DNA of 39,994 nucleotides from Chromatiaceae bacterium (GTDB taxonomy: Bacteria; Pseudomonadota; Gammaproteobacteria; Chromatiales; Chromatiaceae): contig JACDZG010000062.1 of NCBI GenBank assembly GCA_013426805.1, positions 1 through 39,994 on the forward strand. Direction: 5' to 3'. Positions within the stretch are counted from its first letter, which is position 1, and each line of letters begins with the position of its first letter. Under the pieces are notes generated by a model. That model saw only the letters and a list, made by a program, of their open reading frames with translations, was not told where the DNA came from and searched no databases. Positions 1 through 39,994 of this stretch are shown here, piece after piece. The position numbers and the translations under genes are program-made.

Positions 1-53
1 CTATCTTATTGATAATGTTAATGTAAAGCTCCACGGGAAATCCCGGAGAGCCC

Positions 54-937
54 GTGGCGGGGCTGCGACGGGCCGGGCACTATCACTTTTTCCAGCCGGG
101 GCAAGCCCTGGATGGCGCCTGGGTGCAGACGCCCGACGGTAGTAAGCTGATGCTGGCAACTTACAACTACCTGGGCCTGCTCGGACACCCTGACATCGCC
201 GCGGCGGTGGAGCGGGCCACCCGCCACTACGGCAGCGGCACCCACGGGGTGCGCATCTTCGGCGGCACGCTGGACCTGCACCGGCAATTGGAGGCATGGA
301 TGGGGACATCCTGAACCTGCCGGCGGTGCTGGACCTGTGCCGCCGCTACAACGCCTTGCTGATGGTGGACGAGGCCCACAGCCTGGGGGTGCTGGGCGCC
401 TCCGGCCGGGGCATCGAGGAGCATTGGGGCCAGTCGGGCCGCATCCCGGTGCTGATGGGCACCCTGTCCAAGACCATTCCCGCCATGGGCGGCTATGTGA
501 CCGGGGAGCGGGACCTGATCGCGTATCTCCGCCACAACGCCCGCGGCTTCGTCTTCAGCGCCGCTATGACCCCGCCGGTGGCCGCCGCCGCCCTGGCGGC
601 CTTCGACCTGCTGGAACGCGAGGGCTCGCAGCGGCGCGCGCGGTTGGCGGCCAACGTGGAACGCTTCAGCCGCGGCCTGCGGAACGCCGGTTTCGACCTG
701 GGCCCCACGCAGACCCCGGTGATCCCGGTGATGCTCGGCGACAGCACCCGCGCCCTGGCCATGGCGGCCTGCTGCCAGGCCCGGGGCCTGCTCATCCTGC
801 CGGTGCTGCCCCCGGCGGTGCCGGAGGGCACGGCCCGCCTGCGGGTCAATGTCACCGCCGCCCACACCAGCGCCGACGTAGACCTGGCGGTGGACATCAT
901 CAGCGCCTGCGGCCGGGACCTCGGCCTGCCGACGTGA
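54..937 (+). pseudogene. Alpha-oxoamine synthase-like PLP enzyme, internally deleted
   Basis: Remnant of the PLP-dependent alpha-oxoamine synthase family (BioF, 5-aminolevulinate synthase, serine palmitoyltransferase), which condenses an acyl-CoA with an amino acid. The 5' piece starts at GTG 54 with GGAG just upstream and carries TYNYLGLLGHP and a GSGTHGVR-type motif. The 3' piece, readable from about 296 in another frame, carries DEAHSLGVLG and TLSKTIPAMGG with the likely PLP lysine, and runs to TGA 935-937. Family members have roughly 100 residues between the LEAW and MDGDILNLP segments; these are missing and the halves are out of frame, so I call it a pseudogene. The next gene overlaps its stop (GTGA). 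Which family member it was cannot be decided. An assembly error is possible. Confidence 0.75.
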
Positions 938-1575
938 CCTGCCTGGTCACTGGTGCCGGCGGTTTCCTGGGCGGCCACCTGGCGCGCTCCTTGGCGGGCG
1001 CCGGGGAGCGGGTCCGTATCCTGGTCCGCCCCCAGAGCCGACTGGATCACCTCGCCGGCCTGGACCTGGAGCCGGTGCGCGGCGATCTGGCGGACCCGGC
1101 CAGCCTACGCCGGGCCGGTGGCCGGGGTCGGGCACATCTATCACTGCGCGGCCCACAGCAGCGACTGGGGCACCTGGGAGGCATTCCGCCAGGCCAACGT
1201 CATCGGAGTCGCCAATCTGCTGGCGGCGGCCGAGGGCGTGCCCGGTCTCTGACCTGGGCCGACTACGTCACCGCGCTCGCCCGGGCGCTGGATTTGCCGC
1301 CGCCGCGGCACGCCCCGCCCTGCGCGCTGGCCCTGGGCGCCGGCTACCTGGCCGAGGGCCTGTACCGCGCCCTGGGCCTGCGCCGCCGCCCCCTGCTCAC
1401 CCGCCACGCGGTCTATTTGTTCTGCCGCGACCAGGGCTACCCCGCCGCGCGCGCGCAAGCCCATTTCGGCTTCGCCCCGACCACGCCCCTGGCGCAAGGC
1501 ATCGCGCGGAGCGCCGCGTGGGTTGCGGATCTGGTGTGGCAGCGGCACACAACAAGGTGCGATTGCGGGCCTTAG
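934..1575 (+). pseudogene. NAD-dependent epimerase/dehydratase (SDR), frameshifted and deleted
   Basis: Starts at GTG 934, overlapping the stop of the preceding gene by 4 nt, so the two were an operon. The N-terminus reads VTGAGGFLGGHLARSL, the glycine-rich NAD(P)-binding motif of extended SDR enzymes. The frame shifts near 1110: the segment with VGHIYHCAAHSSDWGTWEAF continues in a second frame to about 1250. The sequence then jumps to the C-terminal part (LTWADYVTALARALDLP, later LLTRHAVYLFCRDQGYP), skipping roughly 150 residues that carry the YxxxK catalytic region. It is therefore non-functional as read. An oxoamine synthase paired with an SDR recalls long-chain-base (sphingolipid-like) synthesis, but this is weak inference. 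The 3' end meets the convergent peptidase gene. Confidence 0.72.
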
Positions 1576-4520
1576 CGGAAGAGCTTCCACGACAGGAAAG
1601 CGCCGGTGTCCTGTTCGCCGTTGTCGGAGAGGGCGTAGGCGAGGCCGGCGGACAGGGTGGATTCCAGGGTGAAGTAATGCCACAGCCCCAGGTTCACCTG
1701 CACGCCCGCGCTGAGCCAGCGGGAGTCCTCGGCGCCATCGTTCAGCGCAACGCCCTGGAGAAAGAGATTGGCCCAGCAGTCCTCCGCATAGTGATGGAAG
1801 CCGAGCCGCCGGCCGAGGCGCAGCGGCGGCGTCTGATCCTCGACCGCGACCTTCAGGAAACGCTCCGCCGGCAGTGACCGATACGGCAGACCGGGCAGGC
1901 TCTCCGGCTCGCGAAAGCGCTCGGTGTCGTCAGGCTCCAAGGCTTGATTGCCAAACCCGCCGAGCCGGAAGCGCGCGGTACCGCCCAGGGCGGCGCCGCC
2001 CTGGACGCCGCCGGCGACGGACAGGCGCACGATGTTGTGCGGATGTCCGACGGGCCGCAGCACGCTCGCGGCCAGCGCCAGGCGCCAAGCCTGGTCCCCG
2101 CCATCCAGGTCGACGGGTAGCTCGGCACTGGTGTCGAGGCGCCAGCCGACCTCGTCGTCCACGGCACCGATGCTGCGGCGCAGTGACACCGCCTCCAGCG
2201 CGGTGCCGAGGGTCAAAAACCGGCCCAGACCCGGCGTGGTCGCAACCCCCGTGGCCGTCGGGTCCAGCGCCCGCTCTTCCCAGTCCAGGCTGAGCCACTG
2301 GCTCACGGTGGTCGGTCGATCGTCGAGCCACCAGTGCCGGCCGGCGATGCGGGCATACCAACCGTCGCGCTCCGCCGGGCGCGCGTTGAATACGTCATAG
2401 AACGAGGACGGGCGATGCTCGAACCGCAGCTCGAGCTGGTCCAGGTACTCGTAGGACAGGCCGAATTGGGTGCCGCCCGCGTCGGCGGCGCCCAGGCGCA
2501 GCAGGACCCGGTGCCGGTTCAGCAGGTCCGTGAACTGGGCGAAGAGGCCCGGCATCGGCTGCCCCGAGCTGTCGCTCAGCGTCGGCACCAGCGTGTCCAG
2601 CCGCAGCGCGCAGAGGCCGCAATAGCGGCGCTCGGCGCTCGACTGGGCGTTAGGCGGGGCATCCGGCGGCAAGGCCCAGTCGCGCAGTTCGGGATTGCGC
2701 GCGAGCGCCCGCTGCCCAGCGAAGACGATCGCCGGCAGAGCGGCCACCGGGCGTTCGGCGACGCTGACGGGCGCGAAGCCGGTGGGGGTGAAGCGGAACG
2801 CGAACAGCCGACCCGGCGCCAGCCACAGGGGGTGGAACAGGCCGTCCGGCACATGGGTCAGCGGCTCCGGTTCCGCCTCCGGCCCGCCGTCCGCGAGGCG
2901 CAGCCGGAACAGGTTGGAGACCCCGCTGGCATAGGCATTCCAATACAGGGTGCGACCGTCCGGGGACCAGCTCGGATGCTCGGGGCTACCGACAGTGCTC
3001 ACGGAGCGGAACACGAGCGTACCGCGGGTGCGGCTGGCGGCCGGGTCGATCAGGATCAGCTCGCGCAGGCCGCTGGGGCGGTGCAGCGTCGCGGCGATGG
3101 CAGCACCGGTCGGGGCCATCGCCAGATGCCCGAGAACGACGCCCGGGGCGAGCAGGGTGACGGTTTCCAGCCCCGCCGCGGGGTGCTCGCCGCGCATCAG
3201 CACGGCGCCACCGTTGTGACTCGCCACGGCCCAGAGGACGCCGGTGCCGGGCTCCACGGTCATGGAGGTGATGCGCACGTTTGCCCGGACCTTGTCCACG
3301 CGCCCATCCTCGAGCCCGACACGCCTGAGGTCGCGATAGCCGCGATCATTCTGGACCGTGAACCAGAGCGTGCGTGCCGCCGGGTCCAACGCCGTCTGCG
3401 CCACCTCCACCAGCCGCGGCGTCGGCAGGTCGGCGAGCCGCTCGACCCGACCGCTGCCGAGATCCAGACGGACGACCGCGGCCAGTGCGTCCGCCGCATG
3501 CCGCGCGAACAGCACCTCGCCCCCATGCAGGTGCGGCCGGCCGACCCAGCCGAAGGCCGCCGCCGGCAGCGCGGTCAGCGGCTGCACCGGCGTGAAGGGC
3601 ACCACCGCCAAGCGCGCCAGATTGGCCTGCTGGTGGGCGCGCTCGCGGCGCTCGAAGTCGCGCCAGGCAGTATCCAGATCGACGCCGAAGGCGCGCTTGA
3701 AGCCCGCCGGGAAATCCAGCGGCAGCGCGTCCGCCGGCGCCCGCAGCCAACCGAGCAGTGTATCCACACCGTGCTCCGCGGCCAGCTCGGCGATGAAGCG
3801 GGAGCCCAGCAGATAGGCGCCGGTACTGAGCAGGAAGCTGTCGTCATCGGCGAAGTCCAGCGCGGCACGCGCCGGAAACGCGTCCCCGGAGGCCACCAGG
3901 GTCCGGAAATACATCTCGTCGAAGGCGCCCAGCACCCGCCCCAGGCCGCCGTTCAACCAGGTCTCCATGAACACGGCTACGCCCTCCTGATGCCACAGCG
4001 GCGTCATACGCCCGGGGCTGGTGAGCAACGCGAAGGGCACCGACACGGGCTCCGGCGACACCGGCGCCACCTTGCCGAGCCAACCGCGCAGGGTGCGCTC
4101 GCGGCGGGCCGCCTGATCGCCCACCACCACATGCGTCAGCTCGTGGCTGGTGAGCCAACCGTGGTGGTCGCCGTAGCGCGCGAACTCGTAGTCCAAGTCC
4201 AGCGGCGCGACCTCAAGCTCGACGCGATTGTGCGGCAGCGTCGTTGCGGTGCGGCCGTCGGCATCGCGCCCGTCGCGCAGTACCAGGACGATGGGCTCGC
4301 TGGGTCGGTAATGGAAGAGTCGGGACAGCGCGGCGAGCGCCACCTCGGCACGTCCGGCCACCGTCGGCACCAGATGGCTGAGACGCTCGGGATAGATGAA
4401 GCGGAAGTCACCCCGGTCCTGACGCAACCAGCGCTGCCCGTCGGCCGCGCCGACACCGGGGTGGAGGATCAGGAGCGCGAGCAGCCAGGGACGCGCGCGG
4501 CGGCGCCAACTCGCGCGCAC
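1572..4520 (-). CDS. Exported HExxH metallopeptidase with TolB-like propeller and C-terminal outer-membrane-type barrel
   Basis: A 982-residue protein starting at GTG 4520 with an Arg-rich n-region and hydrophobic core (PWLLALLILH) ending near GVGAADG, a Sec signal peptide. Residues 30-290 form a gluzincin-like peptidase: HELTH at about 126-130 gives the HExxH zinc ligands, and WHQEGVAVFMETW near 176-188 supplies the likely third glutamate. Residues 300-620 contain TolB/WD-like propeller strands such as SWSPDGRTLYWN. The last 330 residues have alternating aromatic/hydrophobic strands and end in a C-terminal aromatic motif (SWKLFR), typical of outer-membrane barrels. It lies 33 nt downstream of the exported repeat protein and is probably co-transcribed with it. 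Envelope location and peptidase activity are inferred; the substrate is unknown. Confidence 0.85.
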   Translation of the reverse strand: MRASWRRRARPWLLALLILHPGVGAADGQRWLRQDRGDFRFIYPERLSHLVPTVAGRAEVALAALSRLFHYRPSEPIVLVLRDGRDADGRTATTLPHNRVELEVAPLDLDYEFARYGDHHGWLTSHELTHVVVGDQAARRERTLRGWLGKVAPVSPEPVSVPFALLTSPGRMTPLWHQEGVAVFMETWLNGGLGRVLGAFDEMYFRTLVASGDAFPARAALDFADDDSFLLSTGAYLLGSRFIAELAAEHGVDTLLGWLRAPADALPLDFPAGFKRAFGVDLDTAWRDFERRERAHQQANLARLAVVPFTPVQPLTALPAAAFGWVGRPHLHGGEVLFARHAADALAAVVRLDLGSGRVERLADLPTPRLVEVAQTALDPAARTLWFTVQNDRGYRDLRRVGLEDGRVDKVRANVRITSMTVEPGTGVLWAVASHNGGAVLMRGEHPAAGLETVTLLAPGVVLGHLAMAPTGAAIAATLHRPSGLRELILIDPAASRTRGTLVFRSVSTVGSPEHPSWSPDGRTLYWNAYASGVSNLFRLRLADGGPEAEPEPLTHVPDGLFHPLWLAPGRLFAFRFTPTGFAPVSVAERPVAALPAIVFAGQRALARNPELRDWALPPDAPPNAQSSAERRYCGLCALRLDTLVPTLSDSSGQPMPGLFAQFTDLLNRHRVLLRLGAADAGGTQFGLSYEYLDQLELRFEHRPSSFYDVFNARPAERDGWYARIAGRHWWLDDRPTTVSQWLSLDWEERALDPTATGVATTPGLGRFLTLGTALEAVSLRRSIGAVDDEVGWRLDTSAELPVDLDGGDQAWRLALAASVLRPVGHPHNIVRLSVAGGVQGGAALGGTARFRLGGFGNQALEPDDTERFREPESLPGLPYRSLPAERFLKVAVEDQTPPLRLGRRLGFHHYAEDCWANLFLQGVALNDGAEDSRWLSAGVQVNLGLWHYFTLESTLSAGLAYALSDNGEQDTGAFLSWKLFR

Positions 4521-4553
4521 CGCGGCGAACCCACCGATCGCCTCAGCGTCGCC

Positions 4554-5297
4554 TCAGCGCTGCTGGGAGCCGCCAACCTCCTCGAAGCCGCCGCGGTCGA
4601 TGGCGCTGATGGAACCACCGCCGAGTTCCTGCACCTGGGCGCGATCAATGAACCCCTTGCCCGCACTGCCGAGTTCCCGCACCTGCGCGCGATCGATGAA
4701 GCCCTTACCCCCGCTGCCGAGTTCCTGGACCTGGGCGCGGTCGATGAACCCCTTGCCCGCACTGCCGAGTTCCCGCACCTGCGCCCGGTCGATAGCAGCG
4801 ATGGAGCCACCGCCGAGTTCCTGTACCTGAGCGCGGTCGATGAAACCCCTGCCTGCACTGCCGAGTTCCTGCACCTGTGCGCGGTCGACGAAACCACGGC
4901 CCGCACTGCCGAGTTCCCGCACCTGGGCGCGGTCAATCGCGGCGATCTGGCCGCCGCCGAGTTCCTGCACCTGCGCGCGATCGACAAAACCACTGCCCGC
5001 ACTGCCGAGTTCCCGCACCTGCGCCCGGTCGATGGAGGTCATCGAACCGCCGCCGAGCGCCTGCACCTGCGCGCGGTCGCTGTGGTCGAGCGGTGCGCCG
5101 CGCCGCTCGCCTGCCGCCGGCGTCCGCCCGGCGTGGCGCTGATCCGCCGCGCTCGGGCGCCCCGCGGAGCCGTCGACGGCGTGGGCGCCCGCGCCGCCCA
5201 CATCGCCATAGCGCTGGGCGAACTCGACCTCTCCGGTCAGGGCGGTCGCGGACGTGAGCATCAGGACAGGCAGGGACAGGGTCAGGATGTGCTTCAT
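4554..5297 (-). CDS. Exported protein with ten 16-residue DRAQV-ELG repeats
   Basis: A 247-residue protein from ATG 5297 (MKHILTLSLPVLMLTSATA), a clear Sec signal peptide. After a linker of about 65 residues it consists of ten consecutive 16-residue units of the form DRAQV[Q/R]ELG followed by either SAG[K/R]GF[I/V] or GG[S/Q]I[A/S]AI, then a degenerate eleventh unit (DRGGFEEVGG). No cysteines or known domain are visible. The exported metallopeptidase gene follows after 33 nt on the same strand, so the protein may be its partner or substrate. I do not recognise the family. Regular 16-residue spacing could make a solenoid, but that is a guess. Confidence 0.75.
   Translation of the reverse strand: MKHILTLSLPVLMLTSATALTGEVEFAQRYGDVGGAGAHAVDGSAGRPSAADQRHAGRTPAAGERRGAPLDHSDRAQVQALGGGSMTSIDRAQVRELGSAGSGFVDRAQVQELGGGQIAAIDRAQVRELGSAGRGFVDRAQVQELGSAGRGFIDRAQVQELGGGSIAAIDRAQVRELGSAGKGFIDRAQVQELGSGGKGFIDRAQVRELGSAGKGFIDRAQVQELGGGSISAIDRGGFEEVGGSQQR
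4599..5078 (-). repeat. Ten tandem 48-bp coding repeats
   Basis: Ten in-frame 48-bp units, each encoding DRAQV[Q/R]ELG plus seven variable residues. Two sub-types (SAG-x-GF and GGS-I-AAI) are interspersed, which suggests block duplication. Copy number may vary between strains. Confidence 0.85.
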
Positions 5298-5465
5298 TGT
5301 AGGATGACTCCGTGGTCGTAGGGATCGGTTCAGGCGTGCTGTCGGCACCATCGAAAACGGCACGTGCGCGGCTGGCGCCACCCGCCGCAGCCTCAGAGGT
5401 TAGCATGGTGAAATCCCATGACACAAGCGTGTGTTTAGCGAGCGCGTAGGATGCGGTGAGGACCC

Positions 5466-5534
5466 GGCAGTGGCGCCTTTGAGCGCCAGATCGCCCGCAT
5501 GGTCGGTCGGCGCACCTGGAAAGGCGCGCCGGGT
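5466..5534 (+). pseudogene. Remnant of a REP-associated tyrosine transposase 3' end
   Basis: These 69 bp closely match positions 8544-8612, the C-terminal coding part of the RAYT fragment farther right, with a few substitutions. It reads as GAFERQIARMVGRRTWKG. It is preceded at 5447 by the GTAGGATGCGGTGAGG palindrome arm also present near 23.2 kb. The rest of 5298-5752 shows no convincing gene. Confidence 0.7.
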
Positions 5535-5752
5535 CCTCCGCGGGAGACGACCCGGTGCTCGGACAGTTTCTGGGTTTCCTGGCAGCGACATCGCCAACCA
5601 CCCCGAGCGCCTGCAGGCCGTGGATTTCGGCCTCGTGCAGCGGCTCCGGTCGCTGGTCGGCGAAGTCGAGATCGATCTCGATGCCGCCCTGTCGGCAGAC
5701 GATGAATGCGTGCAGGCGAGTCCGCACCCTTGGTCGTTCAGGTTGCGTCTTT

Positions 5753-6220
5753 TCAACGCTGCGGTTTAGGGTCCGCTTCTTTCAAAAAACGCCCGACGGA
5801 GCGCGCGGAGACCGACTCGACAATGCCCCGTTTCACCGCCTCGTCGGCGATTTCCCCTTGCGTCCACTGAGTGATCGCCCGTCCGCTGTCCTGCGGCGCT
5901 TCGCAGGCCAGTGCGAAGATCGCGCGAATCTGCTCCGGACTGAAGGTGGCCGGGGTGCCCGAGCGCGGCGCATCGGACAACCGCTCCGCAACGCTCGCGT
6001 CGGGGTTCTCCGACCATCGCCGCCGCCACCCTTGGACGGTCGAGCGACTGATGCCGAGTTGGTCCGCTGTCGGCCGCACGCCGACCCCCTGACCCGCCAA
6101 CAAGATAATCCGCGCCCGCAGGGCCAATTGCTGTGGACAGGTCGCTTGTCGCTTGAGCGACTCCAGTTGCTGACGCTCGCGATCGGTGACGGGGACAGGG
6201 GCAGGACAAAGTAGAGGCAT
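5753..6220 (-). CDS. IS630-family type helix-turn-helix transposase N-terminal protein (OrfA)
   Basis: A 155-residue protein from ATG 6220. Residues 10-70 contain a helix-turn-helix of the IS630/homeodomain-like type (RARIILLAGQGVGVRPTADQ, then GISRSTVQGWRRRW). A second winged-helix-like segment follows with the characteristic SARSVGRFLKEADPKP end. In two-ORF IS630 elements this piece binds the ends and a second ORF carries the DDE catalytic domain. No DDE ORF is recognisable downstream (5300-5750 instead holds a RAYT remnant), and I found no terminal inverted repeats. It is probably a leftover half element unable to move by itself. Confidence 0.75.
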   Translation of the reverse strand: MPLLCPAPVPVTDRERQQLESLKRQATCPQQLALRARIILLAGQGVGVRPTADQLGISRSTVQGWRRRWSENPDASVAERLSDAPRSGTPATFSPEQIRAIFALACEAPQDSGRAITQWTQGEIADEAVKRGIVESVSARSVGRFLKEADPKPQR

Positions 6221-6344
6221 CGTAAAAAACCGGAACCAGTGAGAATGCTTTTCATTTTATAACATACGCTTCACAAACAGTCTGAGGATTTTCGTCCTGC
6301 GGGACGAGGTCCGTGGTCTGTTCTTATTGTGCTTCTGGTGTTGA

Positions 6345-6524
6345 TCATCGTTGCGGCCGTAGCGGTGGACAAAGGTCACCGCCCCAAAGCGGGCGCAGGC
6401 GTCGGCTGGTCCAACGCGTGGCGCCAATCGCGGGCGCGCGGCGATCATTCGTCACTAGCGTCAGGGTGATGAGGTAATCCCGTGGTGGCCGGAAAGAATG
6501 GCTGGTCGGGCTGAATCGGAACAT
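6345..6524 (-). CDS. Short ORF of unknown function, probably truncated
   Basis: A 59-codon ORF begins at ATG 6524 behind a GAGG stretch at good spacing and starts MFRFSPTSHSFRPPRDYLIT. The first 27 or so residues look like a real protein start, while the Arg-rich remainder looks like out-of-frame sequence where an IS91-like fragment joins. It lies about 100 nt downstream of the 6.6-7.0 kb ORF on the same strand. No family is recognised. It may be only the stub of a longer gene. Confidence 0.25.
   Translation of the reverse strand: MFRFSPTSHSFRPPRDYLITLTLVTNDRRAPAIGATRWTSRRLRPLWGGDLCPPLRPQR
6356..6412 (-). mobile_element. Fragment resembling an IS91-type transposase
   Basis: About 19 residues in one minus-strand frame (CARFGAVTFVHRYG) resemble the conserved ARLGAVxFxHRFGxxLNxHxHxH segment of IS91-family Y2 transposases. 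The following His motif is absent and the frame runs into junk, so it is at most a scrap of an element. The flanking 6221-6340 is AT-richer and shows nothing else. Confidence 0.4.
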
Positions 6525-6622
6525 GGCTATCCTCACGGGCTGGGTGGCAAGGCGTCCGCGGCCGATTGCCGGCCGCGGGCAGGGTGCCCCCTCCTGGACC
6601 GTACAGTCGAGTCGATTGATCG

Positions 6623-7012
6623 CTAGGGCAGTGCATGCGCCAGCGTATAGGCGGCAGCAACGATGTCGTCGATGGCCCGGTCGATGGCGGCGGAGTGCCC
6701 GCTGAATGAAAAGTCGCCATCGATCCAACGGCCGACTGCCACCAGCCGGAACAGCGCAAGCTTGATGCTGGACAGGTCCGGCTGACCCCGGTGCAGCCGC
6801 CGGTTCATGTCCTCGGCCAGCCCTCTCAGCAGGTTGCCCTGTGCGGCAAGCGAGCCGATCCGGCCCATGACGTCGGCGCTGCCCATGCGCAGCTGACCTT
6901 CGATCTGGCCGAGCAAAATTGACCGCCTGATGGCCGGGAAGGGTCGGCCAGCCGGGGGCCTCCACGTCGCGATCGGGCAATCCATTGGGCGCAAATGGTC
7001 CTGGCGCGGCAC
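6623..7012 (-). CDS. Hypothetical protein
   Basis: An ORF of up to 129 residues. The stretch from about residue 30 to the end looks protein-like: it is rich in amphipathic helix, with RMGSADVMGRIGSLAAQ, AEDMNRRLHRG and LALFRLVAVGRWIDGDFSFSG. The first 30 residues are Pro/Arg-rich and may not belong to it, so the start is uncertain and the gene may be 5'-truncated. No family is recognised and no signal peptide or membrane span is visible. Its neighbours are transposon scraps and a broken ATPase, so it is probably itself a survivor of a disrupted operon. Confidence 0.4.
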   Translation of the reverse strand: MPRQDHLRPMDCPIATWRPPAGRPFPAIRRSILLGQIEGQLRMGSADVMGRIGSLAAQGNLLRGLAEDMNRRLHRGQPDLSSIKLALFRLVAVGRWIDGDFSFSGHSAAIDRAIDDIVAAAYTLAHALP

Positions 7013-7080
7013 CGGGTTGCGGCCGACAGTCGGAACCGGAAGCAGTGTGCGTCACCATCCCTTATCTCCGCGGGAGTTGT

Positions 7081-7239
7081 GAGTCCAAGGCTTCAGCCTT
7101 GGATCAGCAGGCCGGCCTTGATCGTAATCCCAGCCGGCGGCGTGCGTAGTCAGGGCTTCCAGCCCTGACGGTGTCAGGCCAGGATGGCCTGACGACGCAC
7201 CCGGCGAGCCCAAATGGCCGGAATCTTGATCGAGGCCGA
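7081..7239. repeat. Composite palindromic repeat inserted at the 3' end of an ATPase gene
   Basis: Contains the palindrome TCCAAGGCTTCAGCCTTGG (also near 35.76 and 39.86 kb) and the inverted arms GGCCTTGATCGTAATCCCAG (7115 region) and CTTGATCGAGGCC (7227 region). It also has two further small palindromes: CAGGGCTTCCAGCCCTG and a GTCAGGCC/GGCCTGAC pair. The same GGCCTTGATCATG-type arms bound the element at 39822-39930. The repeat replaces the 3' end of the ATPase reading frame. Confidence 0.65.
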
Positions 7240-8178
7240 GTCCCTTGTCCAGATCGTCGATCAGTAGGATGCCAGCGCCCTGGCTCCACACGGTCGCGGT
7301 CAGTAGCACGATAACCAGCAGGGTCCCCTCGCTCACCGCCCGTGCAGGCATCCCAGGGGCGCCCTTGAGGTCGAACAGTAGCTCGTGACCGATGACCACC
7401 CGGTTTTCCCAATAGGGGATTTCCTTGCGGTTAACGGTAATGGTCGTAGGCTCAGTCAGTTCGACCTTGGCCGGACGGACGCGTAGCCGCTCAACAAACG
7501 GAAGTACGTCGCGGCTGCGTCTCATCAGGTCGGAGAATCGCTCGGGATCCGCGGTGATCAGATAGGCGATCACAGAAGCTAGCGCGGCTCCAGCCAAACT
7601 GAGGGAAGGGATCTCGAATAGAGAATAAGAAGGCAAACGAAGCAGGCGAATATCCGCAGCGAGTAGAAACGCCGGAGTCAAGAGATTGCTGTACTGCGGA
7701 GGCAAGCCATAAGGTTGCCATCTGTCGAGGGTAGTCTCTACATCGCTACCCGCCGTCGCGATATCGCTGGTTGTTCCCACTGCAAGCGCGCGAGGAAGCT
7801 GCTCGCGATCCGCATTGCAATGCCAGTCTGCCGTCACGTTGTATTGAGGCAAGAGATCGGGATATTTCGCGCGCACATCCGGGTGAATGCGCGGCTCTCC
7901 TTGCGATAAGACAAGTTTCAATGAAAGCGAGTCTTCCCCTGTTAAATCCTGGTACTCCAAACCGACGCCAAGGGCTTCGGCCCCGCGTCGGATAAAGTCA
8001 TCGAAAACTCGCGGAGGTTGAAAAAAAGCCTCGGCGCCATACAAGAGACTTGTGCTGGCGAAATAAACCGCCTCCAGCACGCTGCTCTTTCCACACCCGT
8101 TCGCACCGACCAGGCAAACGAGCCGTCCAAGCCGGATCTCGGTGTCGATATGGTTCTTGAAGTCCTTGAGGATGAAGC
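7240..8178 (-). pseudogene. AAA ATPase (ABC/OLD-like), truncated at both ends
   Basis: The minus strand encodes an AAA_15/AAA_21-like ATPase. FKNHIDTEIRLGRL leads into the Walker A GANGCGKSS (8090-8120), then a long insert of about 250 residues, a strand with SEGTLLVIVLLTA (signature-like region) and the Walker B ILLIDDLDKGL near 7260. At the 5' side the frame runs into a TAA at about 8195 with no ATG, GTG or TTG before Walker A, because a truncated RAYT abuts it at about 8172. At the 3' side the frame is replaced after Walker B by the composite repeat. The open frame continues to 7052, but that tail is repeat-derived. Such ATPases often belong to phage defence modules; no partner remains here. 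Confidence 0.75.
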
Positions 8179-8663
8179 GCGTGGGACAACGTTATGTGCA
8201 GCACGTCAACCGCACCTATCGCCGCACCGGCCCGCTGTTTGAAGGCCGTTTTCGATCCTCCTTGATCGAAGCCGACGCCTACCTGTTCGCCTGCCAACGC
8301 TACATCGAACTCAACCCGGTCCGAGCACACATGGTTGGCGCGTCGGGGGACTATCCATGGTCGAGCTATCGCTGCAATGCCCTTGGCCAAGCGGACGCGC
8401 TCGTCACACCCCACCCGCTCGTGCTTGACCTTGCGTCATCCGAGGAGGCCCGCCGCATCGCCTATCACCAACTGTTCGCAGACGAATTGACCACCGAGAC
8501 GCTCCAGCGGTTGCGCGCGTCCACCAATGGCGGTTTCGTACTCGGCAGTGGCGCCTTTGAGCGCCGGATTGCCGCCATGGTCGGTCGGCGCACCTGGAAA
8601 GGCGCGCCGGGTCGGCCGCCAAAGCCGGAGCCCGACGCAGCACAGCAAGATCTTCCGATCTAG
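8172..8663 (+). pseudogene. REP-associated tyrosine transposase (RAYT), 5'-truncated
   Basis: The 163 readable codons from ATG 8172 match the C-terminal two thirds of RAYT/TnpA-REP proteins: GQRYVQHVNRTYRRTGPLFE, GRFRSSLIEADAYL, then RYIELNPVRAHMV with the conserved catalytic-helix tyrosine, PWSSYRCNALG, and a C-terminus ending in MVGRRTWKGAPGRPPKP. Full-length members (about 220-240 aa) begin with a Y1/HUH domain containing the His-hydrophobe-His metal site; that part is missing, so it should be inactive. It abuts the divergent ATPase remnant head-to-head. RAYTs act on REP palindromes, which are abundant in this window. Confidence 0.85.
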
Positions 8664-8787
8664 GACACGCTACACACGTGGTCTGTCCCTGAAGTAGCCT
8701 CTGAGATACCAACTCCGTCGATGGGCAAAGCCCGCGCACGATAGTCCGGACCTGAGGCATCGATCGGGCATGCCCATCCGGGCCGCG

Positions 8788-9020
8788 TCGAGGTCTGAGG
8801 TGATTTCCGAAGAACTTCGTACCACGCGAGATCGACCGCCGGGGACCCAGGCGACGCGACCGGAGGCCGACGCTTTAGCGGGCGGCAGTGCCGCGTCCGG
8901 CTGAAGCCTCGACCTCCGGTTTGTTGTACGGGCGCAGCAAGATCCGCAGGTGGCTGTAGGGACGACTAAAGTCGCCCCTACACGTCGGTAGATCATTTCT
9001 CGGAGATCACCTGAAGGATG
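8788..9020 (-). repeat. Interspersed composite repeat, copy 1 (inverted)
   Basis: The reverse complement of this stretch aligns over about 200 bp with 38720-38955. It contains, in order on the minus strand, a GTAGGGGCGACTTTAGTCG hairpin, CTGCGGATCTTGCTGC, GGAGGTCGAGGCTTCAGCCG, CCCGCTAAAGCGTCGGCCTC and GATCTCGCG, then GTACGAAGTTCTTCGGAAATC. It is non-coding. The remainder of 8664-9141 shows no gene. Confidence 0.8.
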
Positions 9021-9141
9021 GCACGCTGCGCTTTGTCTCTCCAACAATCGATGATCCCGCCGACTCACATCAGTTTCGGTCACACCCGTTGCACGGGTCC
9101 GCCGACGGCGCCTTCGTGCTCGTCCGTGGCGTCTCTAAGCG

Positions 9142-9424
9142 CTAGCAGTCTGTCGGACTTTAGGCGATTTCCGAATAAGACGCTATCAAGAATCAAGCTC
9201 CGTAGGAGCCCGCTTGCGGGCGACGTGACCTGCCGGAATCGCGTCATTGTGCCCCACCCGTCGCCCGCAAGCGGGCTCCTACGGGTTGGATGCGTCATTG
9301 TGCCCCCACCTCCTACGGGTTGGATTTTTCGCGGAAATCACCTTACGTTAGAGTGTGGAGCAACAAAAAGCCTTTATCTTGACTCATACCCTAATCCTAG
9401 GGGCTAAGTCCGACAGGCTGCTAG
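9142..9424. mobile_element. MITE-like element with 19-bp terminal inverted repeats
   Basis: The left end CTAGCAGTCTGTCGGACTT (9142-9160) and right end AAGTCCGACAGGCTGCTAG (9406-9424) are inverted repeats matching at 18 of 19 positions. The 283-bp interior has no credible ORF. It holds an inverted pair (GTAGGAGCCCGCTTGCGGGC near 9202 and its complement near 9265-9285) with a further short copy at about 9310. IR-bounded DNA of this size without a transposase fits a non-autonomous derivative of an IS. Which IS family mobilises it cannot be told from here. The target duplication is unclear because CTAG is itself palindromic. Confidence 0.65.
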
Positions 9425-9549
9425 GAAGGGAACGCAAAACCGACCTCCGAGGACGATGCTTCACTTGGCGAAGTGCGCTTCTCCACTCAGTACACGATAG
9501 AAACGTGGTCTGTTCCTGTTTCCCTGTTGCGCCACCCGATTTCCGCTCT

Positions 9550-9846
9550 TTACGCGAAGGTCGCTACCGGAACCGGGCGAGTTACTGCTAACGCCTTACG
9601 ATGCGCCTTCACCCGCTCGATCTCATGCATGGTCGCTGCGGTAAAATATGACTCCCCGCAATTGCCGCAAGAAATTGATGGAATGCCTTCAATAACAAGT
9701 AACTTGTCACCTTTTCCAAAACTCCGCGTCACAAGGCGGTGATGGAGATTTGAACTTCCGCAGTAAGCGCAATTCTCAGATGACGTAGACTGTGATGAAG
9801 ATGAGTTCGCCACTGAAGCCGATCTTGACGACAGCTTCCGCTTCAT
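9550..9846 (-). CDS. YgiT-type zinc-finger protein (antitoxin-like)
   Basis: The C-terminal 75 residues show a YgiT/MqsA-N-type zinc finger: CAYCGSSNLHHRLV, then GIPSISCGNCGESYF, followed by a helical tail (MHEIERVKAHRKAL). The two CxxC pairs should bind zinc. These proteins usually pair with a small toxin, here the upstream DUF4258 gene. The start is unclear: the nearest in-frame ATG (9846) lies inside the DUF4258 gene and gives a Ser-rich out-of-frame leader, while after the DUF4258 stop (9776) no standard start precedes the first Cys. Either a non-standard start is used or the 5' end is damaged. Confidence 0.65.
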   Translation of the reverse strand: MKRKLSSRSASVANSSSSQSTSSENCAYCGSSNLHHRLVTRSFGKGDKLLVIEGIPSISCGNCGESYFTAATMHEIERVKAHRKALAVTRPVPVATFA

Positions 9847-10051
9847 AGTCTGCGATGCTTCTGCCGTTGACGACGTGCTTCGTTTCATCTGTTTCTCCGT
9901 CATGTTGTCGCTCGACAATCCGGCCAGTGAGGACGATGCTTTCCAGGTCAAGGATTGTCAGGTCATCGTCTTCGAGTTCATCTGCTGCGTGATGCGCGAC
10001 GACGTAGTTCTTTGAGCGAATCAGCTCGCGATAGATGCCGATCGTGGTCAC
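9776..10051 (-). CDS. DUF4258 domain protein (toxin-like)
   Basis: A 91-residue protein beginning MTTIGIYRELIRSKNYVVAH. It has the DUF4258 pattern: a helix with HHAADELEDDDLTILDLE, then IVLTGRIVERQHDGE, TKHVVNGRSI, and a terminal strand pair with AVVKIGFSGELIFITVYVI. DUF4258 proteins resemble RelE/BrnT-type small RNases and commonly sit next to a YgiT zinc-finger gene, as here (the stop abuts the next gene on the same strand). Type II toxin-antitoxin function is inferred from family and arrangement. Length is normal and the frame is intact. Confidence 0.8.
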   Translation of the reverse strand: MTTIGIYRELIRSKNYVVAHHAADELEDDDLTILDLESIVLTGRIVERQHDGETDETKHVVNGRSIADYEAEAVVKIGFSGELIFITVYVI

Positions 10052-10184
10052 AAGTTGCGTTTAGCGCATGCTGGTCATGGCCGCTATGACCGAGAAACAA
10101 CGGCCGGATGAACGATTTCGCTTTTTCTCAATTGGTTGGAATTCCGGGGGACAGTTTACTCAAATGCGTCTGCCGCAGAGTATG

Positions 10185-10306
10185 AAATAAATAAATCGAC
10201 CGCTCAGGTATGGCGCGGAGCAGATCCAGCACCTCCTGCGCGCTGCGCTGGCCGCGGCGAATCGCGCGCAAGAGGATTCCTAAGGCCCGGCATCGCAAAC
10301 GACCAC
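10185..10306 (-). pseudogene. PIN-domain toxin (DUF3368/VapC-like) reduced to its two ends
   Basis: From GTG 10306 the minus strand reads VVVCDAGP, the N-terminal strand with the first PIN aspartate, and then hits TAG at once. After it the sequence continues as GILLRAIRRGQRSAQEVLDL and LRAIPERS, matching the C-terminal helix region of DUF3368 toxins. The roughly 100 residues between, with the remaining acidic active-site residues, are deleted. It lies directly downstream of an intact antitoxin, as expected of the pair. Confidence 0.6.
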
Positions 10307-10319
10307 ACGGGCGATGCGG

Positions 10320-10517
10320 CTATCCGTCGCCACGCAGACCCCACTCGAGATCCTCACGAACGAACGCCTCGCTCAGCTCCGCGCTGTGCGAACTCAAGTA
10401 GCAACGCAGTGCGTCGGTGAGGATCTCGTCGAGGTCGCTCGCCCAGCCGTCGCGGATCAGGATTGCCGCCTGCTGTGCCAAGCGATCGGGGATATCAGCC
10501 TGAATGGATGTCGTCAT
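10320..10517 (-). CDS. Small antitoxin-like protein, orphaned
   Basis: A 65-residue protein from ATG 10517: MTTSIQADIPDRLAQQAAIL, then RDGWASDLDEILTDALRCYL, then SELSEAF-type helices ending DLEWGLRGDG. The layout (short N-terminal strand, two helices, acidic C-terminal tail) is that of ribbon-helix-helix-like antitoxins paired with DUF3368 PIN toxins. The partner gene starts 13 nt downstream but has lost its middle, so the antitoxin has no visible toxin. Its role as a DNA-binding antitoxin is inference. Confidence 0.65.
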   Translation of the reverse strand: MTTSIQADIPDRLAQQAAILIRDGWASDLDEILTDALRCYLSSHSAELSEAFVREDLEWGLRGDG

Positions 10518-10732
10518 GGCGGGTTCGGTCGATGCGCTCGGCGACCAAGTAAAGAACAAGGGTAACCGATGTGATAAGGGAAAGTAACCAGCCCGCACGC
10601 GCAGTGAGGGCGTCCGGGCCGCCCGGCCCGCGGGGTCTCCCGCCAGGCGGAATCCGCGGTCACCGCGGCGAGACTGCGCGGGTATTCACCAAATTCTGCG
10701 CCCGCGAGCGGCCGTTCCTCCGGCTGACGGCC

Positions 10733-10915
10733 ATGGCGCCCGCGCCACCCCCGAACACAAAAACCGCTCGGGCCGAGGTTCCGACCGCCCGCGTGCGGAA
10801 GCTGCTGGTCCAGGGCGAGGCCGATTGCGCCCAGGGGCGGACCATCGCCCAGGAGGACCTGTTCGGCGACCTACGTCGGGAACTCACCGGCCCCAGAGCA
10901 GACGACGCGGTCTAG
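10733..10915 (+). CDS. Small protein, possibly antitoxin-like
   Basis: A 60-residue ORF from ATG 10733. After a Pro-rich start it reads ARVRKLLVQGEADCAQGRTI and AQEDLFGDLRREL. The pattern of a basic helix, a GxAxxxxGRT turn and an acidic second helix recalls short antitoxins that guard RelE-like toxins, but no toxin follows. A longer reading from 10571 exists with an unconvincing N-terminus. Coding status is uncertain. Confidence 0.35.
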   Translation: MAPAPPPNTKTARAEVPTARVRKLLVQGEADCAQGRTIAQEDLFGDLRRELTGPRADDAV

Positions 10916-11100
10916 CACCCGTGGCTCGGATAAGGGTCTGCCGTTGAGCCACTGCCGAACCCCCGGTTACCCCGCCGCATCGGCCCCCTGGAGTTCCGGC
11001 TGGAGTTCCGGGGACAGTTTTGGAGGTCTATCCTCCGCTTCAAACCGGCTCTTGCTCTTGGCGCTACGTCGGTCGGTCCAAGCCCGATCGCTACGCGAAA

Positions 11101-11176
11101 AGCGTCGGCCTCCGGTCTCGGCGCCCCGCTCACCGGAGGTTGAGCTCGCGCGGTAGGAAATGCTTCGGAAATCGCC
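11101..11176 (+). repeat. Partial copy of the interspersed composite repeat
   Basis: AGCGTCGGCCTCCGGTC and the following CTCACCGGAGGTTGAGCTCG and TGCTTCGGAAATCGCC match the right half of the repeat at 38870-38950. The rest of the gene-free stretch 10916-11333 holds a TTCCGGGGACAGTTTTGGAG block, also seen near 10140, and presumably the lolC promoter, which I could not pinpoint. Confidence 0.65.
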
Positions 11177-11333
11177 GAAGCATACCCCCCAGAGAAACCG
11201 GGAGAAATTTGAAGCGCCTGGGTTTTTCACCGGCATGCAGTGGCATCAGGCGCAAGCGTTGGGAACATCAGGGCCGCGTTCGCGGCGGGCGTCTCCGGAC
11301 AAGGAACCGCCCTTTGTGGTTTAATACCGCCCC

Positions 11334-12584
11334 ATGTTTCATCCCCTCCCCCTCTATATCGGCCTGCGCTACACCCGCGCGAAGCGCCGCAACCATTTCA
11401 TCTCGTTTATCTCGCTGGTCTCCATGCTGGGGATCACGCTCGGCATCATGGCCTTGATCGTGGTGCTGTCGGTGATGAACGGGTTCCACCAGGAAATCCG
11501 CGAGCGGATCCTGTCGATGGCCTCCCATGCGACCCTGTCCGACCCCTACGGCGGCGGCATGACCGACTGGCGCGAGGGACTGGCGAAAGTCCGCGTTCAC
11601 CAGGATGTGGTGGGCGCCGCACCCTTCGTGGAAGTGCAGGCGATGCTGGTCGGCCCGTCCAACGTGAGTGGGGCGCTGGTACGCGGCATCCTGCCGGTCG
11701 ATGAGGATCAGGTGTCGGATCTGCGCCGCCAGATGGAGAGCGGGTCGGTGGACGATCTGGTCCCCGGCGATTTCCGCATCATCCTGGGTGAAGAGCTCGC
11801 CGCTTATCTGGGGGTGGGTCCGGGCGACAAGGTCACCGTGGTCACCCCCCAGGTGACCGCCACCCCGGTCGGCGTCATGCCGCGGCTCAAGCGGTTCACC
11901 GTGAGCGGGATTTTTTCGGTCGGCATGGCGGACTATGACCGCAGCGCGGCCTTCATCCAGATGGACGACGCGGCCAAGTTGATGGCCCTGGGTGACGGGG
12001 TCACCGGCATCCGGCTCAAGCTTACCGACATGTGGGAAGCCCCCCGGATGGCACTGAAGATCGCCGAGGATCTGGGCGGCGTCTATCGCGTGATCGACTG
12101 GACGCAGGTCCACGCCAATTTCTTCCGGGCGCTGGCGGTCGAGAAGCGGATGATGAGCATCATCCTGTTCCTGATCGTCGCGGTGGCGGCCTTCAATATC
12201 GTTTCCGCGCTGGTCATGGTGGTCACGGACAAGCGCTCCGACATCGCGGTGCTGCGTACCCTGGGCGCCTCGCCGGGCACCGTGATGCGCATCTTCATCG
12301 TCCAGGGCACCGCCATCGGACTGGTGGGCACCCTGATGGGGGTCATCGTCGGCGTGCTGTTCGCCATCAATCTCGAAGCGATCGTCGGTTTCGTCGAGGC
12401 CGCCTTCCACGTGCACTTCCTCGACCCGAGCATCTACTACATCAGCGATCTGCCATCCGATGTCCATTGGCAGGACGTGGTGCTGATCGCCGGCTCAGCC
12501 TTCTTCATGTCCGTCCTCGCGACCCTGTATCCAGCCTGGCGCGCGGCCAACACCCAGCCGGCCGAGGCGCTGCGCTATGAATAG
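11334..12584 (+). CDS. lolC: Lipoprotein-releasing ABC transporter permease LolC/LolE
   Basis: A 416-residue inner-membrane permease of the Lol system, which extracts mature outer-membrane lipoproteins and hands them to LolA. It starts [20 protein letters not shown], the hallmark LolC/E N-terminus. The first membrane span ([20 protein letters not shown]) is followed by a large periplasmic MacB-like domain (about 50-265) and then the FtsX domain with three spans ([40 protein letters not shown], and one near 385). The C-terminus is [18 protein letters not shown]. It overlaps lolD by 8 nt, so translation is probably coupled. LolC, LolE or a single LolF-type permease cannot be told apart; only one permease gene is seen here. 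Confidence 0.93.
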
Positions 12585-13317
12585 CCCGCCACCTGACACA
12601 GACGGCTCCGCGGCCGCACCGGTGCTGGACATCCAGGGGCTCGGAAAGACCTTCAGCGAGGGTCCGCAGGAAGTCGAAGTGCTGCGCGGGGTGAACCTGC
12701 GGGTGGCCTCCGGCGCCCGGGTCGCCATCGTCGGCTCATCGGGCTCCGGCAAGAGCACCCTGCTGCACTGCATCGGCGGGCTCGACCGGCCCACCGCCGG
12801 GCGGGTCAGTTGGCTTGGCCAGGACATCGGGCACCTCTCGGAGGCGCGGCGCGGGCGCTTGCGCAACCGACACCTGGGCTTCGTCTATCAGTTTCACCAC
12901 CTGCTGCCGGAGTTCACGGCCGTCGAGAATGTGGCCATGCCGCTGCTGATCGGCGGCGCGTCGTCGGCCGAGGCCCGGGCCAAGGCCGAGGCGATCCTCG
13001 CGCGGGTCGGGCTGACCCAGCGCGGCACCCACAAACCATCGGAACTCTCCGGCGGCGAGCGCCAGCGCGCGGCGATCGCCCGCGCCCTGGTGACCCGCCC
13101 GGCCTGCCTGCTGGCGGACGAACCGACCGGCAATCTGGACCGCCACACGGCGGGCCAGGTTTACGAACTGATGCTGGAACTGAATGCGGCGATCGGCACC
13201 GCGCTGGTGATCGTCACCCACGACCTGAGCCTGGCTGGACGCATGGATCAGATCTGGCGGCTGGACGACGGCGTGCTGACCGCCGATGCGGACAAGGCCG
13301 CGGCCAGTTCCCGATAG
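12577..13317 (+). CDS. lolD: Lipoprotein-releasing ABC transporter ATP-binding protein LolD
   Basis: A 246-residue ABC ATPase powering lipoprotein release with LolC/E. Walker A is [12 protein letters not shown] (about 50-60), the Q-loop region reads [20 protein letters not shown] (a LolD-typical sequence), the signature is ELSGGERQR, Walker B is [12 protein letters not shown] and the H-loop is VTHD. The extended N-terminus (15-20 residues, Pro/Asp/Ala-rich) is dispensable-looking. It starts inside the 3' end of lolC, and its last 70 bp overlap the 3' end of the convergent DUF2062 gene. Confidence 0.95.
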
Positions 13318-13814
13318 CGCTGCTTGCGCCGCCGGATCTCCCGCACCAGGCGGCGGCGCCACAGGGCCTGTGCCCCGCAATACCCGAGGGCACTGCTGAT
13401 GACGGCGCAGACCAACATGCCAAGCCCCAGCGGCGCCATCACCGCACTCCAGTTGTGCCAGTCGGTCCAGAAACCCAGATCGAACCCCTTGGGCGGCACG
13501 CCCAGCAGCCAACTGCCCACCAGGTAGGCGAAATAGAACATGGGCGGGATGGTCAGCGGGTTGGTGATCCACACCAGCACCACCGCGAGCGGCAGGTTCA
13601 CCCGCAGCACGATCGCCGCTGCCGCGGCCAGCACCATCTGGCCGAACGGCGGCATAAACATCATGAAGAAACCCACCGCGACAGCCCCGGCGACGGAGCG
13701 GCGGTTCAGATACCACAGTCGCGGGTCATGCAGGCACTTGCCGAACACGGACAACTGGCGATTCTCCAGCAGTCGGCGCGGCGCGGGCATGATGCGTTGG
13801 AGCCATTTTTTCAC
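13248..13814 (-). CDS. DUF2062 membrane protein
   Basis: A 188-residue protein from GTG 13814 ([20 protein letters not shown]). DUF2062 features: [24 protein letters not shown], then [24 protein letters not shown] (the conserved WITNPLT motif) and a last span with [18 protein letters not shown], giving about three to four membrane segments and a basic C-terminus ([18 protein letters not shown]). Function is unknown, though it often neighbours lol and comEC genes in gammaproteobacteria. The 3' end overlaps lolD antisense by 70 bp; the 5' end is 77 bp from the divergent comEC start. Confidence 0.9.
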
Positions 13815-13891
13815 GTCGCGGTTTTGTCGTCTCAGGCCGCTTGAATCAATCCCGGATGGGTTGCCGATCAAACCGACCGACCGGGGAACCG

Positions 13892-16315
13892 ATGGTACCG
13901 AGACCCTGTGACGGTTCGGCGAACGGCCCTCAACATCCGGCCAACCTGGCGCGCCTGGGGCTGGCCTTCGCCTCCGGAATCGGCGCCTTCTATCTGACGC
14001 CGACCATGCCCCCGGCCTGGACCGCCGCGGTGCTCGGCGTTCTGGCGATCACGCTCGGCCTGTTCAAGCAGCCGCGACTCTGCCGCGTGCTGGCCGCGCT
14101 GTGCGCAGGTCTCCTCTATGCCCAGGCCCACACCGCGCTCCAACTCGCCAACCCGTTTCCGGACGCGCTCGCCCGCACGCCCATCACCATCGAGGGGCGC
14201 ATCGCCTCACTGCCCGCCGAGCTGGACCTGGGCCGCCGCTTCCTCTTTGCGGTCGAACAGGCCAGCGCCGACGGCCAACCCCTGCCCTTCACCGGTTTGG
14301 TGCGGGTCTCCTGGTACGAGGACGCGCCGCGCCTGCGCGCCGGCGAGCGCTGGCGCCTGCCGGTGCGGCTCAAACCGCCGCACGGCTTCGCCAACCCCGG
14401 CGGGTTCGACTTCGAGCGCTGGCTCTTCGCCCAGGGGATCAAGGCCACCGGCAGTGTCCGCCGCGGTGCGGGCGCCGAGCGACTCGATGCGGGACCCGGC
14501 CTTTACCGGCTGACGCGCGCCCGCCAGAACCTCAATGACCATCTGGCCGCGGTGCTGGGCGAGGCCCGCGCCCTGCCCCTGGTCCAGGCCCTGGTGACCG
14601 GCGATCAGTCCGGCTTCGAGCGCGGCGACTGGGAGGCCATGACCCGCACCGGCACCAGCCATCTGGTCGCCATCTCCGGGCTGAACCTGGGGTTGATCGC
14701 GGCGGTTGCTTTCATCCTCATCCGTTGGCTCTGGTCACACCAACCGCGGCTCACCCTGGCGCTGGCCGCCCCGCGCGCGGCAGCGGTCGGCGCCTGCCTC
14801 GCCGCCTTGGCCTATGCCGCCCTGGCCGGCTTCTCGGTGTCGACCCAGCGCGCCCTGATCATGGCCGCCGTGGTCTTTTCGGTCTTGTTCTGGGAGCGGA
14901 CGCCGCGCCACTGGCACGCCCTCATCCTGGCCCTGATCGCGGTCCTGGTGGTCGACCCCAGGGCGGTGCTGGCCTTCGGATTCTGGCTCTCGTTCGCCGC
15001 GGTGGCAGTGCTGTTGTTCAATCTCGGGCAGCGCCTGCCCAGCCGTGACCTCTGGACCCGCTGGGGACGGGCGCAATGGGCCGTCGCGCTGGGCTTGCTG
15101 CCGCTCTTGCTGCTCCAGTTCGGCCGCGCTTCGGCCATCGCGCCGCTGGTGAATCTGGTGGCCGAACCACTCTTCACCCTGCTGCTGTTTCCGCTGGTGC
15201 TGGCGACCGCCCTGCTCAGCCTGGTGCCCGGACTGAGCCTGCCGCTGATCCTGACCGCGCAGTTGCTCGACTGGTGTCTGACGGCCCTGGCCTGGATCGC
15301 CGCCTTTCCCTGGGCGGCCTTCGCCCCGCCCCTGGGTCCGCCCTGGGTCTGGCCCTTCGCCTTTCTCGGGGCGGGGCTGTTGCTCGCCCCGCGCGGTCTG
15401 CCGGGGCGCTGGCTGGGGCTGCCGCTGTTGCTGCCGCTGGCCCTGGTCCGGCCGCCGGCGCCCGGTCCGGGCGAGGTCTGGTTCACGCTGCTGGATGTTG
15501 GTCAGGGGCTGAGCGCGGTGGTCCGCACCCAGGCGGGCACCCTGGTCTACGATGCCGGCCCCAGTTTCCCGAGCGGATTCAGCACCGGCGCGGTCGTGGT
15601 CGCGCCCTTTCTGGCCGCGCAAGGCATCGGCCAGGTGGACATGCTGGTGCTGAGTCACGCGGATCGGGATCATGCCGGCGGGGCGGCGGGGCTCATGGAC
15701 CGGCTCCCCGTGCGGCGCGTGCGGAGCGGCGAGCCGGCGACCTTGACCCGCCCGGGCGCCGAGCCGTGCCGGGCGGGTGACGGCTGGGACTGGTCCGGAG
15801 TGCACTTTGAGTTCCTGCACCCACCGGCGCCGCAAGCCGGAGTGAAGGCACTCACGGGCAACGACGCCTCCTGCGTCCTGCGGATCGCGACCGGCACCCG
15901 CGCGATCCTGCTGACCGGGGACGTCGCGACCGGCATCGAGTCACGCCTGGTCGAGCAGTACGGCACCGGCCTGGCTGCCGATGTATTGGTCGCCGGACAC
16001 CACGGCAGTTCGACCTCGACCGGGGCCGCGCTGCTGGATGCGGTCAATCCCCGGCTGGTGCTCTTCGCCGCCGGCTATGCCAATCCATTCGGATTCCCAA
16101 ATGATGCGGTTGCGGAACGCATCGCCACGCGCGCGCTACCCACGCTCGATACGGGTATCACCGGCGCTGTCGAACTACGGCTGGGTGCCGAAGGTTCACT
16201 CGCTGGACCCTGGACCTGGCGCAAGCGATCACGTCGGATTTGGACGCATATCGCTACCGCTGCGCGCCGGGAGGTCGCACCCTCTCCGCATCTGCGGGAT
16301 CAGTATCGGCAGTGA
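13892..16315 (+). CDS. comEC: ComEC/Rec2-type DNA internalization protein
   Basis: An 807-residue polytopic protein forming the inner-membrane channel for single-stranded DNA uptake. Start at ATG 13892 behind GGGGA; an in-frame ATG at 13841 is an alternative. Order: N-terminal spans (about 15-85), DUF4131/OB-like domain (90-200), Competence domain with MTRTGTSHLVAISGLNLGL near 245-265 and about eight further spans, then a C-terminal metallo-beta-lactamase domain from about 515 (LLDVGQGLSAVVRTQAGTLV, SHADRDHAGG, LLTGDV, AGHHGSSTST). The length is typical. The last 62 bp overlap the convergent gene at 16254-16922. No other competence genes are nearby. Confidence 0.93.
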   Translation: MVPRPCDGSANGPQHPANLARLGLAFASGIGAFYLTPTMPPAWTAAVLGVLAITLGLFKQPRLCRVLAALCAGLLYAQAHTALQLANPFPDALARTPITIEGRIASLPAELDLGRRFLFAVEQASADGQPLPFTGLVRVSWYEDAPRLRAGERWRLPVRLKPPHGFANPGGFDFERWLFAQGIKATGSVRRGAGAERLDAGPGLYRLTRARQNLNDHLAAVLGEARALPLVQALVTGDQSGFERGDWEAMTRTGTSHLVAISGLNLGLIAAVAFILIRWLWSHQPRLTLALAAPRAAAVGACLAALAYAALAGFSVSTQRALIMAAVVFSVLFWERTPRHWHALILALIAVLVVDPRAVLAFGFWLSFAAVAVLLFNLGQRLPSRDLWTRWGRAQWAVALGLLPLLLLQFGRASAIAPLVNLVAEPLFTLLLFPLVLATALLSLVPGLSLPLILTAQLLDWCLTALAWIAAFPWAAFAPPLGPPWVWPFAFLGAGLLLAPRGLPGRWLGLPLLLPLALVRPPAPGPGEVWFTLLDVGQGLSAVVRTQAGTLVYDAGPSFPSGFSTGAVVVAPFLAAQGIGQVDMLVLSHADRDHAGGAAGLMDRLPVRRVRSGEPATLTRPGAEPCRAGDGWDWSGVHFEFLHPPAPQAGVKALTGNDASCVLRIATGTRAILLTGDVATGIESRLVEQYGTGLAADVLVAGHHGSSTSTGAALLDAVNPRLVLFAAGYANPFGFPNDAVAERIATRALPTLDTGITGAVELRLGAEGSLAGPWTWRKRSRRIWTHIATAARREVAPSPHLRDQYRQ

Positions 16316-16922
16316 TCGGCCCGGCATCGAATGGTTGGAGCATCTGCTCGCGCTCCGCGGCGCCAAGACCGGAGTGCTCAAGACTGGCGGCGAAGTCGCT
16401 CCTGAGATCGTCGTCGCTGCGCTCCGGCGGATTGATCTCAGAGAGATCGGCGTCATCCATCGCCGCTTCCTCAAGCACCGCTTTCATTTCACGGAAATGC
16501 GCGATCTGCTCGTGACTCGCACCACCCACTTCCAAGCCTTGAATCATTGCGTCCAACTGCTTCAGGCTGGCGTCCCTGGCCTCGATCCGTTGGGCAATGA
16601 GATCGGCCCGGTCGTGCGGCGTCAGTACCCATCCGGGCGGTTGAAATCCGTTCACGTCAGGTGCGACGGCCATTCGGCTGTGCTGCTCTCCGAGCCCTGC
16701 GCGCGCTGCCATGGAGACGCTTTGGGCTGGCGCAACGGACCCCGCTGAACGACCCGCGGGGCCGCCCCCTGTCGGGTGATTGGCGGGGACCGCTGACGCT
16801 GCTGGGCGGCTGGCTGTCGTCAACTCAGCGGTTTCAGTCCCAACGCCGGTGGAGCGGCCGGTCAGGAATCCCGCACCAAAGATTACTAGGGTACCACTCA
16901 GAATCATCGTGTATCGTATCAT
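16254..16922 (-). CDS. Membrane-anchored protein of unknown function
   Basis: A 222-residue protein from ATG 16922. The N-terminus MIRYTMILSGTLVIFGAGFL is a signal anchor or uncleaved signal peptide followed by an Ala/Pro/Ser-rich linker (25-85). The rest is soluble and helical: LTPHDRADLIAQRIEARDAS, LKQLDAMIQGLEVGGASHEQ, HFREMKAVLEEAAMDD, with an acidic tail. No family is recognised. The 3' end overlaps comEC in antisense over 62 bp, and upstream lies the small secreted protein gene on the same strand after about 240 bp. Probably a periplasm-facing structural protein, by inference only. Confidence 0.65.
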   Translation of the reverse strand: MIRYTMILSGTLVIFGAGFLTGRSTGVGTETAELTTASRPAASAVPANHPTGGGPAGRSAGSVAPAQSVSMAARAGLGEQHSRMAVAPDVNGFQPPGWVLTPHDRADLIAQRIEARDASLKQLDAMIQGLEVGGASHEQIAHFREMKAVLEEAAMDDADLSEINPPERSDDDLRSDFAASLEHSGLGAAEREQMLQPFDAGPITADTDPADAERVRPPGAQR

Positions 16923-17165
16923 GGATGCGATCTCTCAACAGCCACGCGAATATTGAGACACTCACGCTGAACGAGCCTATTGGTTTCGCTCGCATTAGAT
17001 ATTCACATCTCATTCAGGGGAATGCGGCAATTCAGCGTCGCCGTCCATGGCACCGGCGTCAATCGCACAGATCGCCCGCGACGCGCGACACGATCAAGCG
17101 GTTTCGTTCTGCATCCGTGCTGCAATCCGCGACGACATCCGGCGGCGCTGTACCCACCGCCGGCC

Positions 17166-17492
17166 CTAATTCGCGTACAGATAGCTTACCGCGCCGCCGT
17201 ACCGATAACTGCCGCTCGTCGGCCACGAGGTATTGCCGCAAACCAGGTAGACATTCTTGTGCAAACTCGCCACGATCGCCCTGGCGATTTCCGGGTCGCT
17301 CGTATAGCAGGAGTAAACGTAAGACGGCACTGCCAGGAAGCTGCTCGGACTAACGTAAATATAGGTATTCGTCGAATCCGCGTAGACCTGTTCGACCGGA
17401 CCGCTGGTCGACGCCGCAGTTGCGACACCCACACCCAAGCAGCCGGCAACGGCCAGAAGCGAAGACTGCACCAGTTTCTGCGTATTCATCAT
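17166..17492 (-). CDS. Small secreted protein
   Basis: A 108-residue protein starting at ATG 17492, with GGAG about 6 nt upstream (a GTG at 17498 is possible). The N-terminus is a Sec signal peptide: NTQKLVQSSLLAVAGCLGVG, then VATAAS with an AxA cleavage site. The mature part is about 85 residues, rich in Tyr and Ser, with two cysteines (SCYTSDPEI and YLVCGNTSW) that could form one disulfide. No family is recognised. It stands alone; the AT-rich 17500-17760 region upstream is the likely promoter area, and includes a 10-bp palindrome TAATGCATTA at 17702. Confidence 0.7.
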   Translation of the reverse strand: MMNTQKLVQSSLLAVAGCLGVGVATAASTSGPVEQVYADSTNTYIYVSPSSFLAVPSYVYSCYTSDPEIARAIVASLHKNVYLVCGNTSWPTSGSYRYGGAVSYLYAN

Positions 17493-17768
17493 GATCACTC
17501 CGATTTATCTGGGACTGATGAGAGATACTGCATACCTGGGCTCGGCGTTAGACGCTGAACCTTGCAATCAAGGCTAGTTGACAACCGCCGGATGTCAAGG
17601 AACCCGCCACGCTGGATCCGGCATTATTTCCATTGAATTATTATTGCATTATGCACACTCCGGTAATCCCGTATCCGCTATTTCTCCAATGACATAAGAC
17701 ATAATGCATTAAGCGAATAAGGAAATAACCGGCGCAGCAGATCACATCGCACGGTTATCCGCCGGACA

Positions 17769-19049
<1,281 letters not shown>

Positions 19050-19171
19050 TCACCAATCTTGGCAGGAGAAAGCAGGAGAAAGCAGGAGGCCGGGGTTACG
19101 CGGCCGATGTCGAGGTGAATTCTACACCGGGCGGGAGGGCCGGCAGGCGTTGGCGAGCGCAACCGGGGCGG

Positions 19172-19672
19172 TCATGATTGTGCCGCCCGCACGAGGTCTT
19201 TCATCAACAAAAACAGATGATAAGGATCGTTTGGACTCGGTCTGAAGTTGAAATGCTCGTAGAATGCACGCGCCTCTTCGTCCTTGGCGTGAACAAACAG
19301 CGCCCGGATACCGGCAATGTCAGCGGCCTGTGCGGTACGGCACAAGGCGTCTTTCAGCAGCGAGGAACCCCATCCGCGCCCCTGTTCGCCTTGCGTCACG
19401 GCCAAACGTGCCAGCACCATGAGTGGCACGGGATAACGGCCCAACCCTTCCGTGACACGGCGCGGTGCGTCCCGATGGTTGGCCTGACCGACGGCCAGGC
19501 TGTAATAGCCAATCACGTCGGCACCTTGGCATAGCACATAGGTCTGGGCAAGGTGGGCACGTTGATTGCTTAAAGCGAAGCGGTGCAGAAAGGTGTTGAG
19601 TTCGGATTTACCGCAATCAAAGCACTCCGTAATGTGGGCAGAATGCAGTTTCTTGATGCCCGTGACACTCAT
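19172..19672 (-). CDS. tacT: GNAT-family toxin, TacT-like
   Basis: A 166-residue GNAT acetyltransferase of the TacT/AtaT/KacT toxin type, which acetylates aminoacyl-tRNAs to block translation. N-terminal FDCGKSELNTFLHRFA is characteristic. LARLAVTQGEQGRGWGSSLL is the acetyl-CoA pyrophosphate loop (QxxGxG-like, with R and G retained), and FYEHFNFRPSPNDPYHLFL is the typical C-terminal end with the conserved Tyr. It overlaps the upstream DUF1778 antitoxin by 4 nt, the classic arrangement. The family assignment is strong; the exact tRNA target is unknown. Confidence 0.9.
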   Translation of the reverse strand: MSVTGIKKLHSAHITECFDCGKSELNTFLHRFALSNQRAHLAQTYVLCQGADVIGYYSLAVGQANHRDAPRRVTEGLGRYPVPLMVLARLAVTQGEQGRGWGSSLLKDALCRTAQAADIAGIRALFVHAKDEEARAFYEHFNFRPSPNDPYHLFLLMKDLVRAAQS

Positions 19673-19962
19673 GAGTTCAGCGCTTTCTCCAAAGCACTAG
19701 GCTCCGCAAACAGGCGTTGCAGTCGAGGCATCGGTTGTGGTGGCGCGTCGAGCGCCGCGAGGAACGCCGACCATTGTTCATCATCGAATTGGAACAGACG
19801 CTGATCGGCCATGATTTCGGCGGCCTTCGCCAAGGCACTGTCCAGGAGGAATTCCGATACCGTCTTGCTTGACGTGCTGGCCGCATCCTGCAAGGTACGC
19901 TTCACGCTCGGGGTCGTGCGAATATCGATCCGTTCGCTGCGGGGTTCGGTTGCGCGGGACAT
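19669..19962 (-). CDS. tacA: DUF1778 antitoxin, TacA-like
   Basis: A 97-residue ribbon-helix-helix antitoxin. ERIDIRTTPSVKRTLQDAAS and TVSEFLLDSALAKA form the DNA-binding domain, and the C-terminal half (DEQWSAFLAALDAPPQPMPR, LFAEPSALEKAL) is the toxin-wrapping segment typical of DUF1778. It overlaps tacT by 4 nt. The AT-richer stretch just upstream (19963-20000, including GACACACACTGTCAGGACAG) is the likely autoregulated promoter/operator, as is usual for the family, though the boxes were not defined. Confidence 0.9.
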   Translation of the reverse strand: MSRATEPRSERIDIRTTPSVKRTLQDAASTSSKTVSEFLLDSALAKAAEIMADQRLFQFDDEQWSAFLAALDAPPQPMPRLQRLFAEPSALEKALNS

Positions 19963-20053
19963 GGGGTGATCTCCTCAACGGTGTTCCTATCAATATGACA
20001 CACACTGTCAGGACAGACAAGCCGGGTGATCTCGGATGACTTCAGCCTTGGCC

Positions 20054-20686
20054 TTACCCCTGATCCGCGACACCCGCCGCCCGCCGCTGCCACACCAGTG
20101 TCCGGTTGTTGACCGGCATCGGGTGATCGGCGATCAGGTCCAGGCCCGCCTGATCCGCCAAACGCCGCAGATCGTCCAGATCCCGTACCCCCATACGCTG
20201 GTCCCGCGCCCGCAGCGCCGCGTCGAAGCGCGCATTGCTCGCGCTGGTATGGCGCCCGCCGTCACTGAAAGGGCCATAGAGGGCGAACAGCGCCCCCGGG
20301 GCCAGCAGCCGGCCCACCCCGCGAAACATCAAGGCCACTTCCGGCTCCCCCATGATATGCGCGGTATTGGCGCTGAACACCCCGTCCACCGGACCCGGCG
20401 GCCAGTCGCCGGTCACATCCAGGCGCAGCGGGTCCGGCAGATTGGGCAGTTGCGCCTCCGCCAGCCATAACCGGATCCCCGGCAGATGGGCCGCAACATC
20501 GCTGGTCTGCCAGGTCACCTGCGGCAACCGGGCGGCGAAATAGACCGCGTGCTGACCGGTGCCGCTGCCGATCTCCAGCACCCGGCGCGCCTGGGCGAAC
20601 AGCGGCGCGATCACCGCAAAGATCGGCGCCTGGTTCTCGACGCAGGACTCGGCGAAGGGTTTGTGGGGAAAGCGATGATGGGTCAT
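20054..20686 (-). CDS. DUF938 SAM-dependent methyltransferase
   Basis: A 210-residue protein starting at ATG 20686 (MTHHRFPHKPFAESCVENQA). It has the class I methyltransferase fold with VLEIGSGTGQHAVYFA as the SAM-binding GxGxG motif, then DVAAHLPGIRLWL, FSANTAHIMGEPEV (a DUF938 hallmark), LLAPGALFALYGPFS and a C-terminal strand MPVNNRTLVWQR. The frame stays open upstream to 20968, but that part is built from palindromic repeats, so the internal ATG is preferred. The substrate is unknown. It stands alone between tacA and a repeat array. Confidence 0.88.
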   Translation of the reverse strand: MTHHRFPHKPFAESCVENQAPIFAVIAPLFAQARRVLEIGSGTGQHAVYFAARLPQVTWQTSDVAAHLPGIRLWLAEAQLPNLPDPLRLDVTGDWPPGPVDGVFSANTAHIMGEPEVALMFRGVGRLLAPGALFALYGPFSDGGRHTSASNARFDAALRARDQRMGVRDLDDLRRLADQAGLDLIADHPMPVNNRTLVWQRRAAGVADQG

Positions 20687-20741
20687 TGGTGCTTGTCGTT
20701 TCCGTGGTTGTCGTAATCGAAATGATGATACCCGCGAGGCG

Positions 20742-20899
20742 GTTCGGTCCGCATAGCGGACCCGACGAGGCCGCGACCCGTAGGGTCCGCTATGCGGACC
20801 AGCAGCCTCGCTGTCGATGAGTTCGGTCCGCATAGCGGACCCGACGAGGGCGCGATCCGTAGGGTCCGCTGTGCGGACCAGCAGCCTCGCTGTCGATGA
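20742..20899. repeat. Two tandem 79-bp units with GGTCCGCATAGCGGACC palindromes
   Basis: Two direct copies (20742-20820 and 20821-20899). Each contains the perfect palindromic core GGTCCGCATAGCGGACC and a second, reversed core (GGTCCGCTATGCGGACC or the GTG variant), separated by GACGAGGCCGCGACCCGTAG or a close variant. The same cores appear inside the FGE gene at 26.9-27.1 kb. A REP/BIME-like organisation; non-coding here. Confidence 0.85.
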
Positions 20900-20937
20900 G
20901 ATGGCCGGGAGCACGATCAAGGCCGTAAAGTATGTAC

Positions 20938-21010
20938 GGCATGTAGGGGCGACTTCAGTCGCCCCCACCCGTCGCTAAACCCTTTCCCCAAAATCACCTT
21001 CAGTTCGCAA
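20938..21010 (-). repeat. Partial copy of the interspersed composite repeat (hairpin end)
   Basis: GTAGGGGCGACTTCAGTCG, then CCCCCACCCGTCGCTAAA and AAAATCACCTTCAG, correspond to the hairpin end and flank of the repeat at 8950-9020. It lies just upstream of the phosphoesterase gene. Confidence 0.6.
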
Positions 21011-21028
21011 CCCACGCGGAGCCCACCC

Positions 21029-22232
21029 ATGAACACGCCGGTCCGACTCCTGCACCTGTCCGACGTGCATTTCCGCGCACGGGCGCACTGGGATGCGGAC
21101 CCGGTCCTGCGGGCACTGGTCCGCTACCTTGCCGAGGAGGTGCGCAACGGCTTGGCGCCGGACCTGGTGGTCATCACCGGCGACCTCGCATTCGCCGGCC
21201 GCCCGGACGAGTACACACTGGCGCGGGCCTGGCTGGAGGATCTCTGGCCCGTCCTCACCACGGACCCGGCCGCGCCGCTCCCCCAGGACCGCCTGCTCCT
21301 CGTCCCCGGCAACCACGACGTGGACCGCGACCGCATCGACGCCGTCGCCCGCATGGTCCAGCACTGGACTGCTCACCGGGCAGGATCAGAACCAGATCGC
21401 CGCCGTGCTTGACAGTCCCGACCAGCGCGGCACCCTGCTGAAGCGCCATGCGGCCTATCTGGAGTTCTACGCCGCTTGGCTCGGTCTCCCCCAACCCCTG
21501 CCCTGGTGGCAGCGCGTCATCGACATCCGCGGCCGGCGTCTGCACATCGCCGGGCTGGATTCCGCCTGGATGGCCCACGGCGATACCGACCGCGGGCGTC
21601 TGCTCCTCGGCCGCTACCAGATCCACCAGACCGTGCTGCACCCGGATGGCGATGAGGCCGACTGGCGGCTGGCCCTGCTGCATCACCCCTGGGACTACCT
21701 GGCGGAACTCGACACCCGGTCGGCGCCGCAGGCCATTCATCTGCGAAGTGATCTGGTGCTGCGCGGCCACCTGCACGAGCCGGACGCCTACCGCATCGCA
21801 CCCCCGGACCCCAAACGTGCCTGTCTGGAGTTGGCCGCGGGCAGCGTCTACGCCGGCAGCCCCTACCCGAATGCCTTCCAGTGGCTCGAACTCCATTCCA
21901 ACCCCAAGTGCGTGCGTATCCTCTTCCGCGCCTGGATCGAGGGTGAATGGAAGAAAGACCGTAACCGGCCTGGCGACGATGACGGCGACGGGGCAGTGGA
22001 TGTCCCCCTGAACCAGCCGCCGACCGCGAACACCGCAACCCGGTCCGCCGGCGCGCCCGAGGTTCCCGCCGCCTATCTCGACTGGCTGCGCCGCCAGTAT
22101 GAATCGATCGAACTCCTGGGTCTGGAGGCCCAGGCGCAACACCCCACCCAACTGTCTGACAAATGCAGCAGGCGGATGGGCTGGGGCATGGCGGTATTCG
22201 GCGTCCGGTGCAGGGTGTCCCGCGTCTGGTAG
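21029..22232 (+). pseudogene. Calcineurin-like metallophosphoesterase, frameshifted and 3'-truncated
   Basis: Starts at ATG 21029 (MNTPVRLLHLSDVHFRA). Metal-binding motifs run in order: LSDVHF, VITGDLAF, VPGNHDVDRDR. The frame shifts near 21360 and resumes with TGQDQNQIAAVLDSP; then IAGLDSAWM, ALLHHPWDYL and LRGHLHEP complete the active site. The end (AAYLDWLRRQYESIELLGLE) is the linker that in many STAND/NACHT conflict proteins leads into the NTPase. Here it stops after HPTQLSD and runs into foreign sequence to 22232. Either a frameshift mutation or a sequencing error disables the first break; the 3' truncation is independent. Likely a remnant of a defence-type phosphoesterase-NTPase protein. 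Confidence 0.75.
22154..22189 (-). pseudogene. Stub of a second phosphoesterase start, inverted
   Basis: On the minus strand ATG 22189 opens MPQPIRLLHLSD, nearly the same 12 residues that begin the phosphoesterase at 21029 (NTPVRLLHLSD). It then breaks exactly where the plus-strand gene also breaks (GTCTGAC at 22153-22159). Two oppositely oriented copies therefore seem to have been joined here with loss of everything between. Confidence 0.5.
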
Positions 22233-22410
22233 AGCCCAAGCGTAGCCGCCGACAGGGCCGCTCGGCAAGCGCGGCGCCCGGTCGCGGATGGACGGGGTGG
22301 CCCCGGCCCCAACTGGAGGCCGAGGCTTTAGCCGGTGGCCCCCGTTCGAGGCAAGACACCGCCCGTCGGGAATCCTGAAGGAACACCAGCCACCCCGGAC
22401 GAGAACTGTC

Positions 22411-22512
22411 CCCCGTGGGAGCGGCGTCCCGCCGCGATGCGGTGCCGCGGTGACATCAAACGCTGCGTTGACACGCCCGCCCCCATCGCGGCGGGACGCC
22501 GCTCCCACGGGG
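22411..22512. repeat. Inverted repeat with 28-bp perfect arms
   Basis: Arms 22411-22438 (beginning CCCCGTGGGAGCGGCG) and 22485-22512 are exact reverse complements over 28 bp, separated by 46 bp. REP-pair-like. The rest of 22233-22588 shows no gene. Confidence 0.85.
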
Positions 22513-22588
22513 TCGCTGCGCGACTTTCACGGTAAAGCCTCGACTTCCGGCTTTCTTGTGGCCGGGACTACGATCACGGTCTCTTTGG

Positions 22589-23579
22589 TTAATCGACGAT
22601 GTCATCGATCGTGTCGGCGCTGAGCACCCGCTCGGACCACACGAGCAGGGTATCGGCATCGGCGTCATTGATGCGCTGTTGGACCTCGGGTGACGGGGGG
22701 CCGAACTTGAGGGTGAGTAGCCGCAGCAGGACTCGGGCTTCGCCGCGTTGCTCGCCGCGTTGCTCGCCGATTTGCACGCCGATTTGCACGCCGCGTTCTT
22801 CGGCCATGCGTTCGATGCTCATGACATAGGACATTTTCTGTTGCTCCTCGAGTGCGATCAGTTCGCCGCGCAGTTCATGTTCAAGGGCCGGGGGCAGCCG
22901 CAGCATCCAGTCGATGAAACGCAGCAAGGCCAGGATGTCGTCGCGTCCATAACCGGATTCATAGAGCAGCCAGATGATCTCGCGTTTGCTGGCCTTGCGC
23001 TCAGGGTCGGAGGAGCGGCGATGAGCCGCCAGTTGGGCCAGCGCCACGACGGCAAAGGGATTGGTTGCCACCCGTGCCTTGATGAGCGCCAACTGGTCTG
23101 CCCACTGCTGGAGATGATGGACCCGGTAACAAAAGCGCACCCCAAAGCCGTCGCGTTCGCGGGCATAGACGCCGTGAGACGCGCATTCGCGTTGGTTGGT
23201 GATCACCGCCAGCCCGTAGGATGCGGTGAGGAACGAACCGCATCGCAGGTCGCGCGGTCGGTGATGCGGTTCGTGCCTCACCGCATCCTACGGCCGACGC
23301 GTCGGCTTTACCCTGCACTTCGATGTGGATCAGCAGCCACAGTTCCTGCCCCTCGCGGCTGCGCACCCGCACCAGCCGATCGGCCCGGCGTTGGCCGAGC
23401 GCGGCGTCGCCGGTGATCTTCTGGAGTTCCGCATCGAGAAATTCGTAGGGTTGGTCCCAGGCGATGAGCGTGTGGACGTCGGCAAAGAACAGTTGCATGA
23501 AGGGTTGAAAGTAGGCGCCGATCGCCTCTTTCCACGGCGAGTCGTCGTCGGGCTTCGGGGTGTCGGCGGGGTCGCTCAT
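22589..23579 (-). pseudogene. Rpn-family (PD-(D/E)XK, DUF4351) recombination-promoting nuclease, split by a REP pair
   Basis: The 5' part (ATG 23579 to about 23300) reads PWKEAIGAYFQPFMQLFFAD and FLDAELQKITGDAALGQRRA, then LWLLIHIEVQGKAD, the Rpn nuclease core (D..E-x-Q). At 23293-23215 a REP pair interrupts it, and reading resumes in another frame with LAVITNQRECASHGVYARER. The 3' part ends with VQIGVQIGEQRGEQRGEARV, LTLKFGPPSPEVQQRI and LVWSERVLSADTIDDI, the DUF4351 tail. About 20-25 residues of the usual YNYRxxxRY region are missing at the junction. Members promote recA-independent recombination and are common in high-copy families; this one looks inactivated. Confidence 0.85.
23215..23293. 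repeat. REP pair inside the Rpn-family gene
   Basis: CGTAGGATGCGGTGAGGAAC (23215) and its inverted partner CACCGCATCCTACGG (ending 23293) bracket ACCGCATCG and GTGATGCGGT. The same unit occurs singly at 23691-23724 and as one arm at 5447. A typical RAYT-mobilised REP/BIME; a truncated RAYT lies at 8172. Confidence 0.8.
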
Positions 23580-23690
23580 GGGCGGAGTATGGACTGATCG
23601 AGTGAGGCAGGGGTGACCAGGGGCCGATCACCTTTCCGGCCACAGCGGTGGCGGCGGGATTGTTGGTCCGCGCCGCGGTTGTCCGGTTGG

Positions 23691-23724
23691 GTGATGCGGT
23701 TCGGGTACTCACCGCATCCTACGG
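23691..23724. repeat. REP palindrome
   Basis: GTGATGCGGTTCGGGTACTC followed by ACCGCATCCTACGG forms an imperfect stem-loop of the same family as 23215-23293. The 23580-23892 stretch otherwise contains no credible gene; it is the downstream flank of the DGR template. Confidence 0.75.
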
Positions 23725-23892
23725 GAAGGGCTGCCGGTCGAGTTGCCCCGCGGCGGTCTTCGCTTGCGCTACCGGACGCCGGGGGCTGGGCCTTTTTGTC
23801 CGGCGCAGGCCGGCGCGGGCATGACGGGGCTGGACAGACCTGATGCACAGAGGCGCAATCCGTGAACGGCGCCCGACGGGCGGTGATCGGTA

Positions 23893-24015
23893 CTCGAAAG
23901 GCGAAAGCCGAGGTTGTTGTTGCGGTTGGACGGCGCGTTCCTGTTGCGGTACGCCGCACGGCAGTTGTCGGCGGTGTTGTTCCAGGCGCCGCCCCGCATA
24001 ACCCGGTTGGAGCCC
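23893..24015 (-). other. DGR template repeat (TR)
   Basis: A 123-bp non-coding template, 8 bp beyond the stop of the reverse transcriptase gene. In the coding sense it would read [18 protein letters not shown] and then [19 protein letters not shown], with ten AAC codons, the adenine-rich design of DGR templates. It aligns without gaps to the two variable regions at 25767-25889 and 26787-26909. All differences lie at TR adenines (about 18 and 15 by eye). The invariant 3' end (CCTCGGCTTTCGCCTTTCG) is the candidate IMH*; the next base after CGAG is T in the TR but G in both VRs. The RT uses TR RNA to make mutagenised cDNA. Confidence 0.96.
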
Positions 24016-24023
24016 CTGTCCCG

Positions 24024-25037
24024 TCAGCCATCGACAATACTAGCCGCGGCGACCCGGCGCCGCAACCCGAGCGAATCGGCCTGCGCCACATGGGCGAATA
24101 AGCTCGCGGCACGGTGGCACAGGTCCGGCGTGTCCAGGATGCCGTCCGCATGCGCCTGCTCGAGCACCCGGACCTGGTGCAGAAAGCGCCGGCGGGTCCG
24201 CGGGTTCAGGCGGATCAACCCCGGATAAATCCGGAACCCGAGAAACGGGATGCCCGCGGTCACCGGGGCGACCAGCGTCACCGCCTCTTTGAGGACGAGC
24301 CCCAGACGTTGCGCCAGCACGGTGCGAAGCTCCGCGAGCCATTGATGCAGGGTCGCCTTGTCGTCGGCAAACAACAGCATATCGTCCATATAGCGCAGGT
24401 AGCCCCTGACCCCCAACCGGTCCTTGAAGTGATGATCCAGTTCACCCAGGTAGAGGTTGGCAAAGTGCTGGCTGGTCAGATTGCCGATCGGCAGACCGCG
24501 GCCCGGGTCCGCATCCGGCGGGGCATGGGCGATGATGCGGTCCAGCAGGGCGAGCAGGGGCGCATCCTTGAACAGCCGGCGCAGCAGGGTCTGCAAGACC
24601 CGATGGTCGACACTCGCAAAAAAGCGGCGCACGTCGCACTTGGCAAAACACGCGGTGCGGCGGGCGAAATGCTGCGCACGGGCGATGGCCGCGTGGGTCC
24701 CTTTGCCCTGACGGCAGGCGTAGCTGTCGAAGATGGCGCGGCGCTCGAAAACGGGCTCCAGCACACCGCAGATCGCGTGGTGGACGACCCGGTCGCGAAA
24801 GGGCGCGGCACAGATGGCACGGCGCTTCGGGTCCTGGACCTCGAAGGTGAAGAAAGCGCCGGGTTGATACCGACCCGTAATCAGCGCTTCTTGCAGCGCG
24901 ATCAGTTCACGTTCGAGATAAAACTCGAAGCGGGCGACCGACGGCCGATCGCGCTTGCCCCGCGCCGCCCGTCGGCTCGCCGCGAGCAGGTTGCCGAAGT
25001 CGGTGATGCGCTCGAACAGCCCGCCGACGCGCTCCAA
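24024..25037 (-). CDS. Diversity-generating retroelement reverse transcriptase
   Basis: A 337-residue reverse transcriptase that copies TR RNA with adenine-specific infidelity. The likely start is TTG 25037, 1 nt after the Avd stop with GGAGGG upstream; it gives the DGR-typical LFERITDFGNLLAASRRA. An ATG at 25091 is an alternative. Domains: RT0-2 (FFTFEVQDPKRRAICAAPFR), motif 3 (FAKCDVRRFFASVDH, about 131-145), motif 4 LPIGNLTSQHFANLYL (183-196; the IGxxxSQ form is diagnostic of DGR RTs rather than QG of group II introns), and the catalytic RYMDDMLLF (215-223). The C-terminal thumb helices are intact, and no maturase or endonuclease domain is present. Family length is normal. Downstream is the TR. 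Confidence 0.96.
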   Translation of the reverse strand: MERVGGLFERITDFGNLLAASRRAARGKRDRPSVARFEFYLERELIALQEALITGRYQPGAFFTFEVQDPKRRAICAAPFRDRVVHHAICGVLEPVFERRAIFDSYACRQGKGTHAAIARAQHFARRTACFAKCDVRRFFASVDHRVLQTLLRRLFKDAPLLALLDRIIAHAPPDADPGRGLPIGNLTSQHFANLYLGELDHHFKDRLGVRGYLRYMDDMLLFADDKATLHQWLAELRTVLAQRLGLVLKEAVTLVAPVTAGIPFLGFRIYPGLIRLNPRTRRRFLHQVRVLEQAHADGILDTPDLCHRAASLFAHVAQADSLGLRRRVAAASIVDG

Positions 25038-25699
25038 GTCAGCCCTCCGCCCGACGCCGGTCCTTGATCCAGCCGCCCACCTCCTTGCCAACGGTGTTCA
25101 CCGCCTTGGCCGCGTGCTCGTAACCCGCGTGCGGCAGGTACTGCAACCGGTGGCACAGGCGCAGCAACACCCGCAGCTTCTCCAGCCGCAGGTTGATGCG
25201 GTAGAGAATCGGCAGCGGCACCGGCGCGGGCGATGATCTCCAGGATCTCGCGGCCGTAGTTCTTGAGCTTGGCGTCGCCGAAACCGTCGATCTGGCCCAG
25301 TTCCGCCAGGGTCGCCGGACGTTTGTTGACCACGTCGGCGAGCTGACGATTGTTGCAGATCACGTAAGACGGGATACCGGCGGCGCGTGCCCGTTCACCG
25401 CGCCAGTCGCGCAGCGTGTTGAACAGGGGCCAGTTGGCCTGCTCGACCAGCGCGCGCCAGGCCTCTTCGCGTTGGCGCTGGCGCGCGTCACCGGCGCCCG
25501 CCGCCGCCGACACCGCCGGTCCGGCCGGTCCGGCCAGACGATAGCAGACCACAAGTGTCAGATAGGCGCGGCCATCCTGGACAAAAAAATGGTCGCGGAC
25601 CGCTTCGACGGCCTTATCGGCAAGAAAATCGCGCACGGGCTCATCGTTGAAGCGCTCCGTGACCGGATCGAAGCCGAGGGTGAACAGTCTGACCAACAT
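24902..25699 (-). CDS. HRDC-domain DGR accessory protein, C-terminus run-on
   Basis: From ATG 25699: MLVRLFTLGFDPVTERFNDE, PVRDFLADKAVEAVRDHFFV and LTLVVCYRLAGP form the N-terminal domain seen in DGR-linked HRDC proteins. Then EEAWRALVEQANWPLFNTLR, DWRGERARAAGIPSYVICNN and RQLADVV..GQIDGFGDAKLKNYG form the HRDC nucleic-acid-binding domain (about 80-155). Homology ends near 25225. Beyond that the frame passes through the Avd and RT genes out of register to 24902 with low-complexity residues, so the natural stop was probably lost in the deletion that removed the Avd N-terminus. HRDC proteins accompany or replace Avd in some DGRs. It lies 57 nt downstream of the target gene. Confidence 0.75.
   Translation of the reverse strand: MLVRLFTLGFDPVTERFNDEPVRDFLADKAVEAVRDHFFVQDGRAYLTLVVCYRLAGPAGPAVSAAAGAGDARQRQREEAWRALVEQANWPLFNTLRDWRGERARAAGIPSYVICNNRQLADVVNKRPATLAELGQIDGFGDAKLKNYGREILEIIARAGAAADSLPHQPAAGEAAGVAAPVPPVAVPAARGLRARGQGGEHRWQGGGRLDQGPASGGGLTWSASAGCSSASPTSATCSRRADGRRGASAIGRRSPASSFISNVN
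25039..25221 (-). pseudogene. avd: C-terminal half of Avd (DGR accessory four-helix bundle)
   Basis: Sixty codons from a possible GTG 25221 read ILYRINLRLEKLRVLLRLCH, then YLPHAGYEHAAKAVNTVGKE and VGGWIKDRR, the third and fourth helices of Avd with its conserved LEKLR and YEHAAK...GGWIK features. Avd normally has about 115-130 residues and forms a pentamer that binds RT and RNA; the N-terminal two helices are absent. Upstream the sequence is the end of the HRDC gene in another frame, which suggests a deletion fused the two genes. The stop is 1 nt from the RT start. A short Avd made from GTG 25221 cannot be excluded. Confidence 0.7.
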
Positions 25700-25756
25700 G
25701 ACCGGTCGGACGCTCAGGCCGCCGTCAGCCAAGAGTAAGAGTGTAAAAGAGTCAAG

Positions 25757-28591
25757 TTATACGGTCCTCGAAAGGCGAAAGCCGAGGCCGCTGTTGCGGC
25801 CGGACGGCGCGCCCCTGACGCGGCACGCCGCACGGCAGTCGCCGGCGGCGTCGCGCCAGGCGCCGCCCCGCATAACCCGGAAGGAGCCCGCGTCAGGGCC
25901 ACTCGGCGCTCTGCTCGCCAGTGGCTGCGCAGTGCTGACGCTCAGTGCAGTATCTCTGCGCCCGATGCCGAGTGCACCGGCAATACGCCGCCATGTGCTC
26001 GGCCGCTGTTGACCACTGCGCTGCGCAGTAGCACTCGCTGCGAGCGCAGTGGCGAGCTGCTGGTAGTAATCCTTTGCATACCAATCCGCACACCACTCCC
26101 AGCAGTTACCGTGCATGTCGTAGAGCCCCCAGTTATTCGCTCGTCGCCCGCCGACCGGGTGGAGCCGACTGTCGGCATTGTCGCTGAACCAGGCATAATC
26201 GCTCAAGCAAGCTGGATCGTCACCGCAGCACCAGCGGGTGGCGGTGCCGGCGCGGCAGGCGTATTCCCATTGGGCCTCGGTGGGCAGCGCATAGCGCTCG
26301 CCGGTCTGGGCGCTGAGCCAAGCGCAGTAGGCGCTTGCATCCTCCCAGGAGACGCCGACCACGGGCAGATCCAGGGCCTCGCGGCTGATGCCGCGATTGG
26401 CGTAAAAATCGTTCTTGCCGGTCTCCAAGTGGTATTCGCTGCCGGTTTCCAGCCATTCCGGCCAATGGGTGTCGCTCGCCTCGCAGAAACGCCGGTACTC
26501 GCCCCAGGTGACCGGGGTGCGCCCGAGCGCGAAGGCCGGGAGCTCGACCGGATGAACCGGCTGCTCGTCGGTATCCCCCTGCGCATCGCCCATCTGAAAG
26601 ACTCCGCCGGGAAGATAGACCATCGCCGGGGCGTCGCCCGCCGCCGCGGCGCCGACTGGATCGGCGCTGTTCAGGTGATCCCGAAAGACCTCGTAGGGGG
26701 CGAAACGGCGCGGTGCGGGCGGTTCAATGATGGGCGCGGGCGGCGCGGCGCCAAGGGTAAAAGGGTAAGAGGAAAGAGGGCCAGTCCTCGAAAGGCGAAA
26801 GCCGAGGAAGTCGAGGCGGTTGGACGGCGCGAACCTGAAGCGGTACGCCGCACGGCAGAGGTCGGCGGGGCTGATCCAGGCGCCGCCCCGCATAACCCGG
26901 TAGGAGCCCGTTGCGGGGCCACTGGGATTCTCACTCGGCGGCGGCTGCGCAGTGTCGGTTACCGCGTAGGGTCCGCTGTGCGGACCGGGCGTCGCGTTCA
27001 CCTCAGGGTCGCTGGTCCGCGTAGCGGACCCTACGCGCTGCTGCGCAGTGTCGGTAGCGGTTACCGCGTAGGGTCCGCTGTGCGGACCGGCCGCCGCGTT
27101 CAGCTCAGGGTCGCCGGTCCGCGCAGCGGACCCTACGCGCACAGCGGAGCCCGCGCTCACAGCGGACCCGCCGGGGTTCGGTTCGTCGTAGCCGGCATAC
27201 CAATCGGCGCACCACTCCCAACAGTTGCCGTGCAGGTCGTGCAGGCCCCAGGCATTGGCGCGCTTGCCGCCGACCGGGCGGGTGCCGTCACCGGCCCGAC
27301 CGCCATACCAGGCATAGTCGCCGAGTTGCCCCGCGTCATCGCCGAAGCAGTAGAGCCCCTCACTGCCGGCCCGGCAGGCAAGCTCCCATTGGGCCTCGGT
27401 CGGCAGCCCGTAACGCTGGCCCGTAGCCTCACCGAGCCACTCGCAATACGCCTTTGCATCCTTCCAACTGATGCAAACCACCGGATGGTCATCGGCCTGT
27501 TTGAAATATGGGTTGCGCCAACTGGCATCCTTCCTCTTGACCCACTCGGTCTTGTCCCAGACATAGGCGCCCTCGCCCGTCTCAGCCTCGGTGCGGTACC
27601 CGCTGGACTCGACAAAGCGCCCGAACTCACCGACCGTAACCGGATACCGGCCGATCGCGTAGTGACTGAGCCGGACCGGATGGGCCGGACGTTCGTTGTC
27701 CCTGCCGACACCCTCCGGGCTGCCCATGCGGAAGATGCCGCCGGGGAGCCAGACCATGGCGGGGCCGGGTTCCGTGCTGCCCGCGATCGGGTCACGAAAT
27801 GGCGTGGGCGCCGTGGGGGGCTCCTCTACAACGGCCGGCGACTCGGTGCTGTCGGGTGGAGCCGGAGTACCTGCACCGGAAAGGTCCGGCACCAGCACGC
27901 CCTCGACCCGGCGCATCGCGCCCGCCGGACCGACCAGGGTCAGGCGTTGCGCGAGCGCGGCCGGGTCGCGCAGCAGGCGCGCGACCTCGGCCGCGTAGTC
28001 CAGCAATTGGGGATGGGCCGCGAGGTTCTCCCGCAGGGCCTCGGTCAGGCGCACCAGGCGAGCCAGCTCGGCCGCGGGGCAGCCGCCGACGCCCGCGCCC
28101 GGCGCGGCGGCGGTCCAGGCCTGGCCGAGGGCGGCGGTGATCTCACGCGCCGCGGTGCCGCGGTGCTTTTCCAGGTAGGCCATGGCCGACCACTGCTCGG
28201 CCTGGAGTTCGGCCGGGCTGAGCCCGGCGCCGCCGCGGCCCAGGTGCCGGCAATAGCGCAGCAGCAGACGGGCCGCCTCGCGCATCCGCGCCGCACCGTC
28301 CGGCGCCGCCGCCAGTTCGGCGATCAGAACGGCGCGCACGTCCTGATCGAGTGCGAACTGTTCATAACCGATCGGCCGGCACAGGTCGGACAGCAGCAGA
28401 TCGGCCTCGCTGATCCAGGGGGCGCCGCCGCAGTCGGATAAAAAGTGCACGCGCAGATAATTCACCAGTTCGGGGGTCAGGATCAGCGGCAAGGCGGCGA
28501 ACCAGGCGAGCCGCCGATGGGGCTCGCCGAAGCGCCGCGCAAAGCGCGCGATGCGCGCCGCCGCCAGGTCAGCGGGCAACACCGCGGTCAT
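25757..28591 (-). CDS. DGR target: helical N-terminal domain plus two FGE-sulfatase (C-type-lectin fold) domains, each with a variable region
   Basis: A 944-residue protein from ATG 28591, overlapping the vWA stop (ATGA). Residues 1-235: helical domain (LTPELVNYLRVHFL, SEADLLLSDLCRPIGYEQFA) common on MoxR/vWA-linked FGE proteins. Residues 278-603: FGE-sulfatase domain 1 ([55 protein letters not shown]). Residues 655-944: domain 2 with the same motifs and [15 protein letters not shown]. Each ends in GFRLSRT with a VR at 561-601 and 904-943. Loops between WCADWY and RVMRGGAW are expanded in both (about 100 and 65 residues). The second catalytic cysteine of true FGEs is not obvious, so binding rather than catalysis is likely. 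Probably the sensor or effector-specificity subunit of the operon. Confidence 0.93.
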   Translation of the reverse strand: MTAVLPADLAAARIARFARRFGEPHRRLAWFAALPLILTPELVNYLRVHFLSDCGGAPWISEADLLLSDLCRPIGYEQFALDQDVRAVLIAELAAAPDGAARMREAARLLLRYCRHLGRGGAGLSPAELQAEQWSAMAYLEKHRGTAAREITAALGQAWTAAAPGAGVGGCPAAELARLVRLTEALRENLAAHPQLLDYAAEVARLLRDPAALAQRLTLVGPAGAMRRVEGVLVPDLSGAGTPAPPDSTESPAVVEEPPTAPTPFRDPIAGSTEPGPAMVWLPGGIFRMGSPEGVGRDNERPAHPVRLSHYAIGRYPVTVGEFGRFVESSGYRTEAETGEGAYVWDKTEWVKRKDASWRNPYFKQADDHPVVCISWKDAKAYCEWLGEATGQRYGLPTEAQWELACRAGSEGLYCFGDDAGQLGDYAWYGGRAGDGTRPVGGKRANAWGLHDLHGNCWEWCADWYAGYDEPNPGGSAVSAGSAVRVGSAARTGDPELNAAAGPHSGPYAVTATDTAQQRVGSATRTSDPEVNATPGPHSGPYAVTDTAQPPPSENPSGPATGSYRVMRGGAWISPADLCRAAYRFRFAPSNRLDFLGFRLSRTGPLSSYPFTLGAAPPAPIIEPPAPRRFAPYEVFRDHLNSADPVGAAAAGDAPAMVYLPGGVFQMGDAQGDTDEQPVHPVELPAFALGRTPVTWGEYRRFCEASDTHWPEWLETGSEYHLETGKNDFYANRGISREALDLPVVGVSWEDASAYCAWLSAQTGERYALPTEAQWEYACRAGTATRWCCGDDPACLSDYAWFSDNADSRLHPVGGRRANNWGLYDMHGNCWEWCADWYAKDYYQQLATALAASATAQRSGQQRPSTWRRIAGALGIGRRDTALSVSTAQPLASRAPSGPDAGSFRVMRGGAWRDAAGDCRAACRVRGAPSGRNSGLGFRLSRTV
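25767..25889 (-). other. DGR variable region VR1 (3' end of target gene)
   Basis: 123 bp aligning gap-free to the TR. By eye 18 differences, all at TR adenines (Asn codons become Arg, Asp, Val, Gly, Ser and Phe). The invariant 3' segment CCTCGGCTTTCGCC...CGAG, followed by GACCG rather than TACCG, is the candidate IMH. The gene stops 8 bp beyond. Confidence 0.96.
26787..26909 (-). other. DGR variable region VR2 (internal, end of FGE domain 1)
   Basis: 123 bp aligning gap-free to the TR, with about 15 differences, all at TR adenines (Asn to Ile, Ser, Leu, Phe, Asp, Tyr). The substitution set is independent of VR1. It is followed by the same invariant IMH-like segment and GAC, but lies inside the gene, ending about 340 codons before the stop. 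Confidence 0.96.
26945..27145 (-). repeat. Palindromic repeat array translated inside FGE domain 1
   Basis: Two tandem units (starting 26945 and 27041, about 96-102 bp) each contain GTAGGGTCCGCTGTGCGGACC-type cores and an inverted GGTCCGCGTAGCGGACC core, the same palindromes as at 20.74-20.90 kb. They are in frame and encode RVGSATRTSDPEVNATPG and PHSGPYAV-like stretches in the loop just before VR2. Confidence 0.85.
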
Positions 28592-29652
28592 CGCCCCGCC
28601 CGGCCGCCCAGACCGCGCAGGGTATCGACGGCGTTGCCGAACCCGTCCGTGGTCATGGGGAACATGGGCACCAGCAGCGCGATCAACTGCGCGGTGGTCC
28701 CCGGCCAGCGTTCCGCGGGCACCGGGTTGAGCCAGGCCAGCGCACCGGTCAGCCGCTTGAGTTCGACCAGAACGCGCGCCGTATCCTGAAAACGCTGCTG
28801 CACGCGGCCCCCGCGGGCAGCACCGGCGTCGCTCACCAGCAGGACACTGGAGCGGGGGGTGCAGTCGGCGAGCAGCCGCGCCAGTTCCAGCGGCCGGGTG
28901 CGGTGCGGGTCCGCGTAGACCAGCGGCGGCGGGACATTCTGAAAATAACCGAGATCGACCTGCCCGAGCCCGGCGGCGACGGCGGTCTGCACCAGGTCGC
29001 GGGTGAGCCGATGAAAGGGGACCATGGACCCGCCCTGATCCACCAACAGGACCAGATGCCCGTGATCGGTGCCGCGGCGCGTCAGGACCGGCCGGTCGAA
29101 ATAGCCCTGGCGGGCGGCCCGCTCCACCGTGGCCGTCAGGTCGAGCTGGTCGCAAGGACCGTCCTTGACCGGCCGGCGCAGATAGCGCCAGGTATAGGCC
29201 ATGGTGCGGCGCGAGACCGGGTCCTGGGTGACCAGCGCGGCCGTCTCGCGGGCCGGCGGCGGCGTCGGCGGGGCCGGCGCGCGCACCGGCAGCGGCATGA
29301 CCACCGGGGCCGGCGCGGGAGACGGCGGCGGCCGGGCGGGCAGCGGCGCGGGCGGCGCGTCGGGCGGCGGCACCGGTGCGGGCGGCGGTTCCGGTGCGGG
29401 TGGCGCGGGGGCCGCGGCCCGCTGCCGTGCCAGCAGGGTATCCGCCTGCCCATCGAGCGCCGCGTTCTCGCTCGGCGACTTGCACCAGAGCAGGCGCAGC
29501 AGGCGCTTGAAGCTGTCGTCATCGGCGCCGGCGCGGCCGGTGTCGAGCGCGCGTCGCGCGGCCAGCAGTTCGGCGAATCCGAGCGGCAGACCGGCCCCGC
29601 GCAGGTGCAGGAACAGGTCGAGCAGAAGATCGGTGCGCGGGTCCGTGGGCAT
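28588..29652 (-). CDS. vWA-domain protein of a MoxR-vWA system
   Basis: A 354-residue protein from ATG 29652. Residues 1-75 are an alpha-helical CoxE-like segment (LFLHLRGAGLPLGFAELLAA, FKRLLRLLWCKSPSENAA), 80-135 a Pro/Ala-rich linker, and 140-354 a von Willebrand A domain. The MIDAS start LVLLVDQGGSMVPFHRLT has DxGxS in place of the usual DxSxS, and VLLVSDAGAARGG supplies the later acidic loop. In MoxR-vWA pairs the vWA protein bridges the AAA+ ATPase and the client. Here the client is presumably the translationally coupled FGE-domain protein (ATGA overlap). MoxR is 33 nt upstream. Confidence 0.9.
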   Translation of the reverse strand: MPTDPRTDLLLDLFLHLRGAGLPLGFAELLAARRALDTGRAGADDDSFKRLLRLLWCKSPSENAALDGQADTLLARQRAAAPAPPAPEPPPAPVPPPDAPPAPLPARPPPSPAPAPVVMPLPVRAPAPPTPPPARETAALVTQDPVSRRTMAYTWRYLRRPVKDGPCDQLDLTATVERAARQGYFDRPVLTRRGTDHGHLVLLVDQGGSMVPFHRLTRDLVQTAVAAGLGQVDLGYFQNVPPPLVYADPHRTRPLELARLLADCTPRSSVLLVSDAGAARGGRVQQRFQDTARVLVELKRLTGALAWLNPVPAERWPGTTAQLIALLVPMFPMTTDGFGNAVDTLRGLGGRAGR

Positions 29653-29685
29653 CGGCGGTTGGATGCGTGGCGTGGGCCGCGGCGC

Positions 29686-30666
29686 TCAGCCGGCGGGGCC
29701 GGCAGCATCGCGCGGCCAGTCCACCCGCTGCTTGAAGAGCAGCTCGGGGAACGGCAGCCGGGTGCCGTCGCGCAGCGCGGCGATCGGTGCCGGATCGGCC
29801 GTGCCGACCCGCCGGCCCCAGGCCCGACCCAGGGCGCGCAGCCAATCCAGGAGCTCACTGGTCCCCGGCGGCTTGAACAGATTGCCCTGCGCGCGCAGCG
29901 CGAGGAAGCGACCCACCGCCAGTTCGATCAGTGCGGGTTCCAAGGTCTCCGCGGCCGGTTGCGGCGACGGCGTGGCCGCCGACCCATGCGCGGCGATGAT
30001 CTCCCGCAGGCGTTCAAGGTCGTTGGGAAATTCGAGATAGCTGTAGATGCAGCGCCGCAGGAAGGGCGCGGGCAGATTGCCCTTCTCCTTGTTGCTGGTG
30101 ATGATGACCAGCGGCGGGTGCAGCGCGCGGATGGGCGGCAGCCGGGCCTCGCGGATGCTGAACGCGCGCGGATCGTCCAGCACGGTCAGCAGGTCGTTGG
30201 GGAAGTCGAGATCGGCCTTGTCGATCTCGTCGATCAGGACCACGGCCGAACACTCGGGAACCTGAAAGGCGCGGCCCAGGGCGCCGAAGGTCACATAGTT
30301 CAGGGGCTGCTCCGGATGGCGCTTGGTGCCGGCACGGCGCCCCGGCAGTTGCGCCAACTGCACGTCATGCAGGCGCAGGATGGCGTCGTAGCTGTAGAGC
30401 CCGTCCTGGGCCTGGCTGGTGGAGCGCACCGGCCAGAAGTAGAAGGGCAGCCCGAGGGTGGCGGCGACATGGCGCGCCAGTTGACTCTTGCCGCTGCCGG
30501 CCTCGCCCTCCAGCAGCAGGGGGCGGTCGAGGTGAATGGCCAGATTGACGGCCTCGATCAGCGCCGCGGAGGCGATGTAGGGAACCGGGTCCGGCGCGTC
30601 GGGGTGGCGTCGCCCGTCAGGCGAACGATGCTCGGCGGGCAGTTCAAAGGGGCAGTCGGTTGTCAT
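29686..30666 (-). CDS. MoxR-family AAA+ ATPase
   Basis: A 326-residue AAA+ ATPase from ATG 30666, with AAGGA 8 nt upstream. Walker A LLEGEAGSGKSQLARHV (about 52-66), pore-region FYFWPVRSTSQAQDGLYSYD, Walker B SAVVLIDEIDKADLDFPND (140-158), sensor 1 LVIITSNKEKGNLP, arginine finger FLRRC, then a C-terminal lid (LKRLREI-like helices). MoxR proteins act as chaperones that remodel or activate partner proteins through a vWA adaptor. It heads the MoxR-vWA-FGE segment, 167 bp downstream of the preceding gene. That gap shows no gene, so an internal promoter there is possible. Confidence 0.94.
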   Translation of the reverse strand: MTTDCPFELPAEHRSPDGRRHPDAPDPVPYIASAALIEAVNLAIHLDRPLLLEGEAGSGKSQLARHVAATLGLPFYFWPVRSTSQAQDGLYSYDAILRLHDVQLAQLPGRRAGTKRHPEQPLNYVTFGALGRAFQVPECSAVVLIDEIDKADLDFPNDLLTVLDDPRAFSIREARLPPIRALHPPLVIITSNKEKGNLPAPFLRRCIYSYLEFPNDLERLREIIAAHGSAATPSPQPAAETLEPALIELAVGRFLALRAQGNLFKPPGTSELLDWLRALGRAWGRRVGTADPAPIAALRDGTRLPFPELLFKQRVDWPRDAAGPAG

Positions 30667-30833
30667 GGCTCAGATCCTTCAGGTGGGCGGGGTGCCGGTG
30701 GTGACACCGTTCCAACCTTTCTGCGACCGCGCTGCTGCCGGCCGGGTTTCCGCTCGACGGGTGTTGCGGGTGCCGAGCGGTCGGACTGACGCCCGATTCA
30801 CAGTTGTCTGCGGTCACACTGGTGATCATCCGA

Positions 30834-31859
30834 TCAGAGCGCGGCGCAGCGATGCAGCAGTTCATGTGGGATCCTCATCGGGTCACCTTGCGTCACATCC
30901 AGGATGGTCCGCGCCAGCAACCGGGTCCGCTCGGGCGGATGTCCCTCAGGCAGACCCCAGCAGGTCAGCCAGTTCAGCACGTCGTTGTAGCTCCAAGTGG
31001 TCAATTCGATCTCCAACAAATGTTCGGGTCGGAAGTCATCGACACGGCAGCAGTCGACCGCGGCCAGCGCTTCGGGGGGCACCGCACCGCCGAACAGCAG
31101 CAAGGCGACCATGGTGACCGTCCCGGGTAATTTCGGCACCGCCAACGCCAGGTCCGCCAGCAACTGACGCCAGAACACGGCGACCATCCAGTGCACGGCA
31201 TCAGGATCATCCAACAGATATTCGCAGCAATCGATCTCAATCAAGACAACGTTCCCGGCCTGCAACGAACGACACAGGGCCGCGGTCACCAGGCTAACTT
31301 GCGCAGGAGCCGGCAGGCCAAGTGTCAGGTCAAGATGCGTGGCAAGACCGCGCAGGACCGCGCTGACGTCGGCTTTGTCAGCCGTGCTGAGCGCGACCGG
31401 GCGATGGCAGAATTTGCCCTGAGCGGTCTCTGCTCGCAGAATTTTTTCGACACATCGTGCGCAAAGGCGGCCATTGCCTTCGCCGGACCGCTGAATCATC
31501 ACCAGAGCCGCGCGAGCGGTATCAAGCTCAGCGTCAAGCAGTGCTCGTATCCACTGCCGCAATTGCTTGAAATCGATGCGGTGCAAATGCTTTTCCAAAA
31601 GCGCGTCGACCCGTGCGGAGTCGCGTCCAGGATCGGATAACCCCGTGCCCTCGGGCAAGGCCAACTCGAGTTTCGCAATCTGCTCCTCGATCTTTTCCAT
31701 CCGGGCGCCGATCTGATCGGCTTGTTGCTCAGCCTTTTTCTGGATAACGGCATCAGCCGTGATGGACGCCTGGGTCAGTGCGGCTTCGTACTGTGGCGCC
31801 AATGATTCCAGGTACTTTTCGAGCGCTTCACGCCGCCTCGCGCGACTGTCCATGATCAC
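30834..31859 (-). CDS. Protein with coiled N-terminal module and inactive-STAND-like domain
   Basis: A 341-residue protein starting at GTG 31859, overlapping the CHAT stop by 4 nt (an ATG at 31853 is an alternative). Residues 15-70 are a coiled segment (QYEAALTQASITADAVIQKK, AEQQADQIGARMEKIEEQ) strikingly like the last 45 residues of the upstream CHAT protein. Residues 90-130 are helical with LEKHLHRIDFKQLRQWI. Residues 200-341 resemble a P-loop-less STAND module: GNVVLIEIDCCEYLLDDPDA, VHWMVAVFWRQLLADLALAV, GTVTMVALLLFGGAVP, followed by winged-helix-like helices. No Walker A is present. Probably an adaptor that docks the CHAT effector; the inactive-STAND assignment is tentative. Confidence 0.7.
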   Translation of the reverse strand: MIMDSRARRREALEKYLESLAPQYEAALTQASITADAVIQKKAEQQADQIGARMEKIEEQIAKLELALPEGTGLSDPGRDSARVDALLEKHLHRIDFKQLRQWIRALLDAELDTARAALVMIQRSGEGNGRLCARCVEKILRAETAQGKFCHRPVALSTADKADVSAVLRGLATHLDLTLGLPAPAQVSLVTAALCRSLQAGNVVLIEIDCCEYLLDDPDAVHWMVAVFWRQLLADLALAVPKLPGTVTMVALLLFGGAVPPEALAAVDCCRVDDFRPEHLLEIELTTWSYNDVLNWLTCWGLPEGHPPERTRLLARTILDVTQGDPMRIPHELLHRCAAL

Positions 31860-33337
31860 CGCCCGTCCCCCCGATTCCTTTTCAATGCGTGTTCCAATCG
31901 CTGCATGTCACGCTGGACCTTGTCGGCCTGTTGCTGCGCCTTGACCTGAATTACCGCGTCAACCGCGGTAACACTTTGATTGAGTGCCGCGTCATACTGC
32001 GCCTGAAGCAGCGCCAGCAACGGATGGGGCGGGTCGGCCGGAGGGTCTTCGTCCTCCATCTGCAACAGCCGCCCGCCGTCGCCCTGGCTTGACCGCAGAT
32101 AGAGCACCGGCCGGTACCACTCATCCGGAAACCGCGGTTTCATCCTGAGCTGGACCTGATGCAGCGACTCGACCAGCGACAGGCCGGCACCCAGGGCCGC
32201 GTAGAGATAGTCGGCGAAGGCCTCGGCCGCCTTGGTCTCCAGCGGGAAGGGCGAGGCGATGACGGCCGGGACCAGGTCCATCAGCCGCTGCGCCAGACCG
32301 TTGAACACATCCTCGCCGCGCCGCCCGGTCGCGGACTTACAGGCATTGAGCACGACCAGACGCAGATCGCCGGCGAGTTTGAGGGTGTCACTCACGCCGT
32401 CGATACCGACCCAATCGGGCCGGCCGGTGGCGGGGTCGGTCAAGGCCAGCAGACCCTCGGGTGCGCCGTGGCGCCGGAAGCCGCAGTCGGCCCGGCCGCA
32501 GGGGGTGTCGTCCAGACCATGCGAGATGCCGCGGCACTGTTCACAACGCCAGCCGAAATCGCCGTGCCCGGCGAAGTGCAGGATGGTGGGGGTCGCGCCC
32601 AAGGCGAGCAGGGCTTTCTGGAGACCGTCGAGGCTCGCCGGGTCGAGGGCTTGGATCGGCATCCGGCCGGCACCGGCGGTGTCGGCAAGACCGGCGGCGA
32701 TGCGGGCGTGGTCCTGAAGCGCAAGCCGGGGCAAATCCGGCGGATCGCTGTGCAGGACCAGGACCTGCAGCCGGGGGGCGGGCGGCGGAAGTCCGGACGC
32801 GTGTTCGTAGAGAATGTAGCGGCCGACCAGCAGGTCGCCCTGGGGCAGTCGGTGACCGTGCAGCAGTTCCCAGGGCAGGCGGAACAGCGTCAAGTCGGTG
32901 GGCCATAGCTCCAGACGCAGATAGACCAACGGGCGCTTGCGCACCGCGCCGGCGCCTTGCGCGGCAAACAGCGCCTTGATCCGGGCAGCGAGTGGATCGA
33001 GCAGCAGTTGCACCAACCAGCCCTGAACCTGCGCGCGCAGGCGTTCACGGTGGAGGTCTTGCCCGCTCAAGGTCGCGGGGCCGGGGGTGGCTGACGGATG
33101 CCGCAACAGGCCCCAGACCCCGAGACGCGCGATCTCCGGCGCGGTGAAGTCGTACCGCAGATCGGGGCTCTGATTCAGATCGAGGGCGCGCTCGCAGAGT
33201 GCGAGATCGTCCGCGGTGAACGGCAGCGGGAGCGGACCCGCCCTGCCCTCGCCGCCGTCCGGCAAGCGGAAGCGCAGGCCGAGCGCCCGGCCGGTGGCAT
33301 CCAGTTCGAGCGTGATCGCCAGCACCGACGCGTCCAT
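31856..33337 (-). CDS. CHAT-domain (caspase-like) protease with inserted zinc ribbon
   Basis: A 493-residue protein from ATG 33337. Residues 1-185 form an N-terminal all-beta/alpha domain with PLVYLRLELWPTDLTLFRLP. Residues 190-420 are the CHAT caspase-like peptidase: TILHFAGHGDF carries the catalytic His (about 258) and LVVLNACKSATG the nucleophile Cys (about 333), with VIASPFPLETKAAEAF and YRPVLYLRSSQGDG following as in the family. Between them a CxxC...CxxxxC insert (Cys 265, 268, 280, 285) looks like a zinc ribbon. Residues 440-485 are a coiled module repeated at the start of the next protein. Such CHATs act as suicide effectors in bacterial conflict systems. Confidence 0.92.
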   Translation of the reverse strand: MDASVLAITLELDATGRALGLRFRLPDGGEGRAGPLPLPFTADDLALCERALDLNQSPDLRYDFTAPEIARLGVWGLLRHPSATPGPATLSGQDLHRERLRAQVQGWLVQLLLDPLAARIKALFAAQGAGAVRKRPLVYLRLELWPTDLTLFRLPWELLHGHRLPQGDLLVGRYILYEHASGLPPPAPRLQVLVLHSDPPDLPRLALQDHARIAAGLADTAGAGRMPIQALDPASLDGLQKALLALGATPTILHFAGHGDFGWRCEQCRGISHGLDDTPCGRADCGFRRHGAPEGLLALTDPATGRPDWVGIDGVSDTLKLAGDLRLVVLNACKSATGRRGEDVFNGLAQRLMDLVPAVIASPFPLETKAAEAFADYLYAALGAGLSLVESLHQVQLRMKPRFPDEWYRPVLYLRSSQGDGGRLLQMEDEDPPADPPHPLLALLQAQYDAALNQSVTAVDAVIQVKAQQQADKVQRDMQRLEHALKRNRGDGR

Positions 33338-33340
33338 GCC

Positions 33341-33499
33341 TCACCCCTTGCGCTGCTCCACGACCTGCGCGGTGACTTCAACGGCATCGATGAAGAACAA
33401 CGGGTTGCGTGCGCCGGAAGGGTCGGCCGGGCCGAGCAGGTCAGCCTTGATCGGTTCGATCAGTTCAGACAAAGAGATCATCTCGATCGATTTGTTCAT
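33341..33499 (-). CDS. Small protein resembling the trypsin-co-occurring (trypco2) domain
   Basis: A 52-residue ORF from ATG 33499: [20 protein letters not shown], then [20 protein letters not shown] and [12 protein letters not shown]. The pattern of an ISLxELIxxxxxxL helix, a loop, then LxFxxxxVExxxQV strands is that of trypco2 domains, which accompany trypsin- or caspase-like effectors in conflict operons. It is shorter than usual, ending soon after the first strands. The gap to the CHAT ATG is 3 nt, so it is the first gene of the operon. Coding status rests on pattern and spacing. Confidence 0.6.
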
Positions 33500-33628
33500 G
33501 GGTTTCCGGTGACAGTCGCCAATCCATTCCGCTGAGGAACAGCCGATGATGATACTCGCCCGACATCTTCCGGCAAACCCACGGGCGAGGTGTGGGTGCG
33601 GTCCACGGTGATGGGGTCGCAGCGCGTA

Positions 33629-33658
33629 GGTTGGGGTAGGCGAGAGCGAACCCCAACG
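33629..33658. repeat. GTTGGGGT / ACCCCAAC hairpin
   Basis: GGTTGGGGTAGGCGAGAGCG followed by AACCCCAAC forms an 8-9 bp stem with a loop of about 12 nt. This is a REP-like interspersed hairpin between the DUF1156 stub and the operon start. Confidence 0.65.
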
Positions 33659-33674
33659 CTCGCCCTGGTGATGA

Positions 33675-33782
33675 GGTGCTCGGGTGCCCGTGGCGGATCG
33701 ACTTCTCCCGCGCCGAGACGACGTTGATGTCGTCCAGGGGCAGGGCGATTTCGATGAGCTTCTTGGGGGCTTTGATGTTCAA
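33675..33782 (-). pseudogene. Stub of a DUF1156 (adenine-specific methylase-like) gene
   Basis: From TTG 33782, which overlaps the rloB stop (TTGA), the minus strand reads [20 protein letters not shown] and [10 protein letters not shown], the conserved N-terminus of DUF1156 proteins found in anti-phage islands. The next expected motif (WWARRPLAAARAV) is absent; the sequence turns into a REP-like hairpin at 33658 and the frame closes at 33465. Only about 36 of the usual 900 or so codons remain. Confidence 0.75.
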
Positions 33783-34426
33783 GCGGGGTCCTTTAGATGC
33801 TGAAGGTAATGGACCAGATCATGGACCTCGGTCGATGGGTTATCCTCTCCAGTCGCCTGCACGTCCTGCCGGGCTCGTCGGGCGTTCTGCTTGGCGGTAT
33901 CGAGACGGTCCAACAGTCGACCGAACAGCCCGGTTGTACCCTTTTGGTAGTCGTCCATGGAGTCTGCTTGTTTCAGGGCTTTGATGCAGTTGTCGCATGC
34001 GCTGTTGTTGCCGCTCTCGGTAAATGGACTGCGGGTATATCCAAAATGGAGCAGCAGCCAATACTCGAAACAGGGCCAGGAGCGGGCAGCGCGTAGAGCC
34101 GACCGGTCGATCTTATCGCAGGCGGCCTGGAAATTATGGTGCCGATCCCGGTCGAAGACGCAATAGATCCGATCGTAATGCTCGCCATCCTTCTTTTCTT
34201 TCGCTTGAAGCTTCTGTGCGGTATGTACGATGGACAACGGATCAGTCCCGCTCGCCCGTGTCACGGCGATGTTGGCGTTGCTGAGCTTGTAATGGTCTTG
34301 CAGCTCGGAGAAGTAGATTGGCTCGGTCTTCTCACCCTCGCAGACGATCAATACGCGATCATAAGGTTCGCGCTGTGGCCCCCGGCGCTTCAGACCAGCG
34401 GCTTGTCTTGGTTGGCGTACTGACAT
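33779..34426 (-). CDS. rloB: RloB-family TOPRIM-like protein
   Basis: A 215-residue protein; ATG 34426 lies 1 nt beyond the rloA stop. The RloB pattern is clear: [20 protein letters not shown] (TOPRIM-like strand with the catalytic Glu), then [32 protein letters not shown] (the DxD motif), [13 protein letters not shown], and a helical C-terminal half. Homologues (RloB, AbiLii) act as nuclease effectors beside an RloA/AbiLi ATPase in abortive phage defence. The family and ATPase pairing are seen; the anti-phage role is inferred. The frame is intact, with a 4-nt overlap to a DUF1156 stub downstream. Confidence 0.88.
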
Positions 34427-34427
34427 G

Positions 34428-35687
34428 CTAGGCCGCAAACGCCTCGGACAGTCGCTTTAGATAGGGCAAGGCGCCATAGCGACCAGAGAGATAAGATCGC
34501 TCGATATTTTCTAATCCCTTACGTGGACTAAAGTCGGTCAAGGGGAAGAGCCTGGTGGCCTGTTCCGGGTCGCGTTCGCAGAACCAGATTTGATCTCGCC
34601 GAAAGACGTCTTGACTCAGGATGGCGGTCTCGTGAGTGGTGAATATCAGTTGCGCTCCTTTAGGATTGGTTTCCGGTGAATGGAATAAACCCACCAGGTA
34701 CCGAACGAGCAGCGGGTGGAGATTGTCGTGCAGCTCATCGACAAACAGCACATGCCCCCTGGTCAGCGCCTCCATTGCCGGCCCGGCGAGGGCGAACATC
34801 TTTTGAGTTCCTTCGGACTCATCGCTCAGCTCCAACTCGACCGTTTGCTGGTCGCCGGACCTGTGGCCGACGTAGACCTTCCAGTGCCGGAGGTCAGGTT
34901 GCTTAAGCGGCTCCGCGGACCGTATGGCATCAAGCGAAGAATCGAAGCTTGATTCGTCGATGCGCACCGTTGAGATGGCAAAATCGGCAGCCCGCAGAAA
35001 TTCGATGACACGCGAGTTGTGACCCTCCAAATAGCAATCAAGAGACGTCAAGAGCCCCGACAAATGAATGCCGGAGAACTCCAAGGTGTTATGGAACCAG
35101 TCAAACAAAGGCTTCAACTGTCGGCTGTTCAACTGTACGGCGGTAGATAGCAGTAGCGCATTGGAGCGCGTCGCGCGTCGCCAGACATCTTTGTCCCCGA
35201 TGAGCTTGTCGCCGAACTGGAAACTTTCTTCGCCCGAGTGCTCGACAAGTGATCGCTCAAACCAGCGCTGTGAACGGCCCTTCGGAAAGGCAAACAGCCA
35301 TTCTCCAAAGATGCGTTCCGCGGTCGCCTGGAATCCATATTGGTAGCGCACACCAGCGATAAGAACGACGACTTCAAACGTACTCGGCTGTGCTATTGTT
35401 TGCGAATCAAATCTAAAAGGGACCACCGGCAATAGTTTGAGCTCAGTTGCCGAAGTCAAGACGATACGGCGCATCGTGCCGAACGCCTTTAGAAGGTTGG
35501 ACTTACCGGCAGCATTGGGGCCGTAGATCGCGGCGGACCGCAGGAGGGTGAAGGGCCTGGCTGCCTCCATGGTTGGGGCATCGAAGGTGTTCGTCGCGGC
35601 AAGCTCCTTTCCCGGCCCAGCGACCAGGCTCAGGCGTTGCTCGTCCCGGATGGAGCGAAAGTTGGCGACGGCCATCTCGATTAGCAT
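34428..35687 (-). CDS. rloA: RloA/AbiLi-family AAA ATPase
   Basis: A 419-residue SMC/ABC-like AAA ATPase from ATG 35687 (MLIEMAVANFRSIRDEQRLS). Walker A is AAIYGPNAAGKSNLLKAFG (about 53-71). SDESEGTQKMFALAGPAMEA is the ABC signature region, HVLFVDELHDNLHPLLVRYL the Walker B/D-loop with the catalytic Glu, and LIFTTHETAIL the H-loop. The C-terminus (FSPRKGLENIERSYLSGRYG, ALPYLKRL) is typical of RloA/AbiLi. It precedes rloB by 1 nt as an operon. Coding GC is lower than in the neighbouring MoxR/CHAT genes, consistent with separate acquisition. Likely the sensor/motor of an AbiL-type defence pair. Confidence 0.9.
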   Translation of the reverse strand: MLIEMAVANFRSIRDEQRLSLVAGPGKELAATNTFDAPTMEAARPFTLLRSAAIYGPNAAGKSNLLKAFGTMRRIVLTSATELKLLPVVPFRFDSQTIAQPSTFEVVVLIAGVRYQYGFQATAERIFGEWLFAFPKGRSQRWFERSLVEHSGEESFQFGDKLIGDKDVWRRATRSNALLLSTAVQLNSRQLKPLFDWFHNTLEFSGIHLSGLLTSLDCYLEGHNSRVIEFLRAADFAISTVRIDESSFDSSLDAIRSAEPLKQPDLRHWKVYVGHRSGDQQTVELELSDESEGTQKMFALAGPAMEALTRGHVLFVDELHDNLHPLLVRYLVGLFHSPETNPKGAQLIFTTHETAILSQDVFRRDQIWFCERDPEQATRLFPLTDFSPRKGLENIERSYLSGRYGALPYLKRLSEAFAA

Positions 35688-35756
35688 TGGCGAACCACTT
35701 AACAGGAATTATTGACAATTCCCGCCGAAAATAGCACCGAAGCACGGTCGGGTCGA

Positions 35757-35861
35757 GGGGAGTCCAAGGCTTCAGCCTTGGCCTGCCGATCCAAGGCTGA
35801 AGCCTTGGACTCCAGCCGGCCGCGGCCTCGGCTGGCCGGAACCATGATCAAGGCCGGGTCG
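35757..35861. repeat. TCCAAGGCTTCAGCCTTGG palindrome pair with GGCCTTGATCATG-type arm
   Basis: GAGTCCAAGGCTTCAGCCTT is followed by its inverted copy (CCAAGGCTGAAGCCTTGGAC) and then TGGCCGGAACCATGATCAAG. This is the same family as at 7081-7239 and 39822-39930. It lies in the gene-free gap between rloA and the redoxin gene. Confidence 0.75.
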
Positions 35862-35906
35862 GCGCCGCGGACCGGGCCGAGCCGCCCCGCGGCGACAACT
35901 GGCCGG

Positions 35907-36539
35907 TCAGTATTTCACCGAACAGCCATAGGGCCGGGTCACCGCGGTGGCGACCGGCTTGCCGGCGGCCAGGTCGGCGAGCGCGGCGCGGACGTGGTTC
36001 TTGGCACCGGGGATATCCGCCGGGCTGGTGGTCGGGCGGTCGTCGATGCCGCCCATGTAGACCAGGGTGCCGCTGCCGTCGATGACGAACAGGTGGGGCG
36101 TGGTCTGGGCGCCGTAGGCCTGGCCCATGGTGCCCGCGGGGTCGAGCAGGACCGCGGTGGGGGCGGCGGCGCGGGTCTTGGTGAGCGCGTCGGCCTCGGC
36201 CGGGCTGACATTGCCTTGCTTGCCCGGCGCCGAGGAGATGACCGACAGCCAGAGCACGCCCTGACCGGTCGCCTCTTTCTGGAGGGCCTGCATGTTGCCG
36301 CTGTCATAGTGTTTGCGCACATAGGGGCAGTCGTGGTTGGTCCACTCCAGGACGACGGTCCTGCCGGCGACGGCCGGGAGGTCCCAGGTCTTGCCGGTGG
36401 TGTCGGTGACGCTGAAGGCGGGTGCCGGCTGACCCACCTCCGGCTTGGCGCTGACCGCGGGTGCGCCCAGCACGGCGGCGAGTGCCAAGACGGCGAGCCA
36501 CGGGGTTTTGATGGTGAAGATGGAACGGGACGCGCGCAT
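35907..36539 (-). CDS. Exported AhpC/TSA-type redoxin
   Basis: A 210-residue exported thioredoxin-fold protein. ATG 36539 has GAGGAG 8 nt upstream; starts at 36545/36548 overlap the previous gene. Signal peptide: TPWLAVLALAAVLGAPAVSA. The mature part begins KPEVGQPAPAFSVTDTTGKT (peroxiredoxin/TlpA-like), then VVLEWTNHDCPYVRKHYDSG with a single peroxidatic-type Cys, TAVLLDPAGTMGQAYGAQTT with cis-Pro TTPHLFVIDGSG, and a C-terminal PYGCSVKY with a second Cys. It sits directly downstream of the DsbD/ScsB-type reductase, which probably reduces it in the periplasm. Confidence 0.88.
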   Translation of the reverse strand: MRASRSIFTIKTPWLAVLALAAVLGAPAVSAKPEVGQPAPAFSVTDTTGKTWDLPAVAGRTVVLEWTNHDCPYVRKHYDSGNMQALQKEATGQGVLWLSVISSAPGKQGNVSPAEADALTKTRAAAPTAVLLDPAGTMGQAYGAQTTPHLFVIDGSGTLVYMGGIDDRPTTSPADIPGAKNHVRAALADLAAGKPVATAVTRPYGCSVKY

Positions 36540-36544
36540 GGACA

Positions 36545-38656
36545 TCACTCCTCTGGTTGGGATTGGTTTGGCGGGATCGTGGGGGCCAGGGCCGCGATGA
36601 CGCCGGCCGGGGTCAGGATCTGGGGCAGAACGCGCGGCGGCTCACCGGGCGGATAGAAAACGTACAGCGGCACGCCGTTGCGTCCGAAACCGGCCAGATA
36701 GTCGGTGATGGCGGCGTCCCGATTGGTCCAGTCGCCCTTGAGATAGCGCACCTGGCCGCGCGCGAAGGCGGCGGCGACGGCCGCGGTATCGAGCGCCACC
36801 CGTTCGTTGACCAGACAGGTAATGCACCAGGCGGCGGTCATGTTGACGAATACGGGCCGACCCTGGGCGCGCGCGGCGGCCAGTTGCTCCGGGGTATAGG
36901 GCTCGCTCACCAGACCGCCGGAGTGGATACCGCGGCCGGCCGCGGACGGCGCGACCGGGACGGCATTCGCGGTCAGCAGCGCCAGCCACAGGGCGACGGC
37001 CAGCACCGCCAGAGCGGCGGCACCGCCCGCCAGGCGCCGACGGTCGGACCCCAGGGCGGTGCGCTCGCGCAGCCAGAGCCCGAAGGACAGCATCAGCAGC
37101 CCCGTCAGCACCAGCGCGACGCCGGTCGGTCCGGTCTGCACACTCAGCACCCAGACCAGCCAGGCCGCGGTGGCGAACATCGGAAAGGCCAGTAACTGCT
37201 TGAGCGTGTCCATCCAGGCGCCCGGCCGCGGCAGCCGGCGGGCCAGGAAAGGCACCGCGGACACCAGCAGGAAGGGCGCGGCCAAGCCCAGCCCCAGGGT
37301 GAGCAGGATCGCGAGCGCCGGCAGCCAGGGCAAGGTCACGGCATAACCCAGGGCCGCCCCCATGAAGGGTGCGGTGCAGGGGGCGGCGACCAGCGCCGCC
37401 AGCGCGCCGGTCCAGAAGGCCTCGGCCAGACCGTCCCCGCGGCGGCCCGGCAGCGCGCCGCCCGCCAGCCCCATCAAGCGGCCGCCCAGGGTCACGGCGC
37501 CGGCCAGACTCAGGCCCAGCACCAGGAAGAGATAGGCCAGACCGGCGACCACGGGCGGATATTGCAACTGGAAGCCCCAGCCCACGGCCGCGCCCCCGGC
37601 GCGCAGGGCCAGCAGCAGTCCGGCGATCAGGCCGAAGAACACCAGCACGCCCGCCGTATAGGCCAGCCCCTGGCCGACCCGCGCGGCGGTGCCCAGCCCG
37701 GCCTGCTGCGCCAGTCCCAGGGCTTTGATGGCGAGCACCGGGAACACACAGGGCATGAGATTCAGGATCAGTCCGCCGAGGAAGGCCATGCCCAGGGCCA
37801 GCGCCAGGCCGAGCGGCGGCGCCGCTACGTCGGTCGGCTCCGCGGACGACGCTGTCGGACTGAGCGTAAACGACTGCACCCGGCCGTCAGCAGCACGCGT
37901 GACCAGCACGCCGTCCGGGTCCGTCTGGCTGGACGCGGCCCCAGGCGTCAGGTCGATCAGCAGGCGCCCCGCATCCTCGCGCCACGGCTGCGGCGCGGCA
38001 TGGTCGATCAGGCCCCAGACGCCGGAAAAATACCAGACCTCGGCCGGGCGCGCGCCCGTCCAGGGGACGGTCAGCCGCAGTCCGCCGCCGGCCGCGGCGG
38101 ATGGACGATCCAGCACAGCGTCGGCGATCGTCCCCGTCGGCAGCCCGGCACGGGCGGCGGCAAAGGGCTCCGCGCTCGCGGGGTCCGCCGGCCCCGGCAC
38201 GGCCGCGGTCGGCAGGGTCAGGTCCAGGACCGCCGACTCCGGCACGCAGAACTCCTCGCAGACCAACCACTGCGCCGCCGCACGCAGCGTCAGCGGTGCG
38301 CCGATCGGCCAGTCGGCGGGCACTTGGATGGTCACCGGATGCAGGGCCCGGCCGGAATACCCGTAGTTCGCCAGCGGTCCGACCCGGATCAGTTCGGGAT
38401 GGGGAAAGCCCAGCGGACCGGCCGTCACCCCGGCGGGCAGCGTCCACTCCACCCGCGGCGCCTCGCCGGAGTCACCGGGGTTGCGCCAGTAGGTGTGCCA
38501 GTGCGGGCGGATCTCGAGCACCAGCAGCAGCTCGACCGGCTGGCCCGGTGCCGCGCTCTGGCGCTCGGCGAGCAGCCGCGCGGTCACATGCTCGGTCGTG
38601 ACCGGATTGGCCCAGGCGAGCCAGGGCAGGAACAGCAGGATGAGGAGCAGCGGCAT
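36545..38656 (-). CDS. ScsB/DsbD-type membrane thiol:disulfide reductase
   Basis: A 703-residue protein from ATG 38656 with signal peptide PLLLILLFLPWLAWANP. The N-terminal periplasmic domain (20-250) contains EIRPHWHTYWRNPGDSGEAP and WLVCEEFCVPE (a CxxxC pair typical of ScsB/DsbD-like alpha domains). About eight membrane spans follow (280-560), including LGGLILNLMPCVFPVLAIKA and LVAAPCTAPFMGAALGY with the two buried redox cysteines. The C-terminal thioredoxin domain has NMTAAWCITCLVNERVAL (CxxC). The protein shuttles electrons from cytoplasmic thioredoxin to periplasmic partners. It overlaps the start region of the redoxin gene. ScsB and DsbD cannot be fully separated by eye; the N-domain favours ScsB. 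Confidence 0.92.
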   Translation of the reverse strand: MPLLLILLFLPWLAWANPVTTEHVTARLLAERQSAAPGQPVELLLVLEIRPHWHTYWRNPGDSGEAPRVEWTLPAGVTAGPLGFPHPELIRVGPLANYGYSGRALHPVTIQVPADWPIGAPLTLRAAAQWLVCEEFCVPESAVLDLTLPTAAVPGPADPASAEPFAAARAGLPTGTIADAVLDRPSAAAGGGLRLTVPWTGARPAEVWYFSGVWGLIDHAAPQPWREDAGRLLIDLTPGAASSQTDPDGVLVTRAADGRVQSFTLSPTASSAEPTDVAAPPLGLALALGMAFLGGLILNLMPCVFPVLAIKALGLAQQAGLGTAARVGQGLAYTAGVLVFFGLIAGLLLALRAGGAAVGWGFQLQYPPVVAGLAYLFLVLGLSLAGAVTLGGRLMGLAGGALPGRRGDGLAEAFWTGALAALVAAPCTAPFMGAALGYAVTLPWLPALAILLTLGLGLAAPFLLVSAVPFLARRLPRPGAWMDTLKQLLAFPMFATAAWLVWVLSVQTGPTGVALVLTGLLMLSFGLWLRERTALGSDRRRLAGGAAALAVLAVALWLALLTANAVPVAPSAAGRGIHSGGLVSEPYTPEQLAAARAQGRPVFVNMTAAWCITCLVNERVALDTAAVAAAFARGQVRYLKGDWTNRDAAITDYLAGFGRNGVPLYVFYPPGEPPRVLPQILTPAGVIAALAPTIPPNQSQPEE

Positions 38657-38719
38657 TGGCGGCGAATCGACAACACGGGGAGCGGCAAGTCCACCCAAGC
38701 TGGCGACCGCGGCCGGTCA

Positions 38720-38955
38720 GGTCAAGGGATGCCTTAGATGATTTCCGGGAAAAGACCTACCAATATGTAGGGGCGATTTCAATCGCCCCTACAGCCCCCT
38801 GCGGATCTTGCTGCACCCGCGCAACAGACCGGAGGTCGAGGCTTCAGCCGGACGCGGCGCCGCCGCCCGCTAAAGCGTCGGCCTCCGGTCGCGTCACCCG
38901 CTCACCGAAGGTTGATCTCGCGCGGTACGAAGTGCTTCGGAAATCGCCTCAGCCC
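38720..38955 (+). repeat. Interspersed composite repeat, copy 2
   Basis: Matches the reverse complement of 8788-9020 over about 200 bp: hairpin GTAGGGGCGATTTCAATCG, CTGCGGATCTTGCTGC, GGAGGTCGAGGCTTCAGCCG, CCGCTAAAGCGTCGGCC, GATCTCGCG and GTACGAAGTGCTTCGGAAAT. Its right end coincides with the stop codon of the next gene. Confidence 0.8.
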
Positions 38956-39452
38956 TCGGACGTTCCGGCCCGCACGGCCGCGGATGCGAGATCGTCCTGA
39001 TCGATATCGACGGACGCGCTCTGGTCGCCGATGGTCAGGGTGATGCCCCGGTCGGGCAGGTCGGGAAAGGCGTCGATACCGCTGATGCGCCGCCGGATCG
39101 TGCGGGGCTCACCCGCGGCGTCCAGGACCGGTGCGCCGTTGCTCTCCAGCAGGGGTTCGTTGACCCAATAGACGAAGTGGGTGTCACTGACCGCCTTGTG
39201 CTCGAGATACTGTGAGATCGCGGATTCGATCACCGGGACAGCGGCCACCAGCGACACGGCAATCGCGGTGGCACTCACGCTTTCCACCAGCCCCTGGGCG
39301 GGCTCGGCGGGGTCGCTCGGCGGCACCGCGTGCCAGTCGACCACCACGCCGATCTCGGCGAAGCTCAGTGCCTCCCGTAAGCTGATCCGGTTGTTGAGCC
39401 TGGCCTTGAGCCCCGGCGAAAACTCGACGTAAATCCGTTGCGCGATATCCAT
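38949..39452 (-). CDS. Hypothetical protein with a hydrophobic helix
   Basis: A 167-residue protein from ATG 39452 (AGAGG 7 nt upstream): MDIAQRIYVEFSPGLKARLN. The middle has a strongly hydrophobic segment (SATAIAVSLVAAVPVIESAI) that could insert in a membrane. The C-terminal half is soluble and strand-rich (THFVYWVNEPLLESNGAPVL, then RGITLTIGDQSASVDI with an acidic end). No family is recognised. Its last codons coincide with the edge of a composite repeat, so the original C-terminus may have been altered. It stands alone. Confidence 0.55.
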   Translation of the reverse strand: MDIAQRIYVEFSPGLKARLNNRISLREALSFAEIGVVVDWHAVPPSDPAEPAQGLVESVSATAIAVSLVAAVPVIESAISQYLEHKAVSDTHFVYWVNEPLLESNGAPVLDAAGEPRTIRRRISGIDAFPDLPDRGITLTIGDQSASVDIDQDDLASAAVRAGTSEG

Positions 39453-39537
39453 AGTCTTGCCTCTGCACTGCAAAGCGGGTTGAAAAATATCGATGACATG
39501 CTGTCCTGGACGCTCCGGCGTCTCAGGGCACCGGTCA

Positions 39538-39714
39538 ATGCCCGCCCAAGACCAGGACCTGCAGCGGCAGCAGCAGCGCCTGGATGCGCAGGATCATCGC
39601 GTGCACCACACCAACCGCGTCGATGGCGTGGAGGCCGAACCGGCGCAGCGTACCGAGATCCTCCGACTGCAGCGCCTCGTGGTTGCTGGTATAGGCATTG
39701 GCGATTTGGTGTAG
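39538..39714 (+). CDS. Short ORF, doubtful
   Basis: 58 codons from ATG 39538: MPAQDQDLQRQQQRLDAQDH, EVEAEPAQRTEILRLQ-like helix and LVVAGIGIGDLV at the end. The hydrophilic coiled stretch followed by a hydrophobic end looks faintly like the C-terminal remnant of a longer protein. A hairpin begins at its stop. No family is recognised and no ribosome-binding site is clear. Confidence 0.28.
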   Translation: MPAQDQDLQRQQQRLDAQDHRVHHTNRVDGVEAEPAQRTEILRLQRLVVAGIGIGDLV

Positions 39715-39739
39715 GGGCGGGTTTGAAACCCGCCCCTAC
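39711..39739. repeat. Perfect hairpin GTAGGGGCGGGTTT
   Basis: GTAGGGGCGGGTTT (39711-39724) and AAACCCGCCCCTAC (39726-39739) are exact 14-bp inverted arms around one G. It is a GTAGGGGCG-type interspersed palindrome, as at 8950, 20944 and 38768. Confidence 0.85.
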
Positions 39740-39821
39740 GTCCGGTTATCACGTTCGACGGCTATAGTACGGGTCTGATCAGGATACATGCAAAACAGCG
39801 TCAGTTCGGGGTGATGGCGCG

Positions 39822-39930
39822 GGCCTTGGTCATGGTTCCGGCCAGCCGAGGCGTCGGTCGACTGGAGTCCAAGGCTTCAGCCTTGGACTCCAAATGCGCA
39901 TCGCTGGCCGGAACGATGATGATCAAGGCC
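39822..39930. repeat. Palindromic repeat with GGCCTTGATCAT-type terminal arms
   Basis: Left arm GGCCTTGGTCATGGTTCCGG and right arm CTGGCCGGAACGATGATGAT followed by CAAGGCC are imperfect inverted repeats. They enclose the palindrome GTCCAAGGCTTCAGCCTTGG. This is the best-preserved copy of the family seen at 7081-7239 and 35757-35861. Confidence 0.75.
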
Positions 39931-39994
39931 ATGGCGCGCGACGCTGGCGTTACGCGACGCCCTGGCCGGCTTGAACGTCACGGTGATGCAGGGC

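Follow-up and report, generated by a model that had tools for sequence, protein, structure and literature searches.

A diversity-generating retroelement that probably diversifies tandem FGE-type domains of a putative conflict-system sensor in a phototrophic bacterium

Described relatives and the present locus

For one phage diversity-generating retroelement (DGR), it is understood in detail how recipient and donor are told apart, namely via a hairpin. The DGR family described here lacks this phage-type hairpin at its variable repeats (VRs). Its representative lies in a stretch of 39,994 nucleotides from a Chromatiaceae bacterium (contig JACDZG010000062.1), hereafter the window. The closest known system appears to be the DGR of Marichromatium purpuratum 984, reported to carry three VRs in one 3366-bp FGE open reading frame (DiGReF, PMC3521204; PMC10907252), which we take to be that of our genome G034, where the target frame is 3366 bp long from a TTG start. 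The window cassette is therefore of a described kind, and several VRs within one FGE gene have already been published (PMC3521204, PMC6642488, PMC10907252). The two loci share the order HRDC, reverse transcriptase (RT), template repeat (TR) and an array 3′ of the VRs, and their products are 61% (target N-terminal domain), 60% (vWA), 63% (MoxR-like ATPase), 39% (iSTAND), 62% (HRDC) and 72% (RT) identical. They differ in that G034 has three VRs rather than two, a full-length Avd, and a trypsin-TIR protein in place of the window's CHAT protein.

Three other systems bear comparison. DGR 4/5 of Thiohalocapsa sp. PB-PSB1 resembles the window in that a single target of its MoxR-vWA system bears tandem FGE-type domains with VRs, and its genome, like ours, holds several DGRs and MITE-like repeats; however, the account in PMC10907252 calls these VMAP systems with the vWA in the target, whereas the window has iSTAND as third component and a separate vWA gene. 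The TvpA DGR of Treponema denticola also combines an FGE-type target with an HRDC accessory gene, but its targets are predicted lipoproteins and the text of PMC4891356 makes no mention of Avd. Finally, BPP-1 shares with the window adenine-specific transfer from TR to VR and a hairpin 3′ of the TR with a CTACGG loop. In contrast to BPP-1, the window has HRDC and a truncated Avd, and where BPP-1 has a GAAA-loop hairpin beginning 5 nt after the VR and no significant array, the window has an array and no hairpin. Our overall reading, which we hold at a probability of about 80%, is that the window DGR diversifies tandem FGE (C-type-lectin type) domains of a sensor in an iSTAND-type MoxR-vWA conflict system of a phototrophic bacterium.

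Adenine signature and condition of the cassette

The whole DGR is encoded on the minus strand, with its two VRs in a single open frame (25757–28591); neither point is made in the first-pass annotation. That annotation had aligned the TR (TR1, 23893–24015; 123 bp, 26 adenines) gap-free over 123 bp with VR1 (terminal, 25767–25889) and VR2 (internal, 26787–26909), and its coordinates and counts proved exact. VR1 differs from the TR at 18 positions (14 of them A to G) and VR2 at 15 (10 of them A to T); as had been claimed, every difference (18/18 and 15/15, 33/33 in total) falls on an adenine of the coding-strand TR, which is a T on the plus strand. Tabulation of substitutions in both VRs gave 0 changes at the 97 non-A sites of the TR, where background changes would, by that annotation, have counted against a DGR. 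VR1 and VR2 are identical to one another at 97/97 of these sites, while outside the VRs the two FGE domains are identical at 103/192. The hypergeometric probability of all differences falling on A by chance is 9e-16 for VR1 and 1e-12 for VR2. In a scan of 20001–32000, repeats had to span 60 bp or more and to differ at five or more positions, every one of them at the same preselected base of the TR. With A as that base the scan returned exactly the two TR/VR pairs, with T the same pairs on the opposite strand, and with C or G 0 pairs. Identity ends at the repeat edges, the nearest 120 bp outside being identical at 34–51 of 120 positions in ungapped comparison. Read in the target frame, all 26 TR adenines fall on the first or second codon position, A changes cannot turn any codon into a stop, and the 15 variable codons could encode about 3.3e14 proteins. 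A candidate hairpin inside the VR end was dropped; by eye, TR2 does not conserve it.

The RT (24024–25037, minus strand; TTG start, 337 aa, frame open to 25091) adjoins the TR and holds the IGNLTSQ and YMDD motifs noted at first pass. Its best solved relative is 8ub7 (E 8e-53), with a group IIC RT at E 3e-17. In a tree of DGR-like and group II-like RTs, it falls with 96 DGR-like sequences, which are separated with 100 percent SH-aLRT support from two RTs encoded by this genome and group II-like by motif; grouping with group II RTs, which the first-pass annotation had named as a refuting outcome, was not found. An alignment-based scan of genome contigs gave at least 80 RT loci among the best matches listed, and a contig scan with a single RT as query gave no match. 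The accessory gene (24902–25699, minus strand, ATG start) encodes an HRDC protein that scores over its cut-off; its HRDC-like part ends near 25232, and the frame continues through an Avd remnant (25039–25221, minus strand, GTG start) that is read in a different frame. This remnant scores below the Pfam cut-off and, as compared with G034 and with a paralogous locus on contig C259 that has both HRDC and a full-length Avd, is without its N-terminal half. The accessory protein of this DGR is thus an HRDC over cut-off accompanied by a truncated Avd. Taken together, the A-only TR/VR differences, DGR-type RT, FGE-type target and HRDC gene support the sequence-based identification of the locus as a DGR; the earlier description of its signature as complete holds for the mutation pattern and fails for the machinery. 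The idea that HRDC plus Avd is a rare intermediate was ruled out, both being present at 21 of 98 surveyed loci. A broken Avd occurs at 2/21 of these HRDC+Avd loci (the window deletion and an insertion at L066) vs 0/62 (p 0.06); adding the frameshifted L064 and L119 gives 4/21 (p 0.003), where both frameshifts may be assembly errors.

We infer from these sequences that the DGR may be active at present. TR RNA would be reverse transcribed with errors at A, and the cDNA would replace VR sequence beside the 3′ array, which would mark the recipient (VR) as against the donor (TR); HRDC, or Avd supplied in trans from the C259 locus, could stand in for the truncated Avd. Against this reading, BPP-1 needs Avd (PMC12875486). 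A rival, to which we assign somewhat less than even odds, is that the cassette was active until recently and is now dying, the Avd deletion having ended homing and left the VRs as frozen copies. The window Avd retains only bAvd profile positions 57–105 of 107, and relatives at C259 and in G034 have it at full length. RT or VR has been lost at related loci of the genus: the G005 target is interrupted at a palindromic repeat, and G002 has VRs without an RT match at E 1e-20. Against this, the window RT and HRDC frames are open, neither VR carries any non-A change, HRDC-only DGRs with A-only TR/VR pairs occur at nine loci, and this genome encodes Avd above the Pfam cut-off at C259, C152 and C198, from where it could act in trans. 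The locus shows, in any event, a cassette that is minus half of Avd and has retained HRDC.

The tract 3′ of the variable repeats

The flank 3′ of the TR (23803–23892, minus strand) shares part of its sequence with the corresponding flanks at C259 and in G034 and contains the hairpin GGGCGC[CGTTCACGGATT]GCGCCT (23851–23874, minus strand). This flank probably corresponds to the spacer that in BPP-1 recruits RT-Avd and primes cDNA (PMC12875486). An Rfam search of 23500–26000 gave two matches only, both far below gathering scores.

Both VRs are followed by a different element, which is not found after the TR. VR1 is followed by a pyrimidine-rich degenerate direct repeat (25727–25766, minus strand) that lies nearly all past the stop codon and is non-coding, and VR2 by a similar pyrimidine-rich tract (26747–26786, minus strand) that is coding (TGPLSSYPFTLG); the period is roughly 8 nt. 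The motif TTACMCT occurs within 45 nt after 26/26 VRs taken of the window DGR family and in 0/4 TR flanks. Across the 3′ flanks of 10 terminal VRs, mean pairwise identity is 0.79–0.90 in windows of 15 nt with starts from +1 to +26 and falls to 0.30–0.44 from +36 on, and GC3 of the coding tracts is 90/192 vs 1200/1600 upstream. A search within 90 nt of VR1 and VR2 for hairpins with a stem of at least 7 bp and a loop of 3–6 found none and detected the BPP-1 positive control; the GRNA-loop hairpin directly 3′ of the VR that characterises BPP-1-type targets is not seen in the window. We found no description of such an array after VRs in the literature searched, and on sequence grounds we propose that it is a homing-target element. 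The tandem-VR gene amounts to a natural experiment, in that one tract type follows a coding-internal VR and a gene-end VR, which makes a DNA function separable from a protein function.

We consider it rather unlikely that the tract has no homing role and was inherited in common, acting behind VR2 as a linker in the protein and behind VR1 in transcription or in the mRNA. The internal tracts do encode a conserved TGP(L/W)xxxPxTL linker, the window-family loci are related by duplication, and 4 of the 10 terminal VRs come from this one genome. However, the terminal-VR tract is conserved to the extent given above despite lying mostly beyond the stop; a hairpin is absent in 11/11 window-family VR flanks tested; the internal copies lie within coding DNA, and the array is therefore not a terminator; and different units with a 7–8-nt period occur in other phyla.

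In a test devised after the array had been noticed in the window family, with scoring fixed beforehand for the viral set alone, an array followed the VR at 33/51 Avd-bearing cellular loci (the window counted in; TR flanks 2/51) and 36/58 viral loci (TR flanks 3/58). It was not significant at the remaining 18/51 and 22/58, and was absent in BPP-1 itself (p 0.13). An earlier impression that cellular and viral VR flanks are without hairpins was rejected once the flank examined was extended from 50 to 90 nt, whereupon hairpins rose from 1/38 to 10/38 at Avd-only loci and from 2/58 to 35/58 at viral ones. We tentatively suggest, at close to even odds, that about four degenerate 7–8-nt units in tandem directly 3′ of the VR act as a second element, general among Avd-bearing DGRs, by which an RT-Avd(-HRDC) complex recognises its target. 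In viral elements it would usually lie ahead of the GRNA hairpin already described; cellular elements with both HRDC and Avd, the present one among them, would have it without a hairpin, and in HRDC-only elements it would mostly be absent. The array would also enable internal VRs in one gene, because it can sit in coding DNA, and HRDC would permit the loss of Avd. Should the tract prove to be a homing signal, DGR targets, remote ones included, would be predictable genome-wide, and DGRs could be directed to internal gene sites.

The target and its conflict-system setting

The 944-aa product of the target gene (25757–28591, minus strand) has two FGE-sulfatase domains that both terminate in a VR, which places the VRs at the ends of C-type-lectin/FGE domains within an open frame. 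The N-terminal domain of about 260 aa has no Pfam match. The protein is matched by 2y3c (T. denticola variable protein 1). A catalytic formylglycine-generating enzyme has two active-site cysteines; alignment of the target to 2aft matched one Cys, and the presumed position of the other coincides with a codon that the DGR varies, encoding S in VR2 and D in VR1. An AlphaFold2 model of the whole target, made with two orthologues, reached a pLDDT of 33.7 and was left unused.

Next to the target, all on the minus strand, lie genes for a CoxE-type vWA protein (28588–29652; VWA_CoxE over the Pfam cut-off), an AAA+ ATPase (29686–30666; AAA_5 over cut-off, called MoxR-like from its setting), an EAD9-iSTAND protein (30834–31859; both domains over Pfam cut-offs) and a CHAT protease-like protein (31856–33337; CHAT over cut-off). 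The iSTAND MoxR-vWA ternary system comprises MoxR, a CoxE-type vWA and an iSTAND protein with an N-terminal EAD, as set out by Kaur et al. 2020 (PMC7159879), and the AAA_5, VWA_CoxE, EAD9 and iSTAND matches of the window conform to it. None of the 10 proteins scanned from the window matched VMAP-C at E 0.01; contig C126 of the same genome has the VMAP form, with VMAP-C present. By eye, the CHAT protein ends in an EAD9-like C-terminal stretch, where Pfam gives CHAT alone; the relative L166 has CHAT plus EAD9 below its cut-off. An AbiL-like pair adjoins these genes.

From published proposals we infer that the target acts as a sensor: its variable lectin faces would bind ligands, and the MoxR, vWA, iSTAND and CHAT proteins would pass the signal on to a proteolytic response. 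The locus is also a probable case of an iSTAND conflict system diversified by a DGR. FGE-type DGR targets of T. denticola are predicted lipoproteins (PMC4891356), and our target might by the same token be a surface or adhesion protein instead; we regard this as improbable given the gene run with CHAT, EAD9-iSTAND, MoxR-like ATPase and vWA, the matching runs in G034 and G011 (iSTAND, ATPase, vWA, target) and in G007, and the AbiL-like pair in the neighbourhood. A history without any retroelement, in which plain duplication or gene conversion combined with mutation and selection, fits the paralogy of the two FGE domains but is refuted by the base specificity of the changes (33/33 at A, with negative base controls) beside an adjoining RT and TR, and we give it practically no weight. 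The genome contains photosynthetic reaction-centre genes, and the target gene carries two copies of a palindromic repeat (26963–27037 and 27065–27139, span 26963–27139, minus strand) that are read in frame before VR2.

The retroelement and its accessory genes

The diversity-generating retroelement (DGR) reported by the first-pass annotation is indeed present, and both this kind of system and a close relative of it have been described before. Its template repeat (TR, 23893-24015, minus strand), terminal variable repeat VR1 (25767-25889) and internal VR2 (26787-26909) are each 123 bp long and lie where they had been placed. VR1 differs from the TR at 18 positions and VR2 at 15, every one an adenine of the coding (minus) strand, with no differences at the remaining 97 positions. 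Scanning window positions 20001-32000 for repeats differing at one base only recovered these two TR/VR pairs for A and no pair for C or G, and ungapped identity drops to 34-51/120 beyond the repeat ends. All 26 TR adenines fall on first or second codon positions and no codon can be converted to a stop, giving around 3.3e14 reachable protein variants. VR2 and VR1 close the first and second FGE domains (residues 561-602 and 901-942 of 944) of one target gene. These domains are identical at 103/192 positions outside the VRs versus 97/97 non-A sites inside them, as repeated copying from one TR predicts. Changes are mainly A to G in VR1 (14/18, versus 2/15 in VR2; Fisher p 4e-4) and mainly A to T in VR2 (10/15); strongly differing exchange patterns among the VRs of a single DGR are on record (PMC3521204).

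All genes of the system lie on the minus strand, in the order CHAT (31856-33337), EAD9-iSTAND (30834-31859), MoxR-like AAA+ (29686-30666), vWA (28588-29652), the target (25757-28591), HRDC (24902-25699), an Avd remnant (25039-25221) and the reverse transcriptase (RT, 24024-25037), with the TR last. The best solved relative of the RT is 8ub7 (E 8e-53), which we take to be the RT of the Bordetella phage prototype BPP-1, with a group IIC RT behind at 3e-17. Its proposed place among DGR RTs also held in a quick tree (SH-aLRT support only, retron RTs and two short RT rows excluded), where 96 DGR-like RTs split at SH-aLRT 100 from two RTs of the same genome, presumably group II-like by motif. There the window RT pairs with that of C259, a paralogous locus on another contig of its own genome (support 100; 81 percent identical), and next with a Desulfobulbaceae MAG (95).

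C259 has HRDC together with an Avd of full length (bAvd profile 9-106 of 107). In the window, Avd matches 57-105 of 107 only, below the Pfam cut-off, with about 200 bp lost, and the HRDC frame continues through the remnant in a different frame. This truncated Avd next to an open HRDC gene is new. Within the same genome, Avd scores above the Pfam cut-off at C259, C152 and C198. Our survey of 98 loci (6 from the window's genome, 12 from its genus and 80 named loci that are the best 80 RTs among the matches listed) found Avd only in 62, both genes in 21, HRDC only in 12 and neither in 3. With the named loci being the best RT matches listed, Avd is damaged in 4/21 HRDC+Avd loci versus 0/62 Avd-only loci (p 0.003); two of the four are possibly assembly errors, and the strict count is 2/21 (p 0.06).

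A repeat array 3' of the variable repeats

What is new above all is an array 3' of the VR, a statistical pattern for which we propose a role as a homing-target element. Beyond the shared end, VRs of the window's DGR family read, with small variations, GACTGG... or GACCGTATAG..., plus a CACTCTTACCCTTTTACCCTTGG-type tract; the TR flanks carry different sequence, partly common among TRs. The family search gave 32 places, of which four were TRs and two were omitted (a TR remnant on contig C126 and one misregistered match in genome G107). TTACMCT occurs within 45 nt after 26/26 of the VRs taken (matches at E 1e-8) versus 0/4 TR flanks, one of these from a TR fragment, against a background of 0.007 per 45 nt. 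At the ten terminal VRs the tract lies mainly beyond the stop codon (placed by eye), and mean pairwise identity in 15-nt windows is 0.79-0.90 for starts at +1 to +26, 0.66 at +31 and 0.30-0.44 from +36 onward. At the sixteen internal VRs the tract is part of the coding sequence and rich in codons ending in T (GC3 90/192 versus 1200/1600 upstream; Fisher p 7e-15, codons not being independent). This non-coding conservation and the T-ending codons together indicate that the tract is constrained as DNA. The C-terminal position of VRs has been suggested to reflect their cis elements, which such a position allows to be intergenic (PMC8144416); the internal VRs here bear the tract in coding DNA.

Beyond the family, a scan of 97 DGR loci for A, C and G detected 126 A-only pairs, spread over 79 of the loci, besides 14 pairs that were C-only and 14 that were G-only. 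In the 60 loci whose pairs reach 90 bp, the stretch of 50 nt following the first VR was scored against shuffles for repetition at a lag of 6-9, a range picked after sight of the window's family (significance at p below 0.05). Arrays were significant after the VR versus the TR in 26/38 versus 2/38 Avd-only loci, 7/13 versus 0 HRDC+Avd loci and 1/9 versus 0 HRDC-only loci. Controls gave 1/58 for VR 5' flanks and 27/300 for the 50 nt that follow other frames of these loci, each 250 codons or longer. Scored in the same way, the 58 of 80 viral loci whose pairs reach 80 bp showed arrays after the VR in 36/58 and after the TR in 3/58. The signal survives thinning of similar flanks, with arrays in 22/39 cellular and 17/32 viral loci at 0.6 identity and in 11/24 and 10/21 at 0.5. 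The best period among 62 Avd-bearing VRs is 8 in 32 and 7 in 18; units differ (CCCTTTTA type, TTTCTGA type; by eye), and array-bearing loci span 11 named phyla by record titles. The contrast between Avd-bearing (33/51) and HRDC-only loci (1/9; p 0.007) depends largely on one RT clade. Against generality count BPP-1 itself, which has no significant array, and the 18/51 Avd-bearing cellular and 22/58 viral loci where the array falls short of significance.

The VR-side element described in the literature is a GRNA-loop hairpin (PMC3240598). Within 90 nt after the VR we found a hairpin in 35/58 viral loci (30 with a GRNA loop), 10/38 Avd-only loci (one GRNA), 1/8 HRDC-only loci and 0/13 HRDC+Avd loci; 11 VRs of the family, including both of the window, had none in that interval. 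Array and hairpin occur together in 23/58 viral loci, and 33/35 viral hairpins begin at +35 to +54, right behind the array. On the TR side, 21/60 flanks (12 Avd-only, 9 HRDC+Avd, 0 HRDC-only) carry a hairpin whose loop is of the Y-YAYGG type, compared with 1/60 VR flanks and, in shuffles, 1.9 on average and at most 4; BPP-1 also has one. This fits the BPP-1 spacer, which recruits RT-Avd and primes cDNA (PMC12875486).

The literature searched, with subscription papers largely outside it, yielded no description of direct repeats 3' of the VR, and a prior mention is possible; none is described in the parts consulted of PMC3240598, PMC5006420, PMC8144416, PMC7517822, PMC8867640, PMC12875486 and PMC6642488.

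Related loci and the conflict-system setting

The 7.6-Mb genome holds six RT loci, each with A-only TR/VR pairs of its own (the window, C259, C198, C139, C152 and C311). Among the stretches taken, VRs without an adjacent RT lie on C126, with three in one VMAP-system target, and on C71. Against the C259 TR, the VR at C71:1370 shows changes at 12 adenines and nowhere else, and is thus probably served by that TR in trans. The C126 VRs (339, 1383 and 2256) and C71:326 depart from the best-fitting of three 123-nt TRs at 3-4 non-A sites, which implies that one or two more TRs are absent from the assembly or have been lost; a TR-like remnant lies at C126:163-210.

The N-terminal domain of the target, which has no Pfam match at E 0.01, is present in 6/210 genomes of the order, the window's own counted. 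The closest relative (G034, by inference Marichromatium purpuratum 984) carries the system too, with an Avd of full length, RT, TR and three VRs; its parts are 39-79 percent identical to those of the window. Read from a TTG start, its target ORF is 3366 bp long; PMC3521204 gives this length for the M. purpuratum 984 ORF with three VRs and leaves undecided whether that ORF is an artefact. Several VRs in one ORF are reported for 31/271 multi-VR DGRs (PMC6642488), and the window is a further case for the reality of such ORFs. The M. purpuratum locus was classed with VMAP systems (PMC10907252); the third component of G034 matches iSTAND in Pfam, barely above the cut-off (24.8 versus 24 bits). Kaur et al. 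linked DGRs to VMAP systems and, for iSTAND systems, put the share with FGE-type domains at about 22 percent (PMC7159879); the iSTAND assignment made here is new.

Another species of the genus (G002) has a VR beside a CHAT gene (2916-3038 of its locus) that matches the window TR except at 15 adenines and one other site, with no related RT at E 1e-20; of the comparisons made, this comes closest to a test on a sibling. A further genome, G005, has a vWA 97 percent and an N-domain 87 percent identical to the window's, and its target is broken inside the palindromic repeat preceding VR2. This MITE-like repeat, CGTAGGGTCCGCTNNGCGGACC, lies at 26963-27139, where it is translated in frame within the target, and again at 20742-20879. 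It occurs at 145 places in the window's genome and 9 to 332 in seven other genomes of the genus (reversed control, 0 places), and related copies lie 77-292 nt upstream of several other internal VRs.

Just upstream of the CHAT gene, an AbiL-like pair (33779-35687; AbiLii 33779-34438, AbiLi ATPase 34428-35687) marks a defence neighbourhood. A metallophosphoesterase domain (21029-21412) likely continues in another frame (by eye), its gene (21029-22232) apparently being frame-broken, and the minus-strand frame at 4554-5381 holds, by eye, about a dozen RAQV(Q/R)ELG(S/G)-type repeat units.
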